64,000 bases of DNA. Source: Lacrimispora amygdalina (GTDB lineage Bacteria; Bacillota; Clostridia; Lachnospirales; Lachnospiraceae). This document shows, one piece after another, positions 1-64,000 of this stretch. The position numbers were made by a program, and so were the translations under genes. The DNA is taken from the NCBI RefSeq assembly GCF_003432035.1, contig NZ_QOHO01000073.1:1-64000 (forward strand). The letters are read 5' to 3'. The stretch's first letter is position 1, and the number at the start of each line of letters is the position of its first letter. The notes beneath the pieces were generated by a model. It was not told where the DNA came from, did not search any database, and worked only from the letters and a program-made list of their open reading frames with translations.

Positions 1-19
1 ACTATTTATAGTTTGTCAC

Positions 20-763
20 CTATACATTACTTTGTATGAATTTATTTAGCTTTTTCCTGAAATCCGCTGATTTTTTCTGGGAAACAGGAAGTTTATCATT
101 ATTATTTAAAAGAACTTCGTAACCTTTTATATTTTTTATATGTCTTAAATTCACCAGAATACTTTGATGACAGGCCTCAAAATTATACTTTTGCATCCTT
201 TCTGCTAAATTTTTCATTTTATCTATAAAAAAATATTCTTCATTTTGAAGTTTTATTTTTATTTTCCTATTGATATATTCGAAGTAAAAGATATCATTTA
301 CTTCAAAACTTTTTATTCTGCTTTCCAATTCTCCTGCTTTTGTGACTTCTAAAATCTCAAAATTTACAACCTCTATTTTGCCATGTTCTTCCTGAATATA
401 TTGTATAATTTCCTGAAGCTGACGTTCTACATTGTTTTTTGTAACAGGTTTTTCCAAAAAAGCAAATGCATGGACATAATTAACGGCTTGTCTGCAAAAT
501 TGTTTATAACTGGTCGTATAGATGACTTTCACATTCCTGTTCATTTCCCATATCATCTTACCAACCTGAATTCCATTGATTCCTGTTAACGCAATATCAA
601 GAAAAATCAAATCAAGCTTTCCCTCAAAACCAAGCAGTTCTTCCCCTGACTTAAAAATTAATATCTGAAATGGAATAGATCCGGATTTCATATAACTTTT
701 AACAAATTTCGCAATTCTGGCAGCATCTTTTTTATTATCATCACATATGGCGATTAAAAGCAT
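20..763 (-). CDS. LytTR-family response regulator (AgrA/LytR type)
   Basis: 247 aa. An N-terminal receiver domain (about 1-120) carries the acidic pair D8/D9, the phospho-acceptor D56 in the strand LDLIFLDIAL, and the conserved Lys in FLEKPV. The C-terminal half (about 140-240) has the pattern of a LytTR DNA-binding domain, including the SILVNLRHI segment typical of that fold. Such regulators are phosphorylated by GHKL-type sensor kinases and often control bacteriocin, quorum or surface genes. No kinase gene is intact beside it; the DNA to its right is decayed, so the partner may be left of the window or lost. An AGGAGG-type site precedes the ATG. Confidence 0.9.
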   Translation of the reverse strand: MLLIAICDDNKKDAARIAKFVKSYMKSGSIPFQILIFKSGEELLGFEGKLDLIFLDIALTGINGIQVGKMIWEMNRNVKVIYTTSYKQFCRQAVNYVHAFAFLEKPVTKNNVERQLQEIIQYIQEEHGKIEVVNFEILEVTKAGELESRIKSFEVNDIFYFEYINRKIKIKLQNEEYFFIDKMKNLAERMQKYNFEACHQSILVNLRHIKNIKGYEVLLNNNDKLPVSQKKSADFRKKLNKFIQSNV

Positions 764-915
764 TCATAACCTCCTCTTTTGATTTTTACATTATGGTACT
801 AAAAACGCTTTCATTCTATATCCTTTTGATGTACATTACAACCCAACTGCCAAAATTGTACACACTGAGTACTAATATTTGCACATTTACCTATCAATCG
901 TCACTTTTATAAAAA

Positions 916-964
916 CAAAAACAGAGCGGGTACCGAATTCTTTCTTCAATTCGATACCCGCTCT
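916..964 (-). terminator. Inverted repeat with U-tract on the minus strand
   Basis: A 17-bp near-perfect stem (923-939 with 948-964, one G-T pair) is followed on the minus strand by a T-rich run. It has the form of an intrinsic terminator for leftward transcription, but no intact leftward gene lies immediately upstream, which fits loss of a gene from the neighbouring decayed stretch. Confidence 0.4.
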
Positions 965-1579
965 ACACGTTTTCATCCATTCGTTACTTTATACCTCTCT
1001 TTAGATTTTTGTTGGTGCTTCTCTGGATGATTTTCTATATGAACTTGTTTTCGCTTCCCTTGCTGATCCCTTATGCAATATCAATTATTCTGCTTCCTAT
1101 TTTCATTCTTCTATGCTGTCATGGAACCATTGGGTTTAAATCACTGGATAGAACCAGCGAATAATTCTTAATATAGTCCTGACCAATCATAGGCACATCA
1201 ATGAATTGCCGGATCGTTCAGCCATGTTCCACGTCTGTGAACTGCTGGAATCCTATGGTCTGATCAATATGTGGGGAAACGTCTTATCTTTTGCCTGAGC
1301 ACTTTGTCAGTCAACAGGCGAAACAACTGTTTTGGTGGAATCGACCTCCTTTGGCTCTGTCTTATGAATTATTTTAAAAATCAGGTGTAACTTAATATCT
1401 TTTGTAGATGATATTATTATAAATCATAGCGCCCTATTTTGCAAGATATTTTATACTTTATTCATTATTTATTTTTCAATTGTAAAATTGTATATATTTA
1501 TTCAGATAATTGATTTTATTTAGACATTTTAATTGTTTATTCTCTTTTTGTCGATATTGTTATTATTTTGTCAATGTAA

Positions 1580-1607
1580 TTGTATTTTTGTAAACATATG
1601 GTATAAT
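1580..1607 (+). promoter_or_regulatory. Predicted sigma-A promoter of pncB
   Basis: TTGTAT (1580-1585), a 16-nt spacer and TATAAT (1602-1607) lie about 35 nt before the pncB start codon, in a very AT-rich region. Confidence 0.6.
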
Positions 1608-1640
1608 GTGCGAAAAGGATTTGTAAAAAGGAGAAAAACT

Positions 1641-3104
1641 ATGAGCCAGCGCAATTTAACTTTATTAACAGATCTCTATGAGTTAACCATGATGCAGGGT
1701 TACTTCAAAGAGAAAGATGCCAACGAGACCGTAATCTTCGATGCTTTTTACCGCAGTAATCCCGGCGGAAACGGTTATGCGATCTGCGCTGGTCTGGAAC
1801 AGGTAATTGAATATATAAAAGAACTGGAATTTAACAGTGAGGATGTGGACTACTTAAGGTCTACCGGACTGTTTGAGGAAGACTTTTTAGAATATCTGCT
1901 TCATTTTAGATTTTCAGGCGATATCTATGCCATACCGGAAGGAACCGTCATATTTCCCCGGGAACCCCTGGTAAAAGTCATCGCTCCCATCATGGAAGCA
2001 CAGTTAGTCGAGACGGCACTTCTCACGATCATTAACCATCAAAGCTTAATTGCCACAAAGACTGCCCGTGTGGTGTATGCCGCTGAGGGTGACGGGGTAA
2101 TGGAGTTTGGTCTGCGCCGCGCTCAGGGTCCTGATGCGGGAATCTATGGTGCCCGTGCTGCCATGATCGGAGGCTGTGTGGGAACCTCCAATGTCCTGGC
2201 AGGAAAGATGTTTAACGTTCCGGTTAAGGGTACACATGCCCACAGCTGGATTATGAGCTTTCCTGATGAACTGACTGCATTCCGCAGCTATGCGAAGCTT
2301 TATCCAAAAGCCTGTATTCTGCTAGTAGATACGTATGATACGCTTAAATCCGGTGTTCCGAATGCCATAAAGGTATTCAAAGAGATGAAAGAAGCTAATA
2401 TTCCTCTTACCAGCTACGGAATCCGGTTAGACAGCGGAGACCTTGCCTATCTCTCTAAAAAAGCCAAGAAAATGCTTACGGAAGCAGGCTTTCCTGATGC
2501 TATAATTTCTGCCTCCAACGACCTTGACGAAACGCTGATCAACAGCTTAAAGATCCAGGGTGCAACCATCAACTCATGGGGAGTGGGGACAAATTTAATT
2601 ACTTCCAAGGATTGTCCTTCTTTTGGAGGAGTGTATAAGCTGGCGGCTGTACTGGATCGTAAGACTGGTGAGTTTAATCCGAAAATAAAGCTTTCAGAAA
2701 ATGCTGAGAAGATTACGAATCCGGGAAATAAAGCCATCAAACGTATTTACAGCAGAGAGACCGGCAAGATAATTGCTGATTTAATCTGTCTGGAGGGAGA
2801 AGTATATGATGAAAATCATTCTCTTCTTCTCTTTGATCCCATTGAAACCTGGAAAAAAACACACCTTGCCCCAAATACTTATACCATGAGGGATTTACTG
2901 ATTCCTGTATTCCAGGGTGGTAAATGCGTCTATGAGTCTCCTGCCGTTATGGATATCCAGACTTATTGTAAAAAAGAGCTTGATACGCTTTGGGATGAAT
3001 CCAGGCGTCTGGTAAATCCTCATGAGGTCCACGTTGATTTATCAAAGCCGCTCTGGAACATGAAAAACCAGCTGCTGGACAATTACCATTTTCAGGAATC
3101 CTGA
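1641..3104 (+). CDS. pncB: Nicotinate phosphoribosyltransferase
   Basis: 487 aa. The enzyme joins nicotinate and PRPP to give nicotinate mononucleotide in the Preiss-Handler salvage route to NAD. The start follows the usual family opening (NLTLLTDLYELTMMQGY), and the conserved central block with GARAAMIGG, VPVKGTHAHSW and the RLDSGDLAYLS phosphate-binding segment is present. An upstream in-frame ATG (1533) exists, but AAAAGGAGAAAAACT directly before 1641 and the promoter at 1580-1607 fix the start here. Monocistronic: a terminator follows and the next gene is on the other strand. Confidence 0.95.
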   Translation: MSQRNLTLLTDLYELTMMQGYFKEKDANETVIFDAFYRSNPGGNGYAICAGLEQVIEYIKELEFNSEDVDYLRSTGLFEEDFLEYLLHFRFSGDIYAIPEGTVIFPREPLVKVIAPIMEAQLVETALLTIINHQSLIATKTARVVYAAEGDGVMEFGLRRAQGPDAGIYGARAAMIGGCVGTSNVLAGKMFNVPVKGTHAHSWIMSFPDELTAFRSYAKLYPKACILLVDTYDTLKSGVPNAIKVFKEMKEANIPLTSYGIRLDSGDLAYLSKKAKKMLTEAGFPDAIISASNDLDETLINSLKIQGATINSWGVGTNLITSKDCPSFGGVYKLAAVLDRKTGEFNPKIKLSENAEKITNPGNKAIKRIYSRETGKIIADLICLEGEVYDENHSLLLFDPIETWKKTHLAPNTYTMRDLLIPVFQGGKCVYESPAVMDIQTYCKKELDTLWDESRRLVNPHEVHVDLSKPLWNMKNQLLDNYHFQES

Positions 3105-3118
3105 TTTTATTAAGACAC

Positions 3119-3160
3119 AAAAAACGGTGGTCGTTTACAGACTGCCGTTTTCCTTTTATT
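3119..3160 (+). terminator. pncB terminator
   Basis: A 12-bp stem with AAAACGG and CCGTTTT outer arms, about 15 nt after the pncB stop, is followed by a T-rich run. A second hairpin (about 3287-3318, GCCGGTA/TACCGGC arms) sits between here and the next gene and ends in CCTCCCTTTTT on the plus strand; nothing else is seen in 3161-3341. Confidence 0.65.
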
Positions 3161-3341
3161 GTTCACATTCTGGTCACAATATTGTTACAAGCCGGACAAA
3201 CTCTCTTCATATTTTACAGATATACTGAAATCATCAGAAAAAGATGTTGCCAACATACTTTGAGATAAGAATTTTTTTCATAATTGCCGGTATTCCTCGT
3301 AAGGGATACCGGCTCCTCCCTTTTTAAGGGGTATTTATTTT

Positions 3342-3527
3342 TTACATCTGCTTCTTCACTACAGAATAATCGTCGCCATATTTAAAGTGAGGACAGCTTT
3401 GATGAGAATCACTTAAAAAACGCATCATCTCATCCTCGTCCAAATTTATTACACACTCATAATATTCATAGTCTTCATTGTATTGATAATACATACAATA
3501 TTCACAACTGCTTTTCTTTGCCATCAT
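3342..3527 (-). CDS. Small Cys-rich protein (DUF6472-like)
   Basis: 61 aa, acidic and tyrosine-rich, with cysteines in CEYCMYY, ECVIN and SCPHF: four to five Cys that could bind a metal. It resembles short clostridial proteins annotated DUF6472; function unknown. Its start overlaps the stop of the acyltransferase gene upstream (ATGA-type overlap), so the two are translationally coupled. Two adjacent ATG codons (3527 and 3524) follow AAAGGAG; either could be used. Confidence 0.75.
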   Translation of the reverse strand: MMAKKSSCEYCMYYQYNEDYEYYECVINLDEDEMMRFLSDSHQSCPHFKYGDDYSVVKKQM

Positions 3528-4594
3528 TTTTCTCCTTTATCTGTCATTCCCCGTTTCCATATCAGTTCCATAATCCGCTTTAACAGTTTCAGAACCGTTT
3601 CATCCAGTAACCAGGCCACGACCAGAGAAATTAATAATGTCAGCGCCGTCAGGCAGAGGATTTTGGGAACATAAAAATGTCTGATCCAGGTTTTTTCTAT
3701 TATTACAGCGGATAACTGTCCCAATACCAGATAATGGATTAAATACACGGAATAACTGTGTCTGCTGATAAAACCACATGCTTTTGTTATCAGTGGGATT
3801 GATACGTTTCCATAAAACTCAAAAAACAGAAAAATGGATGAAGCTATGGCTGTCACAGTAGGAGCCAGATCATGAATTCCCGGTGTAAAGGAAGGCGTAA
3901 AGCACTTCTGAAACATTGTCAGCGCAAATCCTGCAAGACCTGCTGCTGCAAAAGGAAGGTATCTGCTGTTGTGATATAAGCGCTTTAAGGAATATCCCAG
4001 CACAAAGTAAATCAGCCAGCCTTTAAATATCATGTATTGAAAAGACTCTTCCGCTAAAAAACCAAGCGGTCGCAGATAGACCAAAAGGCTTTGAATGATA
4101 AGAATCATAGCCAGAAAAATCTTTAACTCATGGTCGTTCATGGCACGGAGCATACGTGACAAAAAGGGGGCGCATAGATACAACGCAAGAATCACATACA
4201 TAAACCACATATGGGGAGCCATAGGTGTAGTTTCCGTCAGCCATCCCAAAAACCAGGCTTTCATATGCTCAACGGCAGTGAGTTTTTCCTGCCCCAGATA
4301 TACATTATAGTAGAAATAAAAGATCCCGGTATAGAATCCAAATGGAATGACAATGGTGCGAAACCTGTTTATATAGAATGCCAGAATGTTCTCTGTTCCA
4401 TGATCAAGAATAAACAAACCGCTGAGCATAAAATAGATACCTACAAAGGACAAAAGCACAGGCATGAAAGCAGCGGAAAAAAACCACTGTTTGTCATTGG
4501 CTGCTTCAGCCGGAATGGAATGCACCATAATAATTGCGATAACTGCAATTACCCGCAGATAATCATACTGTATTTCCCGATTTTTCCGTTCCAT
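3524..4594 (-). CDS. Acyltransferase family 3 membrane protein
   Basis: 356 aa with about ten predicted membrane helices. The N-terminal block (REIQYDYLRVIAVIAIIMVH, with the catalytic-type His) and HMWFMYVILALYLCAPFL are typical of the acyltransferase-3 superfamily, which O-acylates cell-surface polysaccharides, peptidoglycan or lipids using a cytoplasmic acyl donor. The substrate cannot be told from sequence. It is upstream of, and overlaps, the small Cys-rich gene; an AAGGTG site precedes the start. Confidence 0.9.
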   Translation of the reverse strand: MERKNREIQYDYLRVIAVIAIIMVHSIPAEAANDKQWFFSAAFMPVLLSFVGIYFMLSGLFILDHGTENILAFYINRFRTIVIPFGFYTGIFYFYYNVYLGQEKLTAVEHMKAWFLGWLTETTPMAPHMWFMYVILALYLCAPFLSRMLRAMNDHELKIFLAMILIIQSLLVYLRPLGFLAEESFQYMIFKGWLIYFVLGYSLKRLYHNSRYLPFAAAGLAGFALTMFQKCFTPSFTPGIHDLAPTVTAIASSIFLFFEFYGNVSIPLITKACGFISRHSYSVYLIHYLVLGQLSAVIIEKTWIRHFYVPKILCLTALTLLISLVVAWLLDETVLKLLKRIMELIWKRGMTDKGEK

Positions 4595-4683
4595 ACTTCA
4601 CCTTAAGCCTCCTTTTTTTCTATTGCAAAGTATATCATAAAAAATCTGCTTTTGACAATTTTTTTATTTTTACAAAAAAACAG

Positions 4684-4712
4684 TAGACAAATGAGAATAC
4701 CTGTGATATTAT
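4684..4712 (+). promoter_or_regulatory. Promoter of tRNA-Glu
   Basis: TAGACA (4684-4689), a 17-nt spacer and TATTAT (4707-4712) lie 28 nt before the mature tRNA 5' end. Confidence 0.65.
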
Positions 4713-4740
4713 AATGAAGCTGTCAGCGATGACAGGCAAC

Positions 4741-4812
4741 GGCCTATTGGTCAAGCGGTCAAGACGCCGCCCTCTCACGGCGGAAACCCGGGTTCGATTC
4801 CCGGATAGGTCA
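4741..4812 (+). tRNA. tRNA-Glu (anticodon CTC)
   Basis: Cloverleaf visible: 7-bp acceptor stem (GGCCTAT with ATAGGTC, one G-U), a 5-bp anticodon stem CCGCC/GGCGG around loop CTCTCAC (anticodon CTC at 4774-4776), and a T arm with GGTTCGATTCC. The discriminator base is A and CCA is not encoded. It stands alone, with its own promoter and terminator. Confidence 0.95.
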
Positions 4813-4815
4813 TAA

Positions 4816-4860
4816 TAAAAAACTGAGTTTTCGAATTGAAAACTCAGTTTTTTTATTTTT
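4816..4860 (+). terminator. Terminator of tRNA-Glu
   Basis: A perfect stem (AAAACTGAGTTTTC with its complement, about 4818-4849) is followed by a long T-run, starting a few bases after the tRNA 3' end. Confidence 0.85.
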
Positions 4861-4876
4861 TTACCATATTTCTTTG

Positions 4877-4923
4877 CAAAAAACATGGGCAGGACATTTT
4901 TAAACGTCTCATACCCATGTTTT
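4877..4923 (-). terminator. Terminator of the flavodoxin operon
   Basis: Stem AAAACATGGG (4880-4889) with CCCATGTTTT (4914-4923), followed on the minus strand by T residues, just after the flavodoxin stop. Confidence 0.75.
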
Positions 4924-4929
4924 CTATGA

Positions 4930-5352
4930 TTATGCAAGTGCCTTTCCAAGTTCAATACACTGGGCAGCTCCATCCTCGTCAGGCTCATTGTTGCAGATCA
5001 CGCTGTCATGCACCAATACGGCACCCAGGGATTTTACAGAATCTTCCCAATTGCGCATCCATTCACCGTCTCCCCAGCCATAAGAGCCAAATAACGCGAT
5101 CTTCTTTCCATTCAGCCTGGACTCACAGCTCTTAAACATCGGCTCAAATTCGCCATCCTCTAATTCTTCGCTTCCCATGGAAGGGCAGCCAAAGGAAACA
5201 GCATCGTATTCATCCATCTGATCTGCACTAAACTCAGAAGCTGTAAACAAAGCTGCATCTGCACCTGCTGCCTTAGCACCTTCCAGCACCTTATTTGCCA
5301 TAGCTTCCGTATTACCGGTTCCGCTCCAATAAACAACTGCGACTTTACTCAT
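4930..5352 (-). CDS. Flavodoxin, short-chain
   Basis: 140 aa, the usual length for a short-chain flavodoxin. The FMN phosphate loop WSGTGNTEAMA is at residues 9-19, with the isoalloxazine-binding loops near FGCPSMGSEEL and FGSYGWGDGEW. It carries electrons at low potential in the cytoplasm and typically replaces ferredoxin when iron is scarce. It lies 32 nt downstream of the DUF3793 gene and is probably co-transcribed with it from the operator-bearing promoter near 6040. Confidence 0.93.
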   Translation of the reverse strand: MSKVAVVYWSGTGNTEAMANKVLEGAKAAGADAALFTASEFSADQMDEYDAVSFGCPSMGSEELEDGEFEPMFKSCESRLNGKKIALFGSYGWGDGEWMRNWEDSVKSLGAVLVHDSVICNNEPDEDGAAQCIELGKALA

Positions 5353-5384
5353 CTTATCCTACCTCTTTCTTTCCTTTTATTTGC

Positions 5385-5939
5385 TTAAGCAGCTACCGTA
5401 AGCTGCCAGACCGTCCTTCCATTTCTCCAGAGCCGTGAATATATGGTCCTGCATTTTTGATATCTGGCAAACGTTTTCACCGCTTCACATTCATTGCAAT
5501 ATACTTTCCAGCAGCCTAAGCACTTACAGTTTTTTCCTGAGTTGCGGATAAATCCAATTACGTCTCCAAGCGGGTATCCAAGAAATAACCCGATTTCATG
5601 AGGGAAACCTTCCTCCTCTTTCAGACGGATTTTTAATCTGGCAAGGGCAAGGTCCACATCCATGGTTTCATATCCGTAATTTTTTAAAAATCTGCTTACT
5701 CCCGGCCGGTTTAAATCCTTCATTAAATGAGACTTTCGATATACATAAATCAGAGCCTTATTCCCGCGTCTGTATAATTCAATCAATGATATTCCTTTTT
5801 CTCCCAGCTGCAGGTTTAAATATTCCAGCTGGCGGTTCAGTTCCTCTTTCGATGTAAAGGAATGATTAAACAGATTTGCGGTTTTCAAAGAAGCCAGGGT
5901 TGGGGAACAATATTCAATTAAATGCCTTTCCAGTAACAT
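5385..5939 (-). CDS. DUF3793 family protein
   Basis: 184 aa. Matches the clostridial DUF3793 family: an opening ERHLIEYCSPTLASLKTANLF, the motif GNKALIYVYR, the block PHEIGLFLGYPLGDVIGFI, and a Cys cluster CKCLGCWKVYCNEC near residue 145. Function unknown; the family sits beside flavodoxin and iron-transport genes in many clostridia. Upstream in-frame ATGs at 5972 and 5945 are possible, but the GGAGG at about 5947-5951 is best spaced for 5939. First gene of a two-gene operon with flavodoxin. Confidence 0.85.
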   Translation of the reverse strand: MLLERHLIEYCSPTLASLKTANLFNHSFTSKEELNRQLEYLNLQLGEKGISLIELYRRGNKALIYVYRKSHLMKDLNRPGVSRFLKNYGYETMDVDLALARLKIRLKEEEGFPHEIGLFLGYPLGDVIGFIRNSGKNCKCLGCWKVYCNECEAVKTFARYQKCRTIYSRLWRNGRTVWQLTVAA

Positions 5940-6016
5940 ATCCATACCTCCATCTTGAAATTTGTTTCCCACTTATCATTTAAAAACTGTAACCGCCTGT
6001 TTTGCATGGTGCACAG

Positions 6017-6032
6017 GTTAGTTTTAACTAAC
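6017..6032. promoter_or_regulatory. Palindromic operator (metalloregulator-like)
   Basis: GTTAGTTTTAACTAAC has 7-nt perfect arms around TT. It begins 8 nt downstream of the predicted -10 box, so a bound protein would block initiation. The sequence resembles DtxR/IdeR-family boxes (TTAGGTTAG-type half-sites). Given a flavodoxin downstream, iron control is the simplest reading, but this is inference. Confidence 0.5.
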
Positions 6033-6039
6033 AACTATA

Positions 6040-6068
6040 TAAATACCATATTTTCATCTGTCAGGCAA
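6040..6068 (-). promoter_or_regulatory. Predicted promoter of DUF3793-flavodoxin operon
   Basis: On the minus strand, TTGCCT (6063-6068), a 17-nt spacer and TATTTA (6040-6045). Confidence 0.5.
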
Positions 6069-6214
6069 TACCGTTTTTGCTTAATGGGAATTTTTCTACT
6101 ATATGATAGTATCTGCAGAGAGGATATTGTTACTGTACCAATTTCTGTCATAATTTCTTCATTGTTTTCATACTATTTTTAGATCCTGGTCAAAATTCCT
6201 TTACATTTACCATG

Positions 6215-6229
6215 TATGATATTATCATA
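6215..6229. promoter_or_regulatory. 7-1-7 palindrome
   Basis: TATGATATTATCATA is a perfect inverted repeat with one central base, the geometry of Fur/PerR-family operators, although the bases only partly match the Fur consensus. It is not near an obvious start codon. Confidence 0.3.
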
Positions 6230-6387
6230 AACATGAAAGATCCCACAAAGTGGTCAGAGCGCTTTCTACATATGTTTTCTAAGTCGGCAGAGTTGCTCTG
6301 AAAAGCTTCTTTGCCGGCTCAACCTAAAAATGTGATTAAAAATCGTCAATATTGCATTCCTGAATCCAGGGATTTCATATATATATT

Positions 6388-6434
6388 CTAAAGAGGAAGC
6401 TTCAGCCAGTAATGGTCTGCAGCTTCCTCTTTAT
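6388..6434 (-). terminator. Terminator of the sugar-acid operon
   Basis: Stem AAAGAGGAAGCT (6390-6401) with AGCTTCCTCTTT (6421-6432), immediately after the SDR stop codon on the minus strand. Confidence 0.75.
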
Positions 6435-6446
6435 TGTGGACTAACT

Positions 6447-7211
6447 CTATTTTACAAGATATCCGCCATCTACCGGAATGGCAGTTCCGTTTAAATAATC
6501 GGAAGCGGAGGATGCAAGGAATAGTACCGGTCCCTTTAAATCTTCCGGTGTTCCCCATCTGCCGGCTGGTATTCTTACGGTGCATTCATCTTTTCTGGAC
6601 TGAGTCATATTTGCACACATCTCAGTATCCATATAGCCGGGGCAGATGCAGTTGATGTTGATTCCCCGTCCTGCACAGTCTACGGCAAGACTCTTGGTCA
6701 GCTGGGAAACTGCGCCTTTTGTGGCGGTATAAGCAGGTACGGTGGTGCCACCAAACCATGTAACCATGGAACCGATGGTGATGATCTTACCTCCTGTTGA
6801 CTGGGCAAGCATAACCTTTAACGCTTTCTGAATCATGATAAATACGTGGTTTAAATTAATATCCACGACCAGATCCCACTCTTCCATGGGGAATTCCTCA
6901 GGCAGATGTCTTCTTTGAATTCCGGCTGCCGGAATCAGCACATCAAGCTTTCCTTCTAAAAGATCCATGGACTCATCAAAGATCCGGTTTATATCCTCGC
7001 GGTCTGCCAGATTCCCCGCTACGCCGTAGGCTTCATAGCCTTTATCCTGATATTCCTTTACCACCTGTTTCAGTTTTTCTTCCTGTACATCAATCAGCAC
7101 TACTTTACAGCCGGCTTCCAAAAGACCCTCTGCCATTCCTCTGGATAACCCCTGAGCACCTCCAGTTACAATACAATGCTTTCCTGTTACATCAAATTTG
7201 TTTGATATCAT
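6447..7211 (-). CDS. SDR-family oxidoreductase (KduD-like)
   Basis: 254 aa classical short-chain dehydrogenase. The Rossmann motif CIVTGGAQGLSRG is near residues 13-25, the catalytic Ser is in IGSMVTW, the YxxxK pair in AYTATKG, and the C-terminal PVDGGYL is typical of the 2-deoxy-D-gluconate/gluconate 3-dehydrogenase group. It probably interconverts a keto sugar acid with NAD(H). It is the last gene of the operon, 15 nt downstream of the Zn-dehydrogenase. Exact substrate unknown. Confidence 0.88.
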   Translation of the reverse strand: MISNKFDVTGKHCIVTGGAQGLSRGMAEGLLEAGCKVVLIDVQEEKLKQVVKEYQDKGYEAYGVAGNLADREDINRIFDESMDLLEGKLDVLIPAAGIQRRHLPEEFPMEEWDLVVDINLNHVFIMIQKALKVMLAQSTGGKIITIGSMVTWFGGTTVPAYTATKGAVSQLTKSLAVDCAGRGININCICPGYMDTEMCANMTQSRKDECTVRIPAGRWGTPEDLKGPVLFLASSASDYLNGTAIPVDGGYLVK

Positions 7212-7226
7212 GTCTGTTCCTCCCTG

Positions 7227-8249
7227 CTAATCAAATAATATTACGGTCTTTTTTACTGCCGGATCCGGATTTTCCATATTCTTAAATACCTTTTCAATTT
7301 CACTGAATTTTACAAAGGTTGTGGCAAGACCTTCTAACTGGTATTTTCCCTCTGCCATGTTCTTTGCTACAGGCTGAAACTGATAGGCGCTCATTCTGCT
7401 TCCTATAATATCAAGTTCCCGCTTGTTAATATCCGCCTGACTGAAACTTTCCGGTTTATCTGAAAATCCCATGGGGATCACTCTGCCTGCGTTGCATACG
7501 ATTCCCGGCTGTAAGAGGAGCGTGAGACTTCCCGGGAAGCAGGCGGAATCAAATGCAGCCGTACAGCCGTGTCCGCCGGTAATCTGAGATATTCTTTCGG
7601 CAATATTTTCTGTTTTGCTGTTAATGGTTTCATCTGCTCCAAAGGATTTTGCCCGTTTTAAAGACTCGTCGTCAATATCACAGCAGACCACCTTTGCGCC
7701 GATCACCTTGCATGCCTGAAGAATAATGGTTCCAATGGTTCCTGTTCCAAGGATAAATACCGTATCATCAGGCTGAATTCTGCCCCGTTTTGTGCAGTGG
7801 GCCCCAATGGCAATTGGCTCGATTAAGGCAGCGTCTTTCCATGGAATGGAATCTTCTATTTTATATACATCATCTTCGGGTGCTGTAAAATATTCTCTCC
7901 ACCCTCCGTCGGTACCGCTTCCTCTCACCAGCACATGCTCGCACACTTCTTCTCTTCCATGGGTGCACTGATAGCATTCGCCGCAGGTGATGATTAAGTC
8001 TACTACTACGTGGTCTCCAACTTTGACATTTGTAACATTTTTACCTGTTTTTGCCACAATTCCGGCATTTTCATGACCAGGCACCAGAGGATAGGTGGAG
8101 CAGGGATTCTCACCTCTGTAGATATGTAAATCGCTGCCGCATACACCGGCTGATTTCATCTGAATTAACACTTCATTATCTTTCGGTTCCGGTATGGGAA
8201 TTTCACGTATCTCATAATGAAACGGACTGGTAATTACACAAGACTTCAT
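7227..8249 (-). CDS. Zinc-dependent alcohol/sugar dehydrogenase (RspB-like)
   Basis: 340 aa MDR-family dehydrogenase. The catalytic zinc site is GVCGSDLHIY with PGHENAG; the structural zinc is held by Cys in ITCGECYQCTHGREEVC; the cofactor loop is ILGTGTIGTI. It follows a ManD/RspA-like dehydratase gene by 32 nt, and such pairs (rspA-rspB, or mannonate/galactonate routes) oxidise sugar acids. An in-frame upstream ATG at 8348 would add 33 unrelated residues inside the previous gene; AGGAGGAAATAACA before 8249 decides the start. Confidence 0.9.
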   Translation of the reverse strand: MKSCVITSPFHYEIREIPIPEPKDNEVLIQMKSAGVCGSDLHIYRGENPCSTYPLVPGHENAGIVAKTGKNVTNVKVGDHVVVDLIITCGECYQCTHGREEVCEHVLVRGSGTDGGWREYFTAPEDDVYKIEDSIPWKDAALIEPIAIGAHCTKRGRIQPDDTVFILGTGTIGTIILQACKVIGAKVVCCDIDDESLKRAKSFGADETINSKTENIAERISQITGGHGCTAAFDSACFPGSLTLLLQPGIVCNAGRVIPMGFSDKPESFSQADINKRELDIIGSRMSAYQFQPVAKNMAEGKYQLEGLATTFVKFSEIEKVFKNMENPDPAVKKTVILFD

Positions 8250-8281
8250 TGTTATTTCCTCCTTGTTTCTTCTACTATTAA

Positions 8282-9529
8282 TTAAGGGGTCTGAAGCGCT
8301 CCATCCCTGCGCCTGGTCTGAGTCCAGGTGACAACGGTACTTTCGCATGGATATTTTGCGGCTTCTTTTTCATTGATATCAACTCCAAGACCTGGCTTGT
8401 CATTTGCATACACATAACCGTCACTAAATTCCGGAAGTCCGGGGAATACCTCTAATAACGCTCCTCTTGGACCTTTTAAATCCTGGATGACAAAATTAGG
8501 CGGTTCGATTCCCGACCACTCCTGTACACCGAAATTCGGTGAGGAAAGGTCTAAATGAATATTGGCTGCATGGGCAATGGGTGACATGTCTCCAGGTCCG
8601 TGCCATGCCGTTCTTACCCCATACTGCTCTGCAAAAATCTGAAGCTTTCTGGCCGGAGTAATGCCACCGATCTGACTTAAATGAACCCGGATAAAGTCAA
8701 TAAGGTGTTCCGCAATAATCTGCTTCCATTCCACAGCATGATTAAACAGTTCTCCCTCTGCAATGGGAATACTTGTCTGCTGCCGCAAATTTCTAAGCCA
8801 GGGAAGCTGTTCAATGGGAACCGGATCCTCAAGGAAAAATAAGTCATAAGGTTCCAGTGCTCTTGCCAGCTTGATGGAATCTACCGGAGCGATCCGTTCA
8901 TGAACATCGTGAACCAGATTCATGTCATATCCGATCCGGTTCCTGATGTTCTCAAAAAGTTTGACCGTATTCTGGATATATTCCCTGGAATCAAGATACA
9001 CACCGCTTAATGCGCCCTTTGGAGCTGTAGACGGAACGGTCCCATAGCTGTCTCCGCCATAACCGCCGCACTGGCACCGGATATTGGTTATACCCATTTC
9101 CTTAAAACGCAGGATATTATCACAGACTTCCTCAGCATCCCTTCCGTCTGCATGGCGGTAAACCGGAATTCCCTCCCTGCATTTTCCGCCAAACAGCTGG
9201 TATACGGGCATGCCTGCCATCTTTCCTTTAATATCCCACAATGCCATATCCACTCCGGAAATCGCATTATTCTCAATTGGCCCGTTTCTCCAATATCCGT
9301 TCTGGTGCATGAGCTGCCAGATATCTTCGATCCGGTCCACCTCTCTGCCTGTGAGAAGGGGCTTTAAATATTCCTCCACTACCGTCTTTACTGCCAGATG
9401 GCGGTAGGCAAATGTCGCACAGCCAAGCCCGTACAGTCCCGGCTGGTTGGTTATCACCTTTACAACCACCAGATTAATTCCTTCCGGTGCCGTAAGTATT
9501 ACCTGAATGTCACTGATTTTTGTATCCAT
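8282..9529 (-). CDS. Mandelate racemase/enolase superfamily dehydratase (ManD/RspA-like)
   Basis: 415 aa. Enolase-superfamily fold with metal ligands in the expected order: Asp in LVHDVHERI, Glu in FFLEDPVP and Glu in IAEGELF. The later TAWHGPGDMSP block matches the D-mannonate dehydratase (ManD/RspA) branch. It would dehydrate a sugar acid to a 2-keto-3-deoxy acid. Some ManD-like proteins have weak or other activities, so the substrate is open. Two adjacent ATGs (9532, 9529); GGGAGG spacing favours 9529, which overlaps the stop of the upstream ATPase gene. Confidence 0.9.
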   Translation of the reverse strand: MDTKISDIQVILTAPEGINLVVVKVITNQPGLYGLGCATFAYRHLAVKTVVEEYLKPLLTGREVDRIEDIWQLMHQNGYWRNGPIENNAISGVDMALWDIKGKMAGMPVYQLFGGKCREGIPVYRHADGRDAEEVCDNILRFKEMGITNIRCQCGGYGGDSYGTVPSTAPKGALSGVYLDSREYIQNTVKLFENIRNRIGYDMNLVHDVHERIAPVDSIKLARALEPYDLFFLEDPVPIEQLPWLRNLRQQTSIPIAEGELFNHAVEWKQIIAEHLIDFIRVHLSQIGGITPARKLQIFAEQYGVRTAWHGPGDMSPIAHAANIHLDLSSPNFGVQEWSGIEPPNFVIQDLKGPRGALLEVFPGLPEFSDGYVYANDKPGLGVDINEKEAAKYPCESTVVTWTQTRRRDGALQTP

Positions 9530-10530
9530 CATGTCCTCCCTGCTTCCATCTCTCTTGCTTTTTCCCTTGATTCTTCATAAAAATGGCAGGCTGCAAAATG
9601 GCCCGGTTCCACTTCTTTTAAATCCGGCTTCTGGGTTTTACAGATATCTCTGCATAAAAAGCACCTGGGTGCAAATCTGCAGCCTTCTCCCGGATTAATA
9701 GGACTTGGCACATCTCCGGTCAGTACAATCCTGCTTGTTTTCTCCTTAAAATTAATTTTGGGAACTGCTGACAGTAAGGCGATGGTATAGGGGTGACGCG
9801 CATTGGCAAATATCTCGTCTGTCTGCGCCATCTCTATGATCTGCCCTAAATACATCACTGCCACTTTCTGGGAGATATGCCTTACCACGCTTAAATCATG
9901 AGAAATAAACAGGAAGGATAAATTCATTTTTTTCTGCAGATCCATCAGAAGATTAATGATTGTGGCCTGAATAGACACATCCAGAGAGGAAACCGGTTCA
10001 TCACAGACGATAAATTCCGGTCCTAAGGATAATGCTCTGGCGATCCCAACCAGCTGACGCTTTCCGCCATCCAGCTCATGAGGATATTTATCCAGTACGT
10101 ATTTTTCCAGTCCGCAAAGCTCAATGATTTCTTCAATCCGCTCCCGCCGTTCATTTCCTGAACAGAGGTTATGGATCCGGTAGGACTCCTCCATTATGCT
10201 TTGTATGGTTTTTTTGGGGTTTAAAGAGGAATAGGGATCCTGGAAAATAATCTGGATTTTCTTTCTGAAATCCATGCTTTCATTGCCCTTGGAGTCCAGA
10301 ACACTGCTTCCCTTATAAAGGACCTCTCCGTCTGTTGCTTTATGAAGCCTCATGATTACATTTCCCACTGTGGATTTTCCGCATCCGGATTCCCCAACCA
10401 GTCCCAGAGTTTCTCCTGGCATGACAGAAAAGCTGATACCGTCAACCGCATGAAGGATTCCTTTGTTTTTTACTTTAAAATGCTTCTTTAAATTCCGGAC
10501 TTCAATGACCGGAAGATTCTGCTTCTCCAT
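9529..10530 (-). CDS. ABC transporter ATP-binding protein, OppF/DppF type
   Basis: 333 aa. Walker A GESGCGKST, Walker B EFIVCDEPVSSLD and the C-terminal oligopeptide/dipeptide transporter extension with Cys residues (GCRFAPRCFLC, CKTQKP) that may bind an Fe-S cluster, as in DppF proteins. The ABC signature is unusual: ELDGGKRQ where LSGGQRQ is canonical. It forms a heterodimer with the OppD-type partner encoded just upstream, whose stop overlaps this start. Part of a peptide/nickel/opine-family importer that is here linked to sugar-acid enzymes. Confidence 0.93.
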   Translation of the reverse strand: MEKQNLPVIEVRNLKKHFKVKNKGILHAVDGISFSVMPGETLGLVGESGCGKSTVGNVIMRLHKATDGEVLYKGSSVLDSKGNESMDFRKKIQIIFQDPYSSLNPKKTIQSIMEESYRIHNLCSGNERRERIEEIIELCGLEKYVLDKYPHELDGGKRQLVGIARALSLGPEFIVCDEPVSSLDVSIQATIINLLMDLQKKMNLSFLFISHDLSVVRHISQKVAVMYLGQIIEMAQTDEIFANARHPYTIALLSAVPKINFKEKTSRIVLTGDVPSPINPGEGCRFAPRCFLCRDICKTQKPDLKEVEPGHFAACHFYEESREKAREMEAGRT

Positions 10531-11498
10531 TAATTTGCTTCCTCCCTTTCAAAGCAGGCCACCAGATGACCCGTACCATATTCCTGCAGCGGCGGCACTT
10601 CCTTCCTGCAGCGGTCTGTACAGGATGTACAGCGGGGATGGAATTTACAGCCGGAAGGCAGTAAACAGGCATTGGCCACATTTCCCGGAATGAAAGCCAG
10701 ACGGTTTCTCGGACCGCTTAAGTTTGGAATGGCACCCAAAAGCCCTTTTGTATACCAATGCCTTGGGTTTGTAAAGACTTCTTCCACAGTGCCATATTCA
10801 ATGATGGTTCCTGCATAAATGACCGCAACCTTCTGGCAAAGCTCCGCAATAATCCCCAGGTTATGGGTGATCATTAACAGCGAGCTGGAACGCTTCCTCT
10901 GAAGCTCCTTCATCAGTTCTAAAATCTGTGCCTGAATGGTCACATCAAGAGCTGTGGTAGGCTCATCGGCAATTAAAAGCTCCGGATTACAGGCAAGAGC
11001 TGCTGCAATTCCTACTCTCTGTCTCATACCGCCGGAAAACTGATGAGGAAAATCATCTAAGCGGTATTTTGCAATTCCTACCAGTTCTAAAAGCTCCTGT
11101 GCTCTTTTTGCAGCCTCCTTTTTACTTAGCTTTTCATGCTTTCTGATTACCATGGAGATCTGTTCTCCAACGGTAAATAATGGATTTAAGGAGCTTAGAG
11201 GATTCTGGAATATCATGGATATTTTATTTCCTCTCATCTCCTCCAAGCTTTTGTTATTCATATCCAGAACCGATTTTCCATCAAAAAGTATGGAACCACC
11301 GGTTATGTTGCCCACTTCTCTGGGAAGCAGCTTTAAGGCGGATAAGGCAATGGTTGTCTTACCGGCTCCAGTCTCTCCCACAAGCCCCAGCGCCTCTCCC
11401 CGCTCAATGGTTAAATTAATTCCATTCAGCGCCTTTGCGGTCGCCCGCCCGGTTTTATATTCTACATGCAAATCTTTTATTTCCAACAATGGTGCCAT
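10530..11498 (-). CDS. ABC transporter ATP-binding protein, OppD/DppD type
   Basis: 322 aa. Walker A GETGAGKTT, canonical signature HQFSGGMRQRVG, Walker B LLIADEPTTALD, H-loop MITHNLG, and a C-terminal CKFHPRCTSCTDRC extension. Pairs with the downstream OppF-type ATPase to energise the two permeases. A longer frame from 11582 would overlap the upstream permease; GGAGGCGACAAC in front of 11498 sets the start. Confidence 0.93.
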   Translation of the reverse strand: MAPLLEIKDLHVEYKTGRATAKALNGINLTIERGEALGLVGETGAGKTTIALSALKLLPREVGNITGGSILFDGKSVLDMNNKSLEEMRGNKISMIFQNPLSSLNPLFTVGEQISMVIRKHEKLSKKEAAKRAQELLELVGIAKYRLDDFPHQFSGGMRQRVGIAAALACNPELLIADEPTTALDVTIQAQILELMKELQRKRSSSLLMITHNLGIIAELCQKVAVIYAGTIIEYGTVEEVFTNPRHWYTKGLLGAIPNLSGPRNRLAFIPGNVANACLLPSGCKFHPRCTSCTDRCRKEVPPLQEYGTGHLVACFEREEAN

Positions 11499-11514
11499 GT
11501 TGTCGCCTCCAGCC

Positions 11515-12369
11515 TTAATCTTTGTTTTTGGGATCCAGAATGTCGCGTACTCCGTCACCAAGGAAGTTAAATGCCAGTACAATGATCATTAACGTCACTC
11601 CCGGAACGACTACCGTCCAGGGGGCAGTGGCGATATACTCTCTGCCATCTGCAATCATGGAGCCCAGCGACGGATTTGGAAGGGGAACTCCCATGCCAAG
11701 GAAGCTTAAGTTAGCCTCAGTCAGAATGACAAATCCGATCTGCTGGCTCATTAAGATAATGAGCGGAGTAAGCACGCAGGGAAGGACCTGGGTTATAAGT
11801 ATCCTGGCATTGGAAGCGCCAAGTACTCTTGATGCCTGGATAAATTCGCTGTTGCGGATTCCCATTACACTTCCCCGCACCACCCTCGTGTAAGAGGTCC
11901 AGCCCACAATGGCAAGTACCAGCAAAAGATTGGGTACGCTGTTGCCGAAAATTGCCATTACGGTAATTGCCAGAACCATGGTGGGAATAGAGAGCTGTAT
12001 ATCACAGATACGCATGATAACGTTATCGATGGTGCCGCCGAAAAATCCTGCAATTGCCCCCAGTGCAGTTCCGATTAAGGCAGGAATCAGCACCCCTGCT
12101 GCTGCTATTAATAAAGAAATACGGCAGCCGGTAACCAGCCTTGTAAAAATATCCTGTCCAAGGGCATCTGTGCCCAGTATGTATCCGTTTATTCCATTTC
12201 CAAGGAATTCCGGTGAAATCAGACGTTTGCGTAAATCCGACTGTATGGGATCATGAACCACAAACAGCGGTGAAGTGAAGGCTGCCAGAGTAACAAAAAC
12301 AGCTATGACCAGCCCGATGACAAAAAACTTCGACTTTTTCATTCTTCGAAGCAATTCACTTTTTTTCAT
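11515..12369 (-). CDS. ABC transporter permease, DppC/OppC type
   Basis: 284 aa with about six membrane helices. The N-terminal OppC-type leader (FFVIGLVIAVFVTLAAFTSP) and the LGTDALGQDIFTRL motif are family hallmarks; the EAA loop region lies near SRVLGASNARILITQVLP. Second permease of the importer, 12 nt after the DppB-type gene, with AGGGAGGAAACAAC before its ATG. Confidence 0.93.
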   Translation of the reverse strand: MKKSELLRRMKKSKFFVIGLVIAVFVTLAAFTSPLFVVHDPIQSDLRKRLISPEFLGNGINGYILGTDALGQDIFTRLVTGCRISLLIAAAGVLIPALIGTALGAIAGFFGGTIDNVIMRICDIQLSIPTMVLAITVMAIFGNSVPNLLLVLAIVGWTSYTRVVRGSVMGIRNSEFIQASRVLGASNARILITQVLPCVLTPLIILMSQQIGFVILTEANLSFLGMGVPLPNPSLGSMIADGREYIATAPWTVVVPGVTLMIIVLAFNFLGDGVRDILDPKNKD

Positions 12370-12381
12370 GTTGTTTCCTCC

Positions 12382-13311
12382 CTAATTCAGGCTCATGCGC
12401 GGATCAACAGCCACATAGATGATATCCACCAGAATATTGATGATTACGAACAGGGAAGCCGTTACAAGCAGGATGGACTGAATCAGAGGAAAATCCCTCA
12501 TGTTAATGGCTTTTACAGTCAGACTTCCAAGTCCCGGCCAGCCAAATACCTGTTCCACAATAATGGCCCCTGCAAGAAGCTGTCCGATCTGCATTCCGAT
12601 GATGGTAATGGTGGGAAGCAGAGCATTTTTTAAAGCATATCTGGTATAGATCTTAAAATTACCGATTCCTCTTGCCTTTGTCGCTGTGATGTAATCCTCT
12701 TCCAGAACCTCATACATTCCGGAACGAAGCATTCTTGTGACTAAAGCGGCAAGGGGCAGTCCAAGGGTTAGTGCCGGAAGAATCAGATTCCGAAAGGAAC
12801 CGTACCCCTGGGTGGGAAGCACTCCCATAAAAACTCCGAAAAACAGGATAAAGAGCAGCCCCAGCCATACCTGGGACATGGACATTCCTAAAAGAGCAAA
12901 TACCATGGAGAAAAAATCAATTGCTGACCCCTTCTTGATTCCTGATATAATTCCCATGGGAAAACTGACTAAGATTGACACAGCTACTGCAGCAAAGGTA
13001 AGTAAACCTGTTGCCGGAAGACGTCCGAATATCAGTTCCCCGCAAGAACGGTTAAAAAAAATAGATGTGCCCAGATTTCCGTGGAGAACATCTCCAATGT
13101 AAATGAAGTATTGCTGGATAAGCGGCTTATTCAGTCCCATTTTGGCTTCTACGGCTGCGATCTGCTCCACTGTGGCATTATCCGGCAGCATAAGAGCTGC
13201 CGGATTGCCCGGGGCGAGACGCATAAGTCCAAAGGCTACAATGGATACGCCAAAAAGCACGATAACCGCTGACAGCAGTCTTTTTACCATAAACTGCATG
13301 AAATTCTGCAT
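12382..13311 (-). CDS. ABC transporter permease, DppB/OppB type
   Basis: 309 aa, six membrane helices. Family features: VKRLLSAVIVLFGVSIVAF at the N-terminus, RLAPGNPAALMLP, the periplasmic-side HGNLGTSIFFN segment, and an EAA-type loop around KARGIGNFKIYTRYALKNAL. Forms the channel with the DppC-type partner. Lies 22 nt after the substrate-binding protein gene. Confidence 0.93.
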   Translation of the reverse strand: MQNFMQFMVKRLLSAVIVLFGVSIVAFGLMRLAPGNPAALMLPDNATVEQIAAVEAKMGLNKPLIQQYFIYIGDVLHGNLGTSIFFNRSCGELIFGRLPATGLLTFAAVAVSILVSFPMGIISGIKKGSAIDFFSMVFALLGMSMSQVWLGLLFILFFGVFMGVLPTQGYGSFRNLILPALTLGLPLAALVTRMLRSGMYEVLEEDYITATKARGIGNFKIYTRYALKNALLPTITIIGMQIGQLLAGAIIVEQVFGWPGLGSLTVKAINMRDFPLIQSILLVTASLFVIINILVDIIYVAVDPRMSLN

Positions 13312-13333
13312 TTCATTACCCCCTGGTTATAGA

Positions 13334-14917
13334 TTAGTTTTTCATGACTCTTGAAAGGTCAATAATGGTATCGTTGTAAAGCTTGACTCCGCTCAGCTTA
13401 TTGGAATAAGCATTGATGGTATCCAGATTGATGAAGTAGCACATACGGCCTCCATCCTCCATCATAAGTGTAAACGCCTGCTTTAACAGTTCATCCTGTT
13501 TGCTTCTGTCAATGGTTTGTCTGGCTTCTGTTAACAGAGAAGTGATTTCAGGATTCTCAAGCTGGGTATTACAGGAATCGGACAGCCAGTGAGTAATCAT
13601 ATGTCTCCATGGAGATCCGTTGTTGTAAAATACATTTGAGAATGCAATATCATAATCTCCGGCAGAGCGCTTGGTTACAAAAGTAGCGCCTTCCATGATC
13701 TCCAGTTTTACGTTAAATCCTGCTTCCGTCATCATGGACATCACCGCCTGAAGGACCTCTTTTGTACGCGGTACTTTTCCGTCAATGGCCATAAAGTAGA
13801 TTTCTTCTCCTTTGTAGCTGCTTTCTTTCAGAAGCTTCTTTGCAAGCTCGGGATCATACTGATTGTACTTACTTTCCAGATCCTTATCATATCCTGTAAC
13901 ACCTTCCATTACAGGCCAGTAAGCAGGAGTACCGGAGCCCAGAATGCTCTCCACGATCAGCTTCCGGTCTATGGCATGGGTCAGGGCAAGACGCACATTT
14001 TTATCCGCAAACGGTTTTCCCTGTCCGCACTGAAGAGCCATCCAGCTGATGGTTGTACCAGGCTTTGAATCCACTGTGACTCCATCAGTACCGGAAAGTA
14101 CATCCACCTGATCCGGAGGAATATTGGAAATCAAATCAAATTCGCCGGTTCTCATGCTGGATACACGGGTGGTATCCTCAGAGATTGGCTTGTAAATGAT
14201 CTTATCCACATTGGATTTCTGATCGCCCCAATCCCAGTAATCATCGTTTCTTACGAATACGGCCTCATTACCCGGATCCCAGCTGACAAATTTCCATGGA
14301 CCTGTACCAGGGCTTGTCTTAAACATATCCTCTCCCTGCTCTGCCAGAGCCTTTGCCGGAAGCATGGGCATGTAGGTAAGCTGGTTGAGCATATCTCCAA
14401 TTGGCTTCTTACAGTGTACAACAGCTGTATATTCGTCTGCTGCTTCCACGGATTCAATATCAGACCAGAGGAAGTTCATATTTAAGGTATTGTTAAACGC
14501 ACCTCTTTCCAGAGTAGCCTTCACACAATCCGCATTAAAATCCTCTCCATTATGGAATTTAACTCCCTGTCTTAATTTGAAGGTCCAGTCCAGACCGTCA
14601 TCGGAAACGCTCCATTCTGTAGCGAGACCCGGTTCATAATTCCCCGCGTGATCCGTGCGCACCAGCATATCGTAAATCAAAAGCTGAATACTGTAAAACG
14701 GAACAACCGGCTGTCCCATGGGATCCCATGTATAAACATCCTCAGACATAGAAAACGTTACAACATTTTCTCCGCCTTCTTTTTTACCGGCAGAGTTTTC
14801 CGTACCGCCTGCCGCTTTCGTTCCCGGGGTACTGCTATTAGCGCCGCCCCCACAGCCTGACAGCGTGCCAATCCCCAGGACAGCCGCCAGCAGACAGCAA
14901 ATAATTCTTTTTCTCAT
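13334..14917 (-). CDS. Extracellular solute-binding lipoprotein, family 5
   Basis: 527 aa. A lipoprotein signal (MRKRIICCLLAAVLGIG then LSGC, lipidated Cys22) is followed by a Gly/Ser/Lys linker. The mature domain has the SBP family 5 marks YDMLVRTDHAGNYEPGLATEW and LRQGVKFHNGEDFNAD. It captures the substrate outside the cell for the ABC importer. Family members bind peptides, nickel chelates, opines or oligosaccharides; the downstream ManD, dehydrogenase and SDR genes point to a sugar acid or glycoside. First gene of the leftward operon. Confidence 0.93.
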   Translation of the reverse strand: MRKRIICCLLAAVLGIGTLSGCGGGANSSTPGTKAAGGTENSAGKKEGGENVVTFSMSEDVYTWDPMGQPVVPFYSIQLLIYDMLVRTDHAGNYEPGLATEWSVSDDGLDWTFKLRQGVKFHNGEDFNADCVKATLERGAFNNTLNMNFLWSDIESVEAADEYTAVVHCKKPIGDMLNQLTYMPMLPAKALAEQGEDMFKTSPGTGPWKFVSWDPGNEAVFVRNDDYWDWGDQKSNVDKIIYKPISEDTTRVSSMRTGEFDLISNIPPDQVDVLSGTDGVTVDSKPGTTISWMALQCGQGKPFADKNVRLALTHAIDRKLIVESILGSGTPAYWPVMEGVTGYDKDLESKYNQYDPELAKKLLKESSYKGEEIYFMAIDGKVPRTKEVLQAVMSMMTEAGFNVKLEIMEGATFVTKRSAGDYDIAFSNVFYNNGSPWRHMITHWLSDSCNTQLENPEITSLLTEARQTIDRSKQDELLKQAFTLMMEDGGRMCYFINLDTINAYSNKLSGVKLYNDTIIDLSRVMKN

Positions 14918-14977
14918 AATGTTTTTCCCTTTCTCCTAACAAATTCACATCAAACCGAGCTCGTTTTATGTATCCTG

Positions 14978-15007
14978 AGTATAGCCCACCGGTATGCAGG
15001 CTGTAAA
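14978..15007 (-). promoter_or_regulatory. Promoter of the transporter operon
   Basis: Minus strand TTTACA (15002-15007), 18-nt spacer, TATACT (14978-14983), about 60 nt before the solute-binding protein start. The rest of the 263-nt gap between the divergent genes must hold any AraC site; no clear direct repeat was identified by eye. Confidence 0.55.
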
Positions 15008-15102
15008 TATCCCATTCTTCAACTGATTTCCATTAATTGCCCTGAAAAGATAATATTTGTTAATAGAACAAAATTTATCAAAAGAATCACTTCTTTCAGC
15101 AC

Positions 15103-15131
15103 TTGTTATCAATCTTCAAATCTTATATACT
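15103..15131 (+). promoter_or_regulatory. Promoter of the AraC-family regulator
   Basis: TTGTTA (15103-15108), 17-nt spacer, TATACT (15126-15131); the gene then starts at 15181 after GGGAGGGG. Confidence 0.55.
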
Positions 15132-15180
15132 TATTTTTGTAACATTTATATAAATTTTCATCTGGGAGGGGCCATAATTC

Positions 15181-17484
15181 ATGAATCATAATTTAAAAGA
15201 CATCTTACGAAAATTCCGGAACAAAAAACTTCTGACACAGCTCTTTACTGTGATGGTGGCTTTCAGCGGAATTTTAATGACAGTGGTATCCATGGTAGTC
15301 AACCATCAGACTACGGCCACCTTTCTAAAAAATAATAACCTGATTTACACCAATACCCTGGAGGTATCCATAAAGACACTGGACACTTTGTTTTCCGGAT
15401 TCCATAACTCCCTGACTCATATTACATATGATGCCAGCATTGTGGACTCTGTGGTGACTCCGAAGCCTTTGAACTCTGTGGCCAATTACCAGGTATGGTC
15501 TGTTCTAAACGGTTACTGCCAGGAAACGGAAGGGATGGAAGAAATTTATCTCTACATAAGAGAGACCAGCCAGATTCTTACTTCTACCTATGAAAAGTGC
15601 TCTCTGGACTTTTTCCGTGAAAGGGATCTGGTGGACAGACACTTTGCCTCCCGCCCTTCCACAGTTCTGCTTAAAAGCGGGCGCACAACCTCCATTGAGA
15701 TTTATAAGGGCAGAGTCTATATGGTGAGGGACTTTCCCCTAAATGGCAAAAAGGGTCTGGGGACACTGTTTATGAAGATGAAATCTTCTGTCCTTTATGA
15801 TGCATTGGAAGCTGCCCAGACATCCTACAGCCATCTTCTGGCCTATGACAATGACTTTAATCCTCTCTTTCCCGGCATGCTGGATTACGAAAAAGTACCC
15901 GAAGGATTTATTGAGATGATACCAGGCTATATAAAGGAGGGTAAAAATACCGTATATTCAGAAAATCAGCATTATTATTTCTGTCAGTCCAATCAGACCG
16001 GAATTAATCTGGTTCTGCTGGTAGATGACATGGCTTTCATGCCCTCCTCACGCATGGTGCTGATGAATTCTCTTCCTTATTTTGCCCTGATTTTGATTTT
16101 AAGCACTCTTTTGTCGGTGTGTGTCCTTTACTTAAGCTATATGCCTGTGCAGAAATTAAAGAAAATGGTCTCATCAGAGGATAGCGGAGGAAACAGTGCT
16201 GACGGTAAAAATGAATGGGATTATCTGACGGAAAGCTTTTTAAAGATATCCAACCATAAATATCAGCTGGATTATATTTTAAGCAATATGATTCCAAAAA
16301 TATCAAAAGAGTTTTATTTTGATCTCCTAAATGGAAAGCCCATGGACATCCCTTATATCCAAAACATACTCACAAATATAAGCAGTCCCTTAAATACAGA
16401 AAATCCCTGTAAAGTGATCACATTAACATTCCGGGATTTTGTTGAACCAATATTAAGACACCAGTTCGCAGACAGTTTAAATCAGATTCTTCGGCGGAAT
16501 TCTGATGGTATCTGCAGATATGTACTGCAGCAGATTGATGATTCCCTTTATGCTGTAATTATCCAGTTCGATGCAGACCTTGGATATAGCAAAATAACGG
16601 ATTTCGAAATTAAGCTGGAACAATCCTTCTTTCAATCCACAGATGACCGCAGAAACGGAGTATTGCTGGAAATTGGTCCAAAATGCAGTTCCATTCAAAA
16701 TGTGTCTTTTTCCTATCAGGAAAGCCTGGAAAGACTTGCCAGACAGAAATACCCGTCCCAAAACGCAGAGGAGAAATCTGTGAGTACAGAGGAAGATTCA
16801 GTGAAATTCAACTACCACTTCTTCCAGCTGCAAATGAAATCCATTTCCGCTTTAATTATGAAAGGGGATACTGATTCAGCTTTAAAAAAGGCTCTCCATA
16901 TCTGCCACACCTTACCTCATGACGGTAATCCCGAGGAAATCTGCAGAGCTTATGAATATTACCGCCTTGCGTTTTTAAACACACTTGCCTCCTACCGCAT
17001 CACGGATTCCGATGAAAAAGAATATGCATTTCTCTTTGATCCGGAGCCTTATTCCGATAAATGCGCGGGCAGTCCCATCTGTATGCAGGAATTTATGGTG
17101 CCGTTTTGTACCGCTGCTGTGAATTTACTGTCGGAAAAATATTTAAAGCAGCAGCATAAGTACTTAATCCGGGCAAAACGCTGCATCGAAGAGAATTACG
17201 CAGACCCAAACCTTTCGTTGAATCTGCTGGCGGACCAGTGCAAAACCACCACCAGTTACTTAAGCAGGCTTTTTAAAGAGAGTTTTGGTATCAATTTTGT
17301 GGATTATTTAAACCAGTACCGGATAGAGAAAGCAAAGGAACTGCTTTTGTCTACCGGTAAGCCGATAAAAGAGATTGCTTCCACTACAGGCTTTAATTCC
17401 CAACAGAACTTCATCCGGGTGTTTAAAAAGCATACAGGAACCACTCCCGGACAATTTAAATCTGAAAAGGTTCATACAAACTAA
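15181..17484 (+). CDS. Membrane-anchored AraC-family regulator (YesS-like)
   Basis: 767 aa. One membrane helix near residues 20-42, an extracellular sensor region to about residue 285, a second helix (SLPYFALILILSTLLSVCVL), a cytoplasmic linker, and a C-terminal AraC double helix-turn-helix (about 660-760) with LNLLADQCKTTTSYLSRLFK and IASTTGFNSQQNFIRVFKKH. Two-helix AraC proteins of this type (B. subtilis YesS and relatives) sense a ligand outside the cell and switch on adjacent carbohydrate-uptake genes. It is divergent from the transporter operon, its likely target. Confidence 0.9.
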   Translation: MNHNLKDILRKFRNKKLLTQLFTVMVAFSGILMTVVSMVVNHQTTATFLKNNNLIYTNTLEVSIKTLDTLFSGFHNSLTHITYDASIVDSVVTPKPLNSVANYQVWSVLNGYCQETEGMEEIYLYIRETSQILTSTYEKCSLDFFRERDLVDRHFASRPSTVLLKSGRTTSIEIYKGRVYMVRDFPLNGKKGLGTLFMKMKSSVLYDALEAAQTSYSHLLAYDNDFNPLFPGMLDYEKVPEGFIEMIPGYIKEGKNTVYSENQHYYFCQSNQTGINLVLLVDDMAFMPSSRMVLMNSLPYFALILILSTLLSVCVLYLSYMPVQKLKKMVSSEDSGGNSADGKNEWDYLTESFLKISNHKYQLDYILSNMIPKISKEFYFDLLNGKPMDIPYIQNILTNISSPLNTENPCKVITLTFRDFVEPILRHQFADSLNQILRRNSDGICRYVLQQIDDSLYAVIIQFDADLGYSKITDFEIKLEQSFFQSTDDRRNGVLLEIGPKCSSIQNVSFSYQESLERLARQKYPSQNAEEKSVSTEEDSVKFNYHFFQLQMKSISALIMKGDTDSALKKALHICHTLPHDGNPEEICRAYEYYRLAFLNTLASYRITDSDEKEYAFLFDPEPYSDKCAGSPICMQEFMVPFCTAAVNLLSEKYLKQQHKYLIRAKRCIEENYADPNLSLNLLADQCKTTTSYLSRLFKESFGINFVDYLNQYRIEKAKELLLSTGKPIKEIASTTGFNSQQNFIRVFKKHTGTTPGQFKSEKVHTN

Positions 17485-17487
17485 ACA

Positions 17488-17534
17488 GCCAAAGACATGC
17501 AGGAGAAGTATCAATTTATCTGCATGTCTTTTCC
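17488..17534 (+). terminator. Terminator of the AraC-family gene
   Basis: Stem AAAGACATGCA (from 17491) with TGCATGTCTTTT (17521-17532). It separates the regulator from the glycosylation operon, which therefore needs its own promoter. Confidence 0.75.
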
Positions 17535-17547
17535 ATTTACAGCTTTC

Positions 17548-17574
17548 ACTCTTTTCCTGCAAGGACATATTATA
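17548..17574 (+). promoter_or_regulatory. Sigma-K-like promoter of the glycosylation operon
   Basis: AC at 17548-17549, a 16-nt spacer and CATATTATA at 17566-17574 fit the known sigma-K pattern (AC, 16-17 nt, CATAnnnTA). No comparably good sigma-A promoter is seen in this gap. The start codon of the first gene follows at 17620 after AGAGGGGG. Sigma-K acts in the mother cell late in sporulation. Confidence 0.5.
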
Positions 17575-17619
17575 TATAAGAAATACGTATTTCTAATCAG
17601 ACGCAGAGGGGGCGTTTTT

Positions 17620-17904
17620 ATGGCTAACTATAAACCGATTGTCAAAACAATTACACTGGCTTCCGCTGATTCAGGTATTCTTCTTCCTGTTAAGCTGTCA
17701 ACAACAAGCTGGGGACTGCTTTTAACCAGAGGTACCGCAGTCTTTAGCAATACCATCTTACGAAGCGGCGCAGTTGCTGTCTGGGAGAGTACAAATCCCA
17801 CAACTGCTACTCCAGACGGTTTGACATTTACAGATGCAAATGCTGTTTACGGTATTACCACCAGAGCTGGTGTACAGCTGAGATTTAAATTTTACGCTCA
17901 ATAA
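17620..17904 (+). CDS. Small Ser/Thr-rich protein, candidate spore-surface subunit
   Basis: 94 aa, no signal peptide and no membrane helix. The sequence is predicted beta-rich and rich in Ser and Thr (for example KTITLASADSG, LSTTSWG, STNPTTATPDG), which makes it a plausible O-glycosylation acceptor. I do not recognise a family. First gene behind the sigma-K-like promoter and separated from the next gene by hairpins, so it may be the most highly expressed product of the operon. The ATG is chosen because AGAGGGGGCG precedes it; the open frame extends upstream to 17497 through the terminator. Confidence 0.7.
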   Translation: MANYKPIVKTITLASADSGILLPVKLSTTSWGLLLTRGTAVFSNTILRSGAVAVWESTNPTTATPDGLTFTDANAVYGITTRAGVQLRFKFYAQ

Positions 17905-17951
17905 ACACTCCGGGGGTGTTCATTTTATTGGACACCTCCTAATTAGGAGGC
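17890..17951 (+). promoter_or_regulatory. Nested hairpins that can hide a ribosome-binding site
   Basis: Between the first and second genes lie an AACAC/GTGTT hairpin (about 17903-17920), a competing GGTGT/ACACC pairing, and the perfect palindrome CCTCCTAATTAGGAGG (17935-17950). In the last, the Shine-Dalgarno AGGAGG of the next gene pairs with CCTCCT around an AATT loop. The first hairpin could protect or terminate the upstream message; the last could limit translation of the second gene. Confidence 0.45.
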
Positions 17952-17957
17952 GACGAT

Positions 17958-18248
17958 ATGTCATCTAAATTATGTTTCACCGGCTGCCAGCTGATCTGCT
18001 CCGAAATCGTAACTGCAGATGTGACTTTGTCCTGTGATTCATCTCTGGTTATCACAGGAACGGTGTACCGCCCAAACGGAATCCCCTTACCAAATGCAGC
18101 AGTAGAGGTCCGCGTCCTGGATGCTTCTGATCCCTCCCAGTTTATCCGGATCGGTGTGACCTTCTCTCTTTCTGACGGTACCTACGGATTTACTTTGCCC
18201 AAAATCAAGGGCAGACAATATCAGCTGCTTGCCTACTCACCTTTATAG
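17958..18248 (+). CDS. Single-domain carboxypeptidase-regulatory-like protein 1
   Basis: 96 aa. Residues about 30-96 carry the transthyretin-like/CarboxypepD_reg pattern: ITGTVYRPNGIPLPNAAVEV, then LSDGTYGFTLP and YQLLAYSPL. No signal peptide. It is one of four paralogous small proteins of this fold in the operon, alongside 20241, 20564 and 20875. Such beta-sandwich modules usually act as structural or adhesive units. Its ribosome site AGGAGG lies inside a palindrome. Confidence 0.75.
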   Translation: MSSKLCFTGCQLICSEIVTADVTLSCDSSLVITGTVYRPNGIPLPNAAVEVRVLDASDPSQFIRIGVTFSLSDGTYGFTLPKIKGRQYQLLAYSPL

Positions 18249-18284
18249 GTTAAAGCTTAGCCAAACCTTCTTGTGGAGGAAACC

Positions 18285-20015
18285 ATGAAAAAAGTAAAAA
18301 CTTCTGACGGATACCAGGTGTGCCGTATTAAAAAAGAGGGAACATATGAGTATCTTGCAGACCATATACATTATGAAGACGAAATCCATAAGCTTATGGA
18401 TACACTGGAGGGAATCAGATTTGATTCCCTGATACTTCTGTTCGGCATTGATACAGGAGCTTATTTAGATCAATTAAAAAAATGTATTTGTGCCAGAAAC
18501 ATGGTTATTATTTTCGAACCGAACCGTTCGGTTTTTAAGCAGTTTCCTGCATATACAGGCGATAACATCCACCTGGTCTTTTATAACGAGGAACTGATAA
18601 AACAGATATTTGATGAAACTATTACCTATAAAAATATCAATAATATTTATTTTCATGCATTTGGAAACTACGAAAGGATTTACAAAAAAGAATACGACCG
18701 GCTGATTGAACACCTGGACTGGACGATTATGAATGCCGCTTCCCAGGTCCATCTGGCAAAACGGTTTAAAAATATATTTATTAAAAATATGATTGCAAAC
18801 ATGAAAATCATAGAAGAGACCACTCCCATTCACCGGTATATAAATACCAACACGGATGTCCCCGCAATTATAGTATCCGGCGGATCATCACTGGATCAGA
18901 ATATAAAGGATATGTTGAAGTACAAAGACAAACTGAAGGATTACTTTATTATTACAGGAAGCAGAACCGTGAACGCTCTCGTGAAAAACGGGATCATGCC
19001 TGATATGATTGTATCCGTTGACCCGGTTGATGCCAATTATGAGATGATGAAAGACCATTTGGATTTAAACGTGCCACTGGCCTTTTATGAATACAGCAAC
19101 CGTTATCTTATGAAGGATTATAAGGGAGAAAAAATATTTATCTCTCTCCTGTTTTCCCATACCATTAAGGGGATGGGGCACTTAAAAGCGGTGTACTGCG
19201 GAGGATCGGTATCACACGCATGCATAGACATTGCAAATATGCTTGGCTGCTCTCCTATTCTCCTGGCCGGACAGGATTTAGCACACACAAATAATAAGCA
19301 TCACGCAGACAGCGCACTGTTTCCTTATGACAGCAGTATCAAGTATGACACTCAGATATTGATTAAAGATATCCACGGCAAACCCACGGCAACTTCCATT
19401 ACTCTGGATTCCTTCCGCCGAAATCTGGAGTACTATATCAGCCGTTATAAAGACCGGTCCCGCGTCCGTTTTATCAACTGTTCCTATGGAGCTGAGATAA
19501 AAGGAGCCCCTCACCAGGAACTGAATGAATTACTGGAAAACGGTTCTTATGCAGGCAAAAAAAATGCCTGCCTGCCAGTTCATGAGCTGAGGCTGAACCC
19601 AGAGGAGACGATTGGTACCATAATCGAATTCCTCAATGAATATCTGTTACGAACAAGTGAAGGACTGGAATTGTGTCAAATCATTATTTCTGAAAATAAG
19701 ACAAAATCTCTTGTGGAAGTTGAGGAAGATGATATTGACCTTCAGAGAATCCTGTATATTCTGCAGATTGTAAACAATTTTGAGAACCACCCCCTGAGCC
19801 GCTACTTAGGAGGATATATTACTGAATTTCTCTATGAAATGAAAGAAAGAAACGAACAAATGTCAGCAAAGGATTATGACAAACTGACCTCCGATCTCCA
19901 ATATCAGGCGGCTTTTTTCATGGAGTATTTTGAACGTCTGTACAAAATACTTACAGAGGTAAGAGATACCATTCGTTCAACGGTATCAGAATTCTATCCA
20001 TCGCATATAGTTTAG
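18285..20015 (+). CDS. Maf/MptE-like (DUF115) glycosyltransferase
   Basis: 576 aa. The central block IIVSGGSSLDQNI, FIITGSRTVNALVKNGI and PDMIVSVDPVDANYEMM, with GGSVSHACIDIANMLGC and LLAGQDLAHT later, matches the motility-associated-factor (Maf, DUF115/MptE-like) family. Known Maf proteins transfer pseudaminic or legionaminic acid from its CMP form to Ser/Thr of flagellin in the cytoplasm. No flagellin is encoded here; instead small beta-domain proteins flank it, so these are the likely acceptors (inference). A GTG at 18273 is in frame, but GTGGAGG spacing selects ATG 18285. Confidence 0.88.
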   Translation: MKKVKTSDGYQVCRIKKEGTYEYLADHIHYEDEIHKLMDTLEGIRFDSLILLFGIDTGAYLDQLKKCICARNMVIIFEPNRSVFKQFPAYTGDNIHLVFYNEELIKQIFDETITYKNINNIYFHAFGNYERIYKKEYDRLIEHLDWTIMNAASQVHLAKRFKNIFIKNMIANMKIIEETTPIHRYINTNTDVPAIIVSGGSSLDQNIKDMLKYKDKLKDYFIITGSRTVNALVKNGIMPDMIVSVDPVDANYEMMKDHLDLNVPLAFYEYSNRYLMKDYKGEKIFISLLFSHTIKGMGHLKAVYCGGSVSHACIDIANMLGCSPILLAGQDLAHTNNKHHADSALFPYDSSIKYDTQILIKDIHGKPTATSITLDSFRRNLEYYISRYKDRSRVRFINCSYGAEIKGAPHQELNELLENGSYAGKKNACLPVHELRLNPEETIGTIIEFLNEYLLRTSEGLELCQIIISENKTKSLVEVEEDDIDLQRILYILQIVNNFENHPLSRYLGGYITEFLYEMKERNEQMSAKDYDKLTSDLQYQAAFFMEYFERLYKILTEVRDTIRSTVSEFYPSHIV

Positions 20016-20045
20016 TAAATCCAATGGGAATTTGAGGAATTGAAA

Positions 20046-20210
20046 ATGGACGGCGAAAATAAATTCGAAGCAATCAAGAGCAACTACAAGGAAATGAAAG
20101 TGTCCAAAATAATCGTAAACGGAAAAGAACAGGCTGGGAATATTATAAGCGCTGAGGATACAAAGGACACCCAGCAATTAAATGTGACTATTTATACCCA
20201 GAACGATTAA
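20046..20210 (+). CDS. Small hypothetical protein in the glycosylation operon
   Basis: 54 aa, charged: it opens MDGENKFEAIKSNYKEMKVS and ends NVTIYTQND. TTTGAGGAATTGAAA precedes the ATG, giving a weak ribosome site. It lies between the Maf gene and the second small-domain protein, on the same strand and without terminators on either side, so it is probably translated as part of the operon. No family recognised. Confidence 0.55.
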   Translation: MDGENKFEAIKSNYKEMKVSKIIVNGKEQAGNIISAEDTKDTQQLNVTIYTQND

Positions 20211-20240
20211 GGGAAAAAGGAAAGGGGCGTTACTGAAACC

Positions 20241-20567
20241 ATGAACTGTAATAAGAAAGCCTCCTTTACCATTAGCGGTTCCAAGCTTCTGCCCTGCAGC
20301 AAAAAACATTTTAATTTTCATCTTGGACCAATGAATTATCAAATTATAAAGGGGACTGTTTACCGCCCTGATCACACCCCCTGCAGCGGGGCTGCCGTTC
20401 AGATTACACAAGTGGATATGGTAACTCACGAAACAACGCCTCTTGGCTATGTAATTACAGATAAGGCAGGGCGCTATGTATTTTCACTAAAGGCACTGCC
20501 CGATATGAAATATGAGCTTTCGGTCTTCGCCCCCTTAATTACCTGCAAGAAGGAGGATTGTTTATGA
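20241..20567 (+). CDS. Single-domain carboxypeptidase-regulatory-like protein 2
   Basis: 108 aa. After about 35 N-terminal residues containing Cys (MNCNKKASF, LLPCSKK) comes a transthyretin-like domain: IIKGTVYRPDHTPCSGAAVQI, GYVITDKAGRYVFSL and YELSVFAPL. No signal peptide. Its stop codon overlaps the start of the next gene (ATGA), showing translational coupling among these paralogues. Confidence 0.75.
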   Translation: MNCNKKASFTISGSKLLPCSKKHFNFHLGPMNYQIIKGTVYRPDHTPCSGAAVQITQVDMVTHETTPLGYVITDKAGRYVFSLKALPDMKYELSVFAPLITCKKEDCL

Positions 20568-20860
20568 GCAGCTATGCGGAACTTATAATCGGACCAGAAG
20601 ACTTTAATAACCAGAATATAGCCCAGGCTGCCATCACTCTGGAATCTTCTTTCGAGATTCTGCTCACCGGCACTGTTTTTAATTCCCGCCGTGAAGCTGT
20701 GGAGGGAGCCGTCGTCATAATTACAGCATCCTCCCCCTGGGGAGAAAAAGACCTTGGTTATGTCATAACCAATCAGTTTGGAGAGTTTGCCATTGTAGCA
20801 GAAAAAGATTCTGAGATCGATTACCGGTTCGATATCTATGAACCGGTTCTTACCAGTTAG
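20564..20860 (+). CDS. Single-domain carboxypeptidase-regulatory-like protein 3
   Basis: 98 aa. Same fold as its neighbours: LLTGTVFNSRREAVEGAVVI, GYVITNQFGEFAIVA and YRFDIYEPVL. It starts inside the previous gene's stop codon after AAGGAGGATTGTTT. No export signal. Confidence 0.75.
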   Translation: MSSYAELIIGPEDFNNQNIAQAAITLESSFEILLTGTVFNSRREAVEGAVVIITASSPWGEKDLGYVITNQFGEFAIVAEKDSEIDYRFDIYEPVLTS

Positions 20861-20874
20861 GTTCAGGTAAAAAC

Positions 20875-21123
20875 ATGGCACATGCAATCATAAAAGGAAT
20901 GGTCAGCTACAGGAACTGCGGCCCTGTAGGAGGAGCTGTCATTATTCTGGAACGAATAGACAGCGTATTTAACGAAGAATTGAACGAAGAGCATTTAAAA
21001 AACGTTTATCTGGATTATACCCAGTCAAACAGATGCGGTGAATTCTGTTTTCCAGTCTCTGACACTACCGCAACTTATCGAATAAGAGTTTTTGATAATC
21101 ATCATGAAGGGGGCAGATCATGA
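20875..21123 (+). CDS. Single-domain carboxypeptidase-regulatory-like protein 4
   Basis: 82 aa, the most divergent of the four paralogues: IIKGMVSYRNCGPVGGAVII, then a charged insert (NEELNEEHLKNVY) before RCGEFCFPVS and YRIRVFDN. No signal peptide. Its stop overlaps the start of legB (ATGA overlap), linking the structural genes to the sugar-nucleotide genes in one transcript. Confidence 0.72.
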   Translation: MAHAIIKGMVSYRNCGPVGGAVIILERIDSVFNEELNEEHLKNVYLDYTQSNRCGEFCFPVSDTTATYRIRVFDNHHEGGRS

Positions 21124-22100
21124 AAAAGGTACTGGTCACAGGAGCTGACGGCTTTATCGGCAGCCATCTGACAGAGGAACTTATCAGGCGCGGATATCAG
21201 GTGAGAGCATTTGTCTATTATAACTCTTTTGGTACCTTTGGCTGGCTTGATACTCTTCCTGAACATATAAAGAACGAAATCGAAATACAAAGCGGAGACA
21301 TCAGAGACCCAAATGGGGTAAGAACTGCTGTCGCGGGGGTAGATTCCATCTTTCACTTGGCAGCGCTGATTGCCATACCCTACAGTTATGTATCTCCCGA
21401 TTCTTATGTTGATACCAATGTGAAAGGAACTTTAAATATCCTTCAGGCTGCAAGAGCCTTAGAAACAGGCAAAGTATTAATTACCTCCACTTCAGAAGTC
21501 TACGGCAGTGCCGACTACGTTCCCATTGATGAATCCCATCCGTTTAAAGCCCAGTCCCCTTATTCTGCCACGAAAATAGGCGCGGACCGCCTGGCAGAAT
21601 CATTTTACAGGAGTTTTTCTCTTCCTGTTGCGATTGTCCGGCCGTTTAATACCTATGGTCCAAGGCAGTCAGCAAGGGCAGTTATTCCCACAATAATCAG
21701 TCAGCTTCTGGCGGGAAAGGAAGACATCCATCTGGGAAGTCTTACCCCGACCAGAGATTTTAATTATGTGAAAGACACCGTCAATGGCTTTATTGAAATC
21801 GAAGCGTCTGAACATACCGCAGGCGAGGAGATCAATATTGCCAGCCAAACGGAAATTTCTATCGGCGAACTTGCTTTAGAACTGATTAAACAAATTAATC
21901 CAAAAGCTGAAATCATTTGCGAAAACCAGAGACTGCGGCCGGAAAAAAGCGAAGTGACCAGACTTCTGGGATCAAATGAAAAGCTGAAAGCCCTGACTTC
22001 CTGGAAACAGCAATATACGTTATCACAGGGCCTTAAAGAAACCATTCTCTGGATGGAAAACAATTTGGACCGCTACCGGACAGACCGGTATAATATTTGA
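21120..22100 (+). CDS. legB: NDP-sugar 4,6-dehydratase, legionaminic acid pathway
   Basis: 326 aa extended SDR. NAD-binding VTGADGFIGSHL, dehydratase-type STSEVYGS, YxxxK in SPYSATKIGAD, and RPFNTYGPRQSARAVIP, typical of LegB. It converts GDP-GlcNAc (or the UDP form) to the 4-keto-6-deoxy sugar, the first committed step to legionaminic acid. First of seven closely packed sugar genes whose order (B, C, E, H, I, G, F functions) covers the whole route. Confidence 0.9.
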   Translation: MKKVLVTGADGFIGSHLTEELIRRGYQVRAFVYYNSFGTFGWLDTLPEHIKNEIEIQSGDIRDPNGVRTAVAGVDSIFHLAALIAIPYSYVSPDSYVDTNVKGTLNILQAARALETGKVLITSTSEVYGSADYVPIDESHPFKAQSPYSATKIGADRLAESFYRSFSLPVAIVRPFNTYGPRQSARAVIPTIISQLLAGKEDIHLGSLTPTRDFNYVKDTVNGFIEIEASEHTAGEEINIASQTEISIGELALELIKQINPKAEIICENQRLRPEKSEVTRLLGSNEKLKALTSWKQQYTLSQGLKETILWMENNLDRYRTDRYNI

Positions 22101-22122
22101 TGAAAACGGCAGGAGGCGCCCC

Positions 22123-23274
22123 ATGATTCCCCTATCTGTACCAGTTATAAAAGGCAATGAAAAAAAATATGCAGACGAGGCAATTTCAAACGGCTGGGTC
22201 TCTGCTTCGGGCAGTTATGTGACCAGATTTGAAAATGAAATGGCTGATTATTTAAAGGTGGAAAAAACGGCTGCAGTTCAAAGCGGCACGGCTGCTCTCC
22301 ACCTGTCTTTGCTTCTTTCCGGTGTAAAACCAGGTGAGGAAGTGATCGTTCCTGCCCTGACTTTTATTGCAGCGGTGAATCCAGTGAAATATCTGGGTGC
22401 AGAACCTGTTTTCATGGATTGTGACGATTCCCTGAATATTGACTGCGAAAAACTGGAAGATTTTTTAAAAAAGGAATGTACGAAAACCACTTTGGGCCTT
22501 AGAAATAACAAATCCAAACGTATCATCAGGGCAATTACAGCCGTTCATATCTTTGGTAATATGGCAGATATGGAAACTCTTGTCCGGCTGGCTGATGAGT
22601 ATGGCTTAAAACTGATTGAAGATGCTACGGAAGCGCTTGGAACGAGATATAAAGATGGGATATTTCAGGGGAAATTTGCGGGTACCATGGGTGATTTCGG
22701 AGCTTATTCTTTTAACGGCAATAAAATCATCACAACCGGCGGCGGCGGAATGGTAACTGCAAAAAATGCTGCAAATGTGAAAAAATGCGCCTATCTGGCT
22801 GCCCAGGCAAAGGATGATCCTCTTAACTATGTCCACAATCACATTGGTTATAATTACCGGATGACCAATGTGCAGGCTGCTCTGGGAGTGGGGCAGTTAG
22901 AATGTCTGGAAGATTATATCCGCATCAAGATACAAAATTATAATTATTACAGGGAAGGGCTGAAAACAATTCAGGACGCCGCCGTACTTATGCCCTTTAA
23001 CGAAAAAGCCAGGAATAATCACTGGTTCTACTCTCTTCTTTTAAGAAACAAAACCTTAAAAAGAGATTCTCTTATCAGACAGCTGAAAGAAGCAGGAATT
23101 GAGACCAGACCCATCTGGAAACTGAACCACACCCAGACCATGTATCAGAACTGCCAGACCTATTTTGTAGAAAAAGCGCCCTTCTATCAAAGCCGCATTA
23201 TAAACCTGCCCTGCAGCGTCAACTTAACGGAAGCAGACATGGACTTTGTGATAGAAGCTTTAAAGAAAAGCTGA
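22123..23274 (+). CDS. legC: Aminotransferase, legionaminic acid pathway (LegC family)
   Basis: 383 aa DegT/DnrJ/EryC1-fold PLP enzyme. The PLP-binding Lys is in FGAYSFNGNKIITTGGGGM; LIEDATEALGTRYK and HNHIGYNYRMTNVQAALG are characteristic. It aminates C4 of the keto sugar made by LegB. Ribosome site AGGAGG before the ATG, 22 nt after legB. Confidence 0.9.
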   Translation: MIPLSVPVIKGNEKKYADEAISNGWVSASGSYVTRFENEMADYLKVEKTAAVQSGTAALHLSLLLSGVKPGEEVIVPALTFIAAVNPVKYLGAEPVFMDCDDSLNIDCEKLEDFLKKECTKTTLGLRNNKSKRIIRAITAVHIFGNMADMETLVRLADEYGLKLIEDATEALGTRYKDGIFQGKFAGTMGDFGAYSFNGNKIITTGGGGMVTAKNAANVKKCAYLAAQAKDDPLNYVHNHIGYNYRMTNVQAALGVGQLECLEDYIRIKIQNYNYYREGLKTIQDAAVLMPFNEKARNNHWFYSLLLRNKTLKRDSLIRQLKEAGIETRPIWKLNHTQTMYQNCQTYFVEKAPFYQSRIINLPCSVNLTEADMDFVIEALKKS

Positions 23275-23295
23275 CATATGGAAGGAGGGATTGGC

Positions 23296-24342
23296 ATGGA
23301 CGTGGAAAAATTCTTTGTTGCACCGGACCTTCCAATCAGAGATGCAATCCGGCAGCTGGATGAGACTGCAAAAAAAATACTGATGGTTGTAAATGACGGG
23401 AAGCTGAAAGGAGTCATTACAGACGGAGATATCCGTCGATGGATTCTGCAAAATAAAGATCTGGCAATGCCGGTGCACCTTATTATGAACCAGTCCCCCA
23501 TTGTCATAAAAGAGGGAGAAGTCTCTGAAGCATTGAAAATAATGAGGGAAAAGCAGATTGAAGGTCTTCCCATTGTAAAAGATGACGGCCAGGTCCTTGA
23601 TATTGTGTTCTGGAATGAACTGCAGCCGGATAAAAAACGGATTTTGAGAAAAAAGAAAACTCCTGTAGTGATCATGGCAGGCGGGAAAGGTTCCAGGCTT
23701 TACCCTTATACAAAGATCATACCAAAACCATTAATTCCCATCGGAGATACCCCGATTGTAGAACGGATCATGAATCAGTTGATCTCCTATGGATTCACAG
23801 AGTTCTATTTAACAGTCAATTACAGAAAAGAACTGATTAAAGCATATTTTAACGGTGACCGGCGCTATGACCTTCACTTTGTTGATGAGAAGGAACCGCT
23901 TGGAACAGCAGGCTCCCTGACTCTTGTAAAAGACCAGATCACGGGAAGCTTTTTTGTCAGTAACTGCGATATCCTGGTTGATGTAAATTATGCAAAACTT
24001 CTCCTTTACCATAAAAAAAGCAGGAATCAGATCACGGTTGTGACAGCCATGAAAAATTACGAGATTCCATACGGTGTGATCTCCTTAGATGAAAACGGCT
24101 GTATTCATTCCATGAGCGAGAAACCAAAGTATGAATTTCTGGTCAGCACAGGGCTTTATGTCCTGGAGAAAGATATATTAAAGTATATTCCACTGGATTC
24201 GCCGTTTGATATGCCTGATTTAATCCGCCTGTGCATGAAAAACGGTGAAAAAGTGGGTGCATACCCGGTTATGGACAGCACATGGCTTGATATGGGAGAG
24301 TTCAGTGAAATGAGAAAGATGGCTGAGAGAATGAAACTATGA
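23296..24342 (+). CDS. ptmE: CBS-domain nucleotidyltransferase (PtmE-like)
   Basis: 348 aa. Two N-terminal CBS motifs (about 1-115; GVITDGDIRRWIL, GLPIVKDDGQVLDIVF) precede a nucleotidyltransferase domain with VIMAGGKGSRLYPYTKIIPK and IGDTPIVERIM. In Campylobacter the protein of this design, PtmE, makes GDP-glucosamine for the legionaminic pathway, so this gene supplies the activated starting sugar. Start chosen after GGAGGGATTGGC; an ATG at 23278 lies upstream of that site. Overlaps legH by 4 nt. Confidence 0.87.
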   Translation: MDVEKFFVAPDLPIRDAIRQLDETAKKILMVVNDGKLKGVITDGDIRRWILQNKDLAMPVHLIMNQSPIVIKEGEVSEALKIMREKQIEGLPIVKDDGQVLDIVFWNELQPDKKRILRKKKTPVVIMAGGKGSRLYPYTKIIPKPLIPIGDTPIVERIMNQLISYGFTEFYLTVNYRKELIKAYFNGDRRYDLHFVDEKEPLGTAGSLTLVKDQITGSFFVSNCDILVDVNYAKLLLYHKKSRNQITVVTAMKNYEIPYGVISLDENGCIHSMSEKPKYEFLVSTGLYVLEKDILKYIPLDSPFDMPDLIRLCMKNGEKVGAYPVMDSTWLDMGEFSEMRKMAERMKL

Positions 24343-24986
24343 AAAAAAAGCTGATCCTCCTGGGCGGAGGCGGTCATGCAGAAAGTGTGATTGATACCAT
24401 TCATTCAAAAGAGGAATTTAAGATCATGGGAATCCTTGACAGCAGTAAAAGCCGGGGCATAACCGTCTCCGGCATCATGGTGCTTGGGTCTGATGATCTG
24501 CTGCCCGATATTTACCGCAGAGGAATTAAGTATGCGGCAATAGCAGTCGGAAGCGTTGGTAAGCCCCAGACGAGAATCCGGCTCTTTGAGGAATGTAAAG
24601 CCATTGGCTTTCTTATGCCGTGCATCATTGATAAACGCTCTGCATTATCCGGTGATCTTCATATGGGGGACGGGGTCTTTATCGGAAGAGGAACTTCCAT
24701 AGGTCCGGGAGTCACGCTGGGAGACGGCTGCATTATTAACAGCGGTACGGTTGTGGAACATGACTGTGTTATCGGCAGTTTTGCTCACACAGCCCCTGGC
24801 TGCATTCTCTGCGGAAATGTAAAAATCGGAAATAATGCCCATATCGGCGCAGGAAGCACTGTGATCCAGAACAGAACCATTGGAAGTAATTCCATGATCG
24901 GAGCCGGCAGCCTGGTTCTGTCTGATATTACTTCAAACAAGCTGGCTTACGGAAGTCCGGCAAGGGAGGTAAGTCGTTATGAATAA
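24339..24986 (+). CDS. legH: NeuD/PglD-family sugar N-acetyltransferase
   Basis: 215 aa. N-terminal PglD-type fold opening LILLGGGGHAESVIDTI, then left-handed beta-helix hexapeptide repeats (from about residue 110: GVFIGRGTSIGPGVTLGDG, IGNNAHIGAGSTVI). The catalytic-type His is in VVEHDCVIGSFAHTAPG. It would acetylate the C4 amine of the LegC product. Overlaps both neighbours. Confidence 0.88.
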   Translation: MKKKLILLGGGGHAESVIDTIHSKEEFKIMGILDSSKSRGITVSGIMVLGSDDLLPDIYRRGIKYAAIAVGSVGKPQTRIRLFEECKAIGFLMPCIIDKRSALSGDLHMGDGVFIGRGTSIGPGVTLGDGCIINSGTVVEHDCVIGSFAHTAPGCILCGNVKIGNNAHIGAGSTVIQNRTIGSNSMIGAGSLVLSDITSNKLAYGSPAREVSRYE

Positions 24987-25974
24987 GATTATGATAATAG
25001 CAGAAGCCGGCGTGAATCATAATGGGGATTTGGGCATTGCCAGACAGTTAGTTGATGCTGCATGGGCCGCAGGGGCAGATGCGGTCAAATTCCAGACTTT
25101 CCGCGCAGAACTTCTGGCTGCCCCCAGCGCGAAAAAGGCAAGATATCAGTTTCACAATACAGGAAATAACAATTCCCAATATGAGATGTTAAAGGATCTG
25201 GAACTGTCCTGGAACGATTTTAAGGTCCTCTCTCAGTACTGCGCCTTCCGGGGGATTCAGTTTCTCTCCTCCCCTTTTGATGAAGAAAGCATGGAATATT
25301 TAGACAGCCTGGGGATGGCGATAATTAAGATCCCATCAGGCGAGATTACAAACTACTGCTATTTAAAAAAAGCAGCCGCATTAAAAAAGCCAATTATCCT
25401 GTCCACAGGAATGTCCACTCCGGATGAAATCGGGGAAGCACTGGGTCTTCTTGATACAGGCGGACAGGATATTACTCTTTTGCACTGCTCCAGTATTTAC
25501 CCCACTCCTCCGAAGGATGTTAATTTAAATGCCATGATTACCATGAGAGAATCCTTTCACAAAAAGACAGGATATTCTGACCATACTGCCGGAATCGAGG
25601 TGGCTGTGGCTGCTGCTGCCCTTGGAGCCTGCGTCATTGAAAAGCATATGACTCTTGATAAAACCATGCCGGGGCCGGATCACCGGATGAGCCTGGAGCC
25701 GGATGAATTCAAGAATATGACTGACAGTGTAAGAAATATAGAAAAAGCTATGGGAAACGGGATAAAAGCTCCTGCAGGAGAAGAACTTAAAAACCGGGAT
25801 CACGTAAGAAAGTTTCTGGTAGCTGCAAGAGATATTCAAACAGGGGAACCATTTACCATGGAAAATCTCTGTGCCAAACGCTGCTCTCCCGGAATATCTC
25901 CCATGAAGCTTCCCAAAATACTTGGCACCTGCGCAGACAGAGACTATCGAAAGGATGATATAATAGGGGAATGA
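24979..25974 (+). CDS. legI: N,N'-diacetyllegionaminate synthase
   Basis: 331 aa NeuB-family enzyme. TIM barrel with IAEAGVNHNGDLGIA, AVKFQTF, IIKIPSGEITN, GYSDHTAGIEVA and CVIEKHMTLD, then a C-terminal SAF domain (about 275-331; FLVAARDIQTGEPFT). It condenses phosphoenolpyruvate with the 6-deoxy-diacetamido-mannose to make the nine-carbon acid. The SAF domain and context, with LegB/C/H, favour legionaminate over sialate. Confidence 0.9.
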   Translation: MNKIMIIAEAGVNHNGDLGIARQLVDAAWAAGADAVKFQTFRAELLAAPSAKKARYQFHNTGNNNSQYEMLKDLELSWNDFKVLSQYCAFRGIQFLSSPFDEESMEYLDSLGMAIIKIPSGEITNYCYLKKAAALKKPIILSTGMSTPDEIGEALGLLDTGGQDITLLHCSSIYPTPPKDVNLNAMITMRESFHKKTGYSDHTAGIEVAVAAAALGACVIEKHMTLDKTMPGPDHRMSLEPDEFKNMTDSVRNIEKAMGNGIKAPAGEELKNRDHVRKFLVAARDIQTGEPFTMENLCAKRCSPGISPMKLPKILGTCADRDYRKDDIIGE

Positions 25975-27134
25975 TAAAACTATGTGTGGTAACGGGAAGC
26001 CGGGCGGAATACGGGCTTCTGTTTCCATTAATCCGAAGTATTATGGAAGACCATGACTTGAAACTCCAGCTTCTGGTCACAGGAACTCATCTGGATACCA
26101 GGTTCGGACTTGATTACCGGGAGATGAAACAGGACGGAATTGTAATTGATGAAACTGTGGAAATGAATCTGGCCAGCGATTCTTCCTATGGCATCTGCAG
26201 ATCCATGGGGCTGGAGCTGATCGGTATCTCCGGTGCCTTTGAACGGTTAAAACCGGATATGATACTGCTTCTTGGAGACCGGTATGAGATTTTTACAGCA
26301 GCAAGCGCTGCCGTTATCTGTAAGATCCCAATTGCTCACATCCATGGAGGGGAACTGACCCAGGGGGCCTGCGATGACTGTATGCGTCATGGAATCACAA
26401 AAATGAGTTATCTCCATTTTACAAGCACAGCGGAATACCGAAAACGGGTGATACAGCTTGGCGAATCACCTGACAGAGTTTTTTACGTTGGTGCACTGGG
26501 TATTGAACGGCTTAAAGGACTCACTCTTCTGACAAAAGAGCAGCTGGAAAGGTCTTTAAATATCGCTCTGCCACTTCCTCTTTCCCTGGTCACATACCAC
26601 CCGGCGACTCTGGAGCCTGTCACTGCTGCGGATCAGTTTCAGCCACTTTTAGATGCTCTGGATTCATTTCCAGGGCTATTTACGGTATTTACCGGAAGCA
26701 ACTCCGATACAGGCGGTAATCAGGTCAATGAAATGGCAAGTTCCTATGCAAGGCTGCATCCGGAGCGGGCGGTATACGTTTCTTCTCTAGGCTCCCTTCG
26801 CTATTTAAGCCTGATGAGCTTAAGCAGGCTTGTAATCGGCAACTCTTCCAGCGGAATCCTGGAAGCTCCCGCTTTCCATGTGCCCACAGTGGATATCGGG
26901 AGCCGGCAAAAAGGCAGAATAAAGCCTGATTCTGTCATCAACTGCGAAGCTTCAGCGGAAAGCATTCGTAATGCAATCTCCCAGGCAATAAATCTGGATA
27001 TGAAACACCATGTATCCGATAATCCCTATGATTGTCCGGGCACCAGCAAAAAAATCCTCAGTTGTATAAAAAAGGCGTTTGAAAAGGGAATACATTTAGA
27101 TAAAGAATTCTATGAGATTGATTGGAGACTGTAA
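25971..27134 (+). CDS. legG: Hydrolysing NDP-sugar 2-epimerase (NeuC/LegG family)
   Basis: 387 aa. Epimerase_2 fold with VVTGSRAEYGLLFPLI, LLLGDRYEIFTAA, IPIAHIHGGELTQGA, and VIGNSSSGILEAPAF near the end. It removes the nucleotide and inverts C2 to give 2,4-diacetamido-2,4,6-trideoxymannose, the LegI substrate. The stop overlaps the start of the CMP-transferase gene by one base. Confidence 0.9.
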   Translation: MIKLCVVTGSRAEYGLLFPLIRSIMEDHDLKLQLLVTGTHLDTRFGLDYREMKQDGIVIDETVEMNLASDSSYGICRSMGLELIGISGAFERLKPDMILLLGDRYEIFTAASAAVICKIPIAHIHGGELTQGACDDCMRHGITKMSYLHFTSTAEYRKRVIQLGESPDRVFYVGALGIERLKGLTLLTKEQLERSLNIALPLPLSLVTYHPATLEPVTAADQFQPLLDALDSFPGLFTVFTGSNSDTGGNQVNEMASSYARLHPERAVYVSSLGSLRYLSLMSLSRLVIGNSSSGILEAPAFHVPTVDIGSRQKGRIKPDSVINCEASAESIRNAISQAINLDMKHHVSDNPYDCPGTSKKILSCIKKAFEKGIHLDKEFYEIDWRL

Positions 27135-27847
27135 TGGTTCGAAATAAAAGGTTTCTTGCAATTATACCGGCCAGAAGCGGATCAAAGGGAATCAGGGATA
27201 AAAACATAAAAGAGATGAACGGGAAGCCGTTAATGGGATATACCATAGATGCCTGCAAAATAGCAGGATTTTTCGATGATATCCTTGTGTCTACGGATTC
27301 AAAGATTTATCAGCAGATAGCTATAGGGCTTGGTGCCGCGGCTCCTTTTTTAAGACCGCCCCAACTCTCCGGTGATCAGGCAGCATCCGGTGATGTGATC
27401 CTTCATGCACTTAGTGAAATGAAAAGACTGGGGAAAGAATATGATTATTTTATGCTGCTTCAGCCTACGTCTCCTCTCAGAAACGAAGAACATATTCTGG
27501 AAAGTGTAAAACTACTGTTTGAAAAGGAGGCGGATTCTGTGATCAGTGTCTGTCCTTACGATTGTATGTGTTATCTGTCTGTTACGATCACTGAAACTGG
27601 TGAAATGAAAGCACCCGACTCCTTAAAGAAACAAATAAGGAGGCAGGATGCAATGTCCGGCTGCCGGATCAACGGCGCCATCTATCTTGCATCTGTCCCC
27701 AGTTATTTGAAATATGGTGATTTTTACAGCGGAAAAACTTATCCCTACTTTATGAATCCTGTGGATTCCATCGATATTGACGATACCAGTCAGTTCTATC
27801 TTGCAAAACTCATTCTGCGTGACAGAGCTGATGCAGTTGTAAACTGA
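27134..27847 (+). CDS. legF: CMP-legionaminate cytidylyltransferase (NeuA/LegF family)
   Basis: 237 aa. Opening FLAIIPARSGSKGIRDKNI, MNGKPLMGYTI, VSTDSKIY, and the block LLQPTSPLRNEEHI are the CMP-NeuAc synthetase signature; DSIDIDDTSQF is near the end. It activates the acid with CTP to the donor used by Maf-type transferases. Last gene of the operon; a leftward gene ends 2 nt away and no terminator is seen between them, so readthrough into antisense of pdxK is possible. ATG 27134 follows GGAGACTGTA. Confidence 0.9.
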   Translation: MVRNKRFLAIIPARSGSKGIRDKNIKEMNGKPLMGYTIDACKIAGFFDDILVSTDSKIYQQIAIGLGAAAPFLRPPQLSGDQAASGDVILHALSEMKRLGKEYDYFMLLQPTSPLRNEEHILESVKLLFEKEADSVISVCPYDCMCYLSVTITETGEMKAPDSLKKQIRRQDAMSGCRINGAIYLASVPSYLKYGDFYSGKTYPYFMNPVDSIDIDDTSQFYLAKLILRDRADAVVN

Positions 27848-27849
27848 TC

Positions 27850-28686
27850 CTATCCTTTTAAGGCTCCAATGAGACAGGGGATGACTGATTCAAAATTCAC
27901 ACCGTACCAGGTTTCATTTCCATCGTTTAAGGTTTCACGGATACATTCCAGTGTATAGTCTGCCGCGATCTTTAAGGATTCCGGCAGACTTTTCCCGTTC
28001 ATCAAAGCGCCTACGCATGCGCTTGCAAAAATATCCCCTGTTCCATGGTAACTGGTATCAATCTTTTCGTGGTCATAGTTAAAATATTCTCCGCTTTCCA
28101 CATACAGCCCTGCGATTCCGGTTCTTCCCTTTTTCAGGCTGACACCGGTTAAGACAACCGCCCGTTTTGTGCCCAGAGCTTTTAATTTTTGGAGGAGTTC
28201 CCTGATATAAGCTTCATCATACTCCGTCTTATATTGGGTTCCTGTCATCAGGCAGGCTTCTGTGATATTAGGAACAATGATATCTGCATATCCGCAAAGT
28301 CCTGCCATCTCTCTTGCAAATGCCAGATCAAATGCCGGATAAAGCTTTCCGTTATCCGCCATAACCGGATCTACAAAGATCACATTTTCTTCTGTTTTAT
28401 AATCTTTGAAAAAATCTTTTATAATTCCGATTTGCTCCATGGAACCTAAGTATCCGGTATAAATGGCATCAAACCGGAACTTTTCCTGTTTCCAGTGATT
28501 GGAAATGGGAACAATCTCGTCCGTTAAATCCCGGAAGGTGAAATTCTGAAACATAGTATGGGTGGATAGAACCGCCGTCGGTATAATGGCTGTTTCAACT
28601 CCCATGGCTGATATGATGGGCAAAGCCACTGTCAAAGAGCATTTTCCCAAACACGAAATATCCTGTATTGTTACAACCCGCTTCAT
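27850..28686 (-). CDS. Pyridoxamine/pyridoxal kinase
   Basis: 278 aa ribokinase-like PdxY/PdxK-type protein. It opens VVTIQDISCLGKCSLTVALP and has VFVDPVMADNGKLYPAFD, IIVPNITEACLMTG, VVLTGVSLKKG and the active-site region YHGTGDIFASACVGAL. It phosphorylates B6 vitamers toward pyridoxal phosphate, the cofactor of several neighbouring enzymes (cysK, malY, metB, metY, legC). Lies 30 nt downstream of the peptidase gene and is probably co-transcribed with it. Confidence 0.9.
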   Translation of the reverse strand: MKRVVTIQDISCLGKCSLTVALPIISAMGVETAIIPTAVLSTHTMFQNFTFRDLTDEIVPISNHWKQEKFRFDAIYTGYLGSMEQIGIIKDFFKDYKTEENVIFVDPVMADNGKLYPAFDLAFAREMAGLCGYADIIVPNITEACLMTGTQYKTEYDEAYIRELLQKLKALGTKRAVVLTGVSLKKGRTGIAGLYVESGEYFNYDHEKIDTSYHGTGDIFASACVGALMNGKSLPESLKIAADYTLECIRETLNDGNETWYGVNFESVIPCLIGALKG

Positions 28687-28715
28687 ATTTCTTCTCTCCT
28701 GTCTTCTATTCAGCT

Positions 28716-29858
28716 TTACTTCTGGTCTGTCATAAGTCCCAGAGCCAAAAGAGCGCTTTTTTCCAATTGATTTACAGTCGTATATTCGCTTGTGGTATGT
28801 ACCTCATTCATACCGCAGGCGACCACAATCCCCCTGATCCCGTTGCGTACAAAATGGTTGTTATCGCTGCCTCCCAGAGTCTTATGGGTGACGGCTTTCA
28901 CGCCAATTTCATCGCAGACTCTTTTAAAGCGCCTTACCACTTCTTCATCCTCATCGATTTCATAGGCCTCAATCTGCTTTTCAAACAAAAGCTCAATGTT
29001 ACCTCCCCGGCAGGCTGCTGCTTCTTCAAAGACTTTTTTCAGCTTTTCCCATTCTTCCATGGCACGATCGTCCTTTAAGCTTCGGATCTCACCGATTAAA
29101 ATACACTCATCAGAAACAATATTACCCTGCTTTCCACCGCTTATCTTTCCGATGTTAACCGTAGTCTCTTCGTCTGCCCAGCCCTGCTTTATGCGGGATA
29201 TGGCTGTTGCTGCAATCTCTATTGCATTGATTCCAAGCTGGGGACAGAAACCTGCATGGGCATTTTTCCCCTTTACTCTGATTTCGAAGGATAAAAGAGT
29301 TGGTGCGGCAAGCGCTGCATTGCCAATCTCACCGCTTAGATCGAATACATATGCCTGTCTGGAACGGATGGCAGAGTAGTCTGCAAGCTGACTGCCTTTT
29401 CCGTAATTTTCTTCTGCAACCGGAAACAGAACTTCAATATCCGGATGGGGAATTTGGTGTTCCCTTATGGTATGGACTGCTTCCAGTATTGCTGCAATGC
29501 CGGAAAGATCATCTGCTCCAAGCACCGTATCTCCCCTGGAAGTGATCACACCATTCTCATCCTCTGCGGCATGCTTCCCGATCCCCAGTCTGACCGTATC
29601 CATATGGGCGGAGAAGAGAACCGGCATCCCAGCTGTATTTCCTTTTAAAAAGCCGTATAGATTACCTGTAGGGATTGCATCTCCATAATCTGCTATCCGT
29701 TCTTTCAGTCGGATACCAGCATCGTCTTCTGTTACGGAAAAACCCAGCTGTTTCATCTCTTCTTTTAAATAATCCGCAATTTCTCTCTCATGATACGTCT
29801 CTGAATCAAATTCCACCATTCTTTTAAACTGGCTGACCAGCCTGTCCCTGTTAATCAT
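28716..29858 (-). CDS. M20-family peptidase T-like protein
   Basis: 380 aa. Zinc ligands in order: VLFSAHMDTV, LGADDLSGIA, VAEENYGKGS, YVFDLSGEIG and a C-terminal His in NEVHTTSEY; the lid domain includes KNAHAGFCPQLGINAIE. It belongs with PepT-like aminopeptidases that trim tripeptides or related amides in the cytoplasm. The exact substrate is not shown. Weak ribosome site AGGCAGGTGATTGA. Confidence 0.88.
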   Translation of the reverse strand: MINRDRLVSQFKRMVEFDSETYHEREIADYLKEEMKQLGFSVTEDDAGIRLKERIADYGDAIPTGNLYGFLKGNTAGMPVLFSAHMDTVRLGIGKHAAEDENGVITSRGDTVLGADDLSGIAAILEAVHTIREHQIPHPDIEVLFPVAEENYGKGSQLADYSAIRSRQAYVFDLSGEIGNAALAAPTLLSFEIRVKGKNAHAGFCPQLGINAIEIAATAISRIKQGWADEETTVNIGKISGGKQGNIVSDECILIGEIRSLKDDRAMEEWEKLKKVFEEAAACRGGNIELLFEKQIEAYEIDEDEEVVRRFKRVCDEIGVKAVTHKTLGGSDNNHFVRNGIRGIVVACGMNEVHTTSEYTTVNQLEKSALLALGLMTDQK

Positions 29859-29941
29859 TCAATCACCTGCCTGGATTTATTTTGTCACAAATTCCTGTCT
29901 GTTAATCTACTTTTTGTGTTTATTATATAGTTTATATTTAC

Positions 29942-29984
29942 AAAAAACAACTGGCAATAAGAATATCTTATCACCAGCTGTTTC
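29942..29984 (-). terminator. cysK terminator
   Basis: A long interrupted stem (AAACAGCTGG...CCAGTTGTTT with an inner ATAAGA/TCTTAT) is followed on the minus strand by T residues, 22 nt after the cysK stop. Confidence 0.75.
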
Positions 29985-30005
29985 TCAATTTATAATCTTA
30001 TTATT

Positions 30006-30938
30006 TTATGCGAATAATGGTGTTGATAAATAACGGTCACCAGAATCAGGAAGCAATACAACTATGGTTTTTCCTTTATTCTCAGGTCTTTCGGCTATCA
30101 ACTTAGCTGCCTTTAATGCAGCCCCCGATGAAATACCAACCAGAATTCCTTCTGTAACTGCAAATGACTTGCCCTCTTTAAATGCATCTTCATTTTCAAC
30201 AGTAATTACTTCATCATAAATAGCAGTATTTAATACCTCCGGTACAAAACCGGCTCCGATTCCCTGAATCTTATGAGGCCCTGGTTTTCCTCCGCTAAGC
30301 ACTGGACTGCTTGCCGGTTCCACCGCCACGATCTGTACATTCGGATTCTTTTCCTTTAAATATGCACCCACACCTGTAACAGTTCCGCCTGTACCTACAC
30401 CTGCAATGAAGATGTCAACGGTTCCGTCTGTCTGTTCCCAGATCTCCGGCCCTGTAGTTTCTTTATGCACTTTGGGGTTGGCAGGATTTACAAACTGTCC
30501 TAATATTACGGAGCCTTCAATGGCAGCCTTTAACTCATCTGCTTTTTCTATGGCGCCTCTCATACCTCTGGCTCCTTCCGTAAGAACCAGTTCTGCACCA
30601 TAGGCCTTTAAAAGATTTCTTCTTTCCACACTCATAGTATCAGGAAGTGTCAGAATTGTTTTGTATCCCTTCGCTGCCGCTACAGCTGCAAGACCGATTC
30701 CCGTATTACCGGAAGTTGGTTCAATGATAGTGGCTCCCGGTTTTAAAATACCTTTTTCCTCTGCATCTTCAATCATTGCTAAAGCAATCCGGTCCTTTAC
30801 TGATCCGGCTGGGTTTAAATATTCCAGCTTTGCCAGAAGCGTAACCCCTTCAACACCCTCTGCTGCACCATATCGGCTGATTTTCAGTATCGGTGTTCCT
30901 CCAATGAGTTCTACTGCGCTTTCTTTTATTGATCCCAT
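30006..30938 (-). CDS. cysK: Cysteine synthase A (O-acetylserine sulfhydrylase)
   Basis: 310 aa PLP enzyme. The PLP lysine is in [11 protein letters not shown], with [11 protein letters not shown], the phosphate loop [12 protein letters not shown] and [13 protein letters not shown]. It makes cysteine from O-acetylserine and sulfide. Ribosome site GGAGGATAAGGAT sets ATG 30938; the ATG at 30953 overlaps that site. The 300-nt leader carries a promoter, a Cys-rich leader ORF and a terminator, so expression is probably under cysteine-dependent attenuation. Confidence 0.95.
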
Positions 30939-30994
30939 ATCCTTATCCTCCATATTGTCATTTTATTGTTTCATTATTAATTGTTTTAAAGCTG

Positions 30995-31025
30995 AAAAAA
31001 GCAGCTGCTCTTATGGCACCTGCTT
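30995..31025 (-). terminator. Intrinsic terminator in the cysK leader (attenuator)
   Basis: Minus strand AAGCAGGTGC, a 7-nt loop and GCAGCTGCTT pair with one G-G mismatch and are followed by TTTTTT. It lies after the leader ORF and about 57 nt before the cysK start, so it must be passed for cysK to be expressed. Confidence 0.75.
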
Positions 31026-31066
31026 TCATCTTTCATGGGATATATCCATATCCTCACTTCTGATGC

Positions 31067-31129
31067 TGCCAGGCATTAGAAAGAGCAATCCAATAAAACT
31101 GTTTTTTTCCTATAACAAACAGCCTGGCA
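31067..31129 (-). promoter_or_regulatory. Pause/antiterminator hairpin overlapping the Cys codons
   Basis: TGCCAGGC within the Cys-codon run (31122-31129) is perfectly complementary to GCCTGGCA just after the leader stop (31067-31074). The downstream GGCAGC could alternatively pair with GCTGC of the terminator. A ribosome stalled on the Cys codons would mask the first arm and free the second. Confidence 0.55.
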
Positions 31130-31183
31130 ACAACAAATATTATGATTCCACTTAAAGTTTTTCTGATCTCTGTTACTTCTCAT
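31076..31183 (-). CDS. Cys-rich leader peptide of cysK
   Basis: 35 aa ORF starting MRSNRDQKNF, with three consecutive Cys codons at 17-19, then Cys23 and Cys33 (NICCCQAVCY). A purine-rich AAAGGGG site lies about 9 nt before the ATG. It sits between a strong promoter and a terminator in front of cysK, the classical layout of ribosome-mediated attenuation: low Cys-tRNA stalls the ribosome at the Cys run and prevents termination. The frame is open further upstream to 31264, but that would start within the promoter. Confidence 0.65.
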   Translation of the reverse strand: MRSNRDQKNFKWNHNICCCQAVCYRKKTVLLDCSF

Positions 31184-31235
31184 ATTGAGCTGCCCCTTTC
31201 TACCTACAACATTAATATGTTTATATGTTATAATT

Positions 31236-31264
31236 ATATTAATGCAGAAACAGAAATGTGTCAA
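31236..31264 (-). promoter_or_regulatory. Promoter of the cysK leader
   Basis: Minus strand TTGACA (31259-31264), 17-nt spacer, TAATAT (31236-31241), starting directly after the malY-like stop. Confidence 0.75.
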
Positions 31265-31272
31265 TACCTTTT

Positions 31273-32466
31273 TTAAAGATTCTGTAAATTTTTAATAGCC
31301 GTTCTTAATTTATCCAGAGCCTCTATGATAAGAGTACGGGGACAGGCGATGTTGATCCGTTCAAAACCTTCCCCTACCGGTCCAAACATGGCCCCGCTGT
31401 CAAGCCACAGACCTGCTTTTTTTACAATCAGCTCTTCTCTATCCTGTTCACTGAGCCCTAATCCCCGGAAGTCCAGCCATATGAGATAAGTACCATCTGG
31501 TTCAATCAGTTTAATTTCCGGCAAACTGTGCTCCAGATAAGTACGGACAAACTGGATATTCTCTTTCAAATAATCCATCAGCTGGTCATGCCAGTCCTCT
31601 CCATACCGGTATGCAGCTTCACAGGCTGTTAACCCCAATGCATTTATCTGACTGTAACCGGCGGCTGCGATTTCTTTTTTGAATTTACGCTTTAGTTCCG
31701 GATTTGATATAAAAATGTTTGAGATCTGTAGTCCTGCAACATTAAACGTCTTACTTGGAGCGGTACAGGTAATTGTCCGGTTTTTTAGTGCTTCACTGAT
31801 TGCTGCGAATACCTGATGCTCTCCCTTAAATACAAAGTCCTGATGGATCTCATCACTGACAACGATAATATCAAGGCGCTCACAAATTTCACCAAGCTGA
31901 GTCAGCTCCTCTTTCGTCCATACTCTTCCCACCGGATTATGAGGGCTGCAAAGGAAAAACAGTTTTACCTGATTTTCTGCAGCCTTTTTTTCAAAATCCT
32001 CAAGATCCATATGATAGATTCCATCTTCGCCCAGATATAAAGTATTATCTACAATCTTTCTTCCGTTATCTTCTATTACTTCACTAAAGGGATAATAAAC
32101 CGGCTGCTGAATCATGACACCGTCTCCCGGCTTTGTGTATGCTTTCACTGCCATGGCAAGGGCGAAAACCACTCCCGGCGTTTTTACAAGCCAGTTTCTC
32201 TCAACACTCCAGCCATGGCGGCGTTTCATCCAGTCCTTCACCGCCTCAAAGTACTCCTCTTTTCCCTCACTGTAGCCGAAAATCCCATGCTCCACGCGGT
32301 TTTTTAGTGCATCGAGCACAGGCTGGGGCGCTTTAAAATCCATATCTGCCACCCAGAGCGGCAGGATTCCTTCCGGTTTTCCCCTTTGAACTGCAAAATC
32401 ATATTTGATACTGCTTGTATTTTTTCTGTCTATGCGTTCATTAAAATCAATTCGTTCTTTACTCAT
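31273..32466 (-). CDS. MalY/PatB-type cystathionine beta-lyase (PLP)
   Basis: 397 aa fold-type I aminotransferase-like C-S lyase. LPLWVADMDFKAPQPV, GIFGYSEG, LCSPHNPVGRVWTKEEL, VVSDEIHQDFVF and the PLP lysine in TCTAPSKTFNVAGLQ are diagnostic of the MalY/PatB group. It cleaves cystathionine or cysteine to a thiol, pyruvate and ammonia. The ATG at 32466 overlaps the stop of the metB-like gene and follows GGAGCGGG; an ATG at 32487 is less likely. Translationally coupled with the upstream gene. Confidence 0.9.
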   Translation of the reverse strand: MSKERIDFNERIDRKNTSSIKYDFAVQRGKPEGILPLWVADMDFKAPQPVLDALKNRVEHGIFGYSEGKEEYFEAVKDWMKRRHGWSVERNWLVKTPGVVFALAMAVKAYTKPGDGVMIQQPVYYPFSEVIEDNGRKIVDNTLYLGEDGIYHMDLEDFEKKAAENQVKLFFLCSPHNPVGRVWTKEELTQLGEICERLDIIVVSDEIHQDFVFKGEHQVFAAISEALKNRTITCTAPSKTFNVAGLQISNIFISNPELKRKFKKEIAAAGYSQINALGLTACEAAYRYGEDWHDQLMDYLKENIQFVRTYLEHSLPEIKLIEPDGTYLIWLDFRGLGLSEQDREELIVKKAGLWLDSGAMFGPVGEGFERINIACPRTLIIEALDKLRTAIKNLQNL

Positions 32467-33613
32467 GAAACACCCGCTCCAATTCATATATTAAATCCTG
32501 TATATCTTCAATTCCCACCGAAAGTCTTAAGATCCGGTCTGTGATTCCATTGGCAGCCAGCACATCTGCCGGCACATCTGCATGTGTCTGAGTGATTGGA
32601 TATGTGATCAGTGTTTCCACACCACCGAGACTCTCTGCAAAGCGGATCAGACGTACATTCTTTAGTATGCTATGGGCAAGCTCCTTTGATTCCACCTCAA
32701 AGGTCACCATACACCCAAAACCTCTCGCCTGCTTTTTACAGACTTCATGTCCGGGATGGTCTGTAAGTCCGGGATAATAGATCTTCTTTACTTTTTTCTC
32801 ATCTTTAAGCCAGTCCACCAGATTTTGGGCATTCTTCTCTGCCTGGTTCATACGAATTGCCAGAGTCTTGATTCCCCGCAAAATAAGCCAGCTGTCAAAG
32901 GGTGCCAGACCGGAACCCACTGTCTTTATGATAAACCGCAGTCTTTCTGCTATTTCTGGTGAAGAAGTAACAAGAAATCCGGCTATGGTATCGTTATGTC
33001 CTCCCAGGTACTTGGTTCCGCTGTGAACCACCAGGTCTGCGCCCAGTTTTAAAGGATTCTGAAAATAGGGAGACATAAACGTATTATCCACAATCAGGAG
33101 AATCCCATGCTCTTTTGTAATTTTAGCAAGCTCTTCAATATCGGTTACATTCATCATGGGATTGGTAGGGGTTTCAATAAAAACAGCCTTTGTGTTTTCA
33201 CCGATCAGTTCTTCCACTTTCCCGTATGAGGAACCGGAGCAGTCTACGGAATCAATTAAGATACCGTTTTTCCTGCTGATGTTATCAAACAATCGGATGC
33301 TGCCTCCGTATAAATCGCAGTCTGTAATAATGTGGTCACCCGGCGCAAACAGTTCCATAAGTGCTGTAATTGCTGCCATTCCGCTGGAAAAAGCCAGAGC
33401 ATCCACGCCGCCTTCCAAAGAGGCCACAATATTTTCCAAATGCTCTCTGGTGGGGTTTTGCAGACGGCTGTAATCGTATCCAGTCCCTTCTCCTACTCCT
33501 TTATGGGCAAATGTGGCAGTCTGATAAATGGGGAAGCTGATTGCTCCTGATTGATCCACCGTAATTTCCGCTCCGTCACCATATAAACATTTTGTTGAAA
33601 TTCCATATTCCAT
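32459..33613 (-). CDS. Cystathionine gamma-synthase/lyase family PLP enzyme
   Basis: 384 aa Cys/Met-metabolism PLP family. FPIYQTATFAHKG, YDYSRLQNPTRE, ALAFSSGMAAITA, the PLP lysine in VVHSGTKYLGGHNDTIAG and FAESLGGVETLITYP. It could be a cystathionine gamma-synthase (MetB/MetI) or a gamma-lyase; the paired MalY-like beta-lyase downstream favours a transsulfuration route to homocysteine. Weak ribosome site (GCGGTGAC). Confidence 0.9.
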   Translation of the reverse strand: MEYGISTKCLYGDGAEITVDQSGAISFPIYQTATFAHKGVGEGTGYDYSRLQNPTREHLENIVASLEGGVDALAFSSGMAAITALMELFAPGDHIITDCDLYGGSIRLFDNISRKNGILIDSVDCSGSSYGKVEELIGENTKAVFIETPTNPMMNVTDIEELAKITKEHGILLIVDNTFMSPYFQNPLKLGADLVVHSGTKYLGGHNDTIAGFLVTSSPEIAERLRFIIKTVGSGLAPFDSWLILRGIKTLAIRMNQAEKNAQNLVDWLKDEKKVKKIYYPGLTDHPGHEVCKKQARGFGCMVTFEVESKELAHSILKNVRLIRFAESLGGVETLITYPITQTHADVPADVLAANGITDRILRLSVGIEDIQDLIYELERVFHE

Positions 33614-33769
33614 GTTGTGTCACCGCTTTCTTTTCTTTATCGTGATCCCTATAGAATAAGTATATCAGCCATGCAGACAAAAGCGGTATGATTGAAAAAC
33701 AATAGCCTGCTATTTATTATTTCTATAACAACAGCAAAATGGGGTCCTCATTTTTTGTATCCCCAAACA
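33614..33769. other. Region between metB-like gene and LysR gene
   Basis: Contains a weak leftward promoter candidate (TTGTCT 33675-33680, 16 nt, TATTCT 33653-33658), a GTTATAG half-site (33723-33729, minus strand) matching one arm of the metY palindrome, and a weak GGGG/CCCC hairpin (about 33741-33765) after the LysR stop. Confidence 0.35.
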
Positions 33770-34678
33770 CTACAATACCTGTTTCTCAAATTTCTTCAAT
33801 TCCGCTATATACTTTTCTCCGAGAATGCTGAGAGGCATTTTTTTCTTTTTAATATAACCAATCCGCATCCGGTCGCTGGTATTAAGAGGAATGGCACAGT
33901 ATTCATCTCCATTTAAATCTTCGCAGATAATCCCGGAGCAAAGGGTATAGCCGTTTAATCCCACCATTAAGTTCAGCAGCGTAGCTCTGTCGTCTGCCTT
34001 GATGATCTGTTTATATTCATAGGTGCTGAATACCTCTTCCGCAAGATAAAATGCATTATTCGTTCCCTGTTCAAAGGAAAGACAGGGATAATTTTTTAAA
34101 TCCTCAAATTCGATCAGTTCCTTCCTGGCCAGTGGATTTCCTTTCCAGAGATAAACATAGATCTTGCACTGGAACAGCTCTGTAAATTCAAGATCACTGT
34201 CAAGGATCAGTTTTTCCATGGATTTCTGATTAAATTCATTCAGATAAAGAATCCCCAGTTCACTCTTCTGATTTTTTACATACTCAATGACGTCGTATGT
34301 TCTGGTTTCATGAACCGCAAATTCATAATCATCCATGCCAAACTCTCTTGCCATGTGAATAAATGCCTGCACTGCGAAGGTATAATGCTGCATGGACACG
34401 CTGAATTTTTTCTTGAATTTCTCCTTTTTTACAAACCGTTCTTCCATCTGACGGTACTGCTCCAGCATTTGTCTTGCGTATCCTAAAAATTCTTCCCCCT
34501 CCGGCGTGATCACAATTCCCCGGTTGGACCGTAAAAACAGCTGAAGGCCGATTTCTTCCTCTAGATCACGTATTGTACTGGATAAACTGGGCTGAGTAAT
34601 AAATAACTCCGCCGCCGCTTTATTCATGGATTTCTGGTTTGCGATGCATATGGCATAACGAAGCTGCTGTAATGTCAT
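33770..34678 (-). CDS. LysR-family regulator, probably of sulfur amino acid genes
   Basis: 302 aa. N-terminal winged helix-turn-helix (MTLQQLRYAICIANQKSMNK, FITQPSLSSTIRDLEEEIG, FLRSNRGIVITPEG) and a C-terminal effector domain from about residue 90. Its position between metB/malY/cysK and metY suggests it controls methionine/cysteine synthesis, in the manner of CysB, CmbR or MetR regulators, with an acetylserine- or homocysteine-type effector (inference). AAGGAGGATCT fixes the start. Confidence 0.9.
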   Translation of the reverse strand: MTLQQLRYAICIANQKSMNKAAAELFITQPSLSSTIRDLEEEIGLQLFLRSNRGIVITPEGEEFLGYARQMLEQYRQMEERFVKKEKFKKKFSVSMQHYTFAVQAFIHMAREFGMDDYEFAVHETRTYDVIEYVKNQKSELGILYLNEFNQKSMEKLILDSDLEFTELFQCKIYVYLWKGNPLARKELIEFEDLKNYPCLSFEQGTNNAFYLAEEVFSTYEYKQIIKADDRATLLNLMVGLNGYTLCSGIICEDLNGDEYCAIPLNTSDRMRIGYIKKKKMPLSILGEKYIAELKKFEKQVL

Positions 34679-34700
34679 AGATCCTCCTTTTTTCTGCCTG

Positions 34701-34732
34701 CGCAAAAGCTGCCATAGAACCTATGGCAGCCT
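34701..34732 (-). terminator. metY terminator
   Basis: Stem GCTGCCATAG (34708-34717) and CTATGGCAGC (34721-34730), 10 bp with a 3-nt loop, followed on the minus strand by TTTTGC. Confidence 0.7.
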
Positions 34733-34750
34733 GCATATAATCTGATTCAG

Positions 34751-36058
34751 TTATTTTACCGCCTGAAATGCTTCTTCCAAGTCTTCGATAATATCTGATG
34801 CATGTTCTGTTCCGATAGAAAGACGGATGGTATTTGGCTTTATTCCGGAATTCTCCAGCTCTTCTTCTGTCATCTGTGAATGAGTGGTGGATGCCGGATG
34901 AATCACTAAGGACTTCACATCTGCAACATTTGCAAGAAGTGAGAATAATTCCAGCTGGTCAATAAAATCCTTGGCTTTTCTTGCATCTCCCTTGATTTCG
35001 AAGGTGAAAATAGATCCGCCTCCATTGGGGAAATATTTAGCATATAATTCCTTCTGGCTCTCATCATCTGAAACAGATGGATGATGAACCTTTTCAACCT
35101 GTGGGTGATTTTTCAAATATTCCACTACCTTCAGGGCATTTTCTACATGACGCTCAACTCTTAATGATAAGGTCTCAAGTCCCTGTAAAAAGACAAATGC
35201 ATGAATTGGGGATAAGCAGGCTCCTGTATCACGAAGTAAAATCGCCCGGATCTTTGTCACATAAGCAGCAGGACCGGCTGCCTTTGTAAAGCTGACTCCA
35301 TGATAACTTGGGTTTGGTTCAGTCAGTGACGGGAATTTTCCGGATGCTTCCCAGTTAAATTTACCGCTGTCAATAATCACACCGCCGATGCTGGTTCCGT
35401 GGCCGCCAATAAATTTTGTTGCGGAATGCACCACGATATCAGCGCCATATTCGATCGGTCTTACCAGGTAAGGGGTTGCAAAGGTATTGTCTACAATCAG
35501 CGGGATTTTATGTGCATGTGCAATCTTTGCAAACTGTTCAATATCAACTACGTCAGAATTGGGATTTCCCAGGGTCTCGATAAAGATCAGCTTGGTATTT
35601 TCTTTAATGGCATTTTCCACTTCCTCGTAATGAAAGGGATCCACGAAAGTTGTGGTAATGCCATAATCAGGAAGTGTATGCTCCAGAAGGTTGTAAGTGC
35701 CTCCATAGATGTTCTTGGCTGCTACAACATGATCTCCGTTCTTTGCCAGGTTCTCAATGGCATAAGTAACTGCTGCCGCTCCGGAAGCCGTAGCCAGTGC
35801 TGCCACACCGCCCTCTAATGCTGCAATTCTCCGTTCAAATACATCCTGGGTGGGATTGGTCAGTCTTCCGTAAATATTTCCCGCATCAGTCAGATTGAAT
35901 CTTGCAGCTGCATGATCGCTGTTATGGAACACATAGGAAGAGCTCTGATAAATGGGAACTGCTCTGGCATCTGTCACGGAGTCTGCCTGTTCCTGGCCAA
36001 CGTGTAACTGTAATGTTTCAAATTTAAGATTTCTTTCTGCTCTGGTTTTCTTGCTCAT
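34751..36058 (-). CDS. metY: O-acetylhomoserine sulfhydrylase (aminocarboxypropyltransferase)
   Basis: 435 aa. FETLQLHVGQEQADSVT, VPIYQSSSYVFHN, IYGRLTNPTQDVFE, and the PLP lysine in VVHSATKFIGGHGTSIGGV; the extra length compared with the 384-aa gamma-family neighbour is typical of MetY. It makes homocysteine from O-acetylhomoserine and sulfide. Preceded by AGGAGG, a sigma-A promoter and a LysR-type palindrome; terminated by a strong hairpin before the LysR gene. Confidence 0.93.
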   Translation of the reverse strand: MSKKTRAERNLKFETLQLHVGQEQADSVTDARAVPIYQSSSYVFHNSDHAAARFNLTDAGNIYGRLTNPTQDVFERRIAALEGGVAALATASGAAAVTYAIENLAKNGDHVVAAKNIYGGTYNLLEHTLPDYGITTTFVDPFHYEEVENAIKENTKLIFIETLGNPNSDVVDIEQFAKIAHAHKIPLIVDNTFATPYLVRPIEYGADIVVHSATKFIGGHGTSIGGVIIDSGKFNWEASGKFPSLTEPNPSYHGVSFTKAAGPAAYVTKIRAILLRDTGACLSPIHAFVFLQGLETLSLRVERHVENALKVVEYLKNHPQVEKVHHPSVSDDESQKELYAKYFPNGGGSIFTFEIKGDARKAKDFIDQLELFSLLANVADVKSLVIHPASTTHSQMTEEELENSGIKPNTIRLSIGTEHASDIIEDLEEAFQAVK

Positions 36059-36111
36059 ATTGGTATCCTCCTATGGGTAAAATGCTGTTTCATCTTTTCC
36101 TGTTAAGTGGT

Positions 36112-36141
36112 ATTATACAGGATTTACAGATCCTGTGTTAA
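36112..36141 (-). promoter_or_regulatory. metY promoter
   Basis: Minus strand TTAACA (36136-36141), 18-nt spacer, TATAAT (36112-36117). Confidence 0.65.
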
Positions 36142-36160
36142 TATTTATAATTATTATCTG

Positions 36161-36181
36161 GTTATAGGTAAAACCTATAAC
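36161..36181. promoter_or_regulatory. LysR-type operator upstream of metY
   Basis: Perfect palindrome with 9-nt arms (GTTATAGGT and ACCTATAAC) around a 3-nt centre. Its centre lies about 66 nt before the expected transcription start, the usual place for a LysR recognition site. The TATAG/CTATA ends resemble the 17-nt MET-box known for LysR-type MetR/MtaR regulators. It overlaps the stop codon of the HIT gene. Confidence 0.6.
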
Positions 36182-36633
36182 TATTGTGCCAGAAGTTTTT
36201 CCAGTTCTTCATTCAGCTTTTCTTTCATAATGAAAAGAGTCTCTTCTCCCGGCAGGTACTTATCATTATAAAGTTCTTCCATGGGCAGCTTCCAGACCGG
36301 ACCGGGGGTGGGTGTATCGCCCACAGTTCTTGGATAAAAGTGCCAGTGCATATGAGTAAAATTACCGCTTCCTAACAGCTCATAATTTAGTTTATCCGGC
36401 CCAAAGGCGCGATAAACAGCCTCTGCGGTCAATGCCATTTCCTGCAGAAAACGATTTTTAAATTCCTTTTCCAGAAAATGAAGCTCCGTTGCATGTTCCT
36501 TACATAAAAAAAGAGTATAACCCTGAAATCTCTGATGATCCCCCAGCACCACATATCCTGTTTCCAGTTCCTTTACAAAATACGGGTTTCTGCCTTCTTT
36601 AATAAGCTGTATCCGATCGCACACTCCGCACAT
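36181..36633 (-). CDS. HIT-family protein
   Basis: 150 aa. The histidine triad is in FTHMHWHFYPR near residue 93-103; an N-terminal CGVCDR pair may bind zinc. HIT proteins hydrolyse or transfer nucleotide phosphoramidates and dinucleoside polyphosphates. It is separated from metY by that gene's own promoter and is probably independent. Ribosome site AGGAGAGGAGC. Confidence 0.88.
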   Translation of the reverse strand: MCGVCDRIQLIKEGRNPYFVKELETGYVVLGDHQRFQGYTLFLCKEHATELHFLEKEFKNRFLQEMALTAEAVYRAFGPDKLNYELLGSGNFTHMHWHFYPRTVGDTPTPGPVWKLPMEELYNDKYLPGEETLFIMKEKLNEELEKLLAQ

Positions 36634-36790
36634 AGCTGCTCCTCTCCTTTATCCGCTTTTTCATTTCATCTTTTGTTATTATACAACAGTTTTTAATTCA
36701 GCACACTATTTTTTTATTCCTTGCTTATCCATCATATCTCTTTGGCTTTGGAATATATATATACAAAAATGCAAAAGGAAAAATCTGTCC

Positions 36791-37432
36791 ATGAACGAAC
36801 ATTATCCATTTGTGAATCCACCGCTTCCCTATGCATACGACTCACTTGAACCTTATATTGATTCTCAGACCATGTATATTCACCACGACAGGCAGCTTCA
36901 GAGATATGTGGTGGAGTTAAACACCATCCTGCGGGATTATCCCGAACTGCAGAATCTTTCCCTGGTAGAGCTTCTGACGAACACGGAAAGCCTGCCGGAG
37001 GAGATCCGCCAGTCCATTATCAATTACGGCGGCGGGGTTTACAATCATATTGTCTACTTTAACGGTATGATTAATTCCCAGGAGCGCTCTCAGGCAGATA
37101 CACTCTATCCAATTATATTAAGAGATTTTGGTACAGTGGAGGAATTTTTTAACGAATATAAAAGAAAAGCACTTTCTGTTTTCGGTTCCGGGTATGCCTG
37201 GCTGGTTGTTGACCAGAACGGAACATTAACAATTGTAACGACACCAAATCAGAACACACCGATCTCATTTGGATTTTGTGTGATTTCCACTATTGATGTC
37301 TGGGAGCACGCATATTTTCTGCAGCGTTTCAATGACAGGGCCGCATACATAGAAGACTGGTTTCACGTTATTAACTGGCAGGTGGCGGATGCAAGGTATA
37401 AGCAATGCATGGGAATTGAAGAAGAGCAATAA
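36791..37432 (+). CDS. Fe/Mn superoxide dismutase family protein
   Basis: 213 aa. The metal ligands His31 (in MYIHHDRQ), a second His in GGGVYNHIVYFN, and Asp and His in DVWEHAYFL are present, and NQNTPIS carries the Mn-type Gln. The usual second-sphere His of the HHxKHH motif is Gln35 here. It dismutates superoxide; in C. difficile a homologue is associated with the spore coat, so a spore role is possible. Divergent from the HIT gene. Confidence 0.88.
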   Translation: MNEHYPFVNPPLPYAYDSLEPYIDSQTMYIHHDRQLQRYVVELNTILRDYPELQNLSLVELLTNTESLPEEIRQSIINYGGGVYNHIVYFNGMINSQERSQADTLYPIILRDFGTVEEFFNEYKRKALSVFGSGYAWLVVDQNGTLTIVTTPNQNTPISFGFCVISTIDVWEHAYFLQRFNDRAAYIEDWFHVINWQVADARYKQCMGIEEEQ

Positions 37433-37437
37433 AAATA

Positions 37438-37475
37438 AAAGGGAGAACCAGGCATCACCTTGGTTACTCCCTAAT
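37438..37475 (+). terminator. Hairpin after the SOD gene
   Basis: GGGAGAACCA (37441-37450) pairs with TGGTTACTCCC (37461-37471) with one bulge. No long T-run follows, so termination may be weak. Confidence 0.45.
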
Positions 37476-37502
37476 ATTGATCTGTCTTACTATAATTATT
37501 TA

Positions 37503-37530
37503 TTGTAAAATTTCTCATTTACATTATAAT
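37503..37530 (+). promoter_or_regulatory. Promoter of the 58-aa gene
   Basis: TTGTAA (37503-37508), 16-nt spacer, TATAAT (37525-37530). Confidence 0.55.
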
Positions 37531-37581
37531 ATATATACAGGTTCAATCAGAGCCAAGTACAATTAAAGGGGAAATGTTAGT

Positions 37582-37758
37582 ATGTCAGAGACTAAATGTA
37601 GTAATTACGATGTATGCAAACAATACGGCACTTATGGCTATAGTTGTGAAGAGGATCTTGATAATAGTACCTACACCGATTGCGACAATAGTGAAAAGCA
37701 GATCATAAAAATTCTGGCCAGTATTGATCAAAAACTCTCAAAACTTCTTGAAAAATAA
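37582..37758 (+). CDS. Small Cys-containing hypothetical protein
   Basis: 58 aa. The N-terminal half has Cys at 6, 13, 26 and 37 with many Tyr, Asp and Asn (KCSNYDVCKQYGTYGYSC); the C-terminal half is an amphipathic helix (KQIIKILASIDQKLSKLLEK). AAAGGGG precedes the ATG by 9 nt and a good promoter lies upstream. No family recognised. It ends just outside the left repeat of the prophage remnant. Confidence 0.6.
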   Translation: MSETKCSNYDVCKQYGTYGYSCEEDLDNSTYTDCDNSEKQIIKILASIDQKLSKLLEK

Positions 37759-37778
37759 TTTCATGTGGTTTTCTATTC

Positions 37779-37939
37779 CACCCGCGCAAAAAGAGGAGCC
37801 GCAATGCGAACTCCTCTTTTCTATATCAAATGGTGTTTTCCCTTGAAAAATCAAGGTTTTATCATTAGAATTTACCTGCGTTAGCAGCCTCTTCAATAAG
37901 CTACAGCTACAGTAGCTCCTACCATAGGGTTGTTACCCA
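37779..37939. repeat. Left attachment-site repeat (displaced 3' end of GGGtGRT gene)
   Basis: Diverged copy of 41578-41747. The central 59 bases (37836-37894) are identical to 41639-41697; flanks carry substitutions and a small deletion. It contains the last roughly 28 codons of the GGGtGRT gene and its terminator hairpin (about 37790-37820), and is non-functional. Confidence 0.85.
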
Positions 37940-38052
37940 AATATAACTTGATAATAAGCATTTCACTTCTATACACTTACATACATCTGAAAGCCTAATA
38001 AAATAAGGAAATACTTTATTATAACGCATATGATTACACTTAGTAACATTAC

Positions 38053-38096
38053 TTTGTCTACATAAAAATCTGTTTAGGGTAGACAAATGGTAGACA
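38053..38096. repeat. Integrase arm-type repeats, left end
   Basis: TTTGTCTAC (38053-38061), GGTAGACAAA (38078-38087) and GGTAGACA (38089-38096): the same 10-mer in inverted and direct orientation, also found at the right end. Between 37940 and 38131 nothing else is seen. Confidence 0.6.
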
Positions 38097-38131
38097 TTAA
38101 ACCAAAGTTTGAAAACCCGCCTGTAATCAAA

Positions 38132-39412
38132 CTATTCTCTTACTCTTACATATACACGGCCAATGATGTTTCCTTCTGCATCCTTTGCACTAATTAAAAC
38201 CAATCCTTTGCTCAGTGCTGTAACTTTTCCTTTGGTGGTTACATTTGCTATTGATGAATCCATAGGGGCCCATGTGATATTTGCTGTGTTAGTGAAATCA
38301 TCTGCTGTCAATCTGGCTGTCTCTCCAATTTTTAAATCAATGGCAAGTCTGTAATCGTCTGCATTCTCTACGACTAATACATTTATGTAATCTGTATAAG
38401 ATCCGTCCGCACTCTTAACTGTTATGACTGTATTGCCGGGTGCGAGAGCTGTCACAATGCCTTTTTCATTTACTGTGGCAACAGTTGGTTCTGAAGAAGA
38501 CCAGGACATTTGTGTATTAACATTTAAGTCATCATCTACACTTAATCGGAGTGCTTCAGATACCTCTAAAACTACTTTTAATTTAGCTTCAGTTGTGGGA
38601 GGTGTTTGAGGTGCCTCTGGAGTAGCTGAGGCTTCATTAGAATTACTTTCCCTGCCGGCAACAATTGCAGTTATAATATAATAGTATGTAGTTCCATTTG
38701 TGACATCCGTGTCTGTAAAGGAAGTACCAGTTATATCATTGGCAATAGCTGTGTATGGTCCTCCTGCAGTTGTGGAGCGTTTAACGGTGTAGCTTGTAGC
38801 TTTATCTACTGCGTCCCAAGTTAAATCTATTTTTGAAGTGCTGCCTGTTGCTATTAAATTTGTTGATAGTCTATCATAAGGTAGCAACTCACCTGTAGAA
38901 TCTATATCAATTGCATCAAAACAAAAAAGTTTTTCAATACCTAGATCTAAATCTGGATCTAAATTAGTCAGTTCAACATAATGTATACCATCTTTCAAGT
39001 CATTTTTCTCAAAAACCAGGCACTGGTCTGTTGAAAGAGTTGGATGATACATACTATATGATCCCACAACAATATCGTCGATTTTCACCTGAATCTTCGC
39101 TGATCTATTATAGAGTAACTGATGAGTTACCCTTAATTTAGAACCTTTAAACTTAAATTTAACTGCTTCACCACTGTTACGAGAATATACCATTCCTCCA
39201 TAATAATATGCTGCAGATCCATTCTTTATTTCATTCCATGTACCTTGATAATAAAAGTATTCATTCTGATCATCATATCTTTGCCAGCCACTCTCTGGAG
39301 CTCTTAGTATACTCCCAATTGTAGCGGCAAAAACAGAAATCTGCCCTAAAAATAATACGCAAATCATTAAACAAATGCACTTTGCCACTCTTTGTAATGC
39401 TCTCTTACTCAT
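38132..39412 (-). CDS. Secreted protein with FN3 and two BIG2 Ig-like domains
   Basis: 426 aa. Signal peptide of about 29 residues ending VFA; a beta-sandwich region (about 40-180, YYYGGMVYSRNSGEAVKFKF) reminiscent of carbohydrate-binding modules; a fibronectin type III domain (about 185-275, IDLTWDAVDKATSYTVKRS); and two bacterial Ig-like BIG2 domains (about 275-426, each with a PTVATVNEKGIVTAL-like strand). Likely a surface or secreted adhesin or binding protein, perhaps cargo of the prophage. It is downstream of the endolysin on the same strand. Confidence 0.8.
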   Translation of the reverse strand: MSKRALQRVAKCICLMICVLFLGQISVFAATIGSILRAPESGWQRYDDQNEYFYYQGTWNEIKNGSAAYYYGGMVYSRNSGEAVKFKFKGSKLRVTHQLLYNRSAKIQVKIDDIVVGSYSMYHPTLSTDQCLVFEKNDLKDGIHYVELTNLDPDLDLGIEKLFCFDAIDIDSTGELLPYDRLSTNLIATGSTSKIDLTWDAVDKATSYTVKRSTTAGGPYTAIANDITGTSFTDTDVTNGTTYYYIITAIVAGRESNSNEASATPEAPQTPPTTEAKLKVVLEVSEALRLSVDDDLNVNTQMSWSSSEPTVATVNEKGIVTALAPGNTVITVKSADGSYTDYINVLVVENADDYRLAIDLKIGETARLTADDFTNTANITWAPMDSSIANVTTKGKVTALSKGLVLISAKDAEGNIIGRVYVRVRE

Positions 39413-39569
39413 ACATATACCTCCAAATTTTATCTTCTGTAGTTTTATATATCTATATATTTATGCAATACTCTTATTCAACTTTTATTCTAACCTCCTA
39501 TATTTAGTTTTAGTTTGCATAAACACAACATATATATATCGAATTAAAATATCTTATTCTTAAATCAAC

Positions 39570-40355
39570 CTAAGCTATTAATCCTGGATACTGCAGCGCC
39601 CCATCTCGATCTGGTGTGAGCTTCACCGGCTCTGTAATCATCTTACCATCAGCGTCTACCGCATAGATCTTTCCTGAATTCTCAACCAGCTGTGACTTAC
39701 ACATTGCCCCGTTCGGTCCCAGGTAATACCATGCGCTGTTATACTGATACCAGGTATTAGTAACCATGATCCCAGCAGCGTTAAACCAGTACCAGAGGTT
39801 CTTTTCTTTATCCTCATGCCAAGCATTCCGCACGCATTCCCCGGTATCACCGTTATAGAACCGCCAGCCACCGTCCTCTTCTTTCCAGCCGGATTTCTTA
39901 ACCTCCGGAGCTTTGGTAGACCATGTCTTCTTAAACTCTTCCGGATTAGCATAAACCTTTTTAATTCCACTCGTAGAGCTGCCCCAATCTGGGAGCTGGA
40001 AGTGAGGCTTGTCAACCGGAGACTTCCAGTTACCACCCCACTCCAGACCAATACTTACACCAATCTCGCCAACTCTGCCGAAGAAGTTCCCGGCTTCGTT
40101 ATATGCTCCCTGGCCGTCATTTCGGGAAATGTCAAAGGCAGTCCCCCACTGATAGTAAGAACTGTATGTACTGCCTGGTGCGTTGGTTACTTTATTTCCT
40201 GGCTTTGTCCTGCCCTGAGCGTAAAGCGAATCCTGCTCCGCTACGGTCCGGTAAGTTTCTCCAATAGCAATCTTTAATCCCTGCTTGCTGCACTCTTCTA
40301 TCAGTTTAGCCGCCAACACCTGCAGCCTTGGGTGGCATAATGTTATATCTCTCAT
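39570..40355 (-). CDS. Phage endolysin, M15 peptidase with cell-wall-binding repeats
   Basis: 261 aa. An M15_4-type L-Ala-D-Glu/D-Ala-D-Ala peptidase domain (about 1-150; GETYRTVAEQDSLYAQGR, AFDISRNDG, GLEWGG, DKPHFQLPDWG) and three or so choline-binding-like repeats (about 165-245; GWRFYNGDTGECVRN, AWYYLGPNGAM). In related endolysins the first zinc ligand is His in SYHQWG; here it is Tyr68 (codon TAT, 40152-40154), so the enzyme may be inactive. Start set by GGAGGAAATTGTA. Confidence 0.85.
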   Translation of the reverse strand: MRDITLCHPRLQVLAAKLIEECSKQGLKIAIGETYRTVAEQDSLYAQGRTKPGNKVTNAPGSTYSSYYQWGTAFDISRNDGQGAYNEAGNFFGRVGEIGVSIGLEWGGNWKSPVDKPHFQLPDWGSSTSGIKKVYANPEEFKKTWSTKAPEVKKSGWKEEDGGWRFYNGDTGECVRNAWHEDKEKNLWYWFNAAGIMVTNTWYQYNSAWYYLGPNGAMCKSQLVENSGKIYAVDADGKMITEPVKLTPDRDGALQYPGLIA

Positions 40356-40445
40356 TACAATTTCCTCCAATCGAAAAAGGACCCAGGAATTAACCCAGGT
40401 CCGCAAAAGTTGTGACATTACAACCGTAGCGACGGTCGCAACAGA

Positions 40446-40865
40446 TTATTCAGTTACTTCTGCTTTCTTCTTTAACACATCAATGGCCTTTGAAAGAACT
40501 GCTGGAAGCGGCAGCCCCATAAGCCCGGCATTCTCCACGATGGAGATCAGCTCATTAGCCATAAAACCGATAATCACTGCGACCCTTATGTAATTGGTCC
40601 CAATAGCGAGATCCAGTCGGTAAGCGATCAGAACAAATAGCAGGGTCATGCACTTGCGGCATAATCCTTTAAAGCCGGCTTTTGATTCCAGCGCTCCGGT
40701 TTCCGTTTTGGTACTCTTTTTAAATATCCCGGCAACTGCCAATCCAGAAAGAAAATCAAACGACATAAAAAGGACCAGGGTACCGATCCCGGTATCCCAG
40801 CCCCCGAATAATGAAGCTATAAAGCTGCCTACAACTCCCGCTGCTGTACATATTGTGTTTTTCAT
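40446..40865 (-). CDS. Phage holin family protein
   Basis: 139 aa. Opening NTICTAAGVVGSFIASLFGGW, then LVLFMSFDFLSGLAVAGIFKK, KCMTLLFVLIAYRLD and VIIGFMANELISIVENAGLMG are typical of the clostridial toxin-secretion/phage-lysis holins with about three or four helices. It would permeabilise the membrane for the endolysin encoded 90 nt downstream. Several starts are possible (GTG 40880, ATG 40871, ATG 40865); GTGAGG spacing favours 40865. Confidence 0.85.
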   Translation of the reverse strand: MKNTICTAAGVVGSFIASLFGGWDTGIGTLVLFMSFDFLSGLAVAGIFKKSTKTETGALESKAGFKGLCRKCMTLLFVLIAYRLDLAIGTNYIRVAVIIGFMANELISIVENAGLMGLPLPAVLSKAIDVLKKKAEVTE

Positions 40866-40878
40866 TCTCATTTTCCTC

Positions 40879-41532
40879 ACTCTTTCTTATGAACAATGGG
40901 AAGTCATTATAAATCGCTTTCCTGAAGGTCATACCTGTTTTATCCCATTGCAGCTTGCTTACCGGTGCGGTCTACGCCTGGGAGAAGCATTTGCTCTCAC
41001 ATGGAACGATGTGGATATGGATGCTAAAACATTAAATATAGACAAGCAGGTTCAAAATTTAGATGGAACATGGGCGTTCTACTCTCCAAAGTATAATTCC
41101 GCCCGTATTATTCCTTAAGACAGTAAAATGCTTGATATTCTGAAACGAGCAAAAGATAATCAGGAACGATCAAGGGCATATTACGCTGAGTATTATACAA
41201 TTTTATTCGAAGATGATAAAAGACATATTAACACAGAAGGCAAAGGAACCGAATTATTCATGATTAATCGCCGCGAAAACGGAACCTATATCCAGCCACG
41301 AGTCCTACAGCATTGCAGCCGGATCATACACCATCAACTCGGATTTGCTAATTTTGATTTTCATTCCCTTCGGCACACACACGCCACTATGCTTTTAGAG
41401 AATGGAGCAAATCCCAAAGATGTACAGGCAAGACTTGGTCATAAAAATATACAGGAGACACTTCAGATATATACACATGTGACTTCTAAAATGCAGGATC
41501 AGACCGTCGATATTCTTGAAAAGATATTGTAA
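40879..41532 (+). pseudogene. Truncated, nonsense-mutated tyrosine integrase
   Basis: Only the catalytic domain remains: the N-terminal arm-binding and core-binding parts are missing, and the fragment begins next to the holin start. The catalytic Arg is in RCGLRLGEAFALTW, the HxLRHT box in [13 protein letters not shown], and the tyrosine in [13 protein letters not shown]. An in-frame TAA at 41116-41118 splits it; the frame then continues unchanged to 41532. It ends right before the right-hand arm sites, the usual int-attP order. Confidence 0.88.
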
Positions 41533-41564
41533 TTTGTCTACCACTAATAATTTTGGTAGACAAA
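41533..41564. repeat. Integrase arm-type inverted repeat, right end
   Basis: TTTGTCTACC (41533-41542) and GGTAGACAAA (41555-41564) form a perfect 10-bp inverted repeat directly after the integrase stop; the same 10-mer recurs at 38053-38096. Confidence 0.65.
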
Positions 41565-41577
41565 AGTATCATATTAC

Positions 41578-41747
41578 CCCACCGGCACAAAAAGAGGAGC
41601 CGCACAAAGCGAACTCCTCTTCTCTATATCAAATGGTATTTTCCCTTGAAAAATCAAGGTTTTATCATTAGAATTTACCTGCGTTAGCAGCCTCTTCGAT
41701 TCCAACAGCTACAGCTACAGTGGCGCCTACCATTGGGTTGTTACCCA
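41578..41747. repeat. Right attachment-site repeat (functional 3' end)
   Basis: Contains the intact stop codon and final codons of the GGGtGRT gene plus its terminator; identical to the left copy over 41639-41697. Confidence 0.85.
41588..41622 (-). terminator. Terminator of the GGGtGRT gene
   Basis: AGAGGAG and CTCCTCT arms (about 41593-41599 with 41614-41620), then TTTTTG on the minus strand. A duplicate lies at about 37790-37820. Confidence 0.7.
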
Positions 41748-42678
41748 TACCGATCAGACCCATCATCTCTACGTGAGCCGGAACGGAAGAGGAACCTGCG
41801 AACTGTGCGTCAGAGTGCATACGTCCCATAGTATCTGTCATACCGTAGGAAGCCGGACCTGCTGCCATGTTATCCGGGTGAAGGGTACGTCCTGTACCGC
41901 CGCCGGAAGCTACGGAGAAGTACTTTTTGCCTTTTTCTGTACATTCCTTCTTGTAGGTTCCTGCAACCGGATGCTGGAATCTGGTTGGGTTGGTGGAGTT
42001 ACCTGTGATGGAAACGTCAACGCCTTCCTTCCACATGATAGCAACGCCTTCTGTTACGTCGTTTGCGCCATAGCAGTTAACCTTTGATCTTAAACCTTCT
42101 GAATAGGACTTTCTGAACAGTTCTTTTACTTCACCTGTGTAGTAATCCATCTCAGTTTCTACATATGTAAATCCGTTGATTCTTGAAATGATCTGAGCTG
42201 CGTCTTTTCCTAAACCGTTTAAGATTACTCTTAATGGTTTCTGACGTACTTTATTTGCCTTCTCAGCAATACCGATTGCGCCTTCTGCTGCTGCAAAGGA
42301 CTCATGACCAGCCAAGAAGCAGAAGCAGTCAGTCTCTTCTTCCAGAAGCATCTTTCCAAGGTTTCCATGACCAATACCTACTTTACGCTGATCTGCTACG
42401 GAGCCTGGAATACAGAAAGCCTGAAGACCTTCACCAATTGCTGCTGCTGCATCTGCTGCTTTTCTGCAGCCTTTTTTGATAGCGATCGCCGCGCCTACTG
42501 TATAAGCCCAACAAGCATTTTCGAAACAGATAGGCTGGATCTTCTTCACCTGTTCGTAAACATCCAGACCTGCATCTTTCGTAATCTTTTCCGCTTCTTC
42601 AATGGAAGCGATGCCATAGCTGTTTAAAACAGAATTGATTTTGTCAATTCTTCTCTCATATGATTCAAATAAAGCCAT
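41668..42678 (-). CDS. GGGtGRT protein
   Basis: 336 aa. Named for the motif seen here as ASGGGTGRTLHPDNMAAG near residue 260; other conserved parts are FENACWAYTVGAAIAIKKGC, DCFCFLAGHESFAAAEGAIG and VDVSITGNSTNPTRFQHPVA. Function unknown; it co-occurs with a NifU-like protein in anaerobes, as here. An upstream ATG (42705) is in frame, but AAGGAGGACAAGATA sets 42678. Its 3' end is the attachment site of the neighbouring prophage remnant; the coding frame is intact. Confidence 0.92.
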   Translation of the reverse strand: MALFESYERRIDKINSVLNSYGIASIEEAEKITKDAGLDVYEQVKKIQPICFENACWAYTVGAAIAIKKGCRKAADAAAAIGEGLQAFCIPGSVADQRKVGIGHGNLGKMLLEEETDCFCFLAGHESFAAAEGAIGIAEKANKVRQKPLRVILNGLGKDAAQIISRINGFTYVETEMDYYTGEVKELFRKSYSEGLRSKVNCYGANDVTEGVAIMWKEGVDVSITGNSTNPTRFQHPVAGTYKKECTEKGKKYFSVASGGGTGRTLHPDNMAAGPASYGMTDTMGRMHSDAQFAGSSSVPAHVEMMGLIGMGNNPMVGATVAVAVGIEEAANAGKF

Positions 42679-42752
42679 TATCTTGTCCTCCTTATTATTG
42701 GCCAAATCTCTTCGCTTTCATAACCGGATACCGGCAGGCTTTTGCCGACCGA

Positions 42753-43445
42753 CTATTCGTGTCTTGGGTCAATGATTTTAGCAGCTTCCGCTACACGGCC
42801 GTACTGTCCTTTTGCCTTCTCCCAAGCAGTGTTGGGATCGTCACCTTTCTTGATGAAATCAGTCATCTTACCAAGACTTACGAACTGATAACCGATGATC
42901 TGATCTTCCTCATCAAGAGCGATGCCGGTTACATAGCCTTCAGCCATTTCCAAATAGCGAGGACCTTTCTTTAATGTTCCATACATGGTACCAACCTGGG
43001 AACGAAGACCTTTTCCTAAGTCTTCCAGTCCCGCACCGACCGGAAGTCCGTCTTCTGAGAATGCACTCTGGGTTCTTCCGTATGCGATCTGTAAGAATAA
43101 CTCTCTCATTGCTGTATTAATGGCATCACAAACAAGGTCTGTATTCAATGCCTCTAAAACGGTTAATCCTGGCAGAATCTCAGCTGCCATAGCAGCGGAG
43201 TGTGTCATACCGGAGCATCCGATTGTTTCCACTAATGCTTCCTGAATAATACCCTCTTTTACGTTAAGAGTCAGCTTGCATGCGCCCTGCTGGGGAGCAC
43301 ACCAGCCAACACCGTGTGTCAGACCGGAGATATCTTTAACTTCTTTTGATTTTACCCATTTTGCTTCTTCTGGGATTGGAGCAGCGCCGTGATGAACGCC
43401 CTGTGCTACTGTGCACATCTCTTCTACTTCATGTGAATAAATCAT
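42753..43445 (-). CDS. NifU-like Fe-S scaffold family protein
   Basis: 230 aa. It resembles the IscU/NifU N-terminal scaffold family but is much longer than a classical IscU. Cysteines that could hold a cluster are in EEMCTVAQG, VGWCAPQQGACKL and VETIGCSGMTHS. It lies 74 nt upstream of the GGGtGRT gene, and the pair is probably one operon. The role may be assembly or carriage of a cluster for its partner (inference). Ribosome site AAAGGAG. Confidence 0.85.
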   Translation of the reverse strand: MIYSHEVEEMCTVAQGVHHGAAPIPEEAKWVKSKEVKDISGLTHGVGWCAPQQGACKLTLNVKEGIIQEALVETIGCSGMTHSAAMAAEILPGLTVLEALNTDLVCDAINTAMRELFLQIAYGRTQSAFSEDGLPVGAGLEDLGKGLRSQVGTMYGTLKKGPRYLEMAEGYVTGIALDEEDQIIGYQFVSLGKMTDFIKKGDDPNTAWEKAKGQYGRVAEAAKIIDPRHE

Positions 43446-43571
43446 GTTAAAACTCCTTTCAAATAAGTAATCATCATGAAAAGTACTTTGTTAATTATAT
43501 CACATCATACTTGATATCATTTTCTCATATTCTGTCGAATTCCGCAAGTGTTTTTTAGGCAATACATGCCA

Positions 43572-43614
43572 ATAGCCGGAGAGAGGAACTGACTCATTCC
43601 TTCTCTCCGGCTGA
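43572..43614 (-). terminator. Hairpin after the NlpC/P60 gene
   Basis: AGCCGGAGAGA and TCTCTCCGGCT arms with an inner GGAA/TTCC pairing; 11 bp plus inner pairs. No T-run, but placed directly after the stop codon. Confidence 0.5.
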
Positions 43615-43622
43615 CATACTGA

Positions 43623-44867
43623 TTATTGTATTACTCTTCTTACCGACAATATGGTACGATAAGTGGCTGTTCCAACCTTGATACCGGTAGCCGGAGAGCT
43701 GGCATGAACAATCTGGCCATTCCCGATATAAATACCGATATGTCCTGCATAGCAGATTAAATCTCCAGGCTGTGCTTCGGAATATGAAACCTCCGCTCCC
43801 ACAGAACGCTGTTCGGAGGAACTTCGTGGCAGGGAATATCCAAAATGCCTGTATACGGCCTGTACGAACCCGGAACAGTCTGTCCCGTTTGTCAGGCTGG
43901 TTCCGCCAAATACATAAGGATTTCCCACAAACTGCAGACCGTAATCTGCAACCGATCTTCCCTGAGCCGTTCCGCCTGTACTCTTAGACGCGGAAGGTCC
44001 GGTATATTTGTTATTATTGGAGTTGCGGCCTCCGGGGTTAGAGGCAGCTTTTTTCCTGGCTTCTTCTTCCGCCTTTTTTCTGGCCTCTTCTGCCGCTTTT
44101 TTCCTGGCCTCTTCTTCCTTTGTCTTGCGGATTTCTTCATTCTTTTTTGCTACCGTCTGTGCATAAAGATCCGCATTCTTCTTGGCCTGTGCCAGCTGAC
44201 TGTCAAAATTTGAGACTTCTTTTTTCTTGGTGGCGATGAGAGTTTCCAGCTGTTTCTTCTGGTCCTTATACTCCAGCTCCATCACTTCCATCTCATTCTT
44301 GTCCTCTTCCAGATCATCCTTATAATCAGCAACCTGCTGCTTTGTCTCCTGGAATTTAACAAGCATCTTCCGGTCATATGTATAGATACCTTCTACGTAT
44401 TCTGCTTTATTCAGCAGATCTGACATATCCTTTACCTGAAGAAAAATATCCATGTATTGTGTATCACCCTTCTCATACATATACTGGATTCTTTTTTTCA
44501 TGGCCACATACTGCTTTTCTTCTTCTTTTTTCGCTTCCTGGTAATCCGATTCTGCCTGTTTGATTTCCTTTTCCTTATTCGCCATATCGTTTTCCAGAAC
44601 TTTAATATCTGATAAAAGAGCCGTTAAATCAGAAGTAAGCTTAGAAACCTGATTCTGAGCCGCATTTTTCTTATTCTCAGCTTCCTGCGCCTGCTTATTC
44701 GCCTCATTCAGCTTTTTCTGAGCTTCCTGCTTTTCTTTTTCTGCCTTGGAAGTTGCAAAGACCGGAACAGTCTGTGTGCAGACCATGGCACTTATCATGA
44801 TACCGCAGAACAGCCTTCGCAGTACTCCTGCATTTTTATGATACATAATCTGTACTTTTCGTTTCAT
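43623..44867 (-). CDS. Secreted NlpC/P60 peptidoglycan hydrolase with coiled coil
   Basis: 414 aa. Signal peptide (RRLFCGIMISAMVCTQTVPVFA), a long coiled coil (about 40-255, heptad-rich with AEEARKKAEEEARKK near its end), a short Gly/Ser/Asn linker, and a C-terminal NlpC/P60 domain (about 305-414). The catalytic Cys is in NGTDCSGFVQAVYRHFG and the His in CYAGHIGIYIG. Cleaves gamma-D-Glu-diamino acid stem-peptide bonds, probably in cell separation, with the coiled coil acting as a regulatory arm as in CwlO/PcsB-like proteins. Confidence 0.92.
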   Translation of the reverse strand: MKRKVQIMYHKNAGVLRRLFCGIMISAMVCTQTVPVFATSKAEKEKQEAQKKLNEANKQAQEAENKKNAAQNQVSKLTSDLTALLSDIKVLENDMANKEKEIKQAESDYQEAKKEEEKQYVAMKKRIQYMYEKGDTQYMDIFLQVKDMSDLLNKAEYVEGIYTYDRKMLVKFQETKQQVADYKDDLEEDKNEMEVMELEYKDQKKQLETLIATKKKEVSNFDSQLAQAKKNADLYAQTVAKKNEEIRKTKEEEARKKAAEEARKKAEEEARKKAASNPGGRNSNNNKYTGPSASKSTGGTAQGRSVADYGLQFVGNPYVFGGTSLTNGTDCSGFVQAVYRHFGYSLPRSSSEQRSVGAEVSYSEAQPGDLICYAGHIGIYIGNGQIVHASSPATGIKVGTATYRTILSVRRVIQ

Positions 44868-44954
44868 CGTCTGTCCCTTTGCTTTTTTTCTATCTTAATC
44901 CCACCTATATGTTAACGTAAACCGTGGGTAAAATTCAAGTCTAAAATAAAAAAT

Positions 44955-46319
44955 TTATAAAAAAGATTTCTTCTGCCCTTCCACAAGCTTTCTGGAAACG
45001 ATAATAAAACACAGGAAAAACAGAATTCCCTTTATAATACTGGATATGGAAAATGCCCACCAGATTCCGTCAAGTCCCAGGGCTGTGCTGCCTAAGAACA
45101 TGGCAAGAGGGATCCTTGCTGTGGTAAATACGATACTGATCACAGAGCTTAACAAAGTTTTTCCAAGCCCCGATAACGCGCCTACCGTGGTAAGTTCCAC
45201 ACACATAAACATCTGACTGACACCTAAAATAACAAGATAATGCACTCCCATTGGAATGACATCTGCCTCATGTATGAAAAGCCCGAATATCTGCTTTGGA
45301 AAAACTACCAGCAAAAAAGTGCAGAACATTCCCCAGCAAAACATCACTGCTGCTGCCGTAAAATATCCCTTTTTTACTCTCCCATACTGCTTCGCCCCAT
45401 AATTCTGACCTACAAATGAGTTAATCGCAGCTGCAAAACCATCTGCAGTCATCCATGAGATGGATTCAATCTGCCCTCCTACCCGGAGTACAGCCACGGC
45501 CGTATCGCCAAACCCGGCTACAAAACGTGTGAGGATCATGGAAATACTGGTGTAGATTAAATTCTGGACAGAAGCCGGGAATCCGATCCGGATCATAGCC
45601 CCCATATAATCCTGTGGAACTCTCTGAAGCATGCGTACTTTATCAAAAACCATTCTGTCTTTACGGATTGCTTTTAAAAATACAACCGTTACAACTGCCT
45701 GGGCAATTACCGTAGCTGCTGCTGCCCCGCCGACACCAAAACCGTTTACCGGTCCCGCTCCGAATATTAAAAGCGGATCCAGAACCATGTTTAATACCAG
45801 TCCTGCCGTATTGGCCTTTAAGGGAGTTCTGCTGTCTCCCATGGCCGTGAGAATACCGGTCAGGATCACATTCATAAAAGAAAATACTATCAGACCGCAG
45901 GTGATTTTTAAATAGATCCGGGCATTCTCCACGATCCCTATGTCACTCAGTCCGAAAAAACCGATCAGCGGCTTTGCCCCGAATATGCACAGACCTCCAT
46001 ATAGAACAGAAAACAGGATTCCCAGCTGAAGCGCCCCTGATGCATATTTCGCTGCTTCCTCTTTCCTTCCGCCTCCAAGGGCATGGGCAACTTTTACCTG
46101 CCCTCCCATTTTAGCCAGTGCCACAACTCCCTGGGAAAGCCAGACATACATTCCGCCTGCTCCCACCGCAGCAACAGACGGGGCACCCGCTATGCCGATC
46201 CACGCCATATCCGTCAGACTGTAAGCCATCTGAACCAGTGCGGTAACCATGATGGGAAGTGCCAGTTCTGTCAGTGAAGTAAAAATGTGTCCCTTTAGTA
46301 AATCAACTTTTTTATTCAT
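44955..46319 (-). CDS. MATE-family efflux transporter
   Basis: 454 aa with about twelve membrane helices in two similar halves. It opens LLKGHIFTSLTELALPIMVT, and ALGGGRKEEAAKYASGAL and VGQNYGAKQYGRVKKGYF are the paired MATE loop motifs. Exports organic cations or drugs using a Na+ or H+ gradient; the substrate is unknown. ACGGAGAAAATTAGTT favours ATG 46319 over TTG 46340. It lies behind the terminator of the Nfn operon. Confidence 0.9.
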   Translation of the reverse strand: MNKKVDLLKGHIFTSLTELALPIMVTALVQMAYSLTDMAWIGIAGAPSVAAVGAGGMYVWLSQGVVALAKMGGQVKVAHALGGGRKEEAAKYASGALQLGILFSVLYGGLCIFGAKPLIGFFGLSDIGIVENARIYLKITCGLIVFSFMNVILTGILTAMGDSRTPLKANTAGLVLNMVLDPLLIFGAGPVNGFGVGGAAAATVIAQAVVTVVFLKAIRKDRMVFDKVRMLQRVPQDYMGAMIRIGFPASVQNLIYTSISMILTRFVAGFGDTAVAVLRVGGQIESISWMTADGFAAAINSFVGQNYGAKQYGRVKKGYFTAAAVMFCWGMFCTFLLVVFPKQIFGLFIHEADVIPMGVHYLVILGVSQMFMCVELTTVGALSGLGKTLLSSVISIVFTTARIPLAMFLGSTALGLDGIWWAFSISSIIKGILFFLCFIIVSRKLVEGQKKSFL

Positions 46320-46337
46320 AACTAATTTTCTCCGTTT

Positions 46338-46371
46338 CAAAAGGGCTGCCAGCTTAGCGGCAGCCCTTTAC
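46338..46371 (-). terminator. Terminator of the Nfn operon
   Basis: Perfect 11-bp stem AAAGGGCTGCC/GGCAGCCCTTT (46340-46350 with 46359-46369), followed by T on the minus strand. Confidence 0.8.
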
Positions 46372-46379
46372 TGTCCGGA

Positions 46380-47768
46380 TTATTCCCTGGCAGAAAGATA
46401 TTCGTCAATTCCTCTTGCGCCGGCACGTCCGGCTTCCATAGCCAGAATCACAGTTGCAGCTCCTGTCACTGCATCTCCTCCGGCATATACGCCTTCCTTG
46501 CTTGTCTTTCCTGTAGATTCCTCTGCAATAATACACTTGCGCTTATTAATATCCAGTCCCTTTGTCGTATTGGATATTAAAGGATTGGGGGATGTTCCCA
46601 GTGACATGATGACAGTATCCACATCAATGACAAATTCAGATCCTTTCACCTCTACGGGTCTTCTTCTGCCGGAAGCATCCGGTTCTCCAAGTTCCATTCT
46701 GATACATTTCATACCGCTTACCCAGCCCTTCTCATCGGTGAGAATCTCAATTGGGTTTGACAGAAGATCAAATATAATTCCTTCTTCTTTTGCATGGTGC
46801 ACTTCTTCCGCTCTGGCGGGAAGCTCCGCCTCACTTCTTCTGTAGACAATGTGCACTTCAGCTCCAAGGCGAAGAGCAGTTCTCGCTGCATCCATCGCCA
46901 CGTTGCCTCCGCCGACAACTGCTACTTTCCTGCCCGCTACAATGGGAGTATCATAGTCATCGCGGAATGCTTTCATTAAATTACTTCTTGTTAAATACTC
47001 ATTGGCGGAGAATACACCGTTGGCATTCTCACCCGGAATTCCCATAAACATTGGAAGTCCGGCTCCTGAACCGATGAATACGGCCTGGAATCCTTCTTCA
47101 TCAAGAAGTTCATCAATAGTCACAGACTTTCCAACAATCACATTGGTTTCAATCTTAACGCCCAGCTTCCTTACATTGTCGATCTCCGGCTGTACCACTC
47201 CTTCTTTTGGAAGACGGAACTCCGGAATACCGTAAGTAAGTACACCGCCCGGCTCATGAAGAGCTTCAAATATGGTAACTTCGTATCCCAGCTTTGCAAG
47301 ATCGCCTGCACAGGTGAGGCCGGAAGGACCGGAACCGATCACTGCCACCTTCTTGCCGTTGGTTTTTTCAGGTGCCTCCGGTACAATTCCATGCTCTCTG
47401 GACCAGTCTGCAACAAACCGCTCCAGCTTGCCGATAGAAACCGGTTCTCCCTTGATTCCGCGGATACACTGACCTTCACACTGGCTTTCCTGGGGACATA
47501 CACGTCCGCATACGGCAGGAAGAGCGGAGGATTTTGCAATCACTTTTGCAGCTTCCTCGATATTGCCCTGTTCCACTTCCTTAATAAATCCTGGAATATT
47601 GATGGATACCGGACATCCCTTTACGCACTTGGGATTCTTGCACTGGATACATCTGCTGGCTTCTTCTCTTGCTTCTTCTTCATTATATCCAAGACAAACT
47701 TCTTCAAAGTTTGCTGCTCTTACTTTTGGATCCTGTTCTCTGACTGGTACTTTCTTTAAAACGTCCAT
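46380..47768 (-). CDS. NfnB/GltD-like NADPH-binding flavoprotein subunit
   Basis: 462 aa, usually annotated glutamate synthase small subunit (GltA). N-terminal Fe-S Cys sets (CIQCKNPKCVKGCPVSI, CGRVCPQESQCEGQC), FAD motif VAVIGSGPSGLTCAG and NADPH motif VAVVGGGNVAMDAART. No large GltB subunit is present; instead the gene is preceded, with touching ends, by a ferredoxin-NADP reductase-like subunit. That pairing is the signature of NfnAB, the electron-bifurcating NADH-dependent reduced ferredoxin:NADP oxidoreductase. Confidence 0.88.
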   Translation of the reverse strand: MDVLKKVPVREQDPKVRAANFEEVCLGYNEEEAREEASRCIQCKNPKCVKGCPVSINIPGFIKEVEQGNIEEAAKVIAKSSALPAVCGRVCPQESQCEGQCIRGIKGEPVSIGKLERFVADWSREHGIVPEAPEKTNGKKVAVIGSGPSGLTCAGDLAKLGYEVTIFEALHEPGGVLTYGIPEFRLPKEGVVQPEIDNVRKLGVKIETNVIVGKSVTIDELLDEEGFQAVFIGSGAGLPMFMGIPGENANGVFSANEYLTRSNLMKAFRDDYDTPIVAGRKVAVVGGGNVAMDAARTALRLGAEVHIVYRRSEAELPARAEEVHHAKEEGIIFDLLSNPIEILTDEKGWVSGMKCIRMELGEPDASGRRRPVEVKGSEFVIDVDTVIMSLGTSPNPLISNTTKGLDINKRKCIIAEESTGKTSKEGVYAGGDAVTGAATVILAMEAGRAGARGIDEYLSARE

Positions 47769-48658
47769 TAGTTGTCACCTCCACACTGTCCGCAGCCGCC
47801 ATGATGAGTATCGCCTTCCCGTGCCTTTAAAATCGCACGCCCTTCTTCGCTCTTATACATCATCTGACGCTTCATGGCTTCGTCAAAATTCACTTTATGG
47901 CCGTCAAATTCCGGACCATCCACACAGGCAAATTTGACCTCGTCCCCAACAGTGATACGGCAGGCTCCGCACATTCCCGTACCGTCGACCATAACCGGGT
48001 TTAAGCTGACAATGGTTGGAATTCCCAGTTCCTTTGTCATAAGACAGGTAAACTTCATCATAATCATGGGTCCGATCGCAACGCAGACATCATAATGTTT
48101 TCCCTGATTCACCACCAGATCCTTAATAACTTCGGTAACCATTCCTTTTCTTTCATAGGAACCGTCATCCGTTGTCACATATAAATTGCCGGCCTGTTCT
48201 CTCATGGCATCTTCTAAAATGAGTAAATCCTTTGTCTTTGCACCCATGATAACATCAACCGCTATTCCGTGTTCCCTCATCCATTTCACCTGGGGATAAA
48301 CGGGAGCCGTTCCCACACCGCCGGCTACGAATAAATATTTTCTTTTCTTTACTTCTTCTAAATCTTCTTCCACAAATTCTGATGCATTCCCCAAAGGTCC
48401 TACTACATCTTCAAAGCTGTCTCCTGTTTTTAAATCAGCCATCTTTTCCGTGCTGGCACCCACTGTCTGAAATACAATGGTAATTGATCCCTTATCACGA
48501 TTATAATCACAGATAGTGAGCGGAATCCGCTCTCCTCTGTCATCCATCTTAACGATAACAAACTCTCCAGGCTGGCAGGCTTTGGCAATCCGGGGGGCTT
48601 CCACATCCATCAGATAGATCTTGTCAGCTAACATCTCTGCTTTTAAAATCCTGTACAT
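47768..48658 (-). CDS. NfnA-like FAD/NAD-binding iron-sulfur subunit
   Basis: 296 aa dihydroorotate dehydrogenase electron-transfer-like protein (often called sulfide/dihydroorotate dehydrogenase-like). FAD-binding ERIPLTICDY, NAD-binding VAGGVGTAPVYPQ, and a C-terminal [2Fe-2S] site in GTGMCGACRITVGD with FACVDGP. It forms the NADH-oxidising half of Nfn with the adjacent subunit. AGGAGGATGAAG in front of 48658 sets the start, although several upstream ATGs are in frame. Confidence 0.88.
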   Translation of the reverse strand: MYRILKAEMLADKIYLMDVEAPRIAKACQPGEFVIVKMDDRGERIPLTICDYNRDKGSITIVFQTVGASTEKMADLKTGDSFEDVVGPLGNASEFVEEDLEEVKKRKYLFVAGGVGTAPVYPQVKWMREHGIAVDVIMGAKTKDLLILEDAMREQAGNLYVTTDDGSYERKGMVTEVIKDLVVNQGKHYDVCVAIGPMIMMKFTCLMTKELGIPTIVSLNPVMVDGTGMCGACRITVGDEVKFACVDGPEFDGHKVNFDEAMKRQMMYKSEEGRAILKAREGDTHHGGCGQCGGDN

Positions 48659-48815
48659 CTTCATCCTCCTAATGTCTTCGTGAATATACCTTCGCACCGT
48701 TCCTGAAAGCCTTCCTGACAATCAGGTGAAATGGTACTCGTTTCATATTATCATTTTTATATGTCAAAAACAATATGAAAAGACAAATATCAAAATATTT
48801 TATAAATAAATATCA

Positions 48816-49322
48816 TTATTTTTTTACCGATTGACCAGTTCTCCGGTACATACGGAACGTATAACACAAATTAAAATACGTCTGTTCTTCACTTTCAGCA
48901 CACATCTCCCAGCCGGTGTCCATATCCAGGTTCGGAAAATGAGTATCTGCGCTGTAAGCATAGTCAATATATGTCACATGAGCCGTATCGCAATATGGCA
49001 GGAACTGCTCATAAATGCTCTGTCCGCCAATGACAAAACATTCTTTACCCGTGTGCTTATCAAGTTCCTGCATCACCGCTTCCATACTGCTGCAGATTAC
49101 GGCACCTTTCACCTTGTAATCAGGATTTCTGGTAAGAACGATATTGGTCCTTCCATATAATGGCTGTTTTCCAGGAAGACTCTCCAATGTCTTACGGCCC
49201 ATAATGATTACTTGTCCAAGAGTTTCCTCCCGGAACATCCGCTTATCCTCCGGTATGGATACCAGAAGCTGGCCCTGATTCCCGATGGCCCAGTTTTTAT
49301 CCACTGCTACAATCAAATTCAT
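48816..49322 (-). CDS. folA: Dihydrofolate reductase
   Basis: 168 aa. NLIVAVDKNWAIGNQGQLL, VIIMGRKTLESLPG, and CFVIGGQSIYEQFL with the conserved ligand residues. It reduces dihydrofolate with NADPH. The start after AGGTGGACATGCTT is preferred over the two in-frame starts upstream. It is 14 nt downstream of the ThyX-like gene, which fits a shared role in thymidylate/folate turnover. Confidence 0.93.
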   Translation of the reverse strand: MNLIVAVDKNWAIGNQGQLLVSIPEDKRMFREETLGQVIIMGRKTLESLPGKQPLYGRTNIVLTRNPDYKVKGAVICSSMEAVMQELDKHTGKECFVIGGQSIYEQFLPYCDTAHVTYIDYAYSADTHFPNLDMDTGWEMCAESEEQTYFNLCYTFRMYRRTGQSVKK

Positions 49323-49336
49323 AAGCATGTCCACCT

Positions 49337-49960
49337 TTATTCTTCCTCTGCAAGAATCAGCTCCTTCGCATAGGGGAGCGTTTCAATCCAGCTGCAGAAT
49401 GTATGCCATTCCTTTAATTTGTGCCCTCTTCTTGCAAAATAAATATTGACTAAGGTTTCATAGTTCAATGTACATGTGCGCATCTGGTTATAGCTGGCAG
49501 GGAGAAGCTGGATCATATCATACCAGTCATCCTTATTTTTTGTTTCAATGTAGCGCAGCCGGATCTTTTCCAGTTCTTCCACAACCGTTCCCATAAAGGC
49601 AAGAGTTCCCTCTGTCATATGGTCATGGCTGAAGTCCTCCATATCAAATGGTTTTGAATGCATCTTGTGCATGGTACTCGTGGAGTTCGCTACGGTAGAT
49701 ACTTTATAGGTATCGTATTCCTTCCACCAATACAGGGGAGCGGTCACATCTACAGAAACAAAGATCTGGCGAATGAACTTTCTGTGGTCGCTGCCGGCCT
49801 TTCTTAAACGTCTGGCAAGTCCCAGATCGTTGGGTCCAAGAATGTATTCTCCATCCTCGTTGTATCCGCTGTCCATACGGTCCCAGCTGTTCATCGGGTT
49901 TCTTGCACCACGAATGGCATTTTCTATGTTCATAACACTGGTTCTTTCACATTTTAACAT
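49337..49960 (-). CDS. Divergent ThyX-like protein
   Basis: 207 aa. The C-terminal third (LPASYNQMRTCTLNYETLVN, FARRGHKLKEWHTFCSW) matches the pattern of flavin-dependent thymidylate synthases, and a central HRKFIRQIFVSVDVTAPLYW block lies where the ThyX motif should be. The canonical RHRxxS signature is absent, replaced by a region with KEYDTYKVSTVANSTSTMH. Neighbouring folA supports a thymidylate role, but catalysis is unproven. Own promoter at 50008-50036; ribosome site GAAAGGAAG. Confidence 0.65.
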   Translation of the reverse strand: MLKCERTSVMNIENAIRGARNPMNSWDRMDSGYNEDGEYILGPNDLGLARRLRKAGSDHRKFIRQIFVSVDVTAPLYWWKEYDTYKVSTVANSTSTMHKMHSKPFDMEDFSHDHMTEGTLAFMGTVVEELEKIRLRYIETKNKDDWYDMIQLLPASYNQMRTCTLNYETLVNIYFARRGHKLKEWHTFCSWIETLPYAKELILAEEE

Positions 49961-50007
49961 GGTAGCTTCCTTTCTGAATACGGATTCCCTGTTTCATAGT
50001 CCCATCC

Positions 50008-50036
50008 ATTATAAAACAAAACATGTGTTTCGTCTA
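50008..50036 (-). promoter_or_regulatory. Promoter of the ThyX-like/folA operon
   Basis: Minus strand TAGACG (50031-50036), 17-nt spacer, TATAAT (50008-50013). Confidence 0.6.
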
Positions 50037-50139
50037 TTCCTTTATTAACTGATTATACGGGGCGCTGGAATTTAGTCGTACATAAATCTTAATAAAGTAA
50101 TATTAAGAAATCTCCCACGCAGCCATTCGATGCTGCTAT

Positions 50140-50187
50140 AAACGGATGGATCAGACAGTTTGCTGCAACTGTCTGATCCATCCGTTT
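50140..50187 (-). terminator. Strong terminator of the SLH-protein gene
   Basis: Perfect 21-bp stem (50140-50160 with 50167-50187) around a TGCTGC loop, directly after the stop of the large surface-protein gene. Confidence 0.8.
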
Positions 50188-50199
50188 ATTTCCTGATTT

Positions 50200-53100
50200 T
50201 TATTCTTCCATGACCCCAGCATCATTTACATTATAACCGTCAATGATGGTATTTACTGCCATTATACCGTCTGAGTAGAAATAATACCATTTGCCGTTAA
50301 TCTTTAACCATTTTCCTGTAGCCATGGTAGCGCAGGAATCAAAATAGTAATATCTGGTGTTTCCTCCTGCATCCAAAGGATACCATCCTTTGACCGCTCT
50401 ACCTTCTTTAAAAAACATCCACTGGCCGCTGTCATTAAGAGAAAATCCCTGGGCTGTAGACGGGGACAGCATACGGCATGCATAGCGGTATACCATAGCA
50501 GAAAACTGGGCCCGGGTCAGTGTTTCCTTCGGTTTAAAGCAATTGTCTTCCATACCTGACATGATTCCCGCCTGCTGCATAATACTTACTGCCTCTTCAC
50601 AGGTACTGTCTATCTTAATATTATCACGAAATGCTGTTACTTCTCTCGCGGCAGGAAGAATCTGACCCAAAGATTTGGTAAAGTTCAGAAAGAAAACCGC
50701 AGACTCTTGTCTGTTAACTGTCTGGTCAGGACTTTCCCCGGCTCCCGCAATCAGGCTGCCCGTATCTGTTCCTGACAGTGCGTCAAGTGAAGCCTTCCAT
50801 TCTCCAAGAGTCATGGGGGCATCTGGTTCAAACTTGGTATCCGTAGTTCCCTTAAGGTATCCTCTGTCTGCCGCGTATTCAATATAGTCTTTAGCCCAAT
50901 GGGATGAGATATCTGTATATCTATTTAAAGGTTCTGTATAACCAATACCATAAACAGAGAAGTGGTCTGTCATAAAGAGGACGCTTTTTGTACTGCCATC
51001 ATAAACAGAGTCTGAGATCCTGGTGACGTTACTGTCAGCGTCCACATAAACGGCATAAAGACAACCCGTTTCCTCATCATCCGCTGGAACATATGGAATG
51101 GAGAGGAGCGCACGGCCACTTCCCAGGCTGGTAATAAATACAGTCTTCCCCTCCCTCATATAGCTGAGTGACACATGGAATACCGGTCTTTGGCCCGTTA
51201 TGGCACCACCTTCACCAGACAGTCTGCCTGCCGGAGTAATAGAAAGGGTTAAATCCCCGGTCACCTGTCTTGTAAACTCAGCCAGAGATTCCCTGTCAAA
51301 GGTAAGTGAAAAGAGACTGCTGCATATCTCAAGCTGCTCCACTTTGGACTGTGCTAGCCGTTGGGTTACAGACTGGGGCAATGTGACGCTTAAGGCAGTG
51401 GTCCCTGCCAATGTCCTAATGTTTAAGGAGATTCCTATATGGTCTGCTGCCTTTCCCTGGTTGCGGGCCTTTTCTATGGCACTTGCTATCAGTTCCTCTA
51501 TAATCTGCTTAGAAACAATTGTGGAGGCCTGCCCATTCTGAGCAGGAACAGAGCTCAATGCGGCAGATACATTAACCGGAGCTGTATTATCTGATGTATG
51601 ACTCTCATAGTCTCTTCCGTCAGAATCTGAGTAATCAGAGGATAAGGTGGTGACTACAAGGGAAGGACCATCTATCGTCCAGACATCGTCATCATTTCCG
51701 GCCTGCACCTGAAAGTGATACTGAGTTGAAGGAGACAGCCCTTCTACTGTATAGCTGGATATGCTTGCATCCGTAAAACCAATGAGTTCCCCATCCTGAT
51801 AGATCTTATAACCAGAAATCTCTGTATTATCATTGGCACCTGTCCAGGTCAGGGTAGCTTCCGTATCAGTAATACCAGAAGCAGTCAGAATGCTTTTGGA
51901 AGGCCAGGCAGGTGCAGGGAGCAGAACGGACACGGGAATGGTAGTGGATGTCTGTTCCCCATCATTAAAGATTATGGTAAGGTAAGCGTCACCAGTATCC
52001 TTTCCTGTTACCAGAATGCTGCCGGGGGAAGTCAGCTTCAATATCTGTGTTCCTGCCTGACTGGGTGTAGCCTTTTCGGCACTGCTGGGTGTAGCCTTAC
52101 TGGCAGTATTTGGTGCAGCTACGCTGGGGGTTGCTATGCTGGGGGTTGCTATGCTGGGAGTTGCTGCAATGGCCTGGCTGGGAGTTGCACTCTTAAGTTT
52201 TCTTATTGCTATAACACTGTTATCATCTGACTCGATCCATGCCATAGTGGCCGCCTTGCTTCCCTGACCAAAGGATACGGTTAATTCTGCGGAAGATCCT
52301 TTGGGTATGGTCAGGCTATCCGGAGAAACGGAGGGCAGGGCTGGATCAGGCTCGGTTGTAAGGATGTGAGTGCTGTCTGACATCATTATCACCCTGCCTG
52401 CATCTTTAAAACCTGAAATATTCACAGTGTAAGCAGTTCCATAACTAAGGCCGGTGTATGGGATTAAGTAGGTTTTACTATCCTTCCATATACCTTTCAT
52501 TTTATCCAGAGTAACTTGGGTATTGTCACTCTTTATCAGTGATACACTACCGGGTTCTGGATCCATATCCTTATTAAAAATAATGGTAAGATCACCGTTA
52601 ATAAGCGAATTAGAATCACAGGGAGTTACACCTGTTACCCTTAGATCTGTCAATGTGTCTGAGTATCCAGACTGTGCATGGCCCGCAAAGGTATTAGTAA
52701 AGGTATCAGCTTTTGTAACGGCAGTGTCTGCAGGAAGGTAAAGATAAATTTTACCGTTGTTGTCCGTTTTTACATCTTTTATACCATAGTCGTATAACGG
52801 ATCACTTACTAGTGATATTATTTGTGAATCCTTGACCGGAGAGCTGCTGCTGTCTGTTAAAGTAACAATGGTTTGAAGTAAATCACTGTTATTACTATTT
52901 TTAGGAGTGCCTTGTATCGTTCCGTTAATTGATCCACCGTTAATAGTAACAGTGATGCTGCCAACACTGCCGTTATAACCGTTGGGACAGCTGAAGCCAA
53001 CTCCACCCATGCCACCCATGCCACTGCCGATATCACCGTTTGCTGAAATGTTTCCTCCATTAATAGTGATACTGCTGCTGCCGCTAGTGCCACCATTACC

Positions 53101-54243
53101 ACCCCTGTGGAGATCTCCAATGCCGCCATTACCGCCCATACCACCGCCGATAATACCGGTTGCTGCAATACTTCCTCCATAGATAGTGATGCTGCTGCTG
53201 CCGCCCGTACCTCCGTCGCTGCCCAAGTCACCTCTGCCGCCAGTTCCACCAATTCCGCCGCCAATTCCAGTTGCGGTAATAATTCCTCTATAGATAGCGA
53301 CAGTACTATCTCCTCCTTTTCCTCCGATTCCTCCAATTCCTTCTACGTCTCCGCCTGCGCCGCCGCCAATACCAGTTCCACCTATGTTACCAGCAGCATT
53401 GATAATACCTCCATAGATGGTTACATTACTTTCTCCTCCTGAGTAGCCGCCCACGTCGCCTAAACCACCACCAATACCAGCACCCCTGATGGTACTGGTT
53501 GCGGTAATACTTCCTCCATAAATCGTTACCGTACCGTCTCCTCCATCTGTGCCGTTGCCTTTGCCGCCGCCAATTCCAGCAGCACCTCCCAAACCAGATG
53601 CAGTAATGCTTCCTCCATGGACAATAACCGTACCGTCTCCTCCGTCTCCTGCTCCGCCGATTCCGGCTCCACCGTTCCCGCCGTTTGCGGTAATACTGCC
53701 TCCATTCACAGTTATAATACCACTATCAGAACCTGTGGCTAATGCACCCCCGATACCAGCACCAAAGAGTCCTCCGGTTACTTCCAGAACATTATTTCCG
53801 CTTTCTTCAGTTATGATGAGGGAAGCTGTCTTTGGTACCTGCAGCCCCGCATAGTAATTAGAACTTTTTAATTTATTTGCTCCCTTAAGTGTCAGATTGA
53901 CCGAAGCATTATTCTCAACTGAAAATGCGCAGGCTGGTGCGTTAATGTTAATATTCTCAATAGTAACAGATACATTACTGCCGCTTTTTACCGTAATGGT
54001 ATTTCCGGTTTCAGTGGATACAGATTGACTGATATTGAACACAGTATGATTTGTCGTTGCTGTTATTGTATCTGATCCACAAGTAACCGTACTCCCATCA
54101 ATTATTATATCTCCAGTACTGATATCAAGGTAGATCTGAGTTTCTGCCCCACTGGTTATTATCCCTCCCAGTGGAGTTCCTCCATTTACCGCCAGTAAAG
54201 CTGCCAGCACAATGGAGGCTGCTTTTTTTAATATATTTTTCAT
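50200..54243 (-). CDS. Large S-layer-anchored surface protein with Gly-rich repeats
   Basis: 1347 aa. Signal peptide (MKNILKKAASIVLAALLAVN). A region of roughly 45 to 460 has beta-helix-like repeats of the form VTIYGGSITATG-GGAGIGGG. Then come a Big_5-like domain (LTIIFNKDMDP), an Ala-Thr-Pro-Ser tandem linker (ATPSIATPSIATPSVA), a fibronectin type III domain, a beta-rich region, two to three SLH motifs (RYTDISSHWAKDYIEYAAD, LTRAQFSAMVYRYACRM) and a C-terminal cell-wall-binding repeat (KWLKINGKWYYFYSDGIMA). Probably a wall-attached carbohydrate-binding protein or adhesin. Start set by AAAAAAGGAGCTGGCT. The upstream kinase/regulator pair may control it. Confidence 0.88.
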   Translation of the reverse strand: MKNILKKAASIVLAALLAVNGGTPLGGIITSGAETQIYLDISTGDIIIDGSTVTCGSDTITATTNHTVFNISQSVSTETGNTITVKSGSNVSVTIENININAPACAFSVENNASVNLTLKGANKLKSSNYYAGLQVPKTASLIITEESGNNVLEVTGGLFGAGIGGALATGSDSGIITVNGGSITANGGNGGAGIGGAGDGGDGTVIVHGGSITASGLGGAAGIGGGKGNGTDGGDGTVTIYGGSITATSTIRGAGIGGGLGDVGGYSGGESNVTIYGGIINAAGNIGGTGIGGGAGGDVEGIGGIGGKGGDSTVAIYRGIITATGIGGGIGGTGGRGDLGSDGGTGGSSSITIYGGSIAATGIIGGGMGGNGGIGDLHRGGNGGTSGSSSITINGGNISANGDIGSGMGGMGGVGFSCPNGYNGSVGSITVTINGGSINGTIQGTPKNSNNSDLLQTIVTLTDSSSSPVKDSQIISLVSDPLYDYGIKDVKTDNNGKIYLYLPADTAVTKADTFTNTFAGHAQSGYSDTLTDLRVTGVTPCDSNSLINGDLTIIFNKDMDPEPGSVSLIKSDNTQVTLDKMKGIWKDSKTYLIPYTGLSYGTAYTVNISGFKDAGRVIMMSDSTHILTTEPDPALPSVSPDSLTIPKGSSAELTVSFGQGSKAATMAWIESDDNSVIAIRKLKSATPSQAIAATPSIATPSIATPSVAAPNTASKATPSSAEKATPSQAGTQILKLTSPGSILVTGKDTGDAYLTIIFNDGEQTSTTIPVSVLLPAPAWPSKSILTASGITDTEATLTWTGANDNTEISGYKIYQDGELIGFTDASISSYTVEGLSPSTQYHFQVQAGNDDDVWTIDGPSLVVTTLSSDYSDSDGRDYESHTSDNTAPVNVSAALSSVPAQNGQASTIVSKQIIEELIASAIEKARNQGKAADHIGISLNIRTLAGTTALSVTLPQSVTQRLAQSKVEQLEICSSLFSLTFDRESLAEFTRQVTGDLTLSITPAGRLSGEGGAITGQRPVFHVSLSYMREGKTVFITSLGSGRALLSIPYVPADDEETGCLYAVYVDADSNVTRISDSVYDGSTKSVLFMTDHFSVYGIGYTEPLNRYTDISSHWAKDYIEYAADRGYLKGTTDTKFEPDAPMTLGEWKASLDALSGTDTGSLIAGAGESPDQTVNRQESAVFFLNFTKSLGQILPAAREVTAFRDNIKIDSTCEEAVSIMQQAGIMSGMEDNCFKPKETLTRAQFSAMVYRYACRMLSPSTAQGFSLNDSGQWMFFKEGRAVKGWYPLDAGGNTRYYYFDSCATMATGKWLKINGKWYYFYSDGIMAVNTIIDGYNVNDAGVMEE
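52070..52200 (-). repeat. Tandem ATPS-type repeats inside the surface-protein gene
   Basis: Imperfect short tandem repeats encode ATPSIATPSIATPSVAAPN and related units, a flexible Pro/Thr/Ala linker that may be glycosylated and may vary in copy number. Confidence 0.65.
52950..53790 (-). repeat. Gly-rich repeat array inside the surface-protein gene
   Basis: Roughly 60-110-nt degenerate repeats encode VTIYGGSITATG and GGAGIGGG elements, about nine copies, giving a Gly-rich beta-helical region. Confidence 0.65.
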
Positions 54244-54362
54244 AGCCAGCTCCTTTTTTACTGTCCCAACCGGGTCACTCCTAAAATTGGTAAAATTACC
54301 TAATGTTATCATAAGAGTATTTCTGATTCTGTACCAGTGGCTAAATGGCTACTTTTTCGGAA

Positions 54363-55004
54363 TTATAAAATATTTGACTCCCTTGCTTTTTGTACGGCAC
54401 TGAGTTTGTTGTTAACACTAAGCTTTGAATAAATGCTGGACAGATATTTTTTAACAGAGGAGACAGAGAGATACAATCTTTCCGCAATTTCGCGCTGAGT
54501 TAACCCCTCTGACAGCAGAGTCAGTACCTGTGTTTCCCGCTCATTTAATGAAATATCCGGTAATCGCTTTATTACAGGGGAAATCTGTGGTTTTCCATAG
54601 AGGGAAAGAATAAGCTCTGCATAGGAAAGCTGTTCTTTCCGTATGATTTCAGTATGTATCTTTTCTGCAAGCTTTAAAAACCGTTCTTCCTTTATTGGCT
54701 TCATTACATAATCCAAAGCGTTCAGTTCAAATGCCTTTACTGCGTAATGATTCCATCCTGTTACAAAAACAACCATAACTTCTGGTTGAATTTCAAGCAG
54801 CTTTTCTGCAAAGCTTAAACCATCCATCTCAGGCATTTCAATATCGATAAATGCCACCTGTGGGGAGAGGGAGGCAGCATCCTCTAACGCTTGAATGGGA
54901 TTCATATATTTTCCTGATACCTGCATAAAACCGGTTTTCTCAACTAGTTCACAGACCTCCTCAAGGTTGTACCATTCATCATCCAGGACAATTGTCTTAA
55001 TCAT
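54363..55004 (-). CDS. Response regulator with LuxR-type helix-turn-helix
   Basis: 213 aa. Receiver (1-120): acidic DDE near residue 8, phospho-Asp in VAFIDIEMPEMDG, conserved Lys in YVMKPIKEERF. LuxR/NarL helix-turn-helix at 145-205 (LNERETQVLTLLSEGLTQRE, LSVSSVKKYLSSIYSKL). Overlaps the upstream histidine kinase gene by 8 nt; GAAAGGGGGCTGCATA sets the start. The surface-protein gene begins 120 nt downstream and is the nearest candidate target. Confidence 0.9.
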   Translation of the reverse strand: MIKTIVLDDEWYNLEEVCELVEKTGFMQVSGKYMNPIQALEDAASLSPQVAFIDIEMPEMDGLSFAEKLLEIQPEVMVVFVTGWNHYAVKAFELNALDYVMKPIKEERFLKLAEKIHTEIIRKEQLSYAELILSLYGKPQISPVIKRLPDISLNERETQVLTLLSEGLTQREIAERLYLSVSSVKKYLSSIYSKLSVNNKLSAVQKARESNIL

Positions 55005-56700
55005 TATGCAGCCCCCTTTCTGAAAAAGTTGTTTCATATATAAAGAAAACGACCTTTGTTCCGGATCCCGGCTCGCTGGTAATTGTAAGCCCCTGTCCAT
55101 AATGCTTCAGCAGCCGTCTGTGGATGTTGGACAGACCGATGCTATGATGGGCATCTATACCAGAGAGCAATGTGTTAAGTTTTTCTTCGCTTATTCCCAC
55201 TCCATCGTCCCTGACCTCGAACCGGAACCCGTTACCTTCTGCACGGATGGTAAGCCAGACGTTTCCCATACCGGCTTTTTTTAGAATACCATGACGAAGG
55301 GCATTTTCCACCAACGGCTGAAGCACCAGTCTTGGAATATAGATAGAAGGAACAGGACCATACTCCATATGAAAACAAAGCCGTTCCCGGAATCGTGCCT
55401 TTTCGATAGATACATAGGTATGGACGCTTTCCAGTTCCTTTTCCAACAGAACCATGGGGGAATTGCTGTCAAAATAATAGCAGTTTGCAAGATGCTCCCC
55501 CAACTCGGCAATTAGCGTTTTTGCCTCTTTAGGATTTCTTGTGATCATGGAGCCTATGACGCTGAGCGTATTGTTAAGAAAATGAGGCTTGATCTGGGCC
55601 TGTAAAAAAGAAAGCTCGCTGGTTTCTGCCTGATCAATGGCCTTTAAGGCAATGTTTTCCAGACTCTTTTGTTTTTCTACAAACAAGGTGATATCTGTGA
55701 TGGTAAGAACCTTTCCTATTTCAAGAGCATCATCGATCATGACCTTGGTTACCTCTGCCTGGTAGTGTCTCTCTGTGCTTTCATCCGTCAGGCTGTAAGT
55801 AAATACCGGGCTCTCCCCATATATGCCACTCAATTCCGGGTGGTTTTTTGTAAACAGACGGAGGGTATAATGATGAAGCCGGTCCTTTAGATCGGGATAA
55901 AGTTTTGTGATAGAGTCATTGGCATCAACAATCTGGTCAGCTAGGTCAACAATAATAACGCCTTCCTTTGACCGCCTGAATACGATTGCAGTTGCAATGG
56001 GTATGGTATCAAAGATGCGGAATTTGAAAATCCCCAGCATATATAGAATGCCAGAGATGATGGAAACCACTGGAAAATAGTCAATGCCCAGATAATTCGT
56101 ATTTGTTGCAATCAGGTATACCGTTATCCATGGGATGACAGAAGCTATCATCATTATAAAATAACCGTACCGGTGAAGCCGGGGAGATCGTATCAGCCCC
56201 CAGATATAAAAGAACATGGATATGGCTCCGATCAGTGTCCCGGATGCCACCATCAGCATGTATAACGGTTCTTTTGTGGAAAGGATGACCCAAAAGTGAC
56301 CGTTACTTACGAAGTTGTAAGAGGATATGTACTGATGGTGGAGGTGATTGGTGAAAAAAACAAGATAATATAAGGCAGGGTGCAACATTCCTATGTATTT
56401 AGCCTTTCGGACAATCCCTTTCGGCACCTCCGAATATTCAAGACTCAGCATCATCCAGAAATAATGCTGTAAAGGCATGGAGAAATGCTGGATATAGAAC
56501 CAGAACAATGCCGCAGACAGTGTTAGCGAATTGATTTCTGCCATATAGGAAAAATTGCTGACAACGGTTGCCACAAGCAACAGGATAAAGTATCCGGCGC
56601 CCGGCATACTGCATCGCTTGCCTGCATATCTAATCAGCAGAAGGGCGCAGATAACCGAGGATAAAAGCAATAGGGTAAATAGTAACCTGACCATGTCCAT
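54997..56700 (-). CDS. 7TM sensor histidine kinase (LytS/YesM-like core)
   Basis: 567 aa. Seven to eight N-terminal membrane helices (1-235, HisK_N-7TM type), a PAS-like region (about 245-345), then the His_kinase domain with the phospho-His in FLQAQIKPHFLNNTLSV, and an HATPase_c domain (NALRHGILKKAG, RDDGVGISEEKL, SIGLSNIHRRL). It phosphorylates the response regulator encoded in overlap downstream. The signal is unknown; the 7TM domain usually senses a small ligand at the membrane. GGAGTGAACATAA precedes the ATG. Confidence 0.92.
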   Translation of the reverse strand: MDMVRLLFTLLLLSSVICALLLIRYAGKRCSMPGAGYFILLLVATVVSNFSYMAEINSLTLSAALFWFYIQHFSMPLQHYFWMMLSLEYSEVPKGIVRKAKYIGMLHPALYYLVFFTNHLHHQYISSYNFVSNGHFWVILSTKEPLYMLMVASGTLIGAISMFFYIWGLIRSPRLHRYGYFIMMIASVIPWITVYLIATNTNYLGIDYFPVVSIISGILYMLGIFKFRIFDTIPIATAIVFRRSKEGVIIVDLADQIVDANDSITKLYPDLKDRLHHYTLRLFTKNHPELSGIYGESPVFTYSLTDESTERHYQAEVTKVMIDDALEIGKVLTITDITLFVEKQKSLENIALKAIDQAETSELSFLQAQIKPHFLNNTLSVIGSMITRNPKEAKTLIAELGEHLANCYYFDSNSPMVLLEKELESVHTYVSIEKARFRERLCFHMEYGPVPSIYIPRLVLQPLVENALRHGILKKAGMGNVWLTIRAEGNGFRFEVRDDGVGISEEKLNTLLSGIDAHHSIGLSNIHRRLLKHYGQGLTITSEPGSGTKVVFFIYETTFSERGLHND

Positions 56701-56891
56701 TTATGTTCACTCCTTCTAGTAGATGAACTAATCATAACATTTGAATTGGAAATAGACAATTACCTTGTTGTTTACCTGGTTATATAGTTACAAGAAATCA
56801 GGAATATGAAATAATGTCTGTTATCTATTGAATCATGACCAATCGTCTTTTATAATTGTAATATTGAGTTTTTGGAAGGAGAATGATACGA

Positions 56892-57212
56892 ATGGATGAA
56901 AGTTACATACCGATAAGGCTTAAACAGCTTCGGACAAAAAAGGGGATATCTGCCACTGAGATGAGTCTTTTGATGGGACAGACGGATAATTACATCAGCG
57001 ATATAGAATCAAAATACACCACACCGTCTATGGAACATGTTTTATTAATCTGTGAATTTTTCGGGATATCACCAGGGGAGTTTTTTGATGAAGAGAATGC
57101 AAATCCCCTCCTGCTTCATAAACTGATTTCAGAACTGACGCCATTAAATGACCAGGACTTTGACAATCTATTTAACCTTCTTTTAGAGGGTCAGAAAAAA
57201 TTGAAAAATTAG
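56892..57212 (+). CDS. XRE-family transcriptional regulator
   Basis: 106 aa. Helix-turn-helix at about residues 8-62 (RLKQLRTKKGISATEMSLLM, DNYISDIESKYTTPSMEHVL). Short C-terminal helix region. Orientation is opposite to the flanking genes. AAGGAGA lies before two ATGs (56883 and 56892); spacing favours the second. Target genes unknown. Confidence 0.85.
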   Translation: MDESYIPIRLKQLRTKKGISATEMSLLMGQTDNYISDIESKYTTPSMEHVLLICEFFGISPGEFFDEENANPLLLHKLISELTPLNDQDFDNLFNLLLEGQKKLKN

Positions 57213-57220
57213 CGGCATAA

Positions 57221-57264
57221 AAAAGCGGGAAAACGGATCGTTATTGATTCCAGTCTCCCGCTTC
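57221..57264. terminator. Terminator between XRE gene and sbcC
   Basis: AAGCGGGA (57223-57230) pairs with TCCCGCTT (57255-57262). On the minus strand it is followed by TTTTTTA, so it mainly serves sbcC; it may act in both directions. Confidence 0.65.
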
Positions 57265-57273
57265 CAACACTTA

Positions 57274-60200
57274 TCAAATGGATATTACGTGATCAAAATC
57301 CCACCGGATTGTGCTGCCGCTCTCATTCTTCGTAACCAACAGCTTCTTATCAATCTGTTCTTTCAGTTCACTTACATGAGAGATAATCCCAATCAGCCTG
57401 TGTTCTCCCGCCAGTTCCAGAAGGATCCGCACGGCTCTTAATCTGGATTCCTCATCTAAAGATCCGAAACCTTCATCAATAAACATGGCATCCATCCGCA
57501 CATTTCCTGCCGTTCTCTGAATAATATCCGCCATCCCCAAAGCCATCGCAAGAGCTGCCATAAAGGATTCTCCGCCAGACAATGTTTTCACATCACGTAT
57601 CTGACCGGTTGCCAGGCTGTACACATCAAGATCCAGTCCAACCTCGCCCTGCTTTCCTAAAGAGTTCAAATCCCGGCACTGCAGAAGGAACTGGCCGTCA
57701 GACATGATCTTTAACCGTTTATTTGCAGCATGGACCATCTGATTAAAGTACTGGCGCTGTACATAGGTCTGGAAATCCAGACTGACCGAAAGCTTTCCAT
57801 TGGCTGTCTGGTTTAAACTGTGGTACAGCTGATATTGCTTTTCCAGCTCTTTCCGTTCCTTCCAAAGCTTCTTTAAATTGCTTTCTGCCCGTTCTGCACG
57901 GCTTTTGATCCCTGCAATTTCTGCCGATTTCAGCTGCAGAATCTTTTGCTCTTCCCGTAAGGTATCTGCTTCTTCCTCCCAAATTGAAGTATCGATTCGT
58001 TCCCGGCCTTTTGTCTCATCTTTGTACTGATTAAAAATCGTTTCAGCAGTGAGACATGCTTCCTCGTAGCTCCTTATCTCCTGCTGCCAGGTTTTTCTCT
58101 GTTCAGATGGCATCTTTGCTTTCAGATAATCTTCTTCATCCGAAAATCCCAGCCTGCAAAGCTGTGAGAAGTAAGCTTCTTTTGCGCTCTCCTGTGCAGT
58201 TAAAAGCACCTCTCTGTTCTCTTTTAATGAAGCAAGACGGCCCCTCTTCTCCCGTTCCTCTTCCGATAGCAGAAGAAACGTTTCATTTGCTTCCTTTTCT
58301 GCCGAAAGCAGCAGATCTCTTTTGTTAATCAGCTTTTCCTGCTGGATTTTCGCCTGTCTCAAATCCGGATAGGGAAGTCTTTTTTCCAATTGCTCCCGCT
58401 GTGCAGACAGGGCGGAATTTTTCACTTTTTTATCCTGCCATGCACTCCGGAGTTCTTCTCTTTCCCTTTCCAGTACTGTTATACGGTTTAAATCCTTTAG
58501 TTTATTTTCTATCAGACTCTTTAAATTTTCTTCTGCTTTTCCGGCCTTTTTTTCTTCATCCTCTGCTTTTATCAACAGAAGATTTGTTTCTTTCTCTTTA
58601 ACAATTAACTGTTCTTCCAATGAATCCCAGTCACTGCAGGGACCAAGCAGCAGACCTGCCTCCTTTTTTATCAGTTCTTCCTGGTGGCGGCAGCTTTCCT
58701 GTTTTTTAACAGCCAGCAGTGCTGCTTCAGACCGGCTCTCATTTGCCTGGTCCCGTTTCATTCTGGCCTCATCTACCATTTCTGCAGTGATGCTCTCTCC
58801 GGAAAGCTCCGCTTTTTGAGGGTGATGGACAGAACCGCAGACAGGACAGGGCTTTCCCTCAATCAGGTTACCGGCCAGCAGGCCTGCCTGCTGGTTAAAA
58901 AAACTTTGATAGCGGGTGGAATATTGGAACTGGGCCTCTTCATATGCAGTCTGTGCGGCTTCTTCCGACCGCATGAGCCGGACCAGTTCAAGCTGGTCAG
59001 AACGAATCTGTTTTAAGGCCTGAAAAAGACTTTTTAAAGCCTCTTCCTTTCTCGTATACTCAGCTTTCAGCTGTCTTAGTTCCGGGAGTTTTGCGGCGGC
59101 GGCTGTTAAAAGTTCCTGCTGCATTTCATATTCTTTTAAGCGCAGGCTGACTCTTCCATACTCATTCTCTGCTTCCTCAAACCGTTTTTTTGACTCCTCT
59201 TCTTCGTTTTTTCTGATCTGGTACAGTTCTTCTGTTTTTCTCCATTCCTCATAAAGAGGCATGGAAGAATTCAGCCGGTCTAAAAGAATCGAAAGTTTTG
59301 GAACTTCATTTTGGGATGCATCCCGGCTTTCCATAGCTGCTTTCTTTGCCGCAGCCAGTATTTCCTCTGTTTTTTTAAGTTCTTCCTCAAGAACCTTTTC
59401 CCGCTTCAGAGCTGCTTCACAGTCACTTTTTTTATCCTTATACTGTATCTCTTTCGTATATGCTTTTTCAGCAAGTTCCCCTCTGGCAAGCTGGTATTTC
59501 TTCCTATTCCAGTCATCACTTTGAAACTTAAGCGCCTTTACACGGTCAGAAGCTTCCTGTAACCTGTCAAAAAGCCGGTTCTGCTCCAGGGCCAGATTTC
59601 GTTTGCTTTCCACACCGGAAAGAAGTTCACTGTTTTTCCCCCTCTCATCAGACAGCAGCTTTTCTTTATCACGGATTTCATTTAAAATGGCAGAAAGTCT
59701 GTTTATAATCTCTTCCGTTTTCGTCTCCGGAAATTCCAGCAGCTTAAGCCACTCATCTTCATGAATGCTGTCCTGTAACAGTTCCACATTTCCTGTCTCG
59801 TGAATGGTAAGCTTCCGGTTATCCTCCAGCTTTCCGGCATAAAAGTTATTTTTTTCCTTTAATTTATACTGGATCCGGCTGTAAATCCCTGTATTAAAAA
59901 TTCTGGAAAAGATCTCTTTTCTTTCCCTGGAGGCAGCGAGAAGAAGTTTTAAATAATCTCCCTGGGCAATCATCGCAATCTGGGAAAACTGGCTTAAGTC
60001 CACCCCGATAACCTCTTCAATCTTCTGGTTGATGTCACGGAGATTACCCGCAAATTCCAGACCAGTCGGAAGGATCAGGGAAGCTTTAGCAGGAACTGAG
60101 ATTTTAGTATACTCTCCGTCCTTATTCCTGCGTTTACTGATTCTTAAATAAGACGGGCTTCTGGTAATCTCATATATTTCCCCCTGCTCTAAAAAGCGTA

Positions 60201-60438
60201 AGGCAACATAGGTTTCCCTGTCCCCGTCTGCATACTGGCTGCGCATCATGGAGGGTTCTCTTCTTTGTCCGCTGGTTTCACCAAAAAGGGCAAAGGAAAC
60301 AGCATCAAAAATCGTAGTTTTTCCAGAACCGGTATCTCCGGTGATCAGAAAAATTCCATGTCCGGCTATTTCAAAATCTACCGTTTCCACATCTTTGTAG
60401 GAACCGAATGCCGACATCGTCAGTTTCAGAGGTTTCAT
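57274..60438 (-). CDS. sbcC: Exonuclease subunit SbcC
   Basis: 1054 aa SMC-like ATPase. Walker A ITGDTGSGKTTIFDAV near residue 33, long coiled coils (about 190-480 and 560-850), zinc hook CPVCGSVHHP in the middle, ABC signature LSGGESFMAALAMALGMAD and Walker B MDAMFIDEGFGSLDEE at the end. With SbcD it cuts DNA hairpins and double-strand ends. The start overlaps the sbcD stop (ATGA) after GGAGGAAGGATT. Confidence 0.95.
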   Translation of the reverse strand: MKPLKLTMSAFGSYKDVETVDFEIAGHGIFLITGDTGSGKTTIFDAVSFALFGETSGQRREPSMMRSQYADGDRETYVALRFLEQGEIYEITRSPSYLRISKRRNKDGEYTKISVPAKASLILPTGLEFAGNLRDINQKIEEVIGVDLSQFSQIAMIAQGDYLKLLLAASRERKEIFSRIFNTGIYSRIQYKLKEKNNFYAGKLEDNRKLTIHETGNVELLQDSIHEDEWLKLLEFPETKTEEIINRLSAILNEIRDKEKLLSDERGKNSELLSGVESKRNLALEQNRLFDRLQEASDRVKALKFQSDDWNRKKYQLARGELAEKAYTKEIQYKDKKSDCEAALKREKVLEEELKKTEEILAAAKKAAMESRDASQNEVPKLSILLDRLNSSMPLYEEWRKTEELYQIRKNEEEESKKRFEEAENEYGRVSLRLKEYEMQQELLTAAAAKLPELRQLKAEYTRKEEALKSLFQALKQIRSDQLELVRLMRSEEAAQTAYEEAQFQYSTRYQSFFNQQAGLLAGNLIEGKPCPVCGSVHHPQKAELSGESITAEMVDEARMKRDQANESRSEAALLAVKKQESCRHQEELIKKEAGLLLGPCSDWDSLEEQLIVKEKETNLLLIKAEDEEKKAGKAEENLKSLIENKLKDLNRITVLEREREELRSAWQDKKVKNSALSAQREQLEKRLPYPDLRQAKIQQEKLINKRDLLLSAEKEANETFLLLSEEEREKRGRLASLKENREVLLTAQESAKEAYFSQLCRLGFSDEEDYLKAKMPSEQRKTWQQEIRSYEEACLTAETIFNQYKDETKGRERIDTSIWEEEADTLREEQKILQLKSAEIAGIKSRAERAESNLKKLWKERKELEKQYQLYHSLNQTANGKLSVSLDFQTYVQRQYFNQMVHAANKRLKIMSDGQFLLQCRDLNSLGKQGEVGLDLDVYSLATGQIRDVKTLSGGESFMAALAMALGMADIIQRTAGNVRMDAMFIDEGFGSLDEESRLRAVRILLELAGEHRLIGIISHVSELKEQIDKKLLVTKNESGSTIRWDFDHVISI

Positions 60439-61604
60439 AATCCTTCCTCCTCCTTTGCTTCCTGAACAATTTTCTCCATGGCAAGATAAGCTTCCTCAGT
60501 CAGCTCTTCCCCGCTTACCGTCTTATAAAACTGCCGGAAGGCTTCCAGTGGATTTAAAACGGGTACCCGCTCCTCTTCCTCCATCATTTTTTCCCTGGTG
60601 CGCACATTGTCCACCTTCAGTTCCAGCAGATAATCGTAAACCTCCTTTAACTGTTCTCTGATCCGGTAAGGCTCCTCTTCATCCGTTAAGGTAACACTCA
60701 CAAAATCATGGCGGTTTTCATCGTCTGCGCGGCTTAAAACCTCATCTAAAGTACCTCTTTCCCGTCTCACATCCTGAAATCCCCGAAGAGGAAGAGCTTC
60801 AATGACAGGTTCCTCGCCTTTTGCTCCCATATGTATGACAGTGATTCCTTTCCTGTGGTGCTCCTCACTGACCGAATATTTAAAAGGCGTCCCACAGTAG
60901 CGGATCCAGTCCTTTGAGACCTTCTGGGGTCCGTGAAGATGCCCCAGAGCAACATAATCAAACGCCGGAAGTACGGAAATGTCCACCCGGTCCAGTCCTC
61001 CGGCCATAATGACCGCCTGCTCTGATTCACAGGTTTCCGGATTTGTGCTTCCCCCGGTGTAAAACTGATGGGACAGAAGGACATTTCGCTGCCCAGTATC
61101 TATGATTTCTCTTGCCAGAACCTCCCTGACGGCATTTTCATATCCTTCGGGCTGGCCGTCCGGAAAAAGATTTCTTACGTATCCAGGCTTTAAAAAAGGC
61201 AGCAGATAGAAATTAACCGGTCCTGATTCATCGGAAAGCACCACCTTTTTTAAGTACTCCTCCTGACTTTGAGGCGGCATCACTGACAAATGAATGGAAT
61301 GCTTTTCCAAAAATGAACCCGCATAGGAAAGTCTTTCGGGAGAATCATGATTTCCGGCTATGATCAGAACTGCCGGCTGCGGTCTGAGCATGGAAAGCGC
61401 ATCTAGAAATCCTCCGAATATCGTATAGGCTTCTGCTGAGGGAACTGTTTTATCATAAATATCACCGCAGATTAAAATTGCATCGGGTTTTTCCACAGCT
61501 GCATAGTCCACAATCTGGTTTAATACAGCTTTCTGGTTTTCCGTTAAGCTGTAACCGTTTAACTGTTTTCCGATATGTAAATCGGACAAATGAAAGAGTT
61601 TCAT
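60435..61604 (-). CDS. sbcD: Exonuclease subunit SbcD
   Basis: 389 aa Mre11-type metallophosphoesterase. Metal motifs LHLSDLHIGK-like opening, LICGDIYDK, IIAGNHDSPERLS, and ALGHLHGPQKV. Nuclease subunit of SbcCD, which resolves palindromic DNA structures. Precedes and overlaps sbcC; follows the oligogalacturonate-lyase-like gene by 12 nt with AGGGAGGAATAACG, so it may be transcribed with it. Confidence 0.95.
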   Translation of the reverse strand: MKLFHLSDLHIGKQLNGYSLTENQKAVLNQIVDYAAVEKPDAILICGDIYDKTVPSAEAYTIFGGFLDALSMLRPQPAVLIIAGNHDSPERLSYAGSFLEKHSIHLSVMPPQSQEEYLKKVVLSDESGPVNFYLLPFLKPGYVRNLFPDGQPEGYENAVREVLAREIIDTGQRNVLLSHQFYTGGSTNPETCESEQAVIMAGGLDRVDISVLPAFDYVALGHLHGPQKVSKDWIRYCGTPFKYSVSEEHHRKGITVIHMGAKGEEPVIEALPLRGFQDVRRERGTLDEVLSRADDENRHDFVSVTLTDEEEPYRIREQLKEVYDYLLELKVDNVRTREKMMEEEERVPVLNPLEAFRQFYKTVSGEELTEEAYLAMEKIVQEAKEEEGL

Positions 61605-61616
61605 CGTTATTCCTCC

Positions 61617-62897
61617 CTATGAAAGCGGTTCTTTGGAAGATACACAGTACACATTCACATGCTGATCCTGGCGGCTGTTAAAAAATATCCGGTCCCCTGA
61701 GTGACTGTAAATCGGGTGGGGATGGGCATCCTGTCCAAGCCAGTCGCTTTCATGCCTGCAAAGGGGAATCCATTTAAGTTCTCCTTCATCCCAGTTAACC
61801 AAAACCCTGCAGATGTATTCCGCATCCTTTTTATGAGGATCCGGTCCGTTATCCGTACTGTTTTCCCTGATTTTTTTTACTTCCCACGGATATTTGAAAT
61901 ATCCGTCACACACCAGATTACCGGCATGATCCATGGTGAAATGGCCATAAGCATTATAACTGTCAGGCAGAGCAATCTCCCAGTATTTCCCGGTATCCGG
62001 TTCATATCTGCCAACCATGGCGGGGCCTTTTTCATAGCCTCCGTGATAGATAATGTATGCACCGTCATCACTCCACATCTCATGGCATACCCAGTCATTC
62101 CTGCTTCTGACCCATCCACCGGGGTCGCCCAGGGTATCATTTCCTTCCCTGCGGACAGGAGTCAGTGTGTCCCTCTTATGGTCATAGATCCAGATTCTGC
62201 GGATTCCGCAGTCAAAGGAAGACCATTCGTGGTTGTACATAATCAGTTCGGGATTTCGGGGGTGGAACTGTACATGGGTAATCCAGCATTTATTTACCAC
62301 TTTTTCATACAGCAGACCGCCTGTATGTGTGTCGTAGACGCATAAGTAACTGTTTAAATTTTCTTCCTGGATACGGCCGTCAATGTCATAAACCGGTCTT
62401 TTATCCAGGCCTGTACCTTCTGTATCCGGATCAAAATCCAGACATCTTCCATCCGTCATGGGAACACAGAGATATTTTCCATCTGTACTTACATGGGTAA
62501 ATGCGGTCATTCTGCCTGCCGGTACGGTATTTAACGCAGTAATGTTACCGGCTGAATCTGCTTTATAAATCTCATTATCCTGGATGTAGTAAACCACTTC
62601 CCTTTTACTGTCTAAACATACACTGGCCTTTCCAAGCCCCTGACCGGGTCTGCCGTCAAAATAAACATAGCTCTTTAAAATTCCATTCCGGTTATCAGTC
62701 AGAAACTTTTCTTCACCTGTCAGCAAATCCCTGACCATGACATTAGGGTTCCCACCTTTATCACAGATCATATAGATTCTCTCATCATTCTGGCTGACGC
62801 AGGAAGAAGTAAAATACAAAAGCTGAGTGTTGTAAGTATCCCCGGCTCCCGCGCCTCCGGTCAGCATACGGCCATTTAACATTGATTGTATCACCAT
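61617..62897 (-). CDS. Oligogalacturonate-lyase-like (PL22) beta-propeller protein
   Basis: 426 aa with WD40/PD40-like repeats. HVQFHPRNPELIMYNHEW and QDAHPHPIYSHSGDRIFF carry the His residues that act and bind Mn in PL22 oligogalacturonate lyases. It would split unsaturated pectin disaccharides in the cytoplasm to keto-sugar acids; specificity is unproven. The open frame starts at 62951, but an extended -10 box (TGCTATACT, 62942-62950) overlaps that ATG, so 62897, preceded by GGAAGGAC, is the likely start. Confidence 0.8.
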   Translation of the reverse strand: MVIQSMLNGRMLTGGAGAGDTYNTQLLYFTSSCVSQNDERIYMICDKGGNPNVMVRDLLTGEEKFLTDNRNGILKSYVYFDGRPGQGLGKASVCLDSKREVVYYIQDNEIYKADSAGNITALNTVPAGRMTAFTHVSTDGKYLCVPMTDGRCLDFDPDTEGTGLDKRPVYDIDGRIQEENLNSYLCVYDTHTGGLLYEKVVNKCWITHVQFHPRNPELIMYNHEWSSFDCGIRRIWIYDHKRDTLTPVRREGNDTLGDPGGWVRSRNDWVCHEMWSDDGAYIIYHGGYEKGPAMVGRYEPDTGKYWEIALPDSYNAYGHFTMDHAGNLVCDGYFKYPWEVKKIRENSTDNGPDPHKKDAEYICRVLVNWDEGELKWIPLCRHESDWLGQDAHPHPIYSHSGDRIFFNSRQDQHVNVYCVSSKEPLS

Positions 62898-62941
62898 ATT
62901 GTAATAGTCCTTCCCTGATTCAAATCTGATTTTCTGTCCCA

Positions 62942-62950
62942 AGTATAGCA
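62942..62950 (-). promoter_or_regulatory. Extended -10 promoter of the PL22-like gene
   Basis: Minus strand TGCTATACT; a weak GGAACA lies 17 nt upstream. Supports the internal start at 62897. Confidence 0.5.
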
Positions 62951-62984
62951 TAATTTTCAGTATTTGTTCCAGGCAAACAATATA

Positions 62985-63027
62985 AAATCAGGGTTAAAAA
63001 CCATCTGCCCGTTTTTAACCCTGATTC
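62985..63027 (-). terminator. Terminator of the chemotaxis receptor gene
   Basis: 15-bp stem ATCAGGGTTAAAAAC/GTTTTTAACCCTGAT (62987-63001 with 63011-63025), followed on the minus strand by TTTTATATTG. Confidence 0.8.
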
Positions 63028-63077
63028 ATTCTTCCTATTATATTTCCGCCAAAACCAATTCTTTTCACTTAAAAGCT

Positions 63078-64000
63078 TCAATACTTTGCAAATGAACCGG
63101 AAGCAGCTGATGCATGTTTCGTATCGTCAAAAGACCTCCCGGATTTAGATCTGCCATGATTTGTATATCCCTCATGCAGCTTGAATTTTTTCACTTCCTG
63201 CTGCAGCATATCGGCCTGAGCTGCAAGTTCTTCACTGGCCGCTGAGCTCTCTTCTGCCGTAGCTGCGTTGGTCTGTACAACTGCAGACACTTGTGACAAT
63301 CCCTGGTTAATCTGTTCGATGGCTCCTGCCTGTTCTGTGGATGCAGATTCGATCTCCCGAATTGCCTGTTCCACCATTTGAGCCTTTTCTTCCACAGTAA
63401 CTAACAGTTTCAGTGTATCATCAGCGAGTCTCTCACCATGAGATACCATGGCGACGGATTTTTGAATTAAATCTGCCGTCTGTTTTGCGGCATCTGCAGA
63501 TTTTGCCGCTAAATTACGCACTTCGTCAGCTACTACAGCAAATCCTTTGCCGGCATCCCCTGCACGGGCTGCTTCCACAGCAGCATTGAGCGCAAGAATG
63601 TTAGTCTGAAATGCAATATCCTCAACCAGCTTTGTGATTTTGGATATCTCCTGAGATGACTCTCCAATTTCCTTCATTGCAGTATTTAACTCCTGCATAT
63701 ACTCATTGCTCTCCACAACGCCCTGTCCTGCCTGATTCACATATCCGGCTGCATTTGCAACGCTCTGTGCATTTTTTGATGCCTGTTCCGCCACACTGCC
63801 GATGGACGCATTTAACTCCTCCAGTGTTGCTGCCTGTTCGGTCGTTCCACTGGATAAAGCCTGGGCACCGTCAGATACCTGACCTGATCCGGAATTAACC
63901 TGTTCTGCAATAGTTGTGATAGTAGATGCCAGGTTGTGAAATTTTTCAACCAATTCTGCCAGCGCTTTACCAAGAATATCCTCTTCTGAACGTATGGTAA
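63078..64000 (-). CDS. Methyl-accepting chemotaxis protein, C-terminal part
   Basis: Partial: the frame is open to the right edge of the window, so the sensor and membrane parts are missing; about 307 residues are seen. The signalling hairpin tip [20 protein letters not shown] with [18 protein letters not shown] is typical. Flanking helices have Ala/Glu/Gln-rich methylation heptads. It passes ligand signals to CheA/CheW in membrane clusters. A Ser/Lys-rich C-terminal tail follows the coiled coil. Confidence 0.93.

Follow-up and report, generated by a model that had tools for sequence, protein, structure and literature searches.

A 14-gene operon of Lacrimispora amygdalina, which encodes a Maf-type transferase, five small paralogous proteins, p54 and the leg genes, is probably (at roughly 0.6) a mother-cell, sigma-K-controlled module for nonulosonic-acid glycosylation of proteins at the spore surface. 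The evidence comprises the gene content of the operon, its conservation in and beyond the genus, and a promoter footprint shared by most of the loci.

Organization of the operon

The operon lies in the window, the whole 64,000-nucleotide stretch of DNA that was analysed, in which positions 17548-27847 extend exactly from the AC of the -35 element through the legF stop codon. The open reading frames sit on the + strand at the coordinates given in the initial annotation. Its description of most of the genes as overlapping was a little strong, because six of the 13 junctions overlap and the other seven have gaps of 3-53 bases. The features are:

17548..17574, + strand: sigma-K-type promoter AC-N16-CATATTATA (-35 and -10), in the same place in 21/24 upstream regions
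17579..17594, + strand: palindrome AGAAATACGTATTTCT (16 bp, near-invariant) where transcription is predicted to start; its 15-mer is in 23/25 genus genomes
17620..17904, + strand: S94, Ser/Thr-rich protein of 94 aa, the fifth small beta-domain paralogue (ORF, profile comparison)
17958..18248, + strand: C1, small beta-domain protein, carboxypeptidase-regulatory/transthyretin-like (Pfam below cut-off, structure model)
18285..20015, + strand: maf, MptE-like/Maf-type transferase (PF01973), ATG at 18285 (Pfam)
20046..20210, + strand: p54, conserved 54-aa protein after maf (ORF, recurrence in other loci)
20241..20567, + strand: C2, small beta-domain paralogue (Pfam below cut-off, profile comparison)
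20564..20860, + strand: C3, small beta-domain paralogue (Pfam below cut-off, profile comparison)
20875..21123, + strand: C4, small beta-domain paralogue (profile comparison)
21120..22100, + strand: legB, NAD-dependent 4,6-dehydratase (TIGR04180 above cut-off)
22123..23274, + strand: legC, aminotransferase (TIGR04181 above cut-off)
23278..24342, + strand: ptmE-like sugar-1-phosphate nucleotidyltransferase (general models below cut-off)
24339..24986, + strand: legH, NeuD-type acetyltransferase (TIGR03570 above cut-off)
24979..25974, + strand: legI, NeuB-type nonulosonate synthase (TIGR03569 above cut-off)
25971..27134, + strand: legG, NeuC-type 2-epimerase (TIGR03568 above cut-off)
27122..27847, + strand: legF, CMP-nonulosonate cytidylyltransferase (PseF model below cut-off)

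We called the leg genes with NCBIfam models at their curated cut-offs. The full legionaminate set that had been proposed (legB, legC, legH, legG, legI and legF, together with ptmE) was recovered, with two of its members recognized through related models under cut-off: legF by PseF, at 158.6 of 205.7 bits, and ptmE by general nucleotidyltransferase models only.

The assignment of a Maf/DUF115-type transferase was confirmed by a PF01973 score of 139.6 bits against a gathering cut-off of 34.6. This gene is the sole PF01973 match in the 5.94-Mb L. amygdalina assembly, and nonulosonate pathway genes stand beside it. In a phylogenetic tree, the Mafs of the module occupied one side of a branch with 100% support (22 versus 33). 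Residues 476-550 were 42-57% identical to the module Mafs from outside the genus and 8-12% identical to other Mafs; the divergence from other Mafs spans the whole length of the protein and is greatest in the C-terminal part. By sequence, the module Mafs are a single clade with a C-terminal region of its own. A search of PDB sequences with the Maf profile gave 0 matches.

The small proteins had been described as four carboxypeptidase-regulatory-like proteins and a separate Ser/Thr-rich protein. The relatedness of C1-C4 stood, but we rejected a separate family for S94, which profile comparison placed as a fifth paralogue. All five were united by this method (S94 with C1, P = 1.9e-8; S94 with C2, 2.5e-6; C4 with C2, 2.7e-11; C3 with C1, 6.5e-15). 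The Pfam search matched the carboxypeptidase-regulatory domain (PF13620) in C1, C2 and C3 only, at 18.9-27.5 bits, under the cut-off of 32.3, with no match in C4 or S94. The structure model of C1 (pLDDT 81.8) has five strands and gave no match in the PDB at E<=0.001; C1 is predicted to be a plain beta domain. The S94 model (pLDDT 53.9) was too poor for a fold search. Ser and Thr together make up 23% of S94 in the window, where the paralogues range from 11 to 23%, and 17-27% of the residues in 20/20 aligned S94 sequences. Ten columns of that alignment hold Ser or Thr in at least 85% of the sequences (n=20), and S94 may be the first candidate acceptor for the nonulosonate. By hydropathy only, the Kyte-Doolittle mean was at most 1.23 over every 19-residue stretch of all five proteins; the lack of a strongly hydrophobic stretch is consistent with assembly in the mother cell.

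Conservation of the module

We searched for the gene order in relatives, as the initial annotation had suggested, and found all 14 genes whole in 19 of the 20 Lacrimispora loci retrieved; the twentieth ends at a contig edge. The S94 gene is the first in the operon throughout the genus loci. Outside Lacrimispora, S94, C1, maf and C2 were present in each of the 13 carriers found. Three of these carriers were found by the S94 profile alone, and in each of them the same Maf adjoins S94. Leg-type genes accompany the module in 9/13 of the outside carriers, while the Romboutsia lituseburensis carrier has pseudaminate genes (PseC/PseI/PseG above cut-off), representing one change of the sugar cassette. 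This co-conservation, together with the cassette change, gives good support to a glycosylation module in which the small proteins are fixed partners.

The connection with the spore surface is indirect. Besides the promoter described below, it includes a gene with a SipL/SPOCS spore-coat domain inside the cluster of two closely related carriers, which is known in those two loci only, and the presence of SpoIVA in 34/35 genomes. However, the SpoIVA-positive genomes include two of the 25 Lacrimispora genomes that are without the module, so sporulation does not require it.

The promoter and the palindrome

The sigma-K-like promoter was found as described at 17548, but the motif alone is near chance in the window, with three matches against a mean of 1.6 in shuffled sequences, and 20/100 shuffles reaching three. 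We consequently rejected motif strength within the window as evidence for sigma-K, and the weight of the motif lies in its conservation. The sigma-K consensus used here was taken from sections of PMC5749712 and PMC3789822. In 21/24 upstream regions, AC-N16/17-CATANNNTA occurred at positions -70 to -76 relative to S94, with a per-region chance of 0.15-1.05%; these regions are not independent, because 15 belong to one genus. Six of the nine regions from outside the genus matched, and in 3/9 the first C of the -10 element is replaced by A, a change visible only with a looser pattern. In three further loci, the motif was present in one, only farther upstream in another and missing from the third. 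An initial pattern, its spacer set at 17 bases, gave no match.

For spoIVA of the same genus, we observed ATA at -35 in 11/11 and CATATAGT at -10 in 10/11, which is the sigma-E type; in C. difficile, the sigma-E and sigma-K promoters differ at -35, ATA against AC, according to the relevant part of PMC3789822. The footprint over several genera and the contrast with spoIVA argue for sigma-K control, but no spore regulon emerged from the strict search of the L. amygdalina genome. The strict motif had four matches genome-wide, rarer than in the reversed control (11), and none of the other three stood before an evident spore gene; it failed as a regulon finder.

The palindrome AGAAATACGTATTTCT follows the -10 box and could be either a candidate operator or a candidate 5' hairpin. 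Its 15-mer occurs in a single place per genome in 23/25 genus genomes and is absent from the two without maf; as exact copies, the palindrome was rejected as a genome-wide regulon element. We folded 11 regions, and in four of them (two near-identical) at most 0.6% of shuffles were as stable as the region itself. Two did not fold and five fell at 5-25% of shuffles; the Fisher value of 1.6e-6 over the 11 regions leans on the four.

Alternative explanations

The main rival, which we consider unlikely, is that Maf and the leg products serve to glycosylate flagellin, as happens in Campylobacter, the small proteins having accessory roles. The reported lack of a flagellin gene is true of the operon, but in the genome PF00669 is matched three times (twice at E about 1e-44, once at 1.6e-8). 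We rejected flagellin absence as an argument for a non-flagellar role, since such a match is present in 35/35 genomes (25/25 in the genus and 10/10 outside carriers searched), albeit only weakly in G314. With PF00669 everywhere and no second Maf found in the Lacrimispora genomes, flagellin could be the target of the Maf there. In addition, the sections of PMC13317340 (2026) used here assign a flagellar role to Leg and Maf loci that lie outside the flagellar regions of C. gasigenes, C. cellulovorans and C. taeniosporum; those of the latter two have chemotaxis genes alongside, and the C. gasigenes locus is probably of the same type as our locus L139. However, the module is not adjacent to flagellin. 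Where flagellin shares a contig with the module, the shortest distance is 37-71 kb in six genus genomes (lowest in G316) and more than 0.5 Mb in seven whose assemblies are single-contig or near-complete (G302, G305, G306, G315, G317, G318, G322); in the remaining genus genomes the two are on different contigs. Outside the genus, flagellin is 0.34 and 1.04 Mb from the module in two carriers and on other contigs in eight, and in 5/10 a different Maf gene is located at 1-20 kb from a flagellin gene. The two Lacrimispora genomes without the module have flagellin, and the -10/-35 pattern and the Maf C-terminal region of the module both differ.

It is less likely still that a spore module has as its acceptor a coat or exosporium protein from another locus, with the five small proteins acting as chaperones, scaffolds or sugar binders. 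The predicted plain beta domain of C1 and the varying Ser/Thr content of the paralogues would suit such roles, but the Ser/Thr richness of S94 persists in all 20 sequences and at conserved columns, and its gene leads the operon in the genus. A surface structure of vegetative or stationary-phase cells, resembling a pilus or an S-layer and bearing legionaminic acid, appears very improbable. A sigma-70 scan did yield a 9-of-12 match, TTCACT-17-TATTAT, overlapping the promoter; the conserved promoter letters, though, are AC and CATA, not TTGACA. Moreover, by hydropathy none of the small proteins has a segment resembling a signal peptide or a membrane span, and there was no sortase or secretion gene among the Pfam/NCBIfam annotations of the 14 genes.

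Proposed function and comparison with known systems

In the spore-surface glycosylation that we favor, the single promoter would drive all 14 genes late in sporulation, and the mother cell would produce CMP-legionaminic acid through the leg products. Maf, possibly with p54 as a partner that assists it, would then move legionaminic acid onto Ser/Thr residues of at least one of the five small proteins, S94 being the first candidate, with the targets translated from the same mRNA as Maf. The decorated proteins may assemble on the forespore exterior as a layer or fibre without secretion. A broader proposal is more tentative, and we would put it somewhat below even odds: that this is a spore-specific protein modification akin to sialylation, with the first spore-dedicated Maf glycosylating, in the mother cell, co-encoded beta-domain blocks that build a new spore layer or appendage in several clostridial families, with an exchangeable Leg/Pse supply.

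The operon shares the MptE-like domain and a co-encoded Leg or Pse pathway with the Mafs that transfer nonulosonic acids to flagellin in Campylobacter and Clostridium, but it differs from them in its separate Maf clade, C-terminal region and sigma-K-type promoter, and in having five beta-domain proteins and no flagellin. With the sps genes of Bacillus subtilis, which place legionaminic acid on the spore crust, it would have in common a CMP-Leg pathway for the spore surface. As described in part of PMC7439481, the B. subtilis crust needs legionaminic acid, but the Leg transferase and the molecule that finally receives the sugar had yet to be established. The present operon combines a Maf with candidate acceptors. 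There was no SpsA/SpsB-like annotation among the 14 genes. The spore appendage genes of Clostridium taeniosporum (P29a, P29b and GP85), in the portions of PMC5749712 compared, likewise have predicted late mother-cell sigma-K promoters and encode related small repeat proteins alongside a glycoprotein. Compared by description, that appendage differs in its collagen-like and DUF11 proteins and in the 269-aa length of the P29s. The word stem glycosyl is absent from the main text of PMC5749712. Among titles and abstract openings, we found no literature joining carboxypeptidase regulatory-like proteins with the spore coat or SipL with SPOCS, and nothing on Lacrimispora spore glycosylation.

If the spore-surface reading is true, the range of Maf enzymes would widen beyond flagella to include spores. 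The module also suggests that the flagellar assignment published for at least one Leg locus, that of C. gasigenes, merits re-reading.

A conserved operon of fourteen genes

The 5.94-Mb assembly carries the following operon.

17548-27847, forward strand: promoter and 14 genes, in the order S94, C1, maf, p54, C2, C3, C4, legB, legC, ptmE, legH, legI, legG, legF

S94 (94 aa, Ser/Thr-rich) and C1-C4 are small beta-domain proteins, p54 is a conserved 54-aa protein, Maf is an MptE-like/Maf-type transferase (PF01973) and the leg genes belong to the legionaminate (Leg) cassette. An AraC-type regulator lies upstream, and the downstream genes on the opposite strand presumably encode a pyridoxal kinase and a peptidase.

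The operon described in the initial annotation is real, and its conservation extends further than the window alone could reveal. Maf was found in 23 of 25 Lacrimispora genomes, and we fetched the loci of 20 of the 22 carriers other than the window genome. The full gene order was present in 19 of these; the twentieth (L072) displays maf through legG, the rest being cut off by the contig end. Neighboring genes differ between the genus loci, indicating that the operon itself is the conserved unit. The nearest named loci in a Maf-alignment scan of genome contigs were from a Lacrimispora sp. MAG (89%) and L. amygdalina (80%), on which basis the window genome is assigned to Lacrimispora. The maf of one Lacrimispora chromosome (L140, G322:C1:1336245-1337968) is disrupted across three frames and the adjoining C1 also lacks a full frame, the cause being either a sequencing error or a real loss.

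Carriers outside the genus and the sugar cassette

A single profile scan of genome contigs, with an alignment of eight Mafs as the query, yielded 25 loci, ten of them non-genus: Lachnotalea glycerini, Candidatus Galacturonibacter, [Clostridium] fimetarium, a Clostridia MAG, a Lachnospiraceae MAG, C. beijerinckii HUN142, Romboutsia lituseburensis, a Peptostreptococcaceae MAG, C. gasigenes and R. sedimentorum. Searched separately against 391 class genomes, the S94 profile had matches in five. Three of these were new, belong to two other family codes and have the same Maf adjoining S94 in each case. S94, C1, maf and C2 are retained in all 13 outside carriers. Among these, p54 was not detected in L138 and L141, C3 in L137 and L150, or C4 in L137, L142 and L150. 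The Maf ortholog is rare, with an identity of at least 48% in 3 of 299 family-drawn genomes; the remaining 56 matching genomes have Mafs of at most 35% identity. The p54 homologue of [C.] fimetarium (L133:11678-12235) is 185 aa long with an acidic QES-rich repeat.

Leg-type genes, sometimes an incomplete set, lie beside the core in 9/13 outside carriers. The R. lituseburensis cassette comprises PseC, PseI and PseG of the pseudaminate (Pse) type, each above cut-off, and the L150 locus resembles it through distant matches only. L138 and L141 carry no more than an unassigned dehydratase and an unassigned aminotransferase in the vicinity, and C. beijerinckii has an extra deacetylase-like gene (below cut-off). 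Maf and the small proteins stay constant and the sugar supply varies, as expected if Maf carries CMP-nonulosonate to, or with, the small proteins. In the two f43 genomes (L151, L152), the Leg cassette also includes FemAB/GNAT-type genes and one more gene of the DegT type, hinting at a further modified sugar.

Five small paralogues

Four carboxypeptidase-regulatory-like proteins had been proposed; their relatedness was borne out by profile comparisons, but the count rises to five with S94, and Pfam detects the domain only in C1, C2 and C3, weakly and below cut-off. One of 20 S94 sequences touched Dioxygenase_C (E 0.0099), and none of the 20 matched any other model. The profile of S94 matched those of C1 (probability 95.4, P 1.9e-8) and C2 (88.8, P 2.5e-6), C3 matched C1 (98.4, P 6.5e-15) and C4 matched C2 (97.3, P 2.7e-11), which joins all five into one paralogous set. 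For C1, structure prediction gave a beta domain of five strands plus a short helix at the N-terminus (pLDDT 81.8); a search of the PDB gave nothing at E<=0.001, the weak matches being dioxygenase, Nir2 and transthyretin-type beta domains. R. lituseburensis (L137:7830-9527) and the similar L150 locus (L150:9763-11457) encode a protein of 564-565 aa with a Big_2 Ig-like domain, its gene lying between C1 and S94.

The promoter and an adjacent palindrome

Of 24 upstream regions, 21 have an AC-N16/17-CATANNNTA motif of the sigma-K type at -70 to -76 relative to the start of S94 (genus 15/15, others 6/9); the chance of a match in 110 bases of simulated sequence with matching dinucleotide composition is 0.15-1.05%. 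With a looser pattern, the three exceptions (L137, L138, L139) keep the AC and change the first C of the -10 to A. In three loci outside this set, the motif matches at -67 in L152 and at -145 in L151 (with a variant at -66), and is absent from the L150 upstream region. In C. difficile, according to passages of PMC3789822, sigma-E and sigma-K have the -10 in common and are told apart by the -35, ATA versus AC. The spoIVA upstream regions of the genus, by contrast with those of S94, have the -35 ATA in 11/11 and the -10 CATATAGT in 10/11. Against the assignment, the strict motif occurs at four places genome-wide, fewer than its reversed control (11), none of the other three preceding an evident spore gene, and its strength in the window is near chance. 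The sigma-K assignment thus stands on conservation of the motif and not on its strength.

A palindrome lies at the predicted transcription start.

17579-17594: AGAAATACGTATTTCT, 16-bp palindrome starting four bases past the -10

The palindrome is near-invariant across the genus. Its 15-mer occurs at a single place per genome in the 23 maf-bearing genus genomes and is absent from both genus genomes without maf; the reversed control had no match. The final base is altered in G316 and Galacturonibacter. Elsewhere the sequence is not kept and hairpin strength is mixed. The palindrome is a candidate operator or a candidate 5' stabilizer.

Flagellar or spore target

Nonulosonic-acid glycosylation at sigma-K time, for the spore surface, is the likeliest function of the module, with S94 or C1-C4 as putative recipients of the sugar, the products probably located on the spore and the decorated structure perhaps a layer or fiber. 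In the literature searched, judged by titles, abstract openings and selected passages, we found no paper describing the module as a spore system. The alternative is a flagellar target, the interpretation given to the C. gasigenes Leg and Maf locus in passages of PMC13317340; the same passages place a Leg and Maf locus of C. taeniosporum, which has ribbon-like spore appendages, beyond the flagellar region. The initial annotation had argued from the absence of flagellin, an argument that falls because a PF00669 match is present in 35/35 genomes, including two without the module, so that flagellin presence or absence cannot decide the target.

In a quick tree, one branch (100% SH-aLRT) separated 22 module Mafs from 33 others, six of which are from loci with flagellin within 20 kb (L064, L157-L160, L162), the only rows checked for flagellin vicinity. 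Within residues 476-550, the identity of the window protein is 42-57% to 13 non-genus module Mafs and 8-12% to the 33 others; over the rest of the protein, the others reach 12-40%. The distinct C-terminus suggests a different acceptor, and the module Maf is probably not an ordinary flagellar Maf. The p54 protein might have a GlfM-like role. In 5/10 outside carriers, a flagellin gene has a second Maf at a distance of 1-20 kb; flagellin and the module Maf are on separate contigs in eight of the ten and 0.34 or 1.04 Mb apart in the other two. The Lacrimispora genomes showed no second Maf; there the nearest flagellin lies 37-71 kb from the module in G299, G300, G307, G316, G320 and G321, and farther off or on other contigs in the remainder.

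Spore genes of the carriers

SpoIVA was detected in 34 of 35 genomes searched (a set excluding G399, G694 and G710), the sole exception being 67% complete. L138 and L141 each have, two genes ahead of C1 and on the same strand, a gene of 336-340 aa that matches SipL/SPOCS, a spore-coat-associated domain (31.5 and 28.6 bits, cut-off 23.6). Spore assembly in C. difficile requires SpoIVA-SipL complex formation, according to PMC6436350.

The window genome gave no sigK match above the curated cut-off. It has two sigK half-matches 7 kb apart, on either side of a serine-recombinase element, which we read as a sigK apparently split by a skin-type element.

L067 (G000:C140:58000-72000), 2951-10667: sigK, apparently split by an element of ~7 kb

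Interruption of sigK by such an element is familiar in other sporeformers. The cargo encodes small and large NiFe hydrogenase subunits, a HycI-type maturation protease, a cytochrome-b5-domain protein, a melibiase and a large serine recombinase, an unusual set.
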